DNA from: Phycomyces nitens
Lineage: Eukaryota > Mucoromycota > Mucoromycetes > Mucorales > Phycomycetaceae
NCBI GenBank assembly: GCA_022702545.1
Contig: JAHRBC010000005.1
Location: forward strand, 3,658,001 to 3,722,000
Length of the DNA: 64,000 nt
Direction of reading: 5' to 3'
Under the pieces are notes generated by a model that saw only the letters and a list, made by a program, of their open reading frames with translations, did not search any database and was not told the origin of the DNA. This document shows, piece after piece, positions 1-64,000 of this stretch (the first letter of the stretch is position 1; the number at the start of each line of letters is the position of its first letter). A program made the translations under genes and the position numbers.

Positions 1-1106
1 ATATTATATATACACATATATATATATTTGTAATTGTAATTGTAATTATATTGTTAGTGGTGTATATACTATCCTACTATTATTATGCTTATTATTAGTA
101 GTAGTATTGACATTGACTCACTCATGCTATTGGTACGCCGATTGTCATAAAATATACAGTAATATTTGTATGTGTATGTGTGTGTTTGTGTGTATGTGTG
201 TGTTTGTGTGTGTGTTTGCGTTTGTGTATATGGATATGTGTATATATAAATATAAATATAAATATATGTATATTAAGAATATATCTGTATACTATATATT
301 ATATGTATTATATAAATATATAGATTTTTACTTTTTATATATGAACGTGTTGGATGGAAAGTATAAAAGATATTGTAAATAGTTTTTACAATACAAAAAT
401 GAAGAAATAATAATAACAATAATAAATTTATTTATTTTATATTTTATTAATCTAGACAGTCCCACTAATATAAATAATTTGTTATTCTAAATGGGCTGCA
501 TTTTTATATGCTGATATTTTGCGACAAAAAGTTGCGACATGATAATGTTTGCGATTTTTTTTAATGAAAAAAAAAAGAAGAAGCAAGAATAATAAGATTG
601 GAATGAATAGAGAAATAAAGAATGAATGCTGGTAGTTGAATTGAATTTGATTAAAATTTGATTGAATTCAATTGATATATTGATCACTTTTTTTCTTATT
701 GTATTTTTGATTACCGAAGAATTATCATTCTTTGGCTTGACTTCCTGCCAACAATGCACGTGTTTTCCTTTAAAGAAGAACAACAGAGAGAGAGAGAGAG
801 AGAGAGGTCCCCAGTATTGTTGAAATAATTATAATTATAAAAATTTATATATAAAGAGAGAGGATTGGACTACACAGACAGAATTAACTGTCCAGCCAAT
901 AAAATAATAATAAAATAAAATGCAAAGAGATTTGATAGAGAGAGATAGAGAGAGATATAAAGGGATAAAGAGAGAGACAGACAGACAGAGAGAGAGTAGC
1001 AAGTAAAGAGAAGGGAAAAAAGAAAAAGAAAAAAAAGAAAAAGAAAAAAGAACCTTTTCCTCTTTACAAATCCTACCACTATTTTTTGCCCTCATCACAT
1101 TCCTTT
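1..1106. other. AT-rich 5' intergenic region with microsatellites
   Basis: I see no supportable gene here. The stretch contains TA-rich runs (1-70, 235-310), a TG-rich tract at about 168-227, an AG dinucleotide run at about 784-807, and a long purine-rich tract (about 930-1060) upstream of the first F-box gene. Short open frames in it are low-complexity translations. Confidence 0.7.
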
Positions 1107-1112
1107 TATAAA
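1107..1112 (+). promoter_or_regulatory. TATA box of the first F-box gene
   Basis: TATAAA lies 70 nt upstream of the ATG at 1182, followed by a GA-rich then pyrimidine-rich leader. The spacing suits a fungal core promoter. No experimental start site can be read from sequence. Confidence 0.45.
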
Positions 1113-1181
1113 CAAAGAGAGAGAGTGAGAGAGCAGTTCTTATTGCCTCTCGTCATTTACCCTCTAACCATCAGTTCCTAA

Positions 1182-2150
1182 ATGAGCTCTCAATCACTAA
1201 TGATTCCAGTGTTTCCGAATGAACTGCTAATGCAAATCATTTCCTTTGCTGCCCTACCCGACAAAATCACCTTTCTATTCGTCAATAGATACACGTATTG
1301 GCAAGTAAGCCAACAAGTCTACCGCAAAGCCATCTTCCCTGACTCTGTCAGCACCAAAGAGATCGTTGGCTTCTGTCAAAAGCACGGCAGAAGTCTCGAG
1401 ACCATTAAGCTCCCTCAAGGCCATGCGCACTCCGACGCATTTTTCACTCTCCTCCTCGACCTCTGCCCATCCCTCAACTTCCTCCAGTCCAGCATCACTC
1501 CAAAACAGCTCAACCGTCTTTTACTGCCTTCTTCTTCGGCATGTTTTATGCTAACCCATGTCCCCTGCACCGATCTATCCCTCAAAGTAGATGCAATTCG
1601 GACAGATCACTATAGCCTGGTAGCCCTGCCTTGCTGTTCATCATCGTTTGTATTCCCTAGCCAGGCCATGTCAGCCGACAATACTGACGGGGGCAGCATT
1701 ACACATATATCGCACTACTTTCACCACCCTGGTGCCCTCCAGAATGCAATTCTGCCCACATTCGGACCAGATCTCATATCTTTTACTCTCAACCCTTATG
1801 ATATCCTGACTGCCTCGGTTGCTCGCCTCATTGTTTCAAAATGCCCTCGTCTTCGATACCTGGTGGCCCCTGCTGTCAAGGCTGAAGGTTTATGGATGCT
1901 CCTCAGATGGTGTCATTCTCTAGTCACAATTGTTGTTGGGGATCACAGCCAAGAGCAGCTGGAAGAGGAAGATATGGAGGACAATGATAGATTACCTTAC
2001 CGCCTTCGCCATTTTATGGTCGATGATGAGAATGCAAGGGCCGTTGCGACAATTGAGCACCATCCACGGGTGTGGTGTGTGCATCGGCAGGACGGACGCC
2101 CTATGCAAGACCAGACATTATGGCATATTGGGATTATACCCAAAGCCTAA
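1182..2150 (+). CDS. F-box domain protein (322 aa, intronless)
   Basis: Probable substrate-recognition subunit of an SCF ubiquitin ligase; the substrate is unknown. Residues about 8-50 form a degenerate F-box: a P-x-E-L-L-x-I-I core (FPNELLMQIISFAALPDK) and the following VNRYTYWQVSQQ segment. The rest is weakly leucine-rich with cysteine-containing repeats such as LDLCPSLNFL and SKCPRLRYL, as in divergent fungal F-box/LRR proteins, and there is an acidic patch near residue 265 (EQLEEEDMEDND). The ATG at 1182 is chosen because it is the first in frame, has a TATA box 70 nt upstream, and places the F-box at the extreme N-terminus as is usual. It is followed in the same direction by another F-box gene (2814). 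F-box assignment is fairly sure; no orthologue is recognised. Confidence 0.8.
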   Translation: MSSQSLMIPVFPNELLMQIISFAALPDKITFLFVNRYTYWQVSQQVYRKAIFPDSVSTKEIVGFCQKHGRSLETIKLPQGHAHSDAFFTLLLDLCPSLNFLQSSITPKQLNRLLLPSSSACFMLTHVPCTDLSLKVDAIRTDHYSLVALPCCSSSFVFPSQAMSADNTDGGSITHISHYFHHPGALQNAILPTFGPDLISFTLNPYDILTASVARLIVSKCPRLRYLVAPAVKAEGLWMLLRWCHSLVTIVVGDHSQEQLEEEDMEDNDRLPYRLRHFMVDDENARAVATIEHHPRVWCVHRQDGRPMQDQTLWHIGIIPKA

Positions 2151-2251
2151 GTCCTTATAAGTCCCCTTATAAGCACAAATATACTCTCTATATGTATTCA
2201 TATGATTTATACAGCATGGTATTACAAGGCTTTGAGTTGTTGCTTTTTTTT

Positions 2252-2282
<31 letters not shown>

Positions 2283-2813
2283 CCGGCAATTGCACGCAAC
2301 CCGAAAGAGAGAGCTCCTATTTTTGGTTATACAGAAAATAGAAACAGAAACAGGAAAATATATAGAGAGAAACTCGATCGCCTTGCCAGTCTGGGAGATC
2401 TGCCAGCCAATAAGGGTTTCAAGGTTAGCAACACATATGGGGTTTATTCAATATATAAATCAAGCTTCTGTCCATTTAAGGATTTTATTGTTTGATTCAA
2501 TTGCACCGATATAACCACGAGAGATCAGTCTTTGGTTGGAAAGGCTCGTAATTCAAGTGTGTGCTCATTTTAAAATACCTTTTCATAATGTATCAAATAA
2601 ACAAAGAAATGAAATTTAAATATTTAAATGTGCAAATGTATAAATACCTTTCTATTCCCTCGTCTCAATCTTAACCTTCTTTAACCCTCATAAATATGTC
2701 CCTTGTTTTTTTAGCCCTTGCCCGGCTATCACTGTAAGTCCCATACAATATATGCCTACCAGTGTGTGTAACCAAACTACTATAGGCCCCAAATCCCGCC
2801 AGATGCACCCATT
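2151..2813. other. Intergenic spacer with (ATT)n microsatellite
   Basis: An ATT trinucleotide run lies at about 2253-2279. The last 150 nt are less AT-rich and probably hold the promoter and 5' UTR of the next gene. I see nothing else. Confidence 0.6.
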
Positions 2814-4661
2814 ATGCATCAAAGCCAACTCCTCCAGCGAGCCAGGCATCTCTACCGCACTCGCCACTATAGAGAGGCCTATCGTCTGTTTGCGTTTGAG
2901 CCATTGGAGTCTAATATTGTCTGCCGAGAATATAGAATCAAATGCCTCTTGGCAATCGGCGAATGGAGAGCAGCTCTCGAGGAATCAAAGCTTATGATTG
3001 AGCTCTATCCCACAAACTCCCAATGGCATCTCATTGCTGCTGACGTGTGTCTAACGAACCTCCAGTACCGATTGGCACAACAAATCCTGCAGGAAGCGCT
3101 CTTGATTGTTTCTAATGACGACAGTCACTATGCAGACCTCGGCAGACTCGAGAGGGTGGCTTATCAAGGCATGCTTGAGATGGCAGGTGGAAAATATATC
3201 GATGTGTTTGGCGTATTGCCCCATGACCTCATACTCGACATCTTTGGCCGTCTCTCGCTCGACAGTTTGGCAAGAGCAACTCGAGTGTCCAGACAGTGGA
3301 GAGAGTATCTCATCAATACACCTCAGCTGTGGCATAATCTCGACTTTGGAACCAAGAACAACTCTAGGCTTTCTACAGCCACGATCAACACCTATCTCGG
3401 CCGGCTGAATAACACTCCCCTAACCCATCTCAGAATTCACCACGAACAGCCAGATGGAGACTGGATCCTAGACGCAATATCCTTGCAGGCTTCCCCGCGT
3501 CTTCACACGCTTGGTAATACAAGGCCTACAATAGAAATCAAACAATGAAATTAATCTTGCCACTTAGACTTATCCGAGTTGACATGTACGCCTGACCTCT
3601 TGTTCAACCTCTTGTCATGTGCAGGAGCCAGCCTTAAAAGTCTGCGGTGGGGTGGAATCGCGATCAAGCTAGACGATCTGATCCATAGAATCGCCAGCAC
3701 CTGTTCTTCCCTCAAGCATCTCGACATCCACGATTGTTTTGTGTCCTCCTCCACACTCTCCCCATCTGAACCACCACCACTATTACTACCACCAACAACA
3801 ACAACAACTGCCCTTTCCTCCCAGGTCCCGGCACACTCTCTTGCCATCAATACACTCATACTCTCGGGTGTCTATGGCATCTCGACTGCCTACCTGTCCA
3901 TGCTTCTCCAACGGTGTCCCTCACTGACCCGTCTGGAGCTGCAGCGATCTCTGCTCGGCATCTCTCACGTGCTCTCGGTCCTCCGTTACTGCTGCCCTCT
4001 TCTCCAGGACCTGGTGTATCAAAGCAACAGGTATTATGAGCCTAGTCGAGATCTTGACGATCAAGCATCCCCAGACAGTCCAGTTCTGGAAGCAACAGAT
4101 CTGGTTCATATTCCGCCATCCTTATCAATCCTATCGCCAGCCCCTGAAGAGGAATCTAAAATCAAACCTCATGGTTCCCTGCGACAAGTGTGTCTTCGAA
4201 AGGCTAATGGACTCACAGACGAGATGGTGGACATGGTACTGTCTCGGCCATCAGACCTCGAGATCCTAGACCTCTATTCAGCAGCCGAAATCTCAGACAA
4301 GGCTCTGCGCCAGATTGTTACTCATGAACCGCTTTCTACTTTGAGAAAGTTGTGTTTGCATGGTTGTACAGGTCTGTCTGAACAGATGCTTCTCAGCCTT
4401 CTCAAGAGAGCTCCCAATCTTGTCGATGTTGATCTTTCTGGCCTGGCCACAGTCACAGACAACATCCTGGCATACATCAACGGCATCAAATCCCTAGAGA
4501 GAATCGATCTATCCGAATGTTCGGCCATTTCAGACCGCCCAGTCCGTGTTCTGGTCGACAAGCACCATAATCATCTAAAGGAGCTCAATCTAAAGGGCTC
4601 AAGCGTCAGTCTGGATACACTTGTCTATAGTGTCTGCAAGATCAAAAGAGGTTCATTTTAA
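2814..4661 (+). CDS. Dia2/Pof3-like TPR, F-box and LRR protein (two exons, 597 aa)
   Basis: Likely orthologue or paralogue of budding-yeast Dia2 and fission-yeast Pof3, SCF receptors acting at the replisome and in genome stability. The order is the diagnostic point: TPR-like helices at residues 1-120 (RARHLYRTRHYREAYRLF), an F-box at 131-178 (LPHDLILDIFGRLSLDSLARATRVSRQW split over the domain), then cysteine-containing LRRs to the C-terminus (LEILDLYSAAEISDKAL, LSTLRKLCLHGCTGLS, NLVDVDLSGLATVTD). An in-frame stop at 3546 is removed by a 54-nt GT-AG intron, 3514-3567, which joins HTL to DLSELTCTPD and completes an LRR. Total length is close to Pof3. Exon 2 has a serine/proline/threonine-rich, low-complexity loop near 3750-3830. 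The family call rests on architecture only. Confidence 0.82.
3514..3567 (+). other. Intron of the Dia2/Pof3-like gene
   Basis: Donor GTAATA and acceptor CACTTAG bound 54 nt with an in-frame TGA. Removal keeps the frame (phase 1) and restores the leucine-rich repeat pattern, so the gene should not be split into two. Confidence 0.85.
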
Positions 4662-5515
4662 CTGCCCTGTCAACCAAATCCATCAGAATTTAATTCAAGC
4701 AGCCCAAACCATTCTAATATAATAACAATCTATTCATTTTAATACTTAATACTTGGCAATAATTAGCATAATAAAAACTCACATTAATACAACCCGACAC
4801 ACTCTTTTTATCTCTCTCCCTTTTGTGGGCCCCAATAAAAAAGGTCCACCAAGGACCAGTTACACCCGAGTCTTTGCAACCGCCTTTTTTTTAATAAAAC
4901 AGGATTGTGTATTCAATATGCTCAGCTGCAATCTGCCCTTGGGTCTGCCGATTCAGCATGCTGTGATTGTCATAATCCAAAGACCTTGAGCTGTGGACTA
5001 GTATGATCCACAGTTTATCAAATCAAAAAAAAAAGAGTCTTGATGACGCAAAAGAAAATAAAAATTAAAATACCGTGACACTATTTATTTATATGAGCAC
5101 ATTTTGTACAAGATTATATATTTACACATTTATATATTTATAGTTTATTTTGTGATTGAATAACCTCTTGGTTGTTTATATCGCGTCTTTGCTGCCTACA
5201 TCAAATCCCTTTTATTTCATTTCCTTCTTCTTCTTCTTCTTCTTCTTCTTTTCATCCAATTCCAAATTCAGAAAAGACGTCGACAATCGAAAAAGAGCAC
5301 CAGAACCCCTTGATATCTGTAGATTTATATGCTTAAATATATATACATATATTGATTTTTATATATATATATTTACACATTATATATATATAAATTACAT
5401 TCATAAATACATTTATACATTTGCATCCATCTAAACGTCAATCATCACACTCGCAGCCTCATCCTCTAAACGAATCCAAAACCTCCCCCCCCAAAAAAAA
5501 AGAGAGATTATTATT
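4662..5515. other. Intergenic spacer and RSC9 leader
   Basis: No gene is supported. A TTC trinucleotide run lies at about 5220-5251 and TA-rich stretches at 5335-5400. The last 100 nt (C-rich, then A-rich) are probably the 5' UTR of the RSC9-like gene. Confidence 0.6.
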
Positions 5516-8335
5516 ATGTCCCAACCTGTGGATGCAATTGACAGAACGCCCGAATATGAAGAATTTATGCGACGTCTAAAAGAGTTTCACGAAAAGAAGG
5601 GGTAAAGCAAACCAATGCAAAGCAAAGCAAAGCAAACAAGCGATCATCAATTTCATTGATTCATGTAATCAATAAAAAGAATCCACCTTTGCGATCCCGA
5701 GTGTGGCCAGATTGTTGTTACTTTGTGGGATTGAATGGATCCTACACATGGACCAATAGGCTAATCAATCTGTTTTTTTTTGTAATTCATTTCTAGTTCT
5801 GTACTTCAGCCTGAACCTGTCCTTGGTGGAAAGAAACTCGATCTCTATCTCATCTACAAGACCGTGCTCGAGGCAGGAGGCTATGACAAGGTAAAGAAAG
5901 AGAAGAAAAAGAAAAAAGAAACTCTAATATCTTTATGGAATCGAAAAATAAAAATAAAAAGAAGTAGTAGTTTCTAACCTCCAGTTGATCAGGTCACATT
6001 AAACCGTGGCTGGAAGCAAGTGGGCGATCCATTCAATTTCCCACCTACTTGTACAAACAGTGCTTATATTCTCAAAGGTGTCTTTACAAAGAATCTGGTA
6101 ATTAATTAGTAGCCACTCTAATGAAATCTGTCAAATGTACTGAACAATCTGTCTAGCTTGGCTGGGAAGAAGAGGATTTCTGGAAGAGACCATGGAACCC
6201 ACCAAAAGACATGTTGGATTCGAGACAGGGTGCAAAGACTAGCTCACCACTGGCAAATGGGAACAATACCAAGCAACGGGACTCTGCACGCCAGACAGCT
6301 ACAGGTAACCTAGAATATTTCTATTGAGTGCAAACAAAAGACCAACGTATTATCCTATCCAGCGTTTACCCAGCCAGCCTACAATTCCACTGTATATAAC
6401 AACAGACAACCTTACAACTACAATACCAGCTATCCTGGAATCCCCAACCCTTATTATCCAATCGGTAAGGACACTAGGGTTTAGTTGGTGGTGGTGGTGG
6501 TGGTGGTGGTGGTGCTCGGTCGATTATTGACATTCTTGTAGCCATGTTTATGGACGAAGAATTCCGGACTCGAATCCTCTTGGCTCTCAAATCCAGTCTT
6601 CCAAACGAAGTCGATTGGGCCTTTAATACTCTCATCAAATTCTCATTTGCCTCTGAGAACTTTAGTCTTGACTTTATGCCAGTCTTACTGGACCTCTTGC
6701 TTGGATTTGCTGATCCGTTTTTTGACCGCCATGTGCGATTTATGCTGAATGGCTATGAAAACACTGAAGAAGAGCGACAGGAAGATGCCATGTTTAGCAC
6801 CAAAGAGGATCAAGAACTATTCGAACGTGTCCTCCAAGTATTCCATATCCTTCGCAACTTTTCGTTTCTCGATATCAATGTTCGTCGCCTGGCACACCAA
6901 GAAAAGCTGCGCCAGATGCTTTTACTCGGCATCACCCTTCCACCAAACTCCCAGTACGCAGAACTTACCCGGCACTGTCTCGATATTCTCGAAAATATTG
7001 CACCCCAAGTCATCGTCAATAGTCCAAACCACCCATTTCTCACCATAATATCTGGTCTGTTGTTTACAAATGACCGCGCCTTGATCCTGGGAGCCATTCG
7101 GTGGCTTACACGTGTAGCCGTAACAGAGATCAATGAGCGTGTACTCGGAGTGGCCAATCCAAGCATTGTCGATCGACTTGCCCAATTACTGCTAGTGGAT
7201 GACGAAGAACTTACGGCAGCAACCCTAGAGTATTTCTATCAGTACTCTGGTCTCCATGGAGATTTCTCGATCCAATTAGTCCAATTGTGTCCTGGAAACC
7301 TCATTGGTCTATTGGTAGGATTCTTGAGCTACAAGTCAAGTCTTGTGCCGGTTTCTGGCTCGGTCAATAGCACAATTCATGGCATTCCCTCTGCTCAATG
7401 GAACAACCCCACCAATCCCGTCAAACAGAAATCCCAACAAACCGCACCATTGATACCAGATCTAACCAATTATGCTCATCTGGATGAGCCTTATCGGTGC
7501 CTAGGATGGTAAAACTAAACATTAAAAAGGGCGCAGTTGATTGGACCAAGCGCTTATGTTGTGGTATTTGTAGGTTAAAGGAGCGTCTGGAAAGTGCGAC
7601 CATTGAGGATACTTTGGTTCTCAAGGCCATATACTCACAGTACCAGACCTTGTTTGGTCTTGAAAAGCCATTGGGAGTCAAGGAATTCTATACGGTCTTG
7701 AAGATCGCATTTCCACAGCCCCCTTCTGTTGAAGCCACAGTTGCAAATGGAGCATCTCCTCTCGAGGATCTGGTACTTCACAATGTCAAATATGCTCCTG
7801 CCAAGCGCCCCGAAGGTAAGAAAGAGAGTGTGTTTTTAGAAAAGATGGACAGACCAATTTATTAAACATGTGTATGTATATGTTAGGCCTGGATTGTCGT
7901 TGGAGAGAGTGTGAGCTTGGATTTGAGACCGAGACCGATCTTCATAGACACATACTAGATGACCATATCGATGCTGCAAAACACACTGAAAATGGCCCTG
8001 TATCATATGCGTGTGGTTGGATGACATGTAATCGAGATGGATTCCCTACAAGACAAGCAATAATCCAGCACATGCGTATTCATTTTGCAGCAAAAACCAA
8101 GCCTCAGGCCTCTTTGAAAAAGAGAGACTTTGTGATTGATTCAATGCCAATGGATGACTCTGAGGTTTCTGGCGTTCCATTGACAGCAGCCCTGCTGTTA
8201 CGAAACCTGGTCAACTACAAGCAGCACCACGAATACTATATTCCGTATGAAAGTGAGCTTACCCAGATAGCTGTCCAACGACCAAGACTTGCAAAGTATA
8301 TTCTTGCTGTTCTCAGCGCTCTCGAGATCAACTAA
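5516..8335 (+). CDS. rsc9: RSC9/ARID2-like chromatin remodelling complex subunit (8 exons, 730 aa)
   Basis: DNA-binding subunit of an RSC/PBAF-type SWI/SNF remodeller, acting in the nucleus. Exons by GT-AG rules: 5516-5601, 5797-5890, 5993-6097, 6157-6304, 6363-6464, 6542-7508, 7574-7815, 7887-8335, all phases consistent. Residues about 10-110 are an ARID domain (EYEEFMRRLKEFHEKKG, KKLDLYLIYKTVLEAGGYDK, NRGWKQVGDPF, AYILKGVFTKNL, LGWEEEDFW). The large exon 6 is helical armadillo-like sequence, followed by the conserved YRCLGWLKERLE segment completed across intron 6. The C-terminus has two C2H2 fingers (C-R-W-R-E-C...HRHILDDH and C-G-W-M-T-C...HMRIH), as in ARID2 and fungal Rsc9. The first ATG (5516) puts ARID at the N-terminus. 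The whole reading frame looks functional. Confidence 0.92.
6486..6514 (+). repeat. (GGT)n microsatellite inside RSC9 intron 5
   Basis: About nine tandem GGT triplets lie within the 77-nt intron 6465-6541. They are not translated once the intron is removed. Confidence 0.85.
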
Positions 8336-8790
8336 TACCTTTCTAGCCAAGATAAAGAGGTTGATTTTCAAAGAAAAAGAAAAGAAAAAAGTCGTACTTG
8401 TTCATCCCATTTTCTTTATTATTATTATTATTATTTTTTATATTTTGTGCAAAAACAGAAACAGAAGAATATCTTGAAAAAATTTGCGCAATTTAACTAC
8501 ATACACACATATATACATTCCTATGCACCACATTCATAACTATACAGATATATATATACATACAACAAAATCTATCGGTCTCTCTCTCTTCTAACCTTTC
8601 TTGCTTTACATAAAGTAAATTGTATCTTTTAACGTTCAAATAAATTCTACTATTTTTTTTTATAAAAGAATTGTGTTTTTATTTATTCACGCGATATTTG
8701 GACAAAATAATATGGGACATTTGGGGAGGCGGATTTCATATACACAAGTAGAAAGAAAGAAAGAAAGAAAGAAAGGGGGATTGTGGTATC
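8336..8790. other. Convergent 3' intergenic region
   Basis: This lies between the RSC9-like gene (+) and the CsbD-like gene (-). It contains an ATT run near 8408, polyadenylation-like AT-rich sequence, and a GAAA tetranucleotide run at about 8751-8775. No gene is seen. Confidence 0.65.
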
Positions 8791-9090
8791 TTAGGAGTTG
8801 AAGCTCTTCTGGGCTTCACCCTTCTTCTGCTCGACCTTGTTTCCGGCCTCGCCAGTGGTGTTTCCGGTCAAAGAGTTGTAGGCACCCTTGACAGCACCAG
8901 ATACCTGATCAGTCAATCCTTGGACGTAGCCAGTGGTCTTGGCAGTGGTTTCTTCGACATGGCCAGTGCTGTTCTGGGTGTTGCCTTCGCGCTTAAGGCT
9001 GTCATTGCCAACAGCGGAGCCAACGGTTTCCTTGACATTGCCCTTGAACTGGTCGGTCTTGCCATCGGTGCGGGAGGGAGTATCGATCAT
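8791..9090 (-). CDS. CsbD-like small stress protein (99 aa)
   Basis: Small hydrophilic protein of the CsbD family, widespread in bacteria and fungi and usually induced by stress; its biochemical role is not established. The CsbD signature is the QFKGNVKETVGSAVGNDSLK segment (residues about 14-33) and the following EGNTQNSTGHVEE; a second, looser copy (GLTDQVSGAVKGAYNSLTG) follows. The composition is rich in G, T, K, N and E with no membrane segment or cysteine. It is intronless, the ATG at 9090 is the only sensible start, and a TATA box lies about 70 nt upstream. Codon use is GC-richer than the surroundings, consistent with a highly expressed gene. Confidence 0.85.
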   Translation of the reverse strand: MIDTPSRTDGKTDQFKGNVKETVGSAVGNDSLKREGNTQNSTGHVEETTAKTTGYVQGLTDQVSGAVKGAYNSLTGNTTGEAGNKVEQKKGEAQKSFNS

Positions 9091-9160
9091 TGTTGTTATT
9101 GTTGTTGTTGTTTGAGAAGATGAGATGTGTATAATGTTGGAAAAATAAAGGCAAAGAGAG

Positions 9161-9171
9161 CTCCTTTTATA
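9161..9171 (-). promoter_or_regulatory. TATA box of the CsbD-like gene
   Basis: On the minus strand this reads TATAAAAGGAG, about 70 nt upstream of the ATG at 9090. It is a strong TATA element, as expected for an inducible stress gene. Confidence 0.6.
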
Positions 9172-11160
9172 CCATTTAATACGACTATTGATCTTGACGA
9201 GATGACAGAGGTTCCTGATATTGGCAAGCTTCGTTTGACGTTGGTCTTACATCATTTCCTAATCCGAAAAGTCAAAAAATAAAAATACCAAGAAGAATTC
9301 AAAGCTCGATAGGTGCGGAGAAGTCTGATATGTGGATTTAATAGGGGGTTTGTAAAAAATATGTTTTAATTATGGAAATTGCCATGATTTCATCCCCGGA
9401 TATTGCCATTTAGGCGTAGATCATTTCTGCCAAAACCAGAGCCTACAACCCAAAGAGGTGGGTTTGCAAAGTTGCAAGGCGAAAGACTGTTGTCATTTTG
9501 TTATCCGTTTAGGTAAAGCACCAGACAAGAGAACATTTTTGGCGTCAGAATACGCCAGTTATCCCACGCCAATTGACAGTAGCCACAAAGAGATATTGAA
9601 ATGACATGTGTCTTTGAAAGAATTAACAGAAGACGTAATTTATCATTTATTCATAATGACCAAAAGTTCATTTCAATGACATTGACCATGAAACCACAAG
9701 AATTTTGTTTTTGAGAGTACAGCCTATATCGCGCAGCCCATTTAGTTTAGCCTAAAAGAATTGTACAAAAAAAATGTCTCGAGTATTCTTGGCTGTGTTG
9801 ATTTGGAACAAATTATATAGTACAAATCACGACTAACAGCAACCAACACATTGGTAGTTTTTTTTTCCTTAAAAAAAAAGAGGCTTCAACTTTAATTTCA
9901 ATCACTTGTTGGAACCCATAGGTCAATGGGTTCGTTTTCTATAGTCTTTTACTTTTATACAAAGAAAGATATCTGGGTAAAGGTCTTGAAAGTATAGGGG
10001 AAAAACATATTATTTTGCTAGTGTTTGAATACACTATCAGCCAAAGTCTTGATTGATAAACAAGTAAATAAAAAGTTTTCAAAATAGTGTCTTTTCAACT
10101 CTTTTCGAAATATTTTATTGAACAGACATTAAAAGGCATTGACTATTCCAGTGTCATATCTAAAAGAAGTCCAAGGGAATTAATATTAGCACAGAGTAGG
10201 TTTGAGTACCAAACCAGGCTCAACCGCAGATACTTTTTTATCGCTCTAAAGGACACCGAGTTGTCTGAATCCACAGAGCAAAAACAGATATTTTATAGAT
10301 ACAAAAATGTACCAAAGAACCATATGGAATTAATTAATGCTTTACAAAGTAATAAGCCACTACTACACTATTCTCTTTTTTTCTTACACTACTTTTTATG
10401 TATTTAAATCATGACATGCAAATATATTAGTACTGCCTTGGAGACATAAGGGGGTTTCAGATGATAAAAAGATCATTTATTATTATTTTTTAAATTAAAC
10501 TCTAGTGAACAGACTTCTTGATGATATTGATACGGTGGGCGTGGTGGTTGGTGGCCGCCACCTTGAAGCAGAAGGCCAGGCGAAGTAGGGCGGAGTACGA
10601 AGAAGGAGAAGTAGAAGACTAGGTGCGAAGGCAGAGGAGGCCATAACAGAGGAAGTTTGGTGAAGAATAAGAAAGACAATTCTTTTACCTCGTTAAAAAC
10701 ACTTTTCATATTTTCTATATTTTGACAACTGATTCTCATCCCCATACGCCTAGTCATAAATATTATTTGACGCATCCCAACCCTTACTGAGTGCAGCTCT
10801 ATTGTCTTGAGAACGCATCCTCTTAACAGTAGTTTATTGTCCCTCGTTACCACGCCTCCAATTGGAATAATAACCATTGCTAGCTAGTAACCCGGCTATA
10901 AACACTAGATAACTCGAGCGTCCTTCCTCACAGTAGCCTCGTAACCAGTTACTTATACTCACTCAAGTACCCTACGTGTCAATATCTACTAAAACACTGG
11001 TCTATACCTAAAAAAAAAAACCTCAATTTGGCAACTTGGGTTGGATCCCGCCATTTTTTGTATACCATTTATGGAACGCAAATAAAGTCCGATTTTGTAC
11101 ATTTGTGTCATCCAGATTAAAAATCTACTGCTTTTTATGAAATATACTCAAAAATAGTTT
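9172..11160. other. Gene-poor region
   Basis: No gene is supported. A 100-codon open stretch at 10087-10407 begins with GTG and has no early ATG; it may be a decayed exon. A purine-rich segment at 10540-10680 opens a spurious minus-strand frame. I see no clear element ends. Confidence 0.5.
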
Positions 11161-11235
11161 TATTAGAGACATTAGAGACGTTTGGAATTTTTTTTTAATA
11201 ACTATAAAAGTAACTTTTCATAAGCATTACACGAG

Positions 11236-12050
11236 ATTAGTAAAAATTAGAGACATTTGGGGATTAAACCCAGATAGCGTCAACTACTATAAAAGGAAAT
11301 TTGCGCCGAATGTTACACGAAAATAGCGACAATTCGAGCAGATTTCATCGCTAATAGCGACAGTACAGGCGTTATTCTGCTTTTTAAAATAAACCAATCA
11401 GATATGTTATAGTCTGGCTTGTATATCGCCGAATATAATGCAAGTTTGAAAGTTTGCTCATTAAGTGGTGTATCGTCTTCCATAACATGTTGATTCTCAT
11501 TATTAAAGACTCTGGTATTACCAAAGATGTTACCAAGACGTTCTACATTGAATCGGTAGAGATTTTTGCAAAATTTGTTTCCATATCCTGACATTTTTGT
11601 ATATGTATAAAACGCAAAAGAGGAAGAACTATAATCTCAGAATGTATTTTTTAAATTACAGTCACTATATTATCAAATTACATTGCCTAAAAAATTTCTT
11701 AAAACGGATAGCGATTGAAAGTTATGACGACGTCTCATATTTCTAAAATAAGGATTGCGATAAATCTGAAATTTGGGTGTCTGGGTTTAATTCCCAAATG
11801 TCTCTATTTGCTCTCGTTTTTTTTTTACTAATAGCCAAAATCTTTTTATTAATCTGCTTTTAAAATAAGCCAATCAACTGTACGTTATTTGTAAATTTAC
11901 AGAATCACATATACTATTTATTCCGCGAATACATATCATTGGCCATAAAGTATAACTGAAAAGACAGATTAAAGCTCAATATTTTGGCAAATTTGTATTT
12001 TTCTAAAATAGGGTTATTAAAAATTCTGAACCCCCAAATGTCTCTATTTT
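11236..12050. repeat. MITE-like repeat with AGAGACATTTGGG termini, about 1.6 degenerate copies
   Basis: AGAGACATTTGGGGATTAAA at about 11245 is mirrored by a near-perfect reverse complement at about 11780-11806 (TTTAATTCCCAAATGTCTCT), giving a roughly 560-bp unit with terminal inverted repeats. A second, direct partial copy follows: its inner segment (CTGCTTTTAAAATAAGCCAA, about 11852) matches about 11368, and it ends with CCCCCAAATGTCTCT at about 12030. It encodes nothing recognisable and is probably a non-autonomous DNA transposon. Confidence 0.6.
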
Positions 12051-12087
12051 TATTTTATTTTTATTTTTATTGGATAAAGATATCTTA

Positions 12088-12207
12088 ATATACTGGTTTT
12101 CCCGTTAGAACTTGCGCATTTGAGAAACAAGTGTGCGCACTAGCACATATTATTATGCGTACACTTGTTTCTCAAGTGCGCAAATTCTAACGGGAAAACC
12201 AGTATAT
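12088..12207. repeat. 120-bp foldback palindrome
   Basis: The two arms (12088-12140 and 12155-12207) are near-perfect reverse complements. The outer ends read ATATACTGGTTTTCCCGTTA and its complement, and the arms are separated by about 14 nt. It could be a tiny foldback MITE. As RNA it would form a very stable hairpin of about 50 bp. Confidence 0.9.
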
Positions 12208-12725
12208 AAAATCCTTCAGAGATACGAGTTAAAACTCAACACAAGTCATGTGATTTATGGTTTATGCGACCGAGCCAAACCAGTAGAAACGTATAAGTTA
12301 CAAAGTCTACGACTGAGCCAAACCCGTGCTGTGCCCCCCCTTTAGAGGGAACGGGAGCAAAGCTCATGGTATATACATAATATTTATAATATAGGTGGTA
12401 TTCGGTTGTACTAGATAGATTCTGTATATACATTCTGTCCAACCTTTAGTAATGAATATCAGACAGTCAAACTTTAAAAAAAAATCCTTGGAAACTGTGT
12501 ACTATACTTGAGAGCGTGTACGAACAATTATTTTCTGTAATACAGCTTACTTTAATTTAAAGATAAAATATATGGATTACTAAACATCTGTTCTGTTGCT
12601 ATCCATTTACTGTACGTCAGATTAGTAAGTAAATCTTTAAAGCACTGCTATAAATTGTAATGAGCCAGGACCTATAATCGTCCATATTCTCTCTTATTCT
12701 CTTTATCATCCCTACTACTGCTATT
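12208..12725. other. Intergenic region upstream of the SDR gene
   Basis: No gene is supported. It contains two related short motifs (GAGCCAAACCAG near 12272 and GAGCCAAACCCG near 12314) of unknown meaning, followed by AT-rich promoter DNA. Confidence 0.5.
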
Positions 12726-13538
12726 ATGGCCAAGATATTTCTTATTACCGGTGCTTCGCGTGGTATTGGACTTGGACTTGCAAGGGTTCTTGCTGAAAAA
12801 GGTCATACTGTGATTGCTGCTGCCCGCAACCCTGAAAAATCAGAAGGACTCAAGGCACTTGGAGATGTCAATGTTCACAGAGTAACATTGGATATTACCA
12901 ACAAGGAAACAATTAAGGTGAGAACACCTTGAAAGAATTGAACAGGATTGCAATATTCATAGGACATTTACACTATTGCATGGTAGGCGGCTGTTGAGCA
13001 GGTGGAAAGATTCGCACCTCAGGGTATTGATGTCCTTATCAATAACTCTGCGATCATGGACAGCGGCTACACCGCAGAGAACATGTAATGTATAGCTATC
13101 ATTATGAATGCTGTAACCAACACTCAAGTTAGGCCTGGCGAGGAGTATTCCAGAATATTTGAGACAAATGTCGTTGGAACCTCTAATGTTACACAGGCTT
13201 TCCTTCCGTTACTGCGAAAGGCCAATACACGCCATATCCTCAATATATCATCCACTGCTGGATCACTTAGACTCACAAGCAATACTTCATTTTCTGCCTA
13301 CCGCGTCTCAAAGGCAGGTTTGAACATGTTGACCAAACTATTCTCGATCCAATTGAGACACGAGGGTTTTGTTGTCCTTGCTGTTCATCCCGGTTGGGTC
13401 AAGACAGACATGGGTGGTCAAGATGCATCGATTTCCATTGATCAGTCTGTAAATGGTATCGCCAATGTTGTTGCGAACATAACCTCCAAAGACAACGGGA
13501 CATATGTTAGCAACGAGGGAAAAATTATACCTTGGTGA
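12726..13538 (+). CDS. Short-chain dehydrogenase/reductase (3 exons, 231 aa)
   Basis: NAD(P)-dependent oxidoreductase of the classical SDR family, nearest in style to the C-factor/sniffer carbonyl-reductase-like group; the substrate is unknown. Exons are 12726-12917, 12987-13084 and 13133-13538, with introns of 69 and 48 nt; the last codon of exon 2 is completed to ATG at the splice. Visible motifs are the cofactor loop TGASRGIG (residues about 8-15), an arginine after beta-2 (AAARNPEK) favouring NADP, LINNSA (variant of NNAG), the catalytic serine in NISSTAGS, and YRVSK (the YxxxK pair) followed by the PGWVKTDMGG loop. Length matches a 230-260 residue SDR. It is cytosolic, with no signal peptide. 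The gene stands alone in repeat-rich DNA but appears intact. Confidence 0.9.
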
Positions 13539-15098
13539 TCAATTGTAATAAATATATATATATATAATATTCAACATTTTATTGCTGATAGAATTGGCAG
13601 TATTTAGCCACTAGGTGTCTGACTCATAAATAAATAACTATATATGTATATATATGTGTGTGTAAATGGTCTTTAATGGTAAATGAATATTATATTTATA
13701 AAAAAAGAGGTTTAGCTACAAGGAGCTGTGTATTGCAATCCATCACAAATGAAAGAAAGAAACCAATAAATATGTGAGATATTGAATGTCCATACTAGAT
13801 CCAAGACCTGATGGGGAAAAAAAGTATTGTGGATAACAAAATATCAATTTTATTATTAAAATACCCTTTTATATTATCAAAAGCTATATCATATCCTAAT
13901 CCTAATATCTCTTGAACCCATAAGTTGCCAAGAATCTACCCTCCCTTTTTTTTGTAGGGAGCCTTTTTGCTCAAATAATTGGTGAGCCTCTATTGCCATA
14001 AAGCAAAAGAGGAAATCACGACTTGTCTTTGTAGTTTATTTGTTTTATAATGTTTTTGAGAGTTTTCCATTTTATAAGGTGAAGAAAGTGGTGCGAACCC
14101 AAGAAAGCACATCCCGTAGCCATCTCTTTGCAAAGAGGTGGGACAGATCTAAAGGCTTCTTGGTTCGACCAAGAAAAAAGTATAAAGACTAGCAGAGAGC
14201 GATGAAACAGCTGAAAAGACACACGCATAGAGAGAGACCTGTCTAATTTCCCACTCACCCTTTATTACCCTTATCATTGTTACTTTTTAATTACTATCGT
14301 TTATTTATTTATGGCTTTGCTCATGCGATGATCGATATTAAAACTTAACCAGGAATCTATCATATATATACTCAAAATATTCTTAAAAAATATTTGAATA
14401 AAAGCTATGAATTGATGATAATAGCATTCTCAGGTCTCTCTCTCTTTCTGTGTAGTTTGGTGGACTAAACCCACATATTAGGCTGCTAATTTGAAAGAAA
14501 ATTCCAACTTTAGCAGTTTTTTTTTTAAAAACCGTTGTGAACCTGCCTTTTGTAGGTAACCATTTTGACAATAAAATGCTTAGCCAAATATCAGATCAAT
14601 ACATATTGCATTTTTAAAGGGCTATAAAATAAAACCTATTCAATGTTTGAATATTATAATATATCTTTCATTCAATGTATTCCTTACCTGAGATGTCATC
14701 CGAAAGAACAAGAAGCACCAAGAAGATGCGTCTCAATGAACGGCTCTTTTTTTTTTACCTGCCAAAGAATCCAAGTTCTCTAATCTGTTTCATAATCAAG
14801 CCAAGAATATGTAGAATTTTCCCAGAAACTTAATTTGATAACAATAACTATTAGGCGTATTGCATAAATAGTTCTCTATTAATTGAAAAAGAGCATGATT
14901 ATCTCTATATTTTACTGCTTTTGCCAATGCCTTGCTGGGGGTCAAGTTGACGTGATTGATAGAGTGCTTGATTGATTATGAGTAAAAAGTAGTATTTACA
15001 AAAATAGAGAAAACTAGAGTTTTTGGTGACCCTTTTAAAAGTCCAGGAGAGATTTTGAACTTTTTTTTACGCTAAAATGGTCTGTGCGTTGCTTGGAG
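13539..15098. other. Intergenic AT-rich region
   Basis: No gene is supported. There are TA-rich stretches, a TATATGTG-rich run near 13640, and several poly(T) tracts. Short open frames at 14016-14258 and 14383-14571 show no domain or codon pattern. Confidence 0.55.
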
Positions 15099-15103
15099 AG
15101 GTA

Positions 15104-15449
15104 TGTTGTGTTTTAAGGTATTAAACCAATACAAAATTATAATGGAGATATAGACAGTGAGAGTACTTTGAGACTGTATATAAGCTTGTCTTTATTAAGA
15201 TAAAAAATGTGCCACTCTTTATATACTCTTTCAATGTGCTGTTGCACAAGATCTTGGACTTCCTAATACGTGGGGTCTTTCACCACATTACGATATTAGA
15301 TGGAGTAAGCTTCTGAGCTCAACATCCATGTTGCTATTATTCTAATGCATTGCTATACTTCGTCTATCGTACCTTACTAGCTCTCAGCTAATCTGTACTT
15401 ATAGCTTATGTGTATGTAAAATATACATTGATAAGGCTGGATCACCACA
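15104..15449 (-). repeat. LTR (3' LTR in inferred orientation)
   Basis: 346 bp, with TG/CA ends on both strands and very similar to 18196-18543. The copies differ by small substitutions and short indels (about 95 percent identity by eye), so the insertion is not brand new. Confidence 0.85.
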
Positions 15450-16079
15450 CCACAGACTTTTTTCCCAAAAACCTTTGAGATTTAAGAAAGGAATCGTAAG
15501 TAAGCTTAACATAGGCGGAATGAAAATTGCATGCCTTTCCAGACACGAGAACATACTGCGTGCAACAACCTTTTGTGATATCAATCAATACAAAGAAACT
15601 GGGTCTATCACTGACAAGAAAAATTTAAAACGATGAAAACTTCTAACACCCCCAAAAAATACTTTTTGAACTTGAGCGAAATCGACGTCAGACTTTGGCA
15701 GACATGGTACATCCTAAAAGTGAAATGACAGGGAAGCCTCTCTGTGCAAAAACTATTAATAAAACTATTGTCTTTACATGAATGATAGACCCTCTGCAAT
15801 TAATTTTCTCAGGTGTCAAGACAACCAACATGTTGTTCTGGGCCAAGTATAAAATGAGCAGTTTAAACTTGATAATAAAAATGGGTTTTATTCATTTCCA
15901 CTAATATACTTGATCAAAATAAAAATTTATTGTCGAATACAACGTAAATACGAGGGAAGCATTATTATACTTATGGGACCATCAGAATGCACTATCTTTT
16001 TTTTTTTTTTTTTTTTAAAAAAAAGAATCTAGCATCATCTCATCATTTGGGCCTATCATGGGCATTTAATGCCTCCCCT

Positions 16080-17655
16080 CAAGCAAGAACCGGCGGCAGA
16101 GAAACCAGCGAACTAGCACCAAGAACAACATAGATTTAGTACTGAAGAAAACTGAAAACACTTACCAAGGATATTCTGGAATGGAAGCCAATGACTGGAA
16201 ACTTGGAAACTACGGAGCAGAGAGCTAACATCAAGAACAATAGAGAATGAGTACCAATGAAAACAGAAAACTTTTACCAATGCCCGAAAACCTGGAAGAC
16301 CGGAAGCCGAGGACCAAAGGGCTGAATGGTGCCGACGATACACCTTGGTTGGCTGTACGAAGGAGCTCAGATCGGCACCATATCAGCCGGCGCCAGGTCG
16401 AAGACCGAAGGGCTAGGATACATCCGATTGCGAACAACTTGACGGTTACCAAGGTAGTGTATGCCGAAACAACGATGCAACCAAGGGCCAATAAGCAATG
16501 GACACGCCTCTCCACCACCCTCGGACTGTTGTGCCGAGACCACACCGCATTCCGACATAGACATACCTTGATATCCATCATGAAGTAAGCAACCGAATGT
16601 TTCCCTTCTTGCTGAGCCCCAACACCGAAATGAGCTGGACGATAGCCATCGAACCAGTAGAGACCAACGGGGCTGCAGCGCATATACCAATACAACTCTG
16701 ACCAGCCGTACCAGAGGTTCAAGTATGCTTGCACTCACTGCAGAAGATGTGAATACGCAAAGGTCCCAAAGCCGAAATCCAATACGTGACATGGACGCGT
16801 CCCTCCATTCACCGTTGGCGTGTTAAATCGAACTTTAGAACCTCGCAATATTCACACCCTATCCGGAGCAGGGCGATGTTTCTTGAGGCACATCCGTGGG
16901 GACCGACTTGGAAGACCTTGATCGAATATATGAATTCAACAGTTAGATGTCAAAGATATTAAAAATAGAGAGAAAGATATATTCATACCTACTGGAGTGC
17001 GTTGATGCCGTACGGAAATGGAATGGCCAATGCTGTTCTCAGTATACCAGCTGTAGCATTGAGTTTTTGACTGGTGCTCTCAATTCACCGTATTCGATTT
17101 CATAGTTAACATCAATTTCTTCGTGAGATGAGGCCCAAGGCGTGTTGGACTCAATATCTGATTTCCAAAAGTTAATGTCAAAAGCAGCTATATTTTTGGG
17201 CATACCTACGCGAGTCTAGTTGCAAAATATAGAAACAACGGTATCAGGCCTGGGAATGAGACAAGAGGGTGGAATGAGGGTCATTTATATGTTTGACAGA
17301 GATGGTCATTAGGCATCACGCCTTTGCTAATGCTTTTTGACAGGTCACTTGTATGATTTCCAGCACAAGATACAGTGAGCGGGTTATTTTTTGAAATGAT
17401 TTTGACACCATCATGTGTTCACTACAACTGAATGACACGTTAGTTTGATGGTTCAAAAACATCATAAAACACGTCCGTCCATCATTAAAAGCCCGTCTAT
17501 TGTAAAGGCGGAGCCATAGTTGACGAAACTAGGAGTGGATAAAGTGAATATTTGCTTACCTTGACATGCCCTTGAGAAAGTGAAATTGTAACGGAAAGAG
17601 AAGTAAGGAAACAGAAACAACAATACGCGTCCAAAGCCCCTGTCTTTATAGACAA
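16080..17655 (-). other. Intron-rich gene-like passenger inside the LTR element
   Basis: On the minus strand there is a TATA-like CTATAAAGAC at 17644-17655, an ATG TCAAG followed by donor GTAAGC near 17560, and further donor/acceptor pairs. One exon-like stretch near 17065-17160 encodes IESNTPWASSHEEIDVNYE followed by IEYGELRAPVKNSMLQL; a later one encodes QVGPHGCASRNIALLRIGCE. At 16225-16277 and 16113-16165 lie two 53-nt introns, 41 of 53 bases alike, separated by a 59-nt exon-like block, so an exon-intron pair has been duplicated. The upstream region (about 17440-17900) is homologous to 54590-55070. I cannot name the product or assemble one reading frame, so this is not called as a CDS. Confidence 0.45.
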
Positions 17656-18195
17656 ATATTTTGTGGGTGTGAGGTCACCACGAATTTTGGTGATGACGTG
17701 AGCCAGTGTGGGAATATATTTTTGACATGGGACGAATTAGTAGTTTAATAGTAAAATCAATAGCTTTTAAAAGGAAAAAAGGTAAAGAGGTAAAGAGGTA
17801 AACATCAAGTTAAAGGTTGGTCTTTATCTGTGTACTGTTAACTTTAAAGACAGTGTACTTCTTTGAACGGCGATTGGTTTTCTTTTAATTTTAGGTAATC
17901 TTGGTAGGTCCGTGCATTTGTTCAAGGATGATTGATTTTGTACAAACAGGTACAAATAATCTTTGCGGACATAGAAATACATTTGCCCTTTCGAAATACT
18001 CAAATATCTCATTCTTTTTTCATATCATATAGAGTTGTGTATCCTATTTGTCCTAAACACTTGTTTTGCAAATATCAAAGATAGAGTGTACTCTGCCACA
18101 TATTTTTATTTGGTGTAAGAGCAAATGGAGTTTTGATTCGAAATAAAAATAAATTTGTTTTTACTTATTCATTATTCTGTACTCTTAAAGGGCGA

Positions 18196-18543
18196 TGTTG
18201 TGTTTTAGGGTATTAAACCAATACAAAATTATAATGGAGATATAGACAGTTAGTGAGTACTTAAAGACTACATATAAGCTTGTCTTTATTAAGATACAAA
18301 ATGTGCTGCTCTTTATATACTCTTTCAATGTGCTGTTGCACAAGATCTTGGACTTCCTGATACGTGGGGTCTTTCACCACATTACGATATTAGATGGAGT
18401 AAGCTTCTGAGCTCAACATCCATGTTGCTATTATTCTAATGCATTGCTATACTTCGTCTATCGTACCTTATTAGCTCTCAGCTAATCTGTACTTATAGCT
18501 TATGTGTATGTAAAATATACATTGATAAGGCTGGATCACCACA
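18196..18543 (-). repeat. LTR (5' LTR in inferred orientation)
   Basis: 348 bp partner of 15104-15449. On the minus strand it carries a TATATAAAG box and an AATAAA signal in promoter-to-polyadenylation order. Confidence 0.85.
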
Positions 18544-18587
18544 AGGTACACTGAATATCAAAAGGCGTTAATCTTAGGGGACACCTA

Positions 18588-18990
18588 TTTTTTTTTGTAT
18601 GAGACAAGATTTATTGAATTGTTCAAAAAAAAAAACAGGTCTGACTTCCTATGAAGGAGAGGTAGGTGCCTGGGGGAGATACTGATGGACACATAAATGT
18701 GTAAGAAACTAATGGAAATATATACTGTATGAAATTTATACAAGGTTTATATAAGAAAAAAAGTATAGGAGGCATAGGAAGAAAGCATATCATAGGCATA
18801 AAGTCGAGAGGTGGAGAGGACTAGGCAAGAAGGTGGGAAGAAGAAGACAAGGAATGTCGTCAAAAACTTGTCTCCAGTAGGCTTTCCAGACTGCAGCACT
18901 ATGGAATACACCCAATTTACACTCCAAGTCTAACCCCTTCACACCAGACCGAGCTGTCTGTTGATCCGACCCGGGCAATATCATAAATCT
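18588..18990 (-). mobile_element. 3' fragment of a LINE (family B)
   Basis: It begins with a poly(T) run (the minus-strand poly-A tail) and the sequence TTGTATGAGACAAGATTTAT, also found at 43450. The minus-strand frame contains AAVWKAYWRQVFD, the C-terminal region of LINE ORF2 that is fuller at 43648-44166. Severely 5'-truncated. Confidence 0.7.
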
Positions 18991-19172
18991 ATAAACCCAC
19001 TATAAACTCGCTTTTGATGTGTACAACCGTGGGGTTGCAGTAAAGCTCTCGCAGATTGAGCGGAGAGTGTATTCCTTCTAAAACGGCTATTGTTATTGCT
19101 GTTAATAGATAAATTTCCTCATTTGTATATTCAAAGTAGCATCACACTATTTAAGAGAAACCGTAATGGCAA

Positions 19173-21074
19173 ATGCATCATGAACTCATCATGATTGACT
19201 GCGGCAACCTTCCCTATGAAATTCTCTATTGCATTGCATCTTCGCTTTCTTATTATGACTCGCTTGAATGTTCCACAGTTTGTGAGCAATGGTACCAGCC
19301 ATTCATGGACAGTCTATGGCGAACGGTGCACATTAATTCTGAAGGATCTAATGAGATATTCGCCAAGATTCCAGACAGCAAGTATCTAATGAATGGTCAC
19401 CTTGTCCGAGAAATAATAACCTACAAAGGTTGCCAACTCGACAGCAGCCAACTATTGTACCTTCAAAAGCTGTTTCCCAATGTTCAAAGACTATCTCTAA
19501 TTACAAAAGACCAGGATACTGCCGTAGATTGGAGTGCGTGGAAAAAATTAATATTCTTCAAAATTGTATTCAATGGAGACGATAAAGACACTAGAACGAA
19601 AATATTTTCAGAAACATTTTCGCAGCTGTCGTGCCTAAAAGAGGTTTCTTCAAGTTTTGAAAGCTGGCAGACATTATCCATTGGAGATCTCGAAGCTATA
19701 CACAACTTGCAACGCCTACAAACCTTGCAACTCTGTCTGATGGAAAACGACTTGACTTTCCAGGATCTTGCGGATATAGCCAAGGCGGTCCCTGCAAAGC
19801 ATTTGTCCAAGGTTGAATTGTTCTTGTATATTTCAGATTTGCGATTGATTTACTACTTTACTATAAAATACCAAAATGTCCGCGAACTGACTTTGCACAA
19901 TGCAAACGACAAAACCGATTTGGTGAACTGTCATCTAGAGGAAGCAAAGTCAAGAATAGCCGTGCTTCCTCAAGTATTTTCGAGATTGGAAAAACTCTAT
20001 ATCCGTCCATATTATCCAAATGATGCGTTTACTCTCGCTTTCTGGAAATGCTTCCCTGACGAGGCATTTTCTATCAAGGAAATAGTATATACTTTCACAA
20101 CTGTACTAGACGAGTTCAAACGAATCCAAGATACAACCAGAGAGCTTATACGTGTGTGCTCCAAAACTATCGAATCAATCACCGTCATCTTCGAAACTCT
20201 CGCCTACATTCCTAAAACTGAAGATCTAACCAGAGGATTCTCTTACTGTCCTCGACTCGTCTACCTAAATTTTCACAGATGTGGAGCTACAATTGAGCTT
20301 GATACAATGCTGGACTGCTTTCCTTCTTTAAAGGAATTTAGTCTCTTTACCGGAAAACTTTATATAAGTTCAAAAGCAACAAAAGTGGAGGGCCCTCATG
20401 GACTACGAGTAATCAACTTGAATGCTGTCTCGACTGATCCTGATTCATTAAAATATATTACTACTCGGTGTGAATCTCTTAGCCACATGTGTCTGGAAAG
20501 AGTGAATATTTTTGGAGATATCTCTCCATCAACAGGATGTTGCTTGATTGACATGTCCAATGCCAGACTGACAGAACTCAAAATCAACTCTATCTTTTTC
20601 ATACCATCATGTCAAGAATGGGAATGGCTGCCTCGTACAAGTATTCACTTTATGAAAGTAGCCCGGTTGGATAAATCGCATCCACGCAATATTGAGGATA
20701 GTAAAAATACCAAAACATCCGTGAATATCAGCAATGATACCATATTAACCTGGCACAATGTATTTGATCGCGGTATTTTTCCAAATACTTTGGATACACT
20801 TATCACAGAACAAACCAAAGTTAACACGATTGAAGAATACTTTCAAGACTTTAAGGTTAACCTGGTACACGATAGAATCCAATATACTACGATTTGTGAA
20901 AGAAAACAAAGACCTGAGAATTGGACGATGAAACTTTGGCAAGGCTACGCATTATTTGTGTGCGGATATACAAAGAATTATTATATTAATTATGAGAATG
21001 GCTCAAAATATGGAGAAAAGTACAAGTGGGATAATGACAAGAACATTGTACATACTGTTACTGAGACGTATTAG
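19173..21074 (+). CDS. Divergent F-box/LRR protein, intact copy 1 (633 aa)
   Basis: Probable SCF substrate receptor. The F-box is residues about 12-58 (LPYEILYCIASSLSYYDSL, then VCEQWYQPFMDSLWRTVHI). The remainder is a long irregular LRR solenoid with repeated blocks such as LQRLQTLQLCL, YQNVRELTLHN, CPRLVYLNFHRCGA and CESLSHMCLERVNIF. The conserved C-terminal tail reads MKLWQGYALFVCGY. A TATTTAAG box at about 19148 lies only about 25 nt from the first ATG, so the third in-frame ATG (19191, MIDCGNLPYE) may be the used start. No introns are seen. It is about 85-90 percent alike in protein to the copy split at 29135 and 34692, and a more distant relative sits at 56418. It converges on the kelch gene, with a Tc1 element between. 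Confidence 0.85.
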   Translation: MHHELIMIDCGNLPYEILYCIASSLSYYDSLECSTVCEQWYQPFMDSLWRTVHINSEGSNEIFAKIPDSKYLMNGHLVREIITYKGCQLDSSQLLYLQKLFPNVQRLSLITKDQDTAVDWSAWKKLIFFKIVFNGDDKDTRTKIFSETFSQLSCLKEVSSSFESWQTLSIGDLEAIHNLQRLQTLQLCLMENDLTFQDLADIAKAVPAKHLSKVELFLYISDLRLIYYFTIKYQNVRELTLHNANDKTDLVNCHLEEAKSRIAVLPQVFSRLEKLYIRPYYPNDAFTLAFWKCFPDEAFSIKEIVYTFTTVLDEFKRIQDTTRELIRVCSKTIESITVIFETLAYIPKTEDLTRGFSYCPRLVYLNFHRCGATIELDTMLDCFPSLKEFSLFTGKLYISSKATKVEGPHGLRVINLNAVSTDPDSLKYITTRCESLSHMCLERVNIFGDISPSTGCCLIDMSNARLTELKINSIFFIPSCQEWEWLPRTSIHFMKVARLDKSHPRNIEDSKNTKTSVNISNDTILTWHNVFDRGIFPNTLDTLITEQTKVNTIEEYFQDFKVNLVHDRIQYTTICERKQRPENWTMKLWQGYALFVCGYTKNYYINYENGSKYGEKYKWDNDKNIVHTVTETY

Positions 21075-21175
21075 TTTAACTTTTTTTTTAAAAAAAGTCT
21101 CAATAAAATCGAATATTGAAGCATAATTCATTTAATTGTTTTTTGATATTTTATTATTAAAGTATGCGCAAAGTA

Positions 21176-22518
21176 CAGTGCCTTAGAAACTTGAATTTCC
21201 GGATTCGAAGTCTATGTATTTATCTTTACATACCATAATATTTTATTTTCCTTGTTCTCCTTAATCTTATAACAGTATCCAGCTCAAATTCAACAAACAC
21301 AGAGAACACATCTCAAAAAGAGTACAAGCAGTATTCAACTGCTGAAAAATATATTATGTTTGGAACGAATCAAGATGGAATGTCGATTCCTGAGATCTCG
21401 CGACGCAAAGATATAGAGGAAAGAACAGTCCACTATGTTATAGAAAAGTATAATAGAACCGGGTCTGTTGACAATATACGTTATACAGGAAAACTTGGTC
21501 TTTTCAATGATAGAGGCAAACGGCATATCCAAAAAATGATACAAAAGAATCGCAAAAAGACATTGAAAGACATTACAGAGGAAGTTGATGAAATGATTTC
21601 TGTAACTATCCCTGAAAGTACTGTTCGCCAAACTTTATACGATTTGGGGTTTAACAGTTGTGTTGCAGTTTCCAAGCCTTTCTTAACACAGGCAAATATG
21701 GCAGCACAAAATATATTGGCTCAAGCACGAATGAATTGGAATGAAGAATGGAAATCTGTGATTTGGAGTGACGAGCCCCGGTTTACTCTTGTCAAGACAA
21801 ATGGGCATACCCATGTATGGAGAAGAACAGAGAAGAAGTATGCCATTGACTGTCTCCAGCAAAATGTGCAAGGAGATGGAGAATTAGTAATGATATGAGA
21901 GTGTATTTGGGATGGAGGTGTTGGTGCTCTTGTTGTCTTAAAGAACAATATGAATGCAACGTCCTAGATAGAATTATTGTAGACATCATTCAAGCCGTTC
22001 TTTGACAGTCTTCCACACAAAGACACAATGCACTACTATTTCCAAGAAGATAATGTTATGCCCCATAAAGTAGCATTGTCAAAACAGTGCAAGGAATATC
22101 TTGATATAGATGTTCTTGAATGGCTATCGAAGAGTCCAGATCTCAGCCCAATTGAAGATATCTGGAGTCTTTTGGATGACCGTGTGCGATCAAGACCTTG
22201 CCAGTTTATAACACTGAAGAAGCTAGAAGATGCTCTGAAATAGGAGTGGGAAACTATCACTATAAGTGTATGTGAAAAGTACTGCCTTGACATGCCCGAA
22301 AGACTATTGGTTGATAAAAAAGTATAAAGGTGGACTTATACTTTATTAAATAAACACCTAATTTTTATCATTTGAAGAACAATTCTTAAGCTATGTAATC
22401 ACAAAGTTACAGAGATCTTGGGTGCATATATAATCAATACGATAAAAAATAAAATGTGATATTGGATTTACTTGATCATTAAAATGTGATTTTGGAAATT
22501 CAAATTTCTAAGGCACTG
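21176..22518 (+). mobile_element. Tc1/mariner-type DNA transposon with TA target duplication
   Basis: The 1343-bp element is bounded by terminal inverted repeats starting CAGTGCCTTAGAAACTTGAA on the left; the right end is its reverse complement with one mismatch. TA flanks both sides (21174-21175, 22519-22520). It contains a Tc1-like transposase frame with stops. The near-identical inverted repeats suggest a fairly young, immobile copy. Confidence 0.93.
21356..22243 (+). pseudogene. Tc1-like transposase, interrupted by stops
   Basis: Cut-and-paste DDE transposase. An N-terminal helix-turn-helix region (GMSIPEISRRKDIEERTVHY, GRTG-like RYTGKLG) is followed by the catalytic motifs IWSDEPRFTL (first D), YFQEDNVMPHKV (second D) and SPDLSPIEDIW (E). 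The frame is continuous from 21356 to 22243 except for three in-frame stops at 21896, about 21965 and about 21980. The first replaces the tryptophan of the usual VMVWGCIW motif (TGG to TGA), a transition. All catalytic residues remain, so inactivation is by nonsense mutation only. Confidence 0.85.
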
Positions 22519-22520
22519 TA

Positions 22521-25492
22521 TTATGGTAGCTCCTCTATACTTGTACTCGCAGAATATCTTTTTTTGTGATGACCAATAGCCACACTGAGCTCCCTAAAAA
22601 CTTCATCATCAACATAATAAGCTTCCAATAAACGTTCTGTCAACTGCATTCGCTTCTCTATTAAGCACACTCGATTCCGTAGATACTTTAGCTCTTCTCC
22701 TTGCGGGTCTTCCAATAACGTGACCTTGGTTTCGTCGATTTGGTTATTGTATTGCTTTTCGTCAACGTTGTTATTAACAAGACTAACAAAAGGAACAGGG
22801 GTATCCAAGCTGTCAAACTTTTTCCGAAGACCTCTTCCAAGAGATCTTTTCATGAATCCACAGGAAAAGTGTTGAACTATACCCCAAGGAGATTTTGGGC
22901 GGAAACCAAATAGCCATGCTTGTATGCCAAGTATGAGACTGAGGATACCTCCAACGGAACCAAGCGAATTAAGTATCGAGTGAATCTTTTGATCTTGTTG
23001 CACAACAGTAGCGTATTCACTTGGGTACAAATCAATGGCGCCAAACATTAGATCATTGTATCCAAACATCTTATTCTTATAGACATTAAAGTCGCCTGCA
23101 AAGATAGAAGAGCTGATTTCTGGTGTATGATTATAACGAGCCAAGAGACCTAGTTGGTTCCATCCGGTTTCTTCGAGGTATTGGTGGTCTTTGACTTGGT
23201 ACTGCATTGTCAGAGAGTCGTTTGTATAGATTATAAATGTATTTGGATCACTTTTTCCTTGCATATCACGCACAACCCATTCATCAATGGCCTGCTCGGG
23301 CATAACCTGTGGTACATCGGTTGTGTTGATTTTATAGATCTTTACATTAGGATCCATTCCAGGCGGATATTGAGTGATTCGAACTGTTCCAGAAACAGTC
23401 GAATCACCAAAGAATATAATTTGAAGCTTGGTTCCATTTCGGTTTCCTTCATCTGAATTTCCCAAGCGGAACCAGCTCGGGGGAGCTAATAGATGACATT
23501 CTGAGGTTGCCACGGAATCACTGAATATAGGAGTATGTACTTGCATGTCAAGTTTTGTCAGAAACTCATCACAAGAAACATCTAGATCAGAACTACAGGA
23601 TGCTCGAATGTGATCAGTCTCAGGAAATGCTTTATAGGGATCATCGGGCTTAATCCATCCCTCAAAACAAATTCTTATATCTATACAAATCCAAATCAAT
23701 AAGCTATATTTGCATTCAATTTCTGTAATACCTGGTATTGCCACAGATGAAACCTTTGTGCTGATAGTAATACTTGTCGTTGGACTGTTGATAACTTGTC
23801 GAATAGAGAATACCAAATATATAATAAACAGAAAGGCAAGGATACATTGTACCAAGAGACGAAATAGTTCTGTCCACACCGGCTCTCCACGTCTACAAAT
23901 CCTTGTATTGATAACTAGCCTCACAATTTGTTATATTTTAATGCGTACCTTGGGTTCCAGATAATCCATCGTAATAAACATGGCAAGTAGTATACGTCTT
24001 TGTAGGTTTTCCAGGCGCAGAATCCCAAAATAAGCGCAAGTAGTATGCTACCAGTAATTATCCCTGCCAGAGTTCGCTTGTCCATCTTGTTGTAAAAGGT
24101 TACAGCCTGGTTTGAGTCCGGCAAGTCCGGCAAGTCCGCTGGACCATTAACCCACGAATACTTGGGATCCTCTTGACCATCAATAGCAAGGATATTTATA
24201 TCATTAAAAGGTTTTTCAAATAGAGTCTCTATAGAATTAGCCATGTATTAGCACCAAGTCAAATGTTTTAATTCAAATAATGTACCTGCCAAGATTACAA
24301 CCATATCCTCAGTGATATATCCCATGTTGAATGCATAGCGAGCAGAAGGATAATCACCCGAAATTTTTGGCCTTGACCATACCCATGTATCCGTATTTAA
24401 CAAAAGGACATCGTTGAAATGCGAAGCAGTCGCATCAGATCCTAAAATATAATATTAACTCTCAATATATATATATATAGCCATTTTTTATTCAATATTT
24501 ACCACCATACAAAATAATTGTTTTTTTATCTGGACCTGTAAGAATATACATTTGAGTATTTTTGTAGAATGTCTTGCAATAATATCAATACATACCTAGC
24601 ACTGTACCGGGTTCAGTCCTGCCTTCCAATGACTCCCCTGTCGCATTTATGTGCATCCATTTGTCTGTGTTTGTGTCATAGATATCAATTTCATTAAGAC
24701 TTGGCATAGACGTTATTCCAGTTTTATTTTCCGAGACATTTCCGCCAATAAATACAATCTGTCCATTACTACAGAGCCGTAATTAATTGTCACTCATCAT
24801 TTCTTGTTTTCTGTTTTTTTTTTCTGGAATACTTACGAAAGTGCTGTGGCACTATGCGAATCTCGGTACATCTGGTTTGGTTGAGTGAGGTTTGCATACT
24901 CAAAAGTGATTGGATCAAAGGACCACAGATCATTAAACGAGTAGACGGTCTCTGGTTCTGATCCGCCATAGATATATACTTTGCCATTAGGGGCCAATGA
25001 GAGTTGAATGTGAAGGCGTATTGGAGGTCCAGTAGCATTGTTGATTGCAAAAACCTCTTTCCAAGAGGGAGCAGAATTTAGAAAATCGTAGGTATAGGTG
25101 CGAATAATGGTGCCATTATTTTGATTCGCCTGGTCAGACCCAGTAACAAGAAGTGCTGTGTGGCCATCCTGAAGAATAACAATCGAAGAAAATGTGCACA
25201 GTGGACCAGGAGTATGCTGAGGAACTGTTTCGTACAAGACCTCTCCTTTGGAATTGGGTTCAGTTGATAAGGATATGGAAGAGAAATTGTTTGAGACACT
25301 TTCCAGATCAAATCTGCCACCATAAGCATATAATTTGTTATTATAGAAAAACATAGCTGGGTCATAACGTGGATACATGTCATCTAGGCCCTTTGAAGGA
25401 CCAGCATATATTCCGGATACAACATTTATAGCATAAAAGTACAATATAATGGAAATTGATAGAAAGTAAAAAGATTTATAAAGATAGATCAT
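22521..25492 (-). CDS. Kelch ectodomain, multi-pass membrane protein, copy 1 (6 exons, 889 aa)
   Basis: Probable cell-surface protein of unknown ligand. Exons (minus strand): 25492-24837, 24768-24596, 24535-24503 (a 33-nt microexon), 24441-24286, 24228-23949, 23892-22521; all junctions are GT-AG and in phase. A signal peptide (residues 1-27, YFLSISIILYFYAINVVSG) precedes a kelch beta-propeller of about 340 residues (LYAYGG, VYIYGGSEPETVYSFNDLW, VFIGGN, IILYGG). A first membrane helix follows at about 397-418 (AGIITGSILLALILGFCAW), a second at about 445-466, then a cysteine-containing extracellular domain with NxS/T sites. A third helix lies near 743-763 (GSVGGILSLILGIQAWLFGF), followed by a cytoplasmic tail with a predicted helical segment. 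The kelch and C-terminal parts belong to one gene. The stop is immediately followed by a Tc1 end. Confidence 0.82.
24503..24535 (-). other. 33-nt microexon of the kelch gene
   Basis: Encodes the kelch strand PDKKTIILYGG between two short introns (24536-24595 and 24442-24502). The copy at 41437-41469 has the same length and phase, which supports it as real. Confidence 0.8.
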
Positions 25493-26384
25493 TGTTGTAA
25501 AAAGGACAAAAAATACACGATCAAGTGTTGCTTTTGACTGCTTAAATACTCGAAAGCCTTATTTCATCTTTAACAGAAATCATAGACATTTGAGCTGGTC
25601 AGGCTTGGTGAATAAAAACGGTATCGTGAAACGTCTTACAGTACCTAACAAATATAGAATTCCAAGAATAAAAAACCCTTTTTTCTTCCTTTATTTTTTA
25701 TCAAACCCAATATTTAGAGTGCTGGTGGATCAAAAGAAAAATGGGGTTTTTAATAAAAAAAATAACATTATTCTAATAATTGTAACAATTTGAATAAGAG
25801 TAATTAGATAGACTGGTAATAAATAAACATTGCCTTGGTCCAATTGATTTTAGCCCATAGAAAAAATATGGCGGCAAACGATTGTTGTAGAAAACAATCT
25901 TTATAGTTATATATATACATATATAGACATTTTTCTTCACAGATTTTGGTGCTTCTACTTACTCTCCTCATCATGCTATCTCGGTATAATTGTAAGACCT
26001 GAGCCACACAACAATGTATTACACTCTCAAAAAAAGATAAAATGTTTGTACAGTACCTACATCAGGGCCAAGAGTGGCACCATGGATATATCCCGAAAGC
26101 CCATTGGGAAATTGATTTCCTAAATTCTATAGTAGATATCAATAAATATCTCTATGTGATGGTCAATGTATGTATGTTTTCAAGAGAAAATTCCAAAAAA
26201 AAAAAACAATCAGATACAATTTTTAAAACACTCATCCGAATATTCGGGTATTTCAGGTTTCCACAAATCTCACAGAGTTTAAAAATAAACCATTAATGAT
26301 AATACTAAAGAATAGAGGAGTGGATTATAGACATAAAATGAGTACCCCTGAGGAACAAAACTCACAGGGCAGTACCGTAAACCC
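25493..26384. other. Upstream region of kelch copy 1 and spacer
   Basis: Homologous to 42426-42793 up to about 25867 (promoter region with GTTGTAAAAAGGACAAAAAA). Beyond that, single-copy AT-rich DNA with no supported gene. About 65 nt near 25930-26010 recur at 45075-45140. Confidence 0.6.
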
Positions 26385-26882
26385 ATGACGGATCCAACGA
26401 CAAGAAATTCGTGCACAGAACATACCACACACCTCAAGAGCAAGTCTCTTCATATATTTACTGCACCTTGCTCTGACCAGAAACTCTCAATGGATCCACA
26501 ATCTCCTGCTTGGACCAGCACCATCGATTTATTGAGTGTTTTGTTTAATCTCGGCAAACTCGTTCCTGCCAACGCAGTAGAAGATGTTCTATTTGACCAC
26601 ATTGGCTAGATGACCTCGTTGTCCTTGCGTTACACTCGCTCAAAGCATCTTTTAGAAGAGGCCCTTTTCGCCGAACCTGTCACCCGGGTGAAAGCCACCT
26701 CCAACGGCCTGGTGTATCAGAACACCAGAATCGTCTCTTCTCCAAGTTTAGCTTCCAATAGTCATACTATTTCTTACACTGCTTCGACTAGCCGGAACCG
26801 CACCATCGCCGGACCAAATGGCAGGCGTGTAAATAAGGTATGCAAAATAGCAGATACCCTAAAAAAAATGTTGGTGATGTGA
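26385..26882 (+). pseudogene. LINE ORF1 fragment (family A)
   Basis: The conceptual translation matches the N-terminal half of the intact ORF1 at 33276-34613: KSLHIFTAP, VLFNLGKLVPANAVEDVLFD and MTSLSLRYTRSKHLLEEAL. An in-frame TAG lies at 26607. The match ends near 26775, before the RNA-binding and zinc-knuckle region. A dead 5' piece on the plus strand. Confidence 0.85.
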
Positions 26883-26892
26883 AAATAGTGAT

Positions 26893-27562
26893 ATGTCTTT
26901 CTTTCTTGGTTTAGATTGCGCTATAATGAATAACAAGAATATAACTATAGGGCAAGGAATATCCATTTTCTTTTGCGAAAAGTGCACTAAAGCCAACATT
27001 GAAAAGTTATTGAGAAGATTAGAACCTTATGAAAACAATCCATTAAAACCTCTCATACGATCAAATGCAGCAATTGATTTTGAATCTTCAAAATACAAAA
27101 AGATATAACTAAATGAACTTGATAACAGTTTATTCATAAATGACGTTGCTTGAACGCCGTACGACTTTCATCGAATCTCTTTAAAATTCTAGAGTCTTCC
27201 AACAAATCATTGCAATCTAGCATGTAGAAGCGGTTGTCATAATAATACAGATCAACTGCTATTTTTTCAAAATCCATGTCTTCCATTCTCTCAATTTGTT
27301 GCACGCATTCAGCGGGAGTGTTGACGGTAAGCTTTTTCTGAAAAAGATGCAACTAGCCCTTTCCTTTATAATAATTCCATCCAATTTTTTTGGGGGCAAA
27401 GTAAAAAAGAAACATCCTTAAAAATTACGTGTGGTCAATTTTATTTTTGTAGGCAGCAATTAGGGCTATGCTTTTTAGTGTGAGATCACTAGCTAAGAAT
27501 AGATGATCCACGTCATAAAATCTGTTTTCGGGTTTTCGGGTTTTACAGGTTTTACAGGTTTT
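26893..27562. other. Spacer with two orphan exon-like ORFs
   Basis: The plus-strand frame 26893-27108 contains FFCEKCTKANIEKLLRRLE. The minus-strand frame 27352-27134 contains KKLTVNTPAECVQQIERMED and DLYYYDNRFYMLDCNDLLED. The latter begins just after a splice-acceptor-like CTTTTTCAG. Neither is recognised. They could be exons of a broken gene or of an unknown element. Confidence 0.4.
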
Positions 27563-28235
27563 TTGGTTTGAGGTGGTGGGTTAGAAATTAAGAAAAGAGA
27601 GGCTATGAATCAGTGGAGCGGGCAAAGTCATCAAGGGTGCGTTCAGCCTGAAAAGTAGCGACCAAGCTGGATGCAGTGGACAGGACATTGGACTGAACAA
27701 AAGGTATATGGTCGAAAACCGTGGACCAGTGGTGCCGCCAGATAGCCGAGAGGGCACAACTAATGAATGAGGCAGCATGGATGTCAGAGGAACATGGAGG
27801 GAAAGACAGTTCGTAGAAGGGGTCGCAGAGATTAGGGAGAGTGGGGGAAGAGCCAAAGGTAGTTTGCCAGAAGGTCACCCACACATCCACTTTTTGTGGG
27901 CAGGAGAAAAGGAAATGGTCGGGGGTGTCCGTGGAAGATTCTCAAATGGGACAGGAGTCAGTGGGGAAGGAAATGGGAAGTATGCTATGTAACAATGAGC
28001 GAGATGACACTTTTTTGTGTGGGCCACTGCACCAGATGTTCCGTACAGTATGATGCAACGGAAGGCGCCAAAAGGTTCGCCATTGGGAGCTGGAAAGAGG
28101 AGAGGAAGAGGAGCAAACAGACCGATAGGTACGAGGTGTCAGTTTGGACCAGGAAAGTCCAGGGAAAAGGCCATGGACAAAAGGGTAAAACTTTCAGAAG
28201 AATAAGCTTTCCGTGCTTTTCAGGTAGCTTCCAGA
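27563..28235 (-). pseudogene. LINE ORF2 3' fragment (family A relative)
   Basis: Minus-strand frames, with several shifts, match the C-terminus of the intact LINE ORF2: WRTFWRLPLHHTVRNIW, the finger-like CP...DHFLFSCPQK, then AIWRHHWSTVFDHIPF (intact copy: AIWNAHWKFVFDNQPF). Opposite in orientation to the neighbouring ORF1 fragments, so this is a separate insertion or inversion. Confidence 0.75.
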
Positions 28236-29028
28236 ACCCCCATCACCTCACAGTGTAGTTGTAAGGTCGAAATCGAGCACTACACCCCCTCCTCCCATCC
28301 CTTTGGCTTGCAAGCCCATTCGTTACCAATCCATGCTGGTGATGACCACTAAATCGAAATCTGAACACACACACTTCCACCTTCTCCCACTGGTAACGAC
28401 ATTGGGTTACCAGTGTATGATGCTAGTGGTCGAGGAGATACTGCCAGCAAGTACTCGTTTGCTACTCGAGGAATTGCCCTTATTAATGGTGGTATATTCC
28501 GACCAGTCATGTCAGATATCAATTTTTCCCCAGTCCTTGCTCGACTTCTCCGTTCAGGCCTATGCCCAGGATAATCACTCATTTATTGACCTTGATGACA
28601 ATACGCCTATGGATAAAATCAACACTCCTTCTTGATAGCCTGGGCAACAATCTTCATAAAATAATTGTACAATCTATCCGCTTAGAAACCTTGAATGCTC
28701 GAGCTTTCCTCTCTACTATCATTAATCTGCAATCAGCCAAACGTCTTTTTATCCGTCATCTTGGATTCTTCTCTCCTTCAATTTTTTTACTTGCTCTACA
28801 AGAAACCCATATATTTCCTTCTTATCATTAGACTCTGCACCTGCTCTTCCAAGCCCAGGTAAGTCTTTGGACTTTGCACTATAGCCTAATCTATTTCGAT
28901 CCCATCTCGACATTGAACAATTGTACGTGTCACCAGATGAGCGTGCGCTAGTTGTCAAGGTTACACGTACTGATAAACGCTTTGACACGCGTGACTGTTA
29001 TTTATGCTCCCAATATCCCTGCCCAAGA
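28236..29028 (+). pseudogene. LINE ORF1 end and ORF2 start fragment
   Basis: Plus-strand frames match the ORF1 C-terminus (VMTTKSKS; DLDDNTPMDKINTPS against DLDGNTPMEELDSPS) and the ORF2 endonuclease start (SIRLETLNARAFLSTIINLQ, LFIRHLGFFSP, LLALQETHIFPS). It breaks exactly where the second segmental duplicate begins (29029), so the duplication breakpoint lies in LINE sequence. Confidence 0.85.
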
Positions 29029-29364
29029 TCGTATTCCTTCTAAAACGCCTATTGTTATTGCTGTAAATAGATAAATTTCCTGATTTGTATACCCAAAGCA
29101 ATATCACACTATTTAAGAGAAGGCGTAATGGCAAATGCATCATGAACTCATCATGATTGACTGCGCCAACATTCCCTATGAAATCCTTTACTGCATTGCA
29201 TCCTCGCTTTCTTATTATGACTCGCTTGAATGTTCCAAAGTTTGTGAACAATGGTACCAGCCATTCATGGACAGTCTGTGGCGAACAGTGCACATTGATT
29301 CTGAAGGATCTAATGAAGTATTCGACAAGAGCCAAGACAGCAATTATCTAATCAATGGTCACCT

Positions 29365-29379
29365 TGTCCAAGAAATAAT
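29365..29379 (+). repeat. LINE target-site duplication, left
   Basis: TGTCCAAGAAATAAT, repeated exactly at 34692-34706. The base before it differs at the two sites, so the duplication is 15 bp. Confidence 0.95.
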
Positions 29380-29558
29380 TTTTTTTTTTTTTTTTTTTTT
29401 TTAGTATTATATTGTTCTGCCGTCACGCAAGGCGTGCGGCTTCTAGATTGCCATTAATTGGACTTGGAGGAAAGGAATAATATAAAAGGACAATATAGGT
29501 GATAAAAAAGTAAGGAAAATAAGTAAAAGAAAGGAAAGAAAGAAAGAAAAAAAACTCC

Positions 29559-32500
29559 TTAAGCTAGTATAGCTCGCTGTCTCTCTATAGTACTGGAGGC
29601 CTTTGTAGCCACTACTCCAGGAAGAAAAGGCTGATTATCAAAGACAAACTTCCAATGGGCATTCCAAATTGCCTTGGCTGTTATAACCACCAGCAAAATC
29701 TGAGTATCCCGAGTGGGAGAAGCAGAGGGGAGTTGACAGGATGTCAGCATCTGCCGAACATCATCCAGGGTCCAGCTCCGGCAGAAACGAGAGAGGACTA
29801 CGTTCCACACCGGGCGTTTCTTAGGACAGAAGAAGAGGAAATGGTCTTGGTCTTCGGTGTCGGTGGAGCACACCAAGCACATGGGGTCAGAGACGGTGTG
29901 AGGCATGATGTTGTGGATGGCCAGTCGGGTAGGAATCCGCTTCCATATCACTTTCCACCACAAAGTGCGACAATGGTGTGGAATAACCAGGGACCAAAAA
30001 CGACGCCAACGGACAGGAGGGAGAAGTGGCGGAGGTGGGGACGGACGAAGATGCCGGCGCAGTGATCCTGTGGATGCTTTGCCCAAAGGGCGTTTGTCTA
30101 AAAGGACCACGGAGAGAAGAGAAGAGAGACCAGGCGGAGGAGGTGAGGTGGGAGACGGGAGTTGAAGACACGGAAGAAACCAAGGACAATAGACCATTCT
30201 ACCAGCATCGATCTTGCTGAAGAATTGGCCAATACGGTTCCGTGCTCTTGGGCGATCGCCACGAAGTCGTGGACAGAGACGTCCATCATCATCTACCAGA
30301 AAGGCATCCGAGACAAGAAGTGACTTGAGATTCATTTCCGGAGAAACGAATGGCGGGACAAAAGTCCAAACAGAAGCCAGGGGGAACTCAAGAACCACCA
30401 AAGGTGCTACACTGAGTGTGGGAGGAAGAGCATTGGGAAGTAGACGAGAGCAGGCACGGTGAATTGGCAGTAGGGAACTGGGGCAACTCACAGTACTACA
30501 GGGAAACAGCAGAGCTATACTAGCAGAAGGAGAACGAAAGTGAAGAGGAAGTAAAAATTCTAAATAAGGTAATAAAAAGGAAGAAGATCGAGAAAACGAT
30601 CGAGAACGCAAAATGGGAAGAATCCATCGCAGTTGGAGAGCACGCTGTTGGTGATCAGGATCCAAAAGACCCAAACCCCCAGACTTGCGTGGTAGGCAAA
30701 GAAGAGGCCAACCAGGGCTGCCAAAACCAAGGTGGAGAAAAGAACGAACATGCTTGCGTATAGCAGCGAAGAAAGAGAGAGGGGCAGGGGTCACATAGAG
30801 GACATGCCATATGGAGCTCAAGAGAAGAGAGTTGGCAACAATACTCTTACCGCGCACTGACAAGCCTCTTGCAGAGAGCATAGTGCAGTGGCGTTCGAGT
30901 TTGGCAAGGAGGGCAGCACGGAAAGATTCTAGTTGGGCAGGGTGAGAGCTAAGTGGGAAACCCAGATAACGGATGGCATTAGCCTCATGGCAATCATGGC
31001 GGGTGGTAATATTGGCAGCATCCAGAACAGGACCCCAATCGGGATGGAAATGCCCAGAGAGAGCAACAGCAACTGTCTTGTTCAGATTGACCTTTGCATT
31101 CGAGGCCAGCCCGAAAGTGCGCAGAATCGACAAGACGGTGCTCATCTCAGAGGGAGAGGACAAGAACAACAGAAGATCATCAGCGTAAGCCAGAAGCTTC
31201 AGAGGTGGCGGAGAAAGAGGCGGTGTAGAGGAGGAGAGGTGGGAGGGAACCAAGAAGCGGAATCCACAAAGGGACGGAGAGGCAAGGAGGGAACGAAGGA
31301 GAGGCTCAAAGGCAATGTTGAACAAAAGTGGCGAGAGCGGGTCACCCTGTCGAAGCCCACGACCTTGCTCAAAGGAGGACGAGATATGGCCATTGACATT
31401 GACATGGATCTGAGTCGAGAAGAAGAGGGCGCAAACAGAGTCAATGAACATGGTAGGTAAACCTAACCGTGACATGACCAGACGAAGGTAAGTGGGATGG
31501 ACCCGATCGTAAGCTTTCTCTTGGTCCAGAAGGAGACCGACTCCAGGATCCTTGGTGAGTTGGGCATGGGACATAGCCAGCCGAGTCAAAAGTCCATTGT
31601 CCGCAATGAAGCGGTCAGCCATGAAGCCCGTTTGGAATGGGGTGATCAGAGGGCCTATGCAACATCTTAGACGGGATGTGAGCATCTTGGTGAAGAGTTT
31701 AGCGTCGCAGTTGATGAGGGAGATTGGGCGCCAGTTCCGAAGAGAAGTCAGGTCACCAGCCTTGGGAAGCAAGACCAAAACTGTTTCCAGCCACGAAGGG
31801 GGGAAAACACCACAGAGGGCATCCTGATACACCTCAACAGCAAGGGACTGGATGGTGGGGTGAGCAAGTAAGCGCGACCACAAAGGGTACGGCAGGCCAT
31901 CCATGCCAGGGCTGGAGTTGTTCGGGGTAGTCTTAAGCACAGACTTGAGTTCGTCCAGCGTCACTTTAAAGGTCAAAGGAGCGGAGTCTTCGGAAGAAAG
32001 GCTTGTAGAAGGAGGGATGTGGTCGATGAGGGAGTGAGCGGCCGAGAGGTCAATGGCTTCTTGAGAGTATAGGGACTGGTAAAATGAGCGTGTGTGGCCA
32101 AGCAGGTCTGCTGGCGAGGTGAAGGTGGTGGAGGTGTCGGGGTCAACGAGAGTGGTGATGGACTTGGCAGCAGAGCGTTGCTTGAGTACTCGGAAGAAAT
32201 ATTTGGACGATGTCTCGCCTTCTTCACACCACTTGGCACCAGATCGGGCTGCTAGGGTGGAGGCACGAGTTAGCTGAATCGAGGCCAGCTCAGATTCGAC
32301 GGAGGAGAGTTGAGGTGAGGATGAAGATCCTGAGAGCTCATTGCGGAGGCGGTGGAGGCGACGCTCTTGGGAACGGAGGCGACGTTGGACTTTTTTGCCA
32401 TAAGTGAGCGATAATTGCTTGACAGCCTGCTTGAGACAATCCCAACGGATCCCAGGGGAAGCATCTTTGGGAAAAGATTGGCTTGCCTTATCCAAAAGAT

Positions 32501-33275
32501 CAGTCAAGATAGTGTCAAATTCGTCGTGAAAAAGGTACTGGGTGTTGAAACGCCAGACCCCAGGTCCAGATGGGCGAGAGAGAGGAATGGAGACAGCGAG
32601 AAGACAGTGGTCAGTCCAAGAAGGATTGATGAAACTGACTTCGGGTGATTCGGTGGGGATGGAGGAAGGGCGGAAGAAGTAGTCGATACATGTACGGGTT
32701 CGGGAACTATGGAAGGTAGGGATAGGGGAAGAGGCGGAATTAGTGATAGCATCGATACAATTACCTTGGAGGTAGCCTTGCCAGTCTGCAGGATGGCTTC
32801 GACGTTGATGGAGATTGCAGTTAAAGTCGCCCAAGACAAAGGCAGGAAGTGAAGGGATGAGGGAAGGGAGAAGGGTGGCAAGAGAAGAAAAGAAAGTGCG
32901 CCGCTGGGCAGGGATATTGGGAGCATAAAGAACAACAACAGCAAAAGGATCAATGCGTTGATCAGTATGTGTAACCTTTACAACTAGTGCACGGTCATCT
33001 GGTGACACGTACAATTGTTCAAGGTGGAGAAGGGGATCGAAAGATATAAGGCCACAGTGCGAAGTCCAAAGACTTGCCTGGGCTTGGAAGAGAAGGTGCA
33101 TTGTGGAATGATGGGAAGGAAGGAGATGGGTCTCTTGTAGAGCAAGTAAGGAAAGTAAGGGAGAGAAGGAGCGGAGGTGACGGATAAAGAGACGTTTGGG
33201 GGATTGCGGATTAGTGATGGTAGATAGGAGACCTCGAGCATTCAAGGTTCCTAAGCGGATAGACTGTACAGTCAT
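29559..33275 (-). CDS. LINE ORF2: endonuclease and reverse transcriptase (1238 aa)
   Basis: Target-primed reverse transcription enzyme. The N-terminal EEP endonuclease spans residues 1-235: LNARG (11-15), QETH with E48, GDFNC (149-153), and TDH (221-223). A linker leads to the RT domain, about 450-760: PGMDGLPYPLW, LRNWRPISL, LLLDQEKAYDRV (581-592), RQGDPLSPLLF and the catalytic YADD at 697-700. The C-terminus has a cysteine/histidine motif (CLVCSTDTEDQDHFLFFC), the zf-RVT type seen in many LINEs. The ATG at 33275 follows the ORF1 stop directly with no spacer (TAAATG), suggesting translation by termination-reinitiation. No frameshift or stop is present over 3.7 kb. GC content is well above the surroundings. 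Confidence 0.95.
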   Translation of the reverse strand: MTVQSIRLGTLNARGLLSTITNPQSPKRLFIRHLRSFSPLLSLLALQETHLLPSHHSTMHLLFQAQASLWTSHCGLISFDPLLHLEQLYVSPDDRALVVKVTHTDQRIDPFAVVVLYAPNIPAQRRTFFSSLATLLPSLIPSLPAFVLGDFNCNLHQRRSHPADWQGYLQGNCIDAITNSASSPIPTFHSSRTRTCIDYFFRPSSIPTESPEVSFINPSWTDHCLLAVSIPLSRPSGPGVWRFNTQYLFHDEFDTILTDLLDKASQSFPKDASPGIRWDCLKQAVKQLSLTYGKKVQRRLRSQERRLHRLRNELSGSSSSPQLSSVESELASIQLTRASTLAARSGAKWCEEGETSSKYFFRVLKQRSAAKSITTLVDPDTSTTFTSPADLLGHTRSFYQSLYSQEAIDLSAAHSLIDHIPPSTSLSSEDSAPLTFKVTLDELKSVLKTTPNNSSPGMDGLPYPLWSRLLAHPTIQSLAVEVYQDALCGVFPPSWLETVLVLLPKAGDLTSLRNWRPISLINCDAKLFTKMLTSRLRCCIGPLITPFQTGFMADRFIADNGLLTRLAMSHAQLTKDPGVGLLLDQEKAYDRVHPTYLRLVMSRLGLPTMFIDSVCALFFSTQIHVNVNGHISSSFEQGRGLRQGDPLSPLLFNIAFEPLLRSLLASPSLCGFRFLVPSHLSSSTPPLSPPPLKLLAYADDLLLFLSSPSEMSTVLSILRTFGLASNAKVNLNKTVAVALSGHFHPDWGPVLDAANITTRHDCHEANAIRYLGFPLSSHPAQLESFRAALLAKLERHCTMLSARGLSVRGKSIVANSLLLSSIWHVLYVTPAPLSFFAAIRKHVRSFLHLGFGSPGWPLLCLPRKSGGLGLLDPDHQQRALQLRWILPILRSRSFSRSSSFLLPYLEFLLPLHFRSPSASIALLFPCSTVSCPSSLLPIHRACSRLLPNALPPTLSVAPLVVLEFPLASVWTFVPPFVSPEMNLKSLLVSDAFLVDDDGRLCPRLRGDRPRARNRIGQFFSKIDAGRMVYCPWFLPCLQLPSPTSPPPPGLSSLLSVVLLDKRPLGKASTGSLRRHLRPSPPPPLLPPVRWRRFWSLVIPHHCRTLWWKVIWKRIPTRLAIHNIMPHTVSDPMCLVCSTDTEDQDHFLFFCPKKRPVWNVVLSRFCRSWTLDDVRQMLTSCQLPSASPTRDTQILLVVITAKAIWNAHWKFVFDNQPFLPGVVATKASSTIERQRAILA

Positions 33276-34613
33276 TTATGAAGATGGTTGGCCAGACTGA
33301 CCAGAGGGAGAGTCAAGTTCTTCCATAGGCGTATTGCCGTCAAGATCAGTGAAGGGCTTATTACCCTGGGCATGTGCCTGGACGGAGAGGTCAAGCAAGG
33401 ACTGGCGGAATTCGTCATCTGTGATGACGGGCCGGGAGACACCGTCCTCAGGAAGGGCAATGCCTCGAGCGGCAAACGAGTACTTGCTGGCAGAAGTACC
33501 TCGACCACTGGGATCATACATTGGGATGTCAATGTCATCACCAATGGGGGCAGGGGATCGATTGGATCCAGCCTTGGACCGAGTGGTCATCACCGACAAG
33601 GATCGGCGACGAATGGGCTTGGGAGCCGGAGAAATGGGAGCAGGAGGTGTAGTGTTCGTCGTCGATCTGACAACAACACTGGGAGGAGATGGGGGAGTGT
33701 TGGTAGCAGCCTGGAGAGCACGGAGAGCTTCTGCTTCAGCAATCTCCAACTGGATTTGCTCTTGCTGAAGACGCTCGGCCTCAATGGTGTCGGGATGGGC
33801 AGGACAGTCTCTGCTGACCATCTCGTGGCCCAAGACACCACAACGCTTACAGCGGGGTGTACGAGAGGGACGCTTCGTACATGCACGCAGGAAGTGACCT
33901 TCCTCACGGCAATACCCGCACACGGGTGGAATATCCTTGGAACGCAGCTCCACTGCGCAGGAAATGGATCCTTCCAAATGAAGACGGCTGGGAAGGGGTT
34001 TGGGTGTGTCTAACCCAGATGTGTCCAGAAGGACGGTAGCTTCACCACGGAAAGTTCCACGGTGGGAGACGTAGGCACGCAATTGGACAACCTTTCCATA
34101 CGACTGGAAAGCCTCTTCGATCGGTGCGAGAAGATCAGTTTTGGGATCGCAGGTACTGATGCGATACATGTTAACCTTCACAATATGACTATTGGAAGGC
34201 AAACTTGGAGAGGCGACGATTCTGGTGCTCTGAAACACCAGGCCGTCGGAGATGGCTTTCACCCGAGTGGCAGGTTCGATGAAAAGGGCCTCTGCCAAAA
34301 GGTCCTTGGAACGAGTGTAACGCAAGGTCAACGAGGTCATCTGGCCAATATTGTCAGAGAGGACATCATCTACTGCGTTGGCAGGAACGAGTTTACCGAG
34401 ATTGAACAAAACGCTCGATGGATGGATGGTGCTGGCCCAAGCAGCAGATGCTGGATTCACGGAGAGACTCTGGTCAAAACCAGGTGCGGTGAAGATATGA
34501 AGAGACTTGTTCTTCGGACGGGATGGTGTGCTCTGTGCACGGATCGCTGGTCGTTGTACCTGCCATGGGTTGACAGTACTGCCCTGTGAGTTCGATCCCT
34601 CAGGGGTACTCAT
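33276..34613 (-). CDS. LINE ORF1: RNA-binding zinc-knuckle protein (445 aa)
   Basis: Nucleic-acid chaperone-like protein of the LINE ribonucleoprotein. The frame is open further upstream to a GTG at 34661, but the first ATG (34613, MSTPEGSNSQ) is taken as the start. From that start, an RRM-like segment (EEAFQSYGKVVQLRAYVSHR) lies at about residues 165-190. Two CCHC knuckles follow at about 232-245 (C-G-Y-C-R-E-E-G-H-F-L-R-A-C) and 255-270 (C-K-R-C...H...C). A glutamine/alanine-rich helical region and a proline/serine-rich low-complexity tail come after. It ends TAA at 33276-33278, overlapping nothing but abutting ORF2. Decayed relatives lie at 26385 and 28236. Confidence 0.92.
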   Translation of the reverse strand: MSTPEGSNSQGSTVNPWQVQRPAIRAQSTPSRPKNKSLHIFTAPGFDQSLSVNPASAAWASTIHPSSVLFNLGKLVPANAVDDVLSDNIGQMTSLTLRYTRSKDLLAEALFIEPATRVKAISDGLVFQSTRIVASPSLPSNSHIVKVNMYRISTCDPKTDLLAPIEEAFQSYGKVVQLRAYVSHRGTFRGEATVLLDTSGLDTPKPLPSRLHLEGSISCAVELRSKDIPPVCGYCREEGHFLRACTKRPSRTPRCKRCGVLGHEMVSRDCPAHPDTIEAERLQQEQIQLEIAEAEALRALQAATNTPPSPPSVVVRSTTNTTPPAPISPAPKPIRRRSLSVMTTRSKAGSNRSPAPIGDDIDIPMYDPSGRGTSASKYSFAARGIALPEDGVSRPVITDDEFRQSLLDLSVQAHAQGNKPFTDLDGNTPMEELDSPSGQSGQPSS

Positions 34614-34691
34614 ACTATTTCTTATTTTGGGGATTTGTGTCGGTAGAATATTTATCCGCACAAAACAATTCTTTAGCTGTGAAACCGTGTG

Positions 34692-34706
34692 TGTCCAAGA
34701 AATAAT
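34692..34706 (+). repeat. LINE target-site duplication, right
   Basis: Exact copy of 29365-29379. It marks the LINE 5' junction and shows that integration was not accompanied by a target deletion. Confidence 0.95.
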
Positions 34707-36467
34707 AACCTACGAAGGAATCCAAATCGACAGCAGTCAACTATTGTACCTTCAAAAGCTGTTTCCCAATGTTCAAAGACTATCTTTAATACTTACAGAA
34801 GACCAGGATACAGCCGTAGATTGGAGTGCGTGGAGAAAGTTAATATTCTTCAAGATTGTATTCAATGGGGACCATAGAGACGCCATAACAAAAATATTTT
34901 CAGAAACATTTTCGCAGCTGCCTTGCCTAAAAGAGGTTACTTCATGTTTTGAAGGCTGGATGACATTATCCATTGGAGATCTCGAAGCTATACACAACGT
35001 GCAATACCTACACACATTGTACCTCAGTCTGGTGGAAGACGGCTTGAATTTACAGGATCTTGCGGATATAGCCAAGGCGGTCCCTGCAAACCATTTGTCC
35101 AAGGTTGAATTGTTCTTGTATATTTCAGATTTGCGATTGATTTACTACTTTACTATAAAGTACCAAAATGTCCGCGAACTGACTTTGCACAATATAAGCA
35201 ACAAAACCGATTTGGTGGACTGTCATCTGGAGGAAGCAAAGTCAAGAATAGCCATGCTTCCTCAAGTATTTTTGAAATTGGAAAAACTCTATATCCGTCA
35301 ATATTATTCAAACGACACGTTTACTCTCGCTTTCTGGGAATGCTTTCCTGATGGCTCATTTTCTATCAAGGAAATAATATATATTTTCACAGCTGTACTA
35401 GGCGAGTTCAACCGAATCCAAGATACAACCAGAGAGCTTATACGTGTGTGTTCCAAAACTATCGAATCAATCACTGCCATCTTCGAAACTCTCGCCTACA
35501 TTCCTAAAACTGAATATTTAACCAGAGGATTCTCTTACTGTCCTCGACTCGTCTACTTAACTTTTTACAGATGTGGAGCTACAATGGAGCTCGATACAAC
35601 GCTGGACTGCTTCCCTTCTTTAAAGGAACTTAGTCTCTTTACCGGAAAACTTTATATAAGTTCAAAAGCAACAAAAGTGGAGGGCCCTCATGGACTACGA
35701 GTAATCAACCTGGGTGATGTCTCGACCGATCCTGATTCATTAAAGTATATTACTACTCGGTGTGAATCTCTTAGTCATATGCGCTTGGAAAGAGTGAATA
35801 TCTTTGGAGATATCTCTCCATCAACAGGATGTTGCTTGATTGACATGTCCAATGCCAGACTGACAGAACTCAAAATCAATTCTCTCCTCTTCCAGCCATC
35901 CTGTCAAGAATGGGAATGCCTGCCTCGTACAAGTATTCATTTTATGAAAATAGTCCGGTTGGATAAATCGCATCCTTGCAATACCGAGGGTAGTAAAATT
36001 AACAAAACATCCATGGATATCAGCAACGATACCATATCAACCTGGCACAATGTATTTGATCGCGGTATTTTTCCAAATACTTTGGATACAGTTATCACGG
36101 AACAAAACAAAGTTAACGCAATTGAAAAATACTTTCAAGACTTTAAAGTTAACCTGGTACGCGACAGAATCCAAGATACTACGATTTATGAAAGAAAACA
36201 AAGACCTGAGAATTGGACGATGAAACTTTGGCAAGGCTACGCATTATTTGTGTGTGGATATACAAAAAACTATAATATTAATTATAAGAATGGCTCAAAA
36301 TACGAAGAAAAGTACAAGTGGTATAATGACAAGAACATTGTACATACTGTTACTGACATATTAGTTGAGCCTATTTTTTATTTTTAATTTTCAATAAAAA
36401 TAAATATTGAAACACAAGTTATTTTTTGAGTTTTTAATATTTTATTATTAAAGTATGTGCAAAGTAT

Positions 36468-36849
36468 CTTTATAACCAACGCAAATAGTTTAAGCAAACC
36501 CTTTATATTTTAACATATACAAGAATAAAGAATATACATACTATACTTTTAAAACAAAGCTAATTAAATCCCTTGACAATACATACTTTTTTTTTCAAAT
36601 AGCTTAAACTCCATATTGCAAAGAAGATTAAAATTAAAAACAGTGACTGAAACCCCCTATTGATGAGTTTATGCAATGTCACCTTTGAAATGAGCAGGTA
36701 AATCGACAGGCCTCTTTGAAAGTATCTGGTGCAACTACTAATCGGACAAGTATATTTTACCAAACCACAGAATCTGTTATTTTCAACAGATTTGCCGAGG
36801 AAAAACCATTTCCACTCTATCAGCCTCCCCAATAACATTTCTAGCCAAT
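36468..36849. other. Insert boundary in duplication copy 2
   Basis: Sequence here has no counterpart in copy 1, where the matching TA is occupied by the Tc1 element. It contains AT-rich DNA and no supported gene. Confidence 0.5.
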
Positions 36850-38061
36850 ATTACTTTCACCGTTGGACAACCTAGTTACAGTCAAGTGGCACGATCCACT
36901 GGAAACAGACAAAACGTTATCTGCACACCAATGCTTATAGGCAGTGTGGACTCCAATTCAACTACTCGAGTGTACGGTCGAGGTACCTCTTATATTTCGG
37001 TGTTTTATCATATTCCTATTGAATTCAACAATCACGATGCATTTGTTGGTCCTCTGAGAAAAGCTTACCCTCAAGATATTGGTCTCCAACTTAAAAATAA
37101 GACAAAAGAATCGTATACTGCGGTTTATCTATGTGTTTCTGGTGCCGACTGTTGTGGACATAAATACAGTAATCCAATTGCTGTTTATAACAATATATTC
37201 TTGGTTACCACTGTTATTTTGGCAGATCTCATACTATTTCGAGTGAACATTACAAAACTTCCAGCAGAAAAAGTATGAAACTATTGTTGTTCAATTGAGA
37301 AAATATCTCGGTATCTTTGGACAATTGTTGCTCGCCTTTTTCATAAACTACAGTTTTTCAAATATCTCCAAAGGGAATATATATATGTCTATTTAGAACA
37401 TCCTATTGTCTCGGACAAGGCTTAGACCCCACTAATTTTCCAAAGCAAATACTCTGCCAACATCCAGATTCGTGGTACCTAGGCGAAAATGGGAAACCAT
37501 TGTGTTTTCTGTAAGCAGATGGGACATTTGGTAGAAAAATACACCGAAAAAAAAGACAAACGTACTTGGCATAATTGTGGGATAATTGGACATATCCATA
37601 TACATTACAACCGTGACCAACTTTCAATCAACCATCAAAAGGTTTATCAAGGTAATGGACCTATCAATCTAAAAGACCTCTATCAAATTCTCACCCCAAA
37701 AAGAATCCAAAAGACGATAGAGGTTGCTTTAAAAGCAACACACCTTCAAAATCAGGCCAACTCCCAAGGACAGCAAAAGGTCTAGGAACAAATGGGTTTG
37801 AGATCACTAAAAGCCCATTCCACAGAAAGGTCACTGCTGATAAGGCTTCTTCTGAATAAAAAAGTATTGACAGATTCCCACCAGAAGAGTATGTGTACTG
37901 CTGACATTACAGCTACCGAAAAGCAAGATGATATCTTCAAAAGTAATATGTCTCCCCCGCCCAAAGGCGAGGTAGAAATGAAAGACCCTGTTGAGGAAAT
38001 GTCAGAGAATAATACACTCTACCAAGAGAGCAATTGCAAATCAACCAAAATTAGAAAATAA
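36850..38061 (+). pseudogene. Divergent retroelement ORF1/gag-like remnant
   Basis: Three frames in succession. The first contains ITFTVGQPSYSQVARSTGNR and a hydrophobic region. The second (37489-37785) contains degenerate knuckles C-V-F-C-K-Q-M-G-H followed by HNCGIIGHIHIH. The third (37792-38061) is charged. The order (basic N-terminus, RNA-binding region, CCHC-like motifs) resembles LINE ORF1 or gag proteins, but key cysteines are lost and frames are broken. No RT is found adjacent. Confidence 0.5.
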
Positions 38062-38225
38062 TTATTAATTCTTGTTTCTCTTGCCTTTAACGCCAAAGCT
38101 ACAATGGGAAAACCCTCATGCCATCACTTGAAAATAATTCGAAAGAACCACACCTCGCCGGGAGTTTTCATAGTTTATTTGTAGAAGCATTATTTACCTT
38201 TATAAGGTCAACCATTCCATAGGAA

Positions 38226-39180
38226 GTAAGTCATCATGAACATCCCTCAATCAACTATTGGAAGCATTATCAAGCTTTGGGAAGAAACTGGTCTAACAGT
38301 GTCAAAGTCTAGTTCAGGAAGGCCTAAAAAACTCAGTCCTACAGATAATATTGCGTTTTGGTTGAGTGTGGCGCCATCCTCTGACAGATATGGATATCAT
38401 CAGTAAAATTTAGTGCTTGCTGGTGTTATTATATATAGAAAGACTGTTAGCAACTATCTTTGGGCAAGTGAACTCGATTTTTATGTACCAGTGTCTAGCC
38501 CAAGTCTTTCACTTGAAGAGAAGAAGAATTGGCTTCGTTGGACAAGAGCCAGGACCAGTTTGACAGTTGAGAACTGTGGAAGGGTTATATGATCAGATGA
38601 GTCTAGGTTCATGGTAAAGGGCAATCATTATGACCCATATGTAATTTATAAACGTGAAAAACGCTTTAAAGGTAGACATTTGTTTCAAATTAAAAAGTTT
38701 GAAAAAGGTTCAGTGATGATGTGGGGGGTGCTTCTGGACTGGAGGACTTGGACCTCCAACTGTGCTCAATGACTCGGTTAATCAAGATTTATATGTCAAC
38801 TGTTTGACCCAGTAATTTAACCCTTGGTATTACACATCGAATTATGGACATGATACCATCTTTAAATTCAAAGAGGATGGCGCCAGTTGCTATACTGGGT
38901 CCTACACGACATGGTAGAAAAATCGATGCCAAATCAAGGGATTTGGCTACTGGCCATCTCAAAGCCATGATTTCAACCTGATTAAGCATATTCTAAAGAA
39001 CGCAAAAGATTGTGTCGCAGAGAAAAACCACAAATCAACAATTCCAAAAATCTCAGGGCTTGTATTGCCAAGGAATTGGAGCAGATAGATCCTGAATTTG
39101 GTGCAAGGCTTGTTGCAAGTATGCCTGATCGAATTTAGACTGTGATTTCTGCTCGTAGTGGAAGCACCCAATATTAAACA
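38226..39180 (+). pseudogene. Second Tc1-like transposase, heavily decayed
   Basis: Fragments in different frames: PQSTIGSIIKLWEETG and SGRPKKLSP (helix-turn-helix region), NWLRWTRARTSLT, SDESRFMVKG (first D), SVMMWG, FKEDGASCYTGS (second D region) and WPSQSHDFNLIKHI (third motif, degraded). Many stops. Different in sequence from the 21176 element. Inverted repeats could not be recognised. Confidence 0.75.
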
Positions 39181-39465
39181 CTAATTATTATTTTTTAATT
39201 CTCAAGCTATATACACTATTGACTATTGGAATATAAAGTCTCAAGACTTTATAATGAGCGAATAACAAGATATTTGTCAAAAAGGATAATGTGTATATTT
39301 TCGTGAAAAAATACTCTAATTTTGTGCCGAATTGCTTTTCTCTGAAAGTGTAGTCTCCAGAAACAAGTTCAAATAACAGAAAAACATATACCAAAGCTAA
39401 CGTGCTATTTAGACCAAGAAAATTAAACAAAGTTGATTCTTGTTGGAATTGTGATTATTATTGTA
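39181..39465. other. Spacer downstream of kelch copy 2
   Basis: AT-rich DNA between the decayed transposase and the kelch stop codon; no gene is supported. The last few bases (TTGTATTATGG) match the right flank of the Tc1 in copy 1. Confidence 0.5.
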
Positions 39466-42425
39466 TTATGGTAGCTCCTCTATGTTTTTACTCGCAGAAT
39501 ATCTTTTTTTGTGATGGTCAATAGCCACACTAAGCTCCCTAAAAACTTCATCATCAACATAATAAGCTTCCAATAAACGTTCTGTCAACTGCACTCGCCG
39601 CTCCATTAAGCACATTCGATTCCGTAGATACTTTAGCTCTTCTCCTTGCGGGTCTTCTAATAATGTGATATTGCTTTCGTCGATTTGGCTATTGTATTGC
39701 TTTTTGTCAAAGTTGTTATTAACAAGACTAACAAAAGGAACAGGTGTATCCAAGCTGTCAAACTTTTTCTGAAGACCTCTTCCAAGAGATCTTTTCATGA
39801 ATCCACAGGAAAAGTGTTGAACTATACCCCAAGGAGATTTTGGGCGGAAACCAAATAGCCATGCTTGTATGCCAAGTATGAGACTGAGGATACCTCCAAC
39901 GGAACCAAGCGAATTAAGAATCGAGTGAATCTTTTGATCTTGTTGCACAACAGTAGCGTATTCACTTGGGTACAAATCAATGGTGCCAAACATTCCTTCA
40001 TTGGAATAAAACATCTTGTTCCTATAGACATTAAAGTCGCCTACAAAGATAGAAGAGCTGATTTCTGGTGTATGATTATAACGAGCCAAGAGACCTAGTT
40101 GGTTCCATCCGGTTTCTTCGAGATATTGGTGGTCTTGGACTTGGTACTGCATTGTCAGAGAGTCGTTTGTATAGATTATAAATGTATTTGGATCACTTTT
40201 TCCTTGCATATCACGCACACCCCATTCATCAATGGCTTGCTCGGACATGACCTGTGGTACATCGGTTGTGTTGATTTTATAGATCTTTACATTAGGATCC
40301 ATTCCAGGCGGGTATTGAGTGATTCGAACTGTTCCAGCAACACTCATATTACCAGAGAATTTAATATGAAGCTTGGTTCCATTTCGGTTTCCTTCATCTC
40401 CATCTCCCAGGCGGAACCAGCTGGGCGGAGCGAATAGATGACATTCTGAGGCTGCGACAGAATCACTGAATACAGGAGTATGTACTTGCATGTCAAGTTT
40501 TGTCAGAAACTCATCACAAGAGATTTCTCGATCAGAGCTGCAGTATGATTGTGTGTAACTAGTATCAGGATATGATCTATAGAGATCATCAGGCTTAATC
40601 CATCCCTCAAAACAAATTCTTATATCTATACAAATCCAAATCAATAAGCTATATTTACATTCAATTTTTGTAATACCTGGTATTGCGACAGATGAAGCCT
40701 TTGTGCTAATGATAATGCTTGTCGTTGGACTGTTGATAACTTGTCGAATAGAGAATACCAAATATAGAATAAACAGAAAGGCGAGAATACATTGTACCAA
40801 GAGACGAAATAGTTCTGTCCACATCGGCTCTCCACGTCTATAAATCCTTGTATTGATAACTAGCCTCACAATTTGTTATATTTTAATGCGTACCTTGGGT
40901 TCCAGATAATCCATCGTAATAAACATGGCAAGTAGTATATGTCTTTGTAGGTTTTCCAGGCGCAGAATCCCAAAATAAGCGCAAGTAGTATGCTACCAAT
41001 AATTATCCCTGCCAGAGTTCCCTTGTCCATCTTGTTGTAAATGGTTACCGAGTGGTCTGAGTCCGGCAAGTCCGCTGGACTATTAACCCACGAATACTTG
41101 GGATCGCCTTGACCATCAATAGCAAGGATATTTATATAATTATAAGGCTTTTCAAATAGAGACTCTGTAAAATTAATTGTGGCTTAGTATCAAACTAAAC
41201 ATTTGGATTCAAATAATATACCTGATAAGATTAGAATCGTATTCTCAGTGAGATATCCCATGGTGAATGTATAGCGAGCAGTAGGATAATCACCCAAAAT
41301 TTTTTGGCCTTGACCATACCCATGTATCCGTATTTAATAAAAGGACATCGTTAAGATGCGAGATGTCTATATTAGATCCTAAAATATAACATTAACTATC
41401 AATATATCAAAAACCTTTTAATTATTCAGCCCTTACCACCATACAAGATAATCGTCTTTTTATCTGGACCTATAAGCATAAACATTTGAGTATTTTTCTG
41501 GAATGGCCTAAAATTATATCAATAAATACCTAGCAATGTACCGGGATCAGTCCTGCCTTCCAATGACTCACCCGTCGCATTTATGTGTATCCATTTGTCT
41601 GTGTTTGTGTCATAGATATCGATTTCATTGAGGCTTGGCATATACATCCTGTCAGTTTTGTTTTTTGAAACATTTCCGCCAATATATACAATCTGTCCAT
41701 TACTGCAGAACCGTAATTAATTGTCAGTCATCATTTCTTGTTTTCTGTTTTTTTTTCTGGAATACTTACGGAAGTACTGTGGCACTGTGTGAATTTCGAT
41801 ACAACTGATTAGGCTGAGTGAGGCTTGTATACTCAAAGGTAATTGGATCAAATGACCACAGTTCGTTAAACGAGTAGGGGGACTCTGCCTCTGCTCCACC
41901 GTATATATACACTTTGCCATTAGGAGCTAATGAGAGCTGAAAACCCATGCGTATCAGTGGCCCAGTAGCATTGTTGATTGCAAAAATCTCTTTCCAAAAC
42001 GGAGTAGAACTTTGAAAATCGTAGGTATATGTGCGAATAATGGTCCCACTATTTTGATTTGCCAGGTCAGACCCAGTAACAAGAAGTGCGGTGTGGCCAT
42101 CCTGAAGCATAACAATCTTGGAAACGACACACAGTGGACCAGGAAGATACTGAGGAACTGTTTCGTACAAGACCTCTCCTTTGGAATCGGGATCAGTTGA
42201 TAAGGATACGGAAGAGAAATTGGATGTGGCATATTCTAACTTAAAGGTCCCCCCGTAAGTATATAATTTGTTATTATGGGAAAATATGGTCGACTGATAA
42301 CTAGGATACATGTCATCTAGGCCCTTTGAAGGACCAGCATATATTCCGGATACAACATTTATAGCATAAAAGTACAATATAATGGAAATTGATAAAAAGT
42401 AAAAAGATTTATAAAGATAGATCAT
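39466..42425 (-). pseudogene. Kelch membrane protein gene, copy 2, with a +1 frameshift
   Basis: Paralogue of 22521-25492 with the same exon plan: 42425-41770, 41702-41530, 41469-41437 (33 nt), 41378-41222, 41164-40894, 40837-39466. Exon lengths equal copy 1 (656, 173, 33, 1372), with two exceptions. Exon 5 is 9 nt shorter because one LPD repeat is missing. Exon 4 is 157 instead of 156 nt because a T run near 41300-41306 has six instead of five T. That single base shifts the frame in the last kelch blades and would remove all three membrane helices. Everything downstream is otherwise open, so a sequencing error in the homopolymer or a very recent loss are both possible. Confidence 0.75.
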
Positions 42426-42793
42426 TGTTGTAAAAAGGACAAAAAATACACGATCAAGTGTTGCTTTTGACTGCTTAAATACTCGAAAGCCTTATTTCAT
42501 CTTTAACAGAAATCATAGACATTTGAGCTGGTCAGGCTTGGTAAATAAAAATGGTATCGTGAAACGTCTTACAGTCCCTGATAAATATAAAGTTCCGGGA
42601 ATAAATAGACCCTTTTTTTCCCTTTTTTACTAAACTTAATATTTAGAGTGCTGGTGGATCAAAAGAAAAATGGGATTTTTAATAAAAATAACATTATTTT
42701 AATATTTGTAACGGTTTGAATAAGAGTAATTGGATAGACTGGTAATAAATAATCATCACCTTGGTCTAATTGCTTTTAGCCCATAGAAAAAAA

Positions 42794-43250
42794 ATAACAT
42801 ACATTGGGTAACCTCTCACCAGTTCAAAGCCACAGTTATCCTTTGCCTTTGAAGACGTCCTTACAAAAATCCGCACTCACGCACAACATTTAGCCTAGCA
42901 CAATCTATCAGTCCTTGGCAGAGGATTAGTCGCCAACTCCCTTCTTCTGAGTAGGGTATGGGGTCCCATCCGCATCCTCCCAATAACTACTGCAGATATA
43001 AGCAGACTTCGTTTAGAAGTAATTAAATTTTTGTCTAATGGCTGTTACCCGTTTGTTCAGTTTGACTCGTCCACTCGTTCACGACGTGAAGGCGGCCTTG
43101 GTGTCCTGGACCCTCAGACTCAATATTCATTACTACAAACCCGTTGGATCCTTCCCTTGCTCGATCAAACCGCCCTGTTATCTTTCGTCGGAAACATACT
43201 CTTATAACTCATACGACAATACTGCAATACAAGTGACCCACTTCTTCCCC
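42794..43250 (+). pseudogene. LINE ORF2 middle fragment
   Basis: Plus-strand frames include LSVLGRGLVANSLLLSRVWG (intact LINE: LSVRGKSIVANSLLLSSIWH) and GGLGVLDPQTQYSLLQTRWI (intact: GGLGLLDPDHQQRALQLRWI). Frameshifts are present. It is the post-RT region of a LINE. Confidence 0.8.
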
Positions 43251-43306
43251 TAGTTTTTTTCCTGAGCTACTGTCACCTCGTATAAGTACTTTCGGTATAC
43301 GTTAAT

Positions 43307-43443
43307 CTTACGGGACACCTGTAAAGTACAGGATGTTACACAAAATATTTTCAATGTTCCGGCAAAAAAGCGTGAGCGTGACTACTTGGCTTATGTCCGG
43401 CTCGCGTCAAGACACCTGGTCTTGTGTAACTCTGTCCCCTAAA
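43307..43443. repeat. Short inverted-repeat element (possible MITE)
   Basis: The left end ATCTTACGGGACACC and the right end CTGTCCCCTAAA are approximate inverted repeats about 135 bp apart. The same end motif (ATCTTAGGGGACAC) occurs at 18571 and inverted at 44250-44263. Confidence 0.4.
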
Positions 43444-44166
43444 TTTTTTTTTGTATGAGACAAGATTTATTGAATTGCCCAAAAAAAAACAGGTCTTACT
43501 TCCTATGGAGGAGAGGTAGGTGCCTGGGGAGATATTGATGCACACATAAATGTGTGGGAAGCTAATGCAAGTATATACGGTAGGAAATTTACATAAGGGT
43601 TATATGAGGAAAAAGTTAGGAGGCATAAAGCCGAGAGGTGGAGAGGACTAGTCAAGAAGGTGGGATGAAGAAAACAAGGAATGGAGGGTCTTGTCCACCG
43701 AGTCACTCACGTGGACAGGAGTAAAAGGAATGTTGTCAAAAACTTGTCTCCAGTAGGCTTTCCAGACAGCAGCCAAGACTCCATCCAGTACATGGTAAGA
43801 GTCAATAAAAGGGGAGGATGGAGGGAGATCAAGGGCATATAAGGCGCGAAGGAGTGTAGATGGACTGTTAGGAGGTTGGGGCAGCCATCGTGGCAATGTC
43901 AAGGTCCAAACCCGCCAAACAAGAGGACATTCGGCAAGTAGGTGGTCGGTAGTTTGATTAGGGTGGCCACATAGACGGCACTCGGGAGACACAACAAGGT
44001 CAGGGCTAATGGCATGTAGGACGGACGCAGAGGAAAGGGAGTTATGAAGGATACGATACCATATGTTGCGGGTGGCAGTAGACAAGGTTAAAGACCAAAA
44101 GAATTTCCATTGAGAAGGTGATAAACGAGAGGCAGTATTATAACAATATGATAAATATTGTCTCAA
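43444..44166 (-). pseudogene. LINE 3' fragment, family B
   Basis: Poly(T) at 43444-43452 is the tail. Minus-strand frame 44166-43648 is open and gives the ORF2 C-terminus: PSQWKFFWSLTLSTATRNIW, a finger C-R-L-C-G-H-P-N-Q-T-T-D-H-L-L-A-E-C, and AAVWKAYWRQVFDNIPF. Only the end of the element is present (5'-truncated). The same family is at 18588. Confidence 0.85.
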
Positions 44167-44337
44167 AGACGTACAAGCCGGACATTATAAAGATGGCCAC
44201 AATAAATTGTCCGGCCCGCACTCCTGGTCTCTTAACCAAAATGGATTCGTGTCCCCTAAGATCGCTCGTATGAATGACTTGGTTATTCAGCAAATTTTGC
44301 TTTTTATTGTCAAGATGAGCACCCAAAAAAGACGGTT

Positions 44338-45090
44338 TCATGTTTTCTTTTTTTTAGATAAAGCCGTTGAAAAAAATGGACAAAGTCTTTGGTTTTTTCA
44401 CCATAGTTGCAGTGAAAATATCTAGTATGAACCGAGTGTAATATATCAAATTATTGTTATATACTGAATGTAAATATAACGTGCGATACATATTCAATTC
44501 TGATCATAAAATTCATTGAAAATATTTGCAAAACTAATTATTTATTTGTTTGTCGTGGTTTACTGTGACACCGCATATTTTTTGATGCTACACAACATAT
44601 CTTGATAGGCTTTATCTTTGATAAACACTATGGAAAGTCCTAATCTTTAAGGATAAAGCAGCTGTTATTATAGTTGAATAATTTTGCAAGAGATATGCAC
44701 CATCTTAAAATATATTTCTAGTAAAAATACCGAGTAAAATCATTTCATTAGAGGCAAGACATTTTAAAAACATTTAAACTCTCCTGTCTCTGGATAGGAG
44801 ACGACGTTTCTTGATGGAGTATATCATTTTTAGATGTTATGGTGTCTGGACATTGTTGTACAGTTTTATAGCACAATAGACACTTATGGCCCCAAAACAC
44901 ACTGAGGGTATGAGCTATATTTAATTTATCACCTCCATTATAAGTTATCATCCTTTTTTAAAGCATGTAATTTAAAGATATGTTGAAGTCTTTAGGACCA
45001 GATATATTTGTTTGACACCAGACAAGTCACAAGTAAAATGTCCAGTGAAATCAAAACGTCGTGCCCCTAATATTAGCGCTTTGGTGCCTC
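44338..45090. repeat. Dispersed ~0.8-kb repeat R1, copy 1
   Basis: Homologous along its length to about 63010-63850. Shared blocks include ATTCATTGAAAATATTTGC, CTACACAACATATC, TTTTTAGATGTTATGGTGTC and the end AAACGTCGTGCCCC. The terminal motif GGGGCACGACGTT resembles a transposon end. No coding capacity. Confidence 0.8.
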
Positions 45091-46017
45091 TACTTACTCT
45101 CTTCATCAAACCATCTCAGTGTAATAGTGAGTCCTGAGCCGCGATTTTATTTAAATAAAGTTTGTTTTGGCAAATCCCCTCTTTATACCTTTTGGTCGTA
45201 TGAGTGATATTAAATGTTGGTTTTCTGCTAGTTAGTTTGACGGTATCAGTAAAGTGACTCAGCAAAAAAGGTCACGCAATTACGCATTACTCAATGGGCT
45301 ATATCTTGGCTGTCAATCACTTATTTACTCCTTTACGCCCTTGCAACCAAACAAAATCTTTATTATTTACGCACCACATTCAACATATTAGAATCAACTT
45401 TTGAACTGTCTCTTTTTCCTTGTTCGAGACCAGACTTTAAACAAACAAAGTCGCCAAAAAAAAAGTCGATTAATAATACACCTTGAATCGGTAAGAACCC
45501 TAACCCAATATATCTTGTATAAATCTTGCTAACAAGGGTTTAATACAGCTCCATCAAACTGTCAACGGTTTTTTCTTTGGTTTTCACGTTGCCAAAATGT
45601 CAAGAGCACAACTTGCTAAAACAGTGTCAAACGCAAGTTGCTGTTGAGACCTCTTTATTGATTTGGTTACTGTATAGAAAAGAAAGTGAATGAAGCACAC
45701 CTCCATGCTTTATGTGTTGCCTTTTGCCTAACACTATTGCTAATTCATATAGTCCTTGGCTTGGCTTACATTGTGTTGATTTAACGGTATTCCCAATTTC
45801 TTTTCTTGTGGGCAACCAAGCATTCTGGGGATGACTACCTTGAATGATCCCACGACAATTGAGCTGTATGAGACAGCTCAGTCGGCCATTGGAGAATTTG
45901 CAGCATGAGCGCCCGGAAGAGAGAGAACTGACGACACTCGGATTTCTATGTAAATCCATGTCCGATCAGTACGCCAAGGCTATGGAGACGGTCCACACGG
46001 ACCCAAAAAGAAAGCAT
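45091..46017. other. Region with possible retroelement scraps
   Basis: Single-copy AT-rich DNA, then a GC-richer stretch at 45830-46010 opening short frames (MTTLNDPTTIELYETAQSAI). It adjoins the LTR fragment at 46018. I cannot identify it. Confidence 0.35.
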
Positions 46018-46320
46018 TGTGATGATCCAGCCTTATTAATGTATATTTTACATATAGATAAGCTATAAGTACAGATTAGCTGAGAGCTAATAAGGTACGA
46101 TAAAGGAATTATAGAAATGCATCAGAATAATAGTAATATGGATGTTAAGCTCAGAGGCTTACTCCATCTAATATCTTAATGTGGTGAAAGACCCCACGTA
46201 TCAGGAAGTCCAAGGTCTTGTGCAACAGCACATTGAAAGAGTATATAAAGAGCGGCACATTTTGTATCTTAATAAAGACAAGCTTATATACAGTCTCAAA
46301 GTATCTACTTACTGTCTATT
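46018..46320 (+). repeat. Truncated solo LTR of the 15.1-kb element family
   Basis: Reverse-complement match to the LTRs at 15104 and 18196. It starts TGTGATGATCC, has GAGTATATAAAGAG and AATAAAGACAAGC, and stops matching after CTGTCTAT, about 46 bp short of the LTR end. No second LTR is found in the window. Confidence 0.85.
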
Positions 46321-47030
46321 TTCTCTCGATTGTTTTTCCCCCGTGAATTACCACAAGCATAAAAGTATGCTGAAAACGGTCAATTGTTGTGCAATAGACT
46401 GATAAAAAAGTATGATGCTATTGCAGAGGGTAAAAGGTAATACAAAGAATTAATGTCGAGGAGCAATCGTGTTTAACATATTCATTGCTGTTTTTTAAAA
46501 AAAAGAAGTGTCATCTCGATAGAAGAGCCCAACGAAATCGAGGCAACAAAAACTGACCGAGAAATCAACTTGAACAATGACGAGGGACTCCTTCTGGACT
46601 GGGAGTTTACTGCAGAGTTCAAAAAGAGAAAGATCGGGCGCATGAACTAGAAAGCATGTTATGCTATGGGAACCAAGAAAAGGTCGATTCCAAGCTTATA
46701 TTAATGAACAAAGCTTAAAGAATCGATATAATAATACCCATAAAAATAAACATTGATTTCCATTTCATGACATAAAAAAAAGCATATCAATTATCGCATT
46801 CGCTATCGATATTTTCGATATTGTCAAGGTTTTTTTTGCGAGAGAATCATAGTAATTCTGTTAAACTGCAAATAAAATGAAGTACGAATTAGACTTGGGA
46901 TATATAGCATCTTTAATATATATAACAAATGCAAATTGCTGTCATTCGTCTTTATCCAATTATTTTTATAGTCTTTTTTTCTTTTCTTGTCGAGAGATAT
47001 TTCTCAAAGCATTTAGAAGAATGCAAAATA
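46321..47030. other. AT-rich region, no gene seen
   Basis: Several poly(T)/poly(A) tracts and short open frames only. Confidence 0.55.
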
Positions 47031-47039
47031 AAGCCCTTG

Positions 47040-47345
47040 AAATTACTTAAATATAAACTATCGCATGCCTCACTAATCCTAGTCATAAGCGGTCCTTTCG
47101 CGTAACTTTTGTTCTTCACAACGGACCAGAACTGTTTAATTGAATTCAGTTTAGGAGAATACAGAGGAGAGTAGGCATAGCAATATACTTTTATATATCC
47201 GTTGAGCTATAAATAGGAGCATTATCCATAACAAAATAATACCACTTTATTTCTGGATACTTGTTCCTTTCATCAATATATTTTAAAAGGCCTAGATAAT
47301 GTCATGTCTCTTGTGTTTTAATCATCAGTTTAACTATGTTTTTTG
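47040..47345 (-). pseudogene. IS630/Tc1-like DDE transposase fragment
   Basis: On the minus strand: YIDERNKYPEIKWYYFVMDN then APIYSS (second catalytic D in VMDNAPIY), followed after a stop by a YSPKLNSIKQFWSVVKNK motif (third motif; the usual glutamate position reads K). Decayed. Confidence 0.7.
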
Positions 47346-47690
47346 TTTCACTTTTTGATGCGCTTTGGAGCTCTTATAGCATTAATCAACCTAGCTGCAC
47401 AAATTACACCTAGAGTTGATGTTGCATTCGCTTTAGTTGTGGGTATTGTAACTATCACAAGAGTTGTCTTCCTTGACCAAGCCATGCATCTAAAACCAAT
47501 GTGAAAGGCTGGTTCATAAATACATATATTAACGAAAGAGATTATGGCTGTGTTTATCTTGCCCTCCCAGATTCCCTTGGACTAAATCCGATCAATCAAC
47601 TCTGGTCAGCATGCAAGAGTAAATTGAAAAAGAGAAAAGCTTTTACAACAAGAGATGCTAACATCAAGGATCACAAAAGCATGCAATAAT
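47346..47690 (+). pseudogene. IS630/Tc1-like DDE transposase fragment, opposite strand
   Basis: The plus-strand frame 47501-47689 ends LPDSLGLNPINQLWSACKSK LKKRK, the C-terminal motif of an IS630/pogo-like transposase; the usual glutamate after NPI is N. It lies tail-outward from the minus-strand fragment. Confidence 0.6.
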
Positions 47691-48339
47691 ATATGCGCGA
47701 GTAATATGCAAGGCTTTTATAGATACCCTGTTTAAAAATTCCGAGACTGTTTGGAAGGAAAGCCTTGGGGGGGGGGGGTATTATTCATAGTGTACGAAAA
47801 GTTTCTGAAGAAAGGTGTATTAAATTCCATAACAATTACTAATTTCAAAGATATTTACAGCTAGCACATTTTTGTTGGGGGTTTTACAAAACAGATCAAA
47901 GCTCTTGAGGACTAGAGATATGTGTATTATATTCTGCAAGAGCCACTAACCTATGGCAGACTTACTAAGCGTATCAATGGGTTTGACAGAAGCTGTGCTC
48001 CCGGGAATTAAAGGACAGGGCAGATCGAGTTGGAGCCATACAAAAAAAGAAGAAGAGCTTTAAGAGCATGCCTAGCATTGCAACCATTCACAATGATATA
48101 TGTGTATTAGATTAGCCACAATAAACCCCCAGAATATCAAGACCTCTGCACTGTAATTTGCCAAAGGGAGGTTCATGTGTTTTACATGAAAATAATATCA
48201 GTGGTTGGAACGATAGACAGGCTGTACTGGACCAAAGTAGTGATACTTGAGTTTCTAGTGAGCTTCAAGGTATCTATAGTTTGAATCCTTGCAGGAAATA
48301 AATGTTAGCAATTTTGTCCAGGTATTGCAAACCGCTAAA
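47691..48339. other. Region with no recognised gene
   Basis: Contains a G12 homopolymer at about 47767-47778 and AT-rich DNA. Nothing is supported. Confidence 0.5.
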
Positions 48340-48700
48340 CTTAGGGGCACAATGTTTCTCAGGACACGACGTTTTAAGCTGGTACGACGTTGCTTGATGA
48401 GGTCTAGCATTTTTAGATGTCATAGTGTCTGGACATTGTTGTAGAATTTTATATCACAATATACACTTAGACGGTACCAAAACACATTGAAGATGTAAGC
48501 AACATTTTATATATCACTAGCAATATATGTCAAAATTGTTTTTAAAGCATGTCATCCATAGAAAAAATGTTAAAGTCTTAGAGACATATATTTGTTAGAC
48601 ACCAGACAGCAATTAACATTCAAATGTTGGGTGTATATCAAAACCTCGTGCGACATCCAGAAACGTCGTGCCACTAACATTGGCGTTATTCAAGGCCATA
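48340..48700. repeat. Repeat R1, partial copy
   Basis: Matches the right halves of the copies at 44750-45090 and 63450-63850 (TTTTTAGATGTCATAGTGTC, TTTAAAGCATGTCAT, AAACGTCGTGCC). Its ends (TTAGGGGCAC at 48348 and its approximate complement at 48675) are inverted, suggesting a MITE of about 330 bp nested in or derived from the larger repeat. Confidence 0.75.
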
Positions 48701-48824
48701 AAATATTTAATCTATCTCCATACCAACACTCAATCAATACTGGGTGTGCCAAAACATTAGAGTTCTTTTGGCTTGATTTAAACTGAATAAAGACTACCAT
48801 ACAAACGAACACCAAAGCTACTAT

Positions 48825-51800
48825 ATAATCTGAAAAAAATTGTTAGTGGTGCAAATCAGTTTGAATAAGATAGACTTGCCTTATATATGTGGGACTGCTC
48901 CAATAAAACAAAACTTGGATAGTATACAAAATGAAACCAATGTTAGCAATGCAGGCAAGTTTGCTTTGAACACACTTACATTTCTATTCTAGTCAGACAC
49001 ACTCTTAATAGTATTCAAATTTCTATTTCTAATCTACTTTCCACCTACCTTGGAGCCCGCCACCATCCCCGATTCTTCCCAACCGGAACAAAGCTATACT
49101 AAACTGAAGTCCAAGTTAGCAGTGTGTCCTCGATCGCATTCAATTTACTTACCTGCTAATCTACTCGGACGTCTAAATTACGGGACAGGCTACGCTACCA
49201 TATAGAGTGGAGGCATTGTTAGCAGGGCTGTCCAGTTTGATTGGGATAGACTTACCTTTCTACTCTACTCGGACGGCTACTCTAAACGATATCTAAACTA
49301 CAATTTCTAATCTACTTTCCACCTACCTTGGAGCCCACCACCATCCCCGATTCTTCCCAACCGGAACAAAGCTATACTAAACTGAAGTCCAAGTTAGCAG
49401 TGTGTCCTCGATCGCATTCAATTTACTTACCTGCTAATCTACTCGGACGTCTAAACTACGGGACAGGCTACGCTACCATATAGAGTGGAGTCATTGTTAG
49501 CAGTGATGTCAAGTTTGATTGGGATAGATTTACCTACTAATCTACTCGGACAGCTAAACTACTCGGACGGCTATGCTACTATATATAGTGGAGTCATTGT
49601 TAATAGTGCTTGTCAAGTTTGATTGGGATAGACTTACCTTTCTACTCTACTCGGACGGCTACTCTAAACAATATCTAAACTACAATTTCTAATCTACTTT
49701 CCACCTACCTTGGAGCCCACCACCATCCCCGATTCTTCCCAACCGGAACAAAGCTACACTAAACTGAAGTCCAAGTTAGCAGTGTGTCCTCGATCGCATT
49801 CAATTTACTTACCTGCTAATCTACTCGGACATCTAAACTACGGGACAGGCTACGCTACTATATAGAGTGGAGTCATTGTTAACAGGGCTGTCAAGGTTGA
49901 TTGGGATAGATTTACCTACTAATCTACTCGGACAGCTAAACTACGGGACAGGCTACGCTACCATATAGAGTGGAGGCATTGTTAGCAGTGATGTCAAGTT
50001 TGATTGGGATAGACTTACCTGCTAATCTACTCGGACAGCTAAACTACTAGGACGGCTAAACTACGGGACAGGCTACGCTACTATATAGAGTGGAGTCATT
50101 GTTAACAGGGCTGTCAAGTGTGATTGGGATAGACTTACCTTTCTACTCTACTCGGACGGCTACTCTAAACAATATCTAAACTCCATTTTGTAATCTACTT
50201 CCACCTACCTTGGAGCCCACCACCATCCCCGATTCTTCCCAACCGGAACAAAGCTACACTAAACTGAAATCCTAGTTAGCAGTGTGTTCTTGATCGTATT
50301 CAATTTACTTACCTGCTAATCTACTCGGACATCTAAACTACGGGACAGGCTACGCTACTATATAGAGTGGAGTCATTGTTAACAGGGCTGTCAAGGTTGA
50401 TTGGGATAGACTTACCTTTCTACTCTACTCGGACGGCTACTCTAAACGATATCTAAACTACAATTTCTAATCTACTTCCACCTACCTTGGAGCCCACCAC
50501 CATCCCCGATTCTTCCCAACCGGAACAAAGCTACACTAAACTGAAGTCCAAGTTAGCAGTGTGTCCTCGATCGCATTCAATTTACTTACCTGCTAAACTA
50601 CTCGGACGGCTAAACTACGGGACGGTCTATGCTACTATATAGAGTGGAATCATTGTTAGCAGTGCCGTCAAGGTTGATTGGGATAGACTCACCTTTTTAC
50701 TCTACTCGGACGGCTACTCTAAACAATATCTAAACTACATTTTCTAATCTACTTCCACCTACCTTGAAGCCCACCACCATCCCCGATTCTTCCCAACCGG
50801 AACAAAGCTATACTAAACTGAGATCCAAGTTAGCAGTGTGTCTTTGATCGCATTCAATTTACTTACCTGCTAAACTACTCGGACGGCTAAACTACGGGAC
50901 AGGCTACGCTACTATATAGAGTGGAATCATTGTTAGCAGTGCCGTCAAGGTTGATTGGGATAGACTCACCTTTTTACTCTACTCGGACGGCTACTCTAAA
51001 CAATATCTAAACTACAATTTCTAATCTACTTTCCACCTACCTTGGAGCCCACCACCATCCCCGATTCTTCCCAACCGGAACAAAGCTATACTAAACTGAA
51101 GTCCAAGTTAGCAGTGTGTCCTCGATCGCATTCAATTTACTTACCTGCTAATCTACTCGGACGTCTAAACTACGGGACAGGCTACGCTACCATATAGAGT
51201 GGAGTCATTGTTAGCAGTGATGTCAAGTTTGATTGGGATAGATTTACCTACTAATCTACTCGGACAGCTAAACTACTCGGACGGCTATGCTACTATATAG
51301 AGTGGAGTCATTGTTAACAGGGCTGTCCAGTTTGATTGGGATAGACTTACCTTTCTACTCTACTCGGACGGCTACTCTAAACGATATCTAAACTACAATT
51401 TCTAATCTACTTTCCACCTACCTTGGAGCCCACCACCATCCCCGATTCTTCCCAACCGGAACAAAGCTATACTAAACTGAGATCCAAGTTAGCAGTGTGT
51501 CTTTGATCGCATTCAATTTACTTACCTGCTAAACTACTCGGACGGCTAAACTACGGGACAGGCTACGCTACTATATAGAGTGGAATCATTGTTAGCAGTG
51601 CCGTCAAGGTTGATTGGGATAGACTCACCTTTTTACTCTACTCGGACGGCTACTCTAAACAATATCTAAACTACAATTTCTAATCTACTTTCCACCTACC
51701 TTGGAGCCCACCACCATCCCCGATTCTTCCCAACCGGAACAAAGCTATACTAAACTGAAGTCCAAGTTAGCAGTGTGTCCTCGATCGCATTCAATTTACT

Positions 51801-53240
51801 TACCTGCTAATCTACTCGGACGTCTAAACTACGGGACAGGCTACGCTACCATATAGAGTGGAGGCATTGTTAGCAGTGATGTCAAGTTTGATTGGGATAG
51901 ATTTACCTACTAATCTACTCGGACAGCTAAACTACTCGGACGGCTATGCTACTATATAGAGTGGAGTCATTGTTAATAGTGCTTGTCAAGTTTGATTGGG
52001 ATAGACTTACCTTTCTAGTCTACTCGGACGGCTACTCTAAACAATATCTAAACTACATTTTCTAATCTACTTCCACCTACCTTGGAGCCCACCACCATCC
52101 CCAATTCTTCCCAACCGAAACAAAGCTACACTAAACTGAAGTCCAAGTTAGCAGTGTGTCCTCGATCGCATTCAATTTACTTACCTGCTAAACTACTCGG
52201 ACGGCTAAACTACGGGACGGTCTATGCTACTATATAGAGTGGAATCATTGTTAGCAGTGCCGTCAAGGTTGATTGGGATAGACTCACCTTTTTACTCTAC
52301 TCGGACGGCTACTCTAAACAATATCTAAACTACATTTTCTAATCTACTTCCACCTACCTTGAAGCCCACCACCATCCCCGATTCTTCCCAACCGGAACAA
52401 AGCTATACTAAACTGAAGTCCAAGTTAGCAGTGTGTCCTCGATCGCATTCAATTTACTTACCTGCTAATCTACTCGGACAGCTAAACTACTCGGACGGCT
52501 AAACTACGGGACAGGCTACGCTACTATATAGAGTGGGGTCATTGTTAACAGGGCTGTCAAGTGTGATTGGGATAGACTTACCTTTCTACTCTACTCGGAC
52601 GGCTACTCTAAACAATATCTAAACTCCATTTTGTAATCTACTTCCACCTACCTTGGAGCCCACCATCATCCCCGATTCTTCCCAACCGGAACAAAGCTAC
52701 ACTAAACTGAAATCCTAGTTAGCAGTGTGTTCTTGATCGCATTCAATTTACTTACCTGCTAATCTACTCGGACATCTAAACTACGGGACAGGCTACGCTA
52801 CTATATAGAGTGGAGTCATTGTTAACAGGGCTGTCAAGGTTGATTGGGATAGACTTACCTTTCTACTCTACTCGGACGGCTACTCTAAACGATATCTAAA
52901 CTACAATTTCTAATCTACTTCCACCTACCTTGGAGCCCACCACCATCCCCGATTCTTCCCAACCGGAACAAAGCTATACTAAACTGAAATCCTAGTTAGC
53001 AGTGTGTTCTTGATCGCATTCAATTTACTTACCTGCTAATCTACTCGGACGTCTAAACTACGGGACAGGCTACGCTATTATATAGAGTGGAGGCATTGTT
53101 AGCAGTGCTGTCAAGGTTGATTGGGATAGACTTACCTTTCTACTCTACTCGGACGGCTACTCTAAACAATATCTACACTTCAATTTTTAATCTACTTTCC
53201 ACCCACCTTGGAGCCCACCACCATCCCCGTCTTTCCAACC
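48825..53240 (-). repeat. Tandem array of intron-like modules (14 core units, 277/278-bp basic period)
   Basis: The landmark CACCATCCCC (one variant) falls at 49061, 49339, 49721, 50221, 50498, 50775, 51053, 51434, 51712, 52093, 52370, 52664, 52941 and 53219. Intervals are 277-278, 381-382, 500 or 294, meaning a 277/278-bp unit plus zero, one or two extra ~105-bp sub-blocks. Read on the minus strand, each unit has AG|GTAAGTAAATTG...TGCTAAC...CTTCAG (49 nt), AAAG|GTAAGTCTATCCC...TGCTAAC...CTATATAG (58 nt) and a third donor, AAG|GTAGGTGG. A 55-nt block between intron-like segments is open as FSIALFRLGRIGDGGGLQ, but the other blocks contain stops, so no continuous protein results. Diverged units mark the left edge (48830-49020). 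Confidence 0.9.
48830..48879 (-). other. Diverged edge module with GC-AG borders
   Basis: On the minus strand: AAG|GCAAGTCTATC... CACTAAC ...TTTTTTTCAG, 50 nt. It is homologous to the GTAAGTCTATCCC module of the array core, with a GC donor and a better polypyrimidine acceptor. It shows the array extends, decayed, beyond the clean units. Confidence 0.55.
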
Positions 53241-53530
53241 AAAGTGATCAACTGACTAGGACTGGAAATGCCGCTGAAAACTGGCAATGGATCTAAAACT
53301 AAAAAAATAAAACGGCTTAATAGCATCACATTCATACTTAGCTGCAACCCTCCACCAACCCCGTCTTGAACCATCCTGATCGTCTGCCTGGCCTGGACAT
53401 GCGGACGAAGACTGACCGCTAAACCTACAAATGTACACAAGAAAAATATTAGTTTTAACATACATGTATTTTTGTCGATGTCTACCACCATCCTGAAAAC
53501 TTACACCACGTCATCTCTACTGACAGGCTA
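53241..53530 (-). other. Right-edge exon-like segment of the array
   Basis: On the minus strand, GTAAGT near 53502, an ACTAAT branch-like motif and TTTGTAG near 53426 delimit a possible 80-nt intron. The following block encodes QDGVGGGLQ, similar in DNA and protein to the array's GRIGDGGGLQ block. It therefore looks like the diverged first module. A signal-peptide-like MLKLIFFLCTFVG here is mostly intron sequence if splicing occurs as proposed. Confidence 0.45.
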
Positions 53531-53829
53531 ACATCTTGATCCTCAGAAATGAATCGGCTTCTTTATATTGGACGCTTGTCCTCAAAAGTCGCGACCATTT
53601 TATGATGAAATCCGGCGGCTTGAGGAGATGATATTGGTTTTCAGGTTTTGTCACCGGATCACTAGTGGTTGAACAACTGTTCAGCATCTTTAATATATAT
53701 ATATATATATCAAAGAGTCTGAAGTCATATTGATAAACTCTAGCGCTGTGGTATCAATCATTCTGGACTTGCATGTTGGCACCATAACAAGTTGCGGCTG
53801 AAAAACATTTCAGACTCTTCATAGCAGGT

Positions 53830-54235
53830 TTTTTTCCCTGAAAGAGTCAGAAAAGGGTTTCATCAAGGATAGCCGCCGTTGTTGCCTTGGTATGGAAAGA
53901 CTAGCAATTTAAAAAAGGGTCTGTGCCCTTTAGTGGAATTTCACCCGCTAAAGAGTTGCAACTATCTTTCATCAAGCTGACCTTTCCGAAGTCAAGACTG
54001 TCGTGTTTCCATGCTAGGTGCAGGGGAATGGCCATCGAAAACGGTCTTCATCAAGGCTGATAGCTGCTGTCAAAAGTTTACCAACGTCTTATTGATGCCA
54101 GATAACGAGCTATCGAAAAAAGGCTCTGGGGTCTTAAAGTGGACTTTTGCCCATATAAGAGTCAGAACTATCTTTCATCAAGCCCAGCTGTCTGATATCA
54201 AGACTTTGACATACTCATGTTGGAGTCAGTGAGCC
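53830..54235. repeat. Degenerate ~200-bp tandem duplication
   Basis: Segments such as CAACTATCTTTCATCAAGC (about 53959) and GAACTATCTTTCATCAAGC (about 54165) recur about 200 bp apart, with further weaker TTCATCAAGG copies at about 53854 and 54047. It lies between the intron-like array and the small gene at 54277. Confidence 0.6.
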
Positions 54236-54276
54236 ACCGGTATAAAGAGCATTTGGCTTTTTTGCAATGAAGGTTT

Positions 54277-54612
54277 TTATTGAAAAGGAATGGAATCACT
54301 TTTCATCTTGACTTGAAATCTAATGGCATTGGCTTGCCATTCCCATCTTGACATGGCCTTGAAAAATGTTTCAATTTTTTGAAATGCTCCTTGTGGAATG
54401 ACAATAGGTGGATGGCTGTTGAGCACAAAGCGGACCTTCGGAACATGATAAGACCATTTGGGCTTGCTCAGACAGTGGCAGATGTAAAGTGGACCCATGT
54501 ACTTGACTTTCTGATTAATAGGCGCGTGTACAGACAAGATACAAGTAAAAAAAATGTGAATTTTTGTGGCAAAAACACAAGGATACAAAGGTGAAAAACA
54601 TCCATCCATCAT
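54277..54612 (-). CDS. Hypothetical small protein (111 aa, or a spliced form)
   Basis: Not recognised. The C-terminal two thirds read like real protein: VKYMGPLYICHCLSKPKWSY, VRFVLNSHPPIVIPQGAFQK, SRWEWQANAIRFQVKMKS. An AATAAA signal lies directly after the stop. The unspliced start is ATG at 54612. Alternatively, a leader ending GGATCCAG at about 54696 is spliced via GTAAGT to an acceptor TTAATCAG just before KVKYMGPL (intron about 195 nt), with translation from the ATG of MGPLY or upstream. The same leader/donor arrangement is present in the LTR element near 17560. It is the only plausible coding unit beside the array. Confidence 0.4.
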   Translation of the reverse strand: MMDGCFSPLYPCVFATKIHIFFTCILSVHAPINQKVKYMGPLYICHCLSKPKWSYHVPKVRFVLNSHPPIVIPQGAFQKIETFFKAMSRWEWQANAIRFQVKMKSDSIPFQ

Positions 54613-55075
54613 CAATAACGCGTCTTTATGGTTATAAAGGGCGTGTAGTATGAAATGGAAGATGGATGAAGAGGAGATGGAAAGATATTTGTACTTACCT
54701 GGATCCAAATATTGGTTTGCGGCGATGAAATGGAAAGAGAGAGGGAAAGGGAAAAAAACAAATCCTCGCCCCCAGTGCGCTAAGATATAGAAAAAAATTC
54801 ATGTGATGAAGTCATCAAAGTGTGGGAATGTATTGCTCCTCCATATATGGAAGCGCATATTTGTATGTAAATAAGTTTGACTGAACTAATGTTAAGACTA
54901 CTTCTTTTTCAATAGAAACAAGTAAACAAGTAAAGAACTTTTAAATCGTATTGTATCAGTTTGAAAAGTGGTGTTCATCGGTGTAGGAATATCTTTAAAG
55001 ACAGTGGTACTTCTTTGAACGGCGATTAGTTTCTGTACGCTACTCTGAAATGGCCCGTGCGCTTTTTATTCAGGA
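54613..55075 (-). promoter_or_regulatory. Upstream region conserved with the LTR-element passenger
   Basis: Shared with about 17440-17900: ACATCCATCCATCATC, ATTTG..CTTACCT, AGTGTGGGAAT, and ATCTTTAAAGACAGTG followed by ACTTCTTTGAACGGCGATT. Conserved order over about 450 bp suggests a common promoter and first exon. Strand is inferred from the donor direction. Confidence 0.6.
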
Positions 55076-55490
55076 ATAAAATGTCTTCAAAATTACATAA
55101 AGCAAGACGCACAATATTTACGTCAGAGTTATTACTACAATATATATATATATATTTTAGTAAAAGTTATATACAAGCTTTAGAGATTTCATGTCAAATG
55201 GTCTTGACATGCCAATTCAATGCATCTTGTCATTGCCATGATGTGCTAATCAAATGTCGAAATCATAGTCAAAGAACTTTTGTCCTTTTTTGTAGCATCT
55301 TGGCCATGATAACCTTTACAAACATAATAATATTAGCATTGTCATTGAACAACATGTATAGCGGATGACTATAGAATGTCCTAGACAAATATTTATAACT
55401 GATGTTCTTTGTTAATTGAAAGTACAGGTGATATATGATGTTTGATATATATATGCTGCTTTTGTATTATCACAGTGAGATATATGGATG
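55076..55490. other. AT-rich region, no gene supported
   Basis: A 103-codon open frame (55057-55368) has no domain and its composition follows the AT-rich DNA. TA runs lie at 55141-55155. Confidence 0.5.
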
Positions 55491-55861
55491 TGTTAGCATC
55501 TTTTAAATAAAAAATAATATGAACCCAACATTTGCTGTATAACTGATACTTCGGCTCTTATAAAACGACGCTTCAATTAAGATGCTCTATGTGGTATACA
55601 CACCACAGTTGAGTGAAATACAGACTCCACAACCGATCTCCGGTTATTACTTGCTAATGAACCTGGCAAGTCAACATCTCAGGAACAGTTACACACCAGG
55701 CACACGTACACTTCACACTGCTACAGTGATAACCAACCATTACACGACGGGGACTTTAATTACAAGGGAATATGAATAATAGTATATAAGCAATCATAAT
55801 ATTCTTTCTTCAATAAATAACACTATCACAGTATTATTATTTCCCTCACAATATACTAACA
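55491..55861 (+). repeat. Candidate solo LTR (copia-like ends)
   Basis: It begins TGTTAG and ends CTAACA (inverted termini), is 371 bp long, and has AGTATATAAGC at about 55781 followed by CAATAAATAAC about 30 nt later, the usual promoter then polyadenylation order. No target duplication is visible (GGATG on the left, AACCA on the right), and no second copy is in the window. Confidence 0.4.
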
Positions 55862-56417
55862 AACCAATATACCTTTGCTATCTCATATTGAATTAATGTC
55901 TCGATTTAATTATATAGACTAAACAATATGAATTTTATGATTATATATTCATAGATTCAATTCTTATATGCATTAGAAATAAGATTAATGTAAATGCATG
56001 ACTTTTATTTACATCTTAGAACAGATCTTACGATTGCTCAATGTTTTTTCTGGTAACTATGTAGTTATTTAGCCAAGAGACAAATATTGCCAAATCCAAA
56101 AGAATTGATCCGCAAACAATGCCTGAATGTTTTTGTGTTTTTAGAAGCATGATCCGTGTACGTATATTGATGTTCTTGTATGATATTTTGGTGGTTATAC
56201 ATGATAGACTTAATATATATTTTGTATCTCTTGTCCTAACAAAGTCGCCTACTTTCATACAATCAAGTCTTGACAGGTTTACATATATTTATTGGATTGA
56301 TAAGATAATTTAGGTAACAAATTGGCAAAAAAAAACGTAATAGAGTGTGTATATAATGCCACTGCTAAAAGCAGCAAGGCTTATACATGCTCTTGTGCTG
56401 ACGTACTGGAGTTCAGA
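55862..56417. other. Intergenic region 3' of the F-box gene
   Basis: AT-rich, with short open frames on both strands and no supported gene. Confidence 0.5.
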
Positions 56418-58217
56418 CTACAGCTCATAGGGCTGAAAGCGACAATTCTTGACAGATCTCAATTTAAATATCAAGTAGCCTCCATTGATAAATTGGCGCA
56501 AATAATCTTCTGACATGGACGGATATTCTTTTTCATACCCCTTTTCAGGGAAGCGGGTTATAAGTGCCTGTTTGTGGTAGATCTTTTGGATTTTTCCAAC
56601 ATCTTGAGAGCTGAGCTCTACTGTCCTGAGCATTTCTGGTATACCAAAATATTTGATTTTTTCTAGAGCATAGCACCTTGATCTGATCTCCTGGGCCTGT
56701 GGATCCTGGGTAGTTGGAATAGCTGTTACATTGTTGTTTCGTGCACGCCCGTCTGTTTCCTCGGTAAAATAAAGCTGACAATCTACTGACAGGATTACAA
56801 GGATACTTATAACCAGCTCATCTAATCGTGTGTAGGACATGTCGAATATATGAAAGCAACGATCAATTCGGCGGTCCTTGAGTATACGAGCATTTAGCTT
56901 CAGTCGCCTCAGATCTCTGCAACGAAACGAAACATAGCTCATAATATCGTTACCAATCTTTTGGCAATCGATATCCAAATCCCGTAATCCATGCGGCGAG
57001 GGGCTATTATATTGACCGAGAGATACGTCAAGTCCTTTGACTTTGAAGGATTTCAATAATGGGCACTGATCTAATATATGATCTATCTGAATGCTACATC
57101 CTGATAGAGTTATATCTAAAGACACCAATACAGGATATTTAATCGTCCTGATTGGTAGACCGTCTACAGGATGGTTGGCGACAATTAACGAAAGTTCAAA
57201 GTATTTCAGCATTGTCGTATGATTGCTTGTTAAATCAATGGCGTCTTTGAACAATTGGTCTCCTTGCTGGAAAGTATGGAAATTTATCGACAGTTTCTCA
57301 ATCGGTGATTTGGATTTCTTGAGTACATAGTACAAGGGAAGCGTATTCTCGGCATAGTCAGCACTGCCAATTGTTTCCAGTGTTCTTAGGAAGCAAAACA
57401 TGTCTGGGTATTTTGAAATTTCAAGTGTCAAGAAATTTAGGTTGGGGAGTGGCATTCTTTGTCTGCCAGTGACTATTTTGAAGCTTAGAGTCTCCAGGTT
57501 TGGATACTTGAATCCATAGTATAGCACCCAGTGGATATTGAAATTAGCAAAGTTATTCTGGCACCTTAATTTCTTGACAGTTACTGCTGGAATGATACGC
57601 TTTATCGCTTTCAAGTCGCTGGATGATATATTGGCAACACTGTAATTAGATTTTATACATTCCAGTCTTGGTAGATATCGATGAAGCGCTTCAAAGTTTT
57701 GCCATGTGAAACAGGGATAGCTGTTGTTGTTTGAGTCAGAGATCATATTAAAACGAGCAAGGAATTTTAGACTAGAGAGTTTTTCAAATGTGGCTTCAGG
57801 TCCAAATGCTCGTATCGAATCGTCCAAGGGTAGGTCTAGCCGTGTCAAAGATTTCCAAATACTCCAGTCAAACATATCCACGGTATAAAGGCCTGGCTGA
57901 ACATCCACTAGAAACTCAAGATGTCTTATGTGCGGAAAGAGCTGTTGCAGTACTACGAAGCATTGTTTCTGAACCCTATACTTTGAAGCTATCTTTAATT
58001 GCTGTACTCTGAAGCCATTGGTTTTGTAGATATCTTCTGGGCCAGGTGTCTTGTAAATATTTCTTAAAAAAGTATCGTCGAGGGATATCTTTTGCCAAAG
58101 AGAGCGTTGAAATACTGGTAGCCAATGTTTGCATATTGCTAAGCAAGTAATTCGGTCCTGCTGTGAAAGATACGATGCAACAAGCGAAATAATTTCAAGA
58201 GGTAGTTTGAAAATCAT
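56418..58217 (-). CDS. Divergent F-box/LRR protein (599 aa)
   Basis: Probable SCF substrate receptor and distant relative of the duplicated F-box genes at 19173 and 29135. The F-box is near the start (FKLPLEIISLVASYLSQQDR, then ICKHWLPVFQRSLWQKISL). LRR-like blocks follow (FPHIRHLEFLVDV, YPNLETLSFKIV, CPLLKSFKVKGLDVS, HGLRDLDIDCQKI, CRDLRRLKLNARI), in the same order as in the 633-residue protein, including the DMSYTRLDELVIS segment that matches DMSNARLTELKIN. The ATG at 58217 is used; the frame extends 5 codons further only to a TTG. Intronless and uninterrupted. The sequence is diverged enough that this is an old paralogue, not part of the segmental duplication. Confidence 0.85.
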   Translation of the reverse strand: MIFKLPLEIISLVASYLSQQDRITCLAICKHWLPVFQRSLWQKISLDDTFLRNIYKTPGPEDIYKTNGFRVQQLKIASKYRVQKQCFVVLQQLFPHIRHLEFLVDVQPGLYTVDMFDWSIWKSLTRLDLPLDDSIRAFGPEATFEKLSSLKFLARFNMISDSNNNSYPCFTWQNFEALHRYLPRLECIKSNYSVANISSSDLKAIKRIIPAVTVKKLRCQNNFANFNIHWVLYYGFKYPNLETLSFKIVTGRQRMPLPNLNFLTLEISKYPDMFCFLRTLETIGSADYAENTLPLYYVLKKSKSPIEKLSINFHTFQQGDQLFKDAIDLTSNHTTMLKYFELSLIVANHPVDGLPIRTIKYPVLVSLDITLSGCSIQIDHILDQCPLLKSFKVKGLDVSLGQYNSPSPHGLRDLDIDCQKIGNDIMSYVSFRCRDLRRLKLNARILKDRRIDRCFHIFDMSYTRLDELVISILVILSVDCQLYFTEETDGRARNNNVTAIPTTQDPQAQEIRSRCYALEKIKYFGIPEMLRTVELSSQDVGKIQKIYHKQALITRFPEKGYEKEYPSMSEDYLRQFINGGYLIFKLRSVKNCRFQPYEL

Positions 58218-58721
58218 TGGAAAGAGATTCAAAAAAGAGAGTGTATTGTTTTTCCTCGATTGAAAAGGCTCTGAATGTTGTACATGAGGATTCAGATTCT
58301 AAGCATGTACTACATACTTGATATATAAAAGCTTGTATAACCTCAAAGTATACAAATATAAAGTGCTGGTAATGTCTTGGAGACTACAAGATAAATGTAA
58401 AGACAAGAAATTTACAGGGTGATATGTATATAACAAAATGTCAGAATATATTCATAAATAAATATCAGCGATCTTAGGAGCACGACGTTTTCAGATGGGG
58501 TACGACGTTTTTGTTTTACTGGACTTTTTGAAAGTGACTTGTGGTCTGGCATCTAGTGCCTGTTTCCAGTTTACAGAATAAAATGTTGTGTCCTGAAAAA
58601 AAGATATTCAAAGACTTTAAATAAAACTTTCTTTTATTTCATATACTCATCTTGTAAGAACTAATCATCTATTGCATCTATTAGTCATTTCCCCGGAGAT
58701 TACTACAAGATCACTTTTCTC
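58218..58721. other. Intergenic region with R1 end fragment
   Basis: At about 58472-58600 an R1-like fragment (GAGCACGACGTTTTCAGATG, GGTACGACGTTT, AGTGACTTGTGGTCTGG) joins the two ends of the repeat with the middle deleted. The rest is AT-rich with no gene. Confidence 0.6.
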
Positions 58722-60643
58722 ATGACCAACTTGAAATTACAAACACTTTATAGAACTTGCTTCATTATGAGCCCTACCAATAAAGAAACTATTTTTATCG
58801 ATGGAAAAAAATACTATCCTGTTCAACAAACCCTTCCAACCCCACCTTCTAATGGCTACCACGACATGACGATGGCAATTGGAAATATACAAGAGTATGA
58901 CCCTTGCCAATAACTTTGTTCTTGCAGTCAAAGATTGTAAACCAACCCGAGTTTACTTGAAGTGCACCAAGGGTGGACAATATAAGAACACCCGTGTAAT
59001 CAAAGACAAAGACAGAATAAGGATTTCATCGAGTGGAATGACTGGCTGCCCTTACATTTAAAGATTTCCTACAAGAAGGGCATCAAAGGGTATCTTCCTT
59101 TGAAAGCCACTCATAATATTGAGGCATATCACAATCATCTTCTTGACGATGAGTGTCTAGAATCGATACTGAAAGGTAAATTGTCAAAGGTGACTGTAGA
59201 CGGTCCCAGGGAGATTATTAGACTTGTTGAGGGTAAAGCCAAGACCCGTGATATTCAGAAACCAATCAACGATGATGAACAGTTCGGTCACAAGTTGTAT
59301 GTTAGTGATATCAACAATATCAAGGCTGCGTTCGCTCGTGCAACTGCTTCTGGCATACAGGACACAAGCACCAAGCTCATCAACGATATGGAAGCAAAAG
59401 GGTATCAAGCGCGATACAATATCAACGATAATGGATCGCTTGAACAAATCATGTTCAGTCATCCAAAGATGTTGGAAAGAGCCCGTCGCTTCCCAGAAGT
59501 TATGGTAGTGGATGCGACCTATTCTACCAACAATCTGGAGATGCCTCTCATCTGTGTAGAAGGTGCGCGCAACCTTGGAGGAGAAACACTTAAGTCGTTT
59601 CCAATTGCCTTTGCCTGGGTATCCAACGAGCAACAAGGCAGCTACCTTTGGTTTCTGGAGCAGTTGAAAAGGCTCGTTTTCAGAGACATGCCATCCAACA
59701 CCTTGTTTGTGACAGACAAATGTGCTGCATTAATGAGTGCCCTTGACATTGTCTTCCCAGATAATGGCAAACTCTTGTGCTACTGGCATATGCTGAATAG
59801 TGTTGAGAAAGTCTTTTCTGGAAAACTAAAGTCTGTGGCTGAGAAGGAGGTGCTGATGGAGTATGTCAGTCGTATGATTCACAGTACGGATAAGGAGGAG
59901 TTTGATGTGGCCCTCACAAAGTTCAATGCTGTTTCTGCCGGTTTGGATGTAGAGGATGGAAAAGAGAAGGTTCACGCTTCTGTGTATTTTACCAGTAGAT
60001 AGGTCAAGTGCCGAGAGAAGTGAGCAGGATATTTGACATGCAAGCAAATGCATTTTGGGTGTACAGCAACCCAAAGAGTTGAAAGCGCCCACCAAGCTTT
60101 GAAAAGAGGAATCTCGGCCATCTCTTCTTTGGGGCTAGCTTTTGATGCTGTAGCCACATATGTCAACAGGCTCGAAAGAGATTTTGGGGCCATCAAGATC
60201 AGAGAATCGAACACTGTCAACATGTTGGTTGGTCGGAACAAGCTGCTTGAAAACCTATTCAAGAAGGTCTCCAAGCGAGCCTTGTTGTTGATCCGGAGCT
60301 TCATTTGAAAGGCGGCAATGACCAAAATTGTCTTTGCAAATGCAGATTGGAATATGGCTTGCAGTGTCACCATACATTGCCCAATGGAAGGAGCATCGAG
60401 CTTACGGACATTCCAGCAAGGTGGATTATCGAACCTGTTGAAAGAGAAGGTCCGGGAAACATCATCCCAACAAACTCAATGTTTTCTGAAGAGCCAGAGG
60501 AGTGGATAAACGAAATTATCAGGATAGAAACCCTCTTTCGCTCTTGTGATGGCAGCCAACAAGTTTCCAGCCTTATCAAGATCCTAAGTGAAGCTACAGC
60601 CGGGTTTGATAGTAAAACTGGCCATCCTGCTATAAGACTTTAG
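58722..60643 (+). pseudogene. MULE-family transposase, decayed
   Basis: Mutator-like DDE transposase in broken frames: 58722-58913, a shift to 58879-59061, a shift to 59100-60002, two stops, 60033-60308, and a shift to 60305-60643. Recognisable parts in order are the N-terminal DNA-binding finger (ending THNIEAYHNH), VMVVDATYSTNNLEMPLICV (first D), LFVTDKCAALMSAL (second D) with the C..H/WHM motif LLCYWHMLNSV, RVESAHQALKRGI (E), and the SWIM finger (CLCKCRLEYGLQCHH). All catalytic residues are kept, but at least three shifts and two stops kill it. Some frame changes might be introns. I saw clear GT-AG borders only downstream. Confidence 0.85.
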
Positions 60644-61746
60644 GCCCCAGAGAGTATAAAATTTCCTGGAAGACGCAAGGGCAGCAGTCGCCCAAAGTAC
60701 TTGTCAAGGGACTTTGGCAGTGCAATCTGGAGAAAGACAAGTATTCTTTCGGGGCGGGTAAGGTATATATATGTATATATTGATATAAGAGATTATATTA
60801 ATAGTTTTCAAAAATTATAGGCCAGTCTTAAGGCTATGGTGAAGCTGGAAGCCAGGAGAATTGCTCGAAAAGATGCAACATCTACAAATATGAAGAAAAC
60901 ACAAAAAAAATATTAAAGCAAAATCAAACAAGGGCCTCTCGACCCAGGTAAGAATTGTTGTTATTTTCAAGGATAATTTACTGCCAGAAACAATACTGAC
61001 TAATAATCATATCTTTAGTCGATTCTCCAATCAAAAACGGATTCAAGAGACCTGCCACAGCTCAATATGAGTACGAATATGACCATCGGACATCCATTGG
61101 CAAAAGGGCCAAGTATGAACCAGGCTTTCCTGTCTCGAAAGAGATATCAAATGATATCAAGGGTGGGTTTAACTCGATTCCTGATGGATGGTGTGGATTT
61201 CGTGTGCTGGTACCCTTGATCTACAAGGATAAAAACAAGTTCGCACTTGTAAAAAGGGATATGCTTGCTGCCCTTCCTAAGCACAGTAGGGTTTATTCAA
61301 GTATCTTTGGAACTGATGTCAAGCAATTAGAAGAAATTGTAAGACACGGGTCTGATATTGACAGCAGCAGCAACAACAACAGCAACAATAATACACCAAT
61401 CCCAGCATGCTTAGATGTCAGTATGTGGGTTAGCACACCCGACTGTGCTCAACTAGCTGCGGATACTTACCAAAGACCAGTCTGTGTCTATTTAGACAAC
61501 CCATCAATTCCTTCCGCCTCTTTCCTGCCTTTTGGCATTCCAAAAAAAAATAACCACGCAACCTCGCAACCTCTGATATTGAATCATGTTAACAATCATC
61601 ACTGGACAACTGTCAGTCTATCAAGAAACACATCTAGAAAATGGCCGACCATATCATCACTGTTCTTTCTTGGGTGCCAACGGAATAAAATTCCGGATAA
61701 ATTTGATAGTTATTGGAATAGACTAGAAGAGTTCAACAAGCGTTGA
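60644..61746 (+). pseudogene. OTU-protease-like C-terminal region of the MULE protein
   Basis: After a GT-AG intron (about 60760-60820) and an acceptor ATCTTTAG at about 61018, a continuous frame runs to 61746. It contains SIPDGWCGFRVLVPLIYKDK (matching the OTU catalytic D-G-x-C-G-F-R loop) and DCAQLAADTYQRPVCVYLD. PLILNHVNNHHWTTVSL follows (matching the C-terminal catalytic histidine). An asparagine/serine repeat interrupts the domain near 61360-61400. OTU cysteine proteases accompany MULE transposases in other eukaryotes. This part looks open, unlike the upstream transposase, so it may be retained or simply younger in decay. Confidence 0.65.
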
Positions 61747-63000
61747 TTGCAGAACTGACATGCTTACTCTTGCCCAGTATCCCGAAGAAGCCATTGATCT
61801 TGCCAATATCAAATAACTATTTATCTTTATCTCTCTTATTTTTTGTATTTCTTTTATTCTTTATTTTTATTATTAATATCATACTTATTTTTTACTTTGT
61901 TAGCTAGACTTCTCTTAAATATATCAATTATATCAATTTGTTTCTTTGTATTAATCAAGTCCATTGCTCGCAAGCTTAATGATTCTCTGTACTGCCTTTG
62001 CATGAAAACTATTTGTAGGAATTCTTTTACCCTGCTAATTAAAAACACAATCAGCAAATCACAGCTCATAAGTCAATATTTATGTTACACTGATCGATCC
62101 AAATCTCTTTGAGATATGCGATACATTGAGTATTCAAGTGATTATTCAATCATTTCAAGAGATATATTAACATAATTTTAAGCATAGATAGCCATATTAT
62201 ATTAAAATGTACAAAGTAACTTTCATACGATTATAAGGACTCGATCATGAGAAACTAGATATAATATGTGAATAATTTGGATTTTCTTCAGTAAAAAAAT
62301 AAAATGTATTTTGTTGTAGGATCACTTTTTTCTCATTTATTTTCTATGAAACCTTTTACAGTAGCTACTTCTTATAGCTATTTGAATAAATAATTATTCC
62401 AACTATTTTAAGATATTTTTTATTTTTTTATATTTTTGGTGAAATATCTTTTGAACATATTGCTGTAGCAAAATTAATCAAAACACGATATGTCAATTTT
62501 ACTTGTAATTTATTTCCAAAGTAAAAGAGAAACTAAATTTCTGTATATTCTAGAATTTGTGTTTAAGTATCTGGCTGAGTGTTAATATGATAATGATTGG
62601 TAGCTTAGTTTAAATCTACTTGAGTAGATTTCACTATGTAGCTTTTGTTATCCCATAATAAATTATTATACTATGGTGGTTTTACCACAATTGCAATGAA
62701 ATACAAGAAAGACATTTTAAAACAAGAATCAAAATAAAAACAGGTATGTTATGTAAAAAGAATATATCTATAACCGTGTAAATTTTTATAGAACTACAGA
62801 CCCTCAATGACATTCTGTTCATCATCAAAGTTTTCAGAAAATGTCAAATTTGCATGGATTATTATTTTTTATACATAAATCGCATAAAATGATGAATATA
62901 TACTCCTGGGTTCAGTTTAAGCCACAAAATGCTTACTAATAAACTCACAAGTGTATTTCATTTGTGTACGGGATCTGAACACATCGCAATATTCGCAAAT
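61747..63000. other. AT-rich region, no gene supported
   Basis: Poly(T)/poly(A) rich, with short open frames only and no recognisable element ends. Confidence 0.55.
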
Positions 63001-63850
63001 ATTAGTTTTTTTTTTTAAGAAAAAGATAAAGTCGTTGGAAAAAATGAACAAAGCCATTGGCTTTTTTACCCTAGTTACAATGAAAATAGCTAGTATGGCC
63101 CGAGTGTAATATATCAGCTTATTATTATACGCTATACTAACCATTTCATATACTCCAAATATAAATGTAAGGTACAATACGTATTCAATTTTGATCATAA
63201 AATTCATTGAAAATATTTGCGAAACTAATTAGCATTTTTTTTTGGTTTTGTTTTTTTGTGGTTTACAGTGACACTACATATCTTTTGACGCTACACAACA
63301 TATCTCGATTGACTTTACCTTTGATAAACACTATAAAACGCCTTGATATTTAAGAATAAAGCAGCTATAATTATAATTTATCAAGTTTTCAAGATATAAA
63401 CAATGTTAATATTTATGTTTAATAGAAATAATGAGCAAAGACCTTTCATTATGGAGCACGACATTTTGAAAACATTTTAACTCGGATGACTCTGGATGAG
63501 AGCCGATGTTTCTTTTGGACACGACGTTTTAAGCGGGTACGACGTTGCTTGATGGGGTCTAGCATTTTTAGATGTTATGGTGTCTGGACATTGTTGTAGA
63601 ATTTTACATCACAATATACACTTAATAACACCAAAACACACTGAGGATATAAGCTACATTTTAATATGTCACTTGCATTATAGGTTAAAATTGTTTTTAA
63701 AGCATGTCATTTATAAAAGAAATGTTGATGTCTTTGGGACCAGATATATTTATTAGATACCGGACAGCAATTCACAATTCAAATGTCGGGTGAAAATCAA
63801 GACGTAATGCCCCGCTCAAAAACGTCGTGCCCCAAAGTTTAGCGCTTCCA
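63001..63850. repeat. Dispersed ~0.8-kb repeat R1, copy 2
   Basis: Counterpart of 44338-45090. Ends include GAGCACGACATTTT (63453) and AAAAACGTCGTGCCCC (63819-63834), approximate inverted repeats delimiting the right-hand 380 bp, which is also the part present at 48340-48700. Confidence 0.8.
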
Positions 63851-64000
63851 CATTCGCCATAAATCTGATCCTATCTGTACTTATATGTGAAACACTTTAA
63901 AAGGAGAAAACATAAACGTATAGTGCCCCCCACCTCCTTAAAAGCATGACTTGATTACCCTATAGCATCTGCTCTATTTACCATGTGTTTAGTAATATGT

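Follow-up and report, generated by a model that had tools for sequence, protein, structure and literature searches.

A tandem array of candidate exon-intron modules in a dispersed, LTR-associated repeat family of Phycomyces nitens

Why would a tandem repeat be assembled from units that each resemble an intron followed by an exon? The question is raised by a 277/381-bp tandem array at 48941-53240 of the window, which is the 64,000-nucleotide stretch of Phycomyces nitens DNA analysed here. The initial annotation had described intron-like modules repeated in tandem on the minus strand, and this description was confirmed. A strict pattern (GTAAGT...YTAAC...AG), run on both strands of the array, matches 23 times on the minus strand and 0 times on the plus strand, against a mean of 0.43 and a maximum of 3 in dinucleotide shuffles (n=200). 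One match per strand was found in the remaining 59 kb of the window. With a looser pattern (donor, YTAAC branch site and AG acceptor), which was applied to the minus strand alone, 33 candidate introns are obtained between 53135 and 48830, and the earlier figure of more than 25 was therefore too low. In both the 33 looser and the 23 strict candidates, a donor is followed by a branch site and then an acceptor, within the lengths of short fungal introns. Such lengths had been called typical of introns in genes of this window; they are plausible, but few matches to the strict consensus occur elsewhere in the window, and the host splice consensus, for which introns were sought in an RSC9-like gene, is drawn from single candidates only.

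Splitting of the array at its donors yields 13 A modules (~174 nt) and 18 B modules (103-120 nt) on the minus strand of 48980-53135. Each A module consists of a 49-nt candidate intron ending in CAG and a 124-126-nt candidate exon, and each B module of a 58-61-nt candidate intron ending in TAG and a 42-62-nt candidate exon; two candidates at the 3' edge (66 and 50 nt) complete the 33. The claim that every unit carries GTAAGT and TGCTAAC stands for the A modules (13/13 for both motifs) but not for the B modules, in which the 18 donors are divided among GTAAGT (10), GTGAGT (4) and GTAAAT (4) and the branch sites among TGCTAAC (10), TGTTAAC (6) and TATTAAC (2). The candidate exons are UAG-rich and contain a G-rich motif, with 17-bp sub-repeats as the source of the TAG-richness, at least in part.

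The array is present as described, but it belongs to a larger minus-strand unit that starts at ~55876 and is a member of a dispersed family. The 5' end of this unit is a solo-LTR-like segment of 287 bp (55590-55876, minus strand), which occurs in high copy in the genome and has TG...CA ends in other copies, with AA replacing TG in the window copy. Next comes a core or leader (53311-55486, minus strand) common to all 15 fetched copies. Homology of most copies continues upstream into the LTR, whereas in two (C5s and C1u) an inverted LTR copy takes over at 55486. Mean conservation of the core per 40-nt block is 0.87-0.99, except for 0.82-0.84 at 54477-54556, and the best conserved stretch (0.97-0.99; 54590-54756, minus strand) includes a pyrimidine-rich run, a candidate non-coding exon 1 and a putative promoter. 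The putative exon ends in CAG at 54699, and its donor, GTAAGTA at 54698, falls inside this best conserved stretch as CAG GTAAGT. It would open a candidate intron 1 of 1274 nt (53425-54698, minus strand), whose acceptor (ACTAA, pyrimidines and GTAG) is found in 14 of 15 copies and is lost in C4s. A pre-array segment (53136-53424, minus strand) carries a motif (GACGGGGTTGGTGGAGGGTTGCAG) related to, but older than, the G-rich motif of the exons. Beyond the array, the 3' edge contains candidate intron T1 (48914-48979, minus strand; GTAAGT...TGCTAAC), candidate intron T2 of the GC-AG type (48830-48879, minus strand; AAG GCAAGT...CACTAAC...TTTCAG) and a candidate 3' exon (48685-48829, minus strand); near 48685-48714 the homology among loci weakens or gives way to different sequence. 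The T1 acceptor in the window copy is AAG, which is not common to the other aligned loci. T1 has no conserved close acceptor, a point that counts against the reading preferred below.

Long matches to the leader number at least 22 in the genome; the searches score best candidates only, and family counts are therefore lower bounds. A 954-base leader match of 68% identity was excluded from the 22. Fifteen of the 22 were fetched, and modules are present in 10 of these 15; none of the 7 outside the fetched set has a module match among the matches listed. Four family copies possess the leader and lack modules, and the leader can therefore do without them. The number of modules of one type per locus ranges from 1-3 (C5, C6, C1:6415k, C4) to 25 A (C10) and 35 B (C7b). 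Identity is higher within a locus than between loci, both for A modules (93.9% vs 88.9%) and for B modules (89.8% vs 86.6%). This variation from 1 to 35 modules per type, together with the greater identity within loci, bears out the earlier suggestion of an exon-intron module amplified by unequal crossing-over. Because several copies sit in duplicated flanks, the loci are not independent. The shared LTR edge suggests that copies were dispersed through LTR-anchored recombination or duplication.

Conservation of the splice signals was examined in 104 of 133 A matches (at least 150 aligned columns) and 157 of 375 B matches (at least 95 aligned columns); many of the discarded B matches are short and align to parts of A modules, and shortened B modules were also discarded. 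Among modules with enough columns, donor, branch site and acceptor are all kept in 92/104 A and 137/157 B modules, and the window modules retain all three without exception (13/13 and 18/18). The initial annotation had expected splice motifs to be better conserved than neighbouring bases, which proved true of part of the array. In B modules the motifs are better conserved than other intron columns (p=0.019), and for T1 and T2 in 7 loci invariant columns make up 20/24 of the motifs vs 79/127 of the others (p=0.035; C1b was omitted as a near repeat of C1a); in A modules the difference is not significant (p=0.17). Ranked by retention among 97 five-base words, the B branch word TAACA is 1st and the donor word TAAGT 4th, with lower ranks for the exact branch words CTAAC (31/97) and TGCTAAC (19/95). 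The corresponding A ranks among 169 words are 22 (TAAGT), 40 (CTAAC) and 46 (TTCAG), and the words best retained there lie mostly within the exon-like block. Much of the branch variation is C/T at a single position, by which YTAAC is preserved, and in C5s the T1 donor is shifted by 4 nt in the alignment, yet is still GTAAGT. Decay is seen in C7b, where the B branch site is CTAAA in 8/35 modules and the A donor GTAACT in 4/23. Tandem homogenisation can itself keep motifs alike without selection.

Several explanations other than a spliced non-coding unit can be weighed against these data. A protein-coding repeat gene, with exons read after splicing, could draw on an open 55-nt block and on three 129-bp repeats that are in frame in one copy (C10u), but it is very improbable. 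As had been claimed, the concatenated exons give no long protein: the modelled spliced RNA of 2997 nt contains 257 TAG, no long frame appears in the array after removal of the candidate introns, and the longest spliced frame is 96 aa (159 aa with intron 1 kept), in both cases upstream of the array. Frame-shifting indels separate copies in the pre-array segment. The coding reading was rejected on these closed array frames, on the lack of three-base periodicity in the core above the 95% null and on two family ORFs without homologues at E up to 0.1. A known or structured RNA was also rejected. In the window, no match to an Rfam family attains the gathering score, the sole match within 48600-55500 being a sub-threshold plus-strand miRNA (E up to 1). 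Exon and intron pieces fold near their shuffle means (z -0.77 to +1.33), neither of two intron consensus sequences folds better than its shuffles, and a leader piece at 54600-54740 is the sole piece that folds better (z -2.24; 3/200). Introner-like elements, i.e. introns spread into unrelated genes, had been proposed, and the many near-identical introns speak for them. At up to 3 mismatches, the genome contains 86 matches to B and 90 to A intron bodies, all inside the 10 family loci with modules, and none in unrelated genes; because of this confinement, introner-like spread is unsupported, and it is regarded as extremely unlikely. The pattern GTAAGT...CTAAC...CAG alone is no proof of introns, since it is not commoner genome-wide (484 matches, 77 of them within the family's fetched loci) than a reversed-pattern control (540).

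The LTR edge raises a further alternative: a non-autonomous LTR retrotransposon that carries the tandem array internally and was mobilised as a whole. In its favour, among the loci displayed the 5' edge of homology coincides with the TG of the solo LTR in eight distinct flanking contexts, and a second satellite family (264-bp unit) is likewise preceded by a copy of the LTR and has a 68-bp motif in common with the core (85%). Of 6 LTR copies inspected outside their usual position, 2 are flanked by a perfect 5-bp target-site duplication (AAGAC, CTTTT), an observation that concerns these other LTR copies and not the family's units. Membership of an LTR element was nevertheless rejected, as the fetched stretches contain no second direct LTR downstream save for 69-71% matches ~1.6 kb beyond C1a and C1b, and the first 20 bases after the LTR contain no TGG primer-site start in either of two copies (the window copy and L029). 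There is also no sharp 3' end in common, and several copies lie within duplicated flanks, which together make mobilisation as a unit improbable. A more credible possibility, if still an unlikely one, is that the signals are fossils: the satellite would have arisen in a dead or never-spliced unit, with its motifs carried along by amplification and homogenisation and no splicing at present. This would accord with the non-significant A-module conservation, with the branch-site decay in C7b, with the persistence of module-less copies and with the presence at many loci here of another satellite devoid of splice signals. In that second satellite, the single other satellite read, neither GTAAGT nor CTAAC occurs on either strand of its ten units, in line with the expectation that unrelated satellites lack matching splice motifs. 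Against fossil signals stand the retention of all three signals in most modules, the conserved B and 3'-edge motifs, and the restriction of the signals to one strand throughout the array rows of the fetched loci.

The reading preferred here, to which a probability of about 0.55 is given, is that the array is the exon-intron module of a non-coding unit, amplified in tandem by unequal exchange, with a transcript that is probably spliced. The closed array frames and the mostly kept signals fit a heavily spliced non-coding RNA. On the sequence evidence, the unit is probably transcribed by RNA polymerase II from the minus strand, and we infer its transcription and splicing, its promoter, and the role of splicing as keeper of the signals. 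The unit would begin with the solo LTR, followed by a conserved leader that resembles a promoter (~55.9-53.3 kb), continue with tens of 49- and 58-61-nt introns between UAG-rich exons of ~45 and 126 nt, and end with two older introns at the 3' edge and, last, a 3' exon. The array would grow in tandem by unequal exchange, with module number differing among 10 loci, and the primary transcript would most likely be spliced many times to give a ~3-kb non-coding RNA.

If transcribed, the array would give an RNA with an extreme density of tiny introns, and if spliced, the window copy would have 33 introns in ~4.3 kb, or one per 130 bases. With module numbers that run, within a single genome, from one or two per copy to more than 30, the family would offer a built-in dose series and a natural experiment on the number of introns tolerated per transcript, on splicing-factor load and on the origin of satellites from gene parts. 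It is conceivable, though quite unlikely, that the array loci act as a sink for early splicing factors, tuning splicing capacity or feeding RNA silencing that depends on stalled spliceosomes. Strong U1 and SF1/U2 sites would then number more than 30 per transcript, and array length would be a dosage dial.

Among known systems, rat Bsr is a non-coding host gene made of tandemly repeated exon-intron units. A limited literature search found no description of an exon-intron satellite in a fungus. Introner-like elements of fungi provide many near-identical short introns per genome (PMC4457414), as the array does, but the array introns are confined to one family and are in tandem. Short tandem arrays within LTR retrotransposons can give rise to satellites (PMC7004042). 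The present family resembles such satellites in its dispersed LTR-associated unit, with a longer tandem array in some copies, and differs in having one LTR, no primer-site start in the two copies searched, and splice signals. In Gomafu/MIAT, tandem UACUAAC repeats bind SF1 (PMC3116199), and the predicted array RNA is likewise rich in branch-site motifs and a possible sink for splicing factors. The Gomafu motifs are placed in a noncoding exon by the title of that paper, whereas the array motifs lie in candidate introns; as a decoy of this type, the modelled spliced RNA has 0 CTAAC, and unspliced RNA would keep them. At the SNORD116/SNORD115 loci, non-coding exons and introns recur in head-to-tail order within a single transcription unit (PMC4742849). 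Their introns contain box C/D snoRNAs, unlike the array introns, which are 49-61 nt long with no Rfam match at gathering score, and the array family is fungal and dispersed over many loci. The likeness lies in the tandem non-coding exon-intron units, with exon and intron roles assigned here from splice signals and closed frames.

When read on the minus strand, the tandem array (window 48941-53240) is composed of two module types, with 13 A and 18 B modules in the window copy. The A module has a 49-nt candidate intron (GTAAGT…TGCTAAC…TTCAG) and a 124-126-nt candidate exon containing the block GGTTGGGAAGAATCGGGGATGGTGGTGGGCTCCAAG. The B module has a 58-61-nt candidate intron (GTAAGT…TG[CT]TAAC…TAG) and a 42-62-nt candidate exon with internal 17-bp sub-repeats. 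The 3' edge carries two diverged minus-strand candidate introns, T1 (48914..48979) and T2 (48830..48879); T2 is of the GC-AG type, with AAG|GCAAGT in 8/8, CTAAC in 8/8 and AG in 7/8 aligned loci. Judged from sequence, the array would most likely represent a spliced non-coding RNA (probability about 0.55). A strict intron pattern occurs 23 times on its minus strand and never on the plus strand, and 200 shuffles gave a mean of 0.43 and a maximum of 3.

Across the genome searched (49 Mb, 11 contigs; the window is C7:3658001-3722000), GTAAGT…CTAAC…CAG matches 484 times vs 540 for a reversed control, and the pattern by itself is therefore no proof of an intron. Fetched loci of the dispersed family hold 77 matches, all on the sense strand, although these come from a different counter than the 484, so that the family share of about one in six is approximate. 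The 484 genome-wide matches include an intron-like sequence, GTAAGTATAAGAATG...TTTTAG, near-identical at 20 listed places on contig C1, with some copies oppositely oriented and a few kb between; it is possibly the intron of a transposon.

The initial annotation had asked how donor and branch conservation compares with the rest of the unit; set against other intron positions, the answer depends on the module. Locus-weighted identity in B modules is 0.970 for the donor, 0.934 for the branch and 0.890 for other intron positions (p=0.019), and invariant columns in T1/T2 favour the motifs (20/24 vs 79/127, p=0.035), whereas in A modules the donor (0.928), branch (0.906) and acceptor (0.937) do not stand out significantly from other intron positions (0.882; p=0.17). 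Because the permutation assumes exchangeable columns and takes no account of common descent, all three p-values are guides only. Under a rule accepting common variants, all three signals are present in 92/104 A and 137/157 B modules. The exact GTAAGT donor is found in 97/104 A modules, and departures from TGCTAAC at the B branch site are mainly to TGTTAAC, TACTAAC and TATTAAC, all of which leave YTAAC intact. Several observations count against splice-motif conservation: in the copy at C7:4272-4280k (C7b), 8/35 B modules have a CTAAA branch, seen in no other array among the matches listed, and 4/23 A modules a GTAACT donor; in copy C1b, 4/32 B donors read GTAATT; and when words are ranked by retention, exact CTAAC comes only 31st of 97 in B and 40th of 169 in A. 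The CTAAA modules could serve as a natural loss-of-function contrast. The main rival, that the array is a fossil satellite that is not spliced, is considered less likely. As expected for satellites in general by the initial annotation, splice motifs are absent from a second satellite (264-bp unit, 10.2 copies, C1:690943-693630) that follows another copy of the LTR found at the 5' end of the array unit: in the one array fully read, neither strand has GTRAGT, GTAAAT or CTAAC. The closest GTAAGT is found 130 bases before that array begins, and the antisense strand has 31 loose YTRAY words. This satellite is found at many loci and has a 68-bp motif in common with window 54969-55036 (85% alike). 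Introner-like amplification, also proposed initially, is not supported: at up to 3 mismatches genome-wide, 0/86 B and 0/90 A intron-body matches lie outside family loci, which does not fit introners as defined in PMC4457414; reversed intron-body patterns gave 0 matches.

The spliced non-coding RNA reading agrees with the earlier observation that joined exons yield no long protein. With the candidate introns and candidate intron 1 (53425..54698) taken out in a model, 2997 nt remain; they include 257 TAG, and no frame exceeds 96 aa. The G-rich exon block of the A modules has a locus-weighted identity of 0.930 and contains the majority of the A words that rank highest in conservation, and an older relative of this block is present in the pre-array segment of the copies; a G-quadruplex or protein site may possibly explain this conservation.

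A 383-base array query matched at least 11 loci, and a 1.25-kb leader query found at least 22 sequences, counting the window's own, that match over ≥936 bases with 88-100% identity (a lower bound, with 40 of 72 candidates scored and 15 matches fetched). Among the 15 fetched copies, A or B modules occur in 10, remnants in one (C1:6732k) and no modules in 4; the short copies have only one to three counted modules of a given type, while C10 has 25 A and C7b has 35 B. All 15 can be aligned from 55486 onward, with block conservation of 0.87-0.99, but 0.82-0.84 at 54477-54556; the best conserved core stretch, 54590-54756, contains CAG|GTAAGTA. Upstream homology reaches the solo LTR (55590..55876, minus) in most copies, and in the loci shown eight different flanking sequences adjoin the TG end of this LTR; C5s and C1u differ in having an inverted copy of the LTR directly next to the core. 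Segmental duplication (C10/C9/C6; C1a/C1b downstream; C7a/C7b/C1b upstream; C1u/C5; C4u/C10v) means that loci are not independent samples. The minus-strand leader at 54600-54740, about 99% conserved, folds better than shuffles (z -2.24); ATATTTG and CAAATAT flank the CAG|GTAAGTA donor and by eye could pair, but this hairpin is absent from the predicted fold. The module-less C10:2041k copy has three 129-bp tandem repeats (L024:2751-3202, in the fetched stretch) that include the G-rich exon motif and stay in frame across 116 aa; here an adjacent segment has been amplified separately.

Elsewhere in the window, an RSC9-like protein has its best relatives in Apophysomyces and Spinellus (71-72% identity), which points to a Mucorales-like fungus as the source. 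Two very similar ORF sets (19167-25558 and 34501-42491) comprise ORFs that by eye are F-box-like and kelch-like, and a 469-aa ORF without a Pfam match. Between them lie a minus-strand LINE-type reverse transcriptase ORF of 1238 aa (29559-33275), which has RVT_1, zf-RVT and endonuclease domains, and a further ORF (33276-34709) whose motifs look zinc-knuckle-like by eye. A Tc3-type HTH transposase fragment (21239-21898) and an ORF with a MULE transposase domain (58986-60002) are also present.

Gomafu, a non-coding RNA rich in branch motifs, can bind SF1 according to PMC3116199, which makes a splicing-factor sink conceivable for the array RNA, although in the array model the branch motifs would depart with the introns. 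The setting resembles that described in PMC7004042, where arrays within LTR elements grow into satellites, but the array unit here shows no second flanking LTR in the fetched stretches. In architecture, the array is similar to non-coding snoRNA host genes with tandem exon–intron units; such genes carry snoRNAs, whereas the array shows none at Rfam gathering score.
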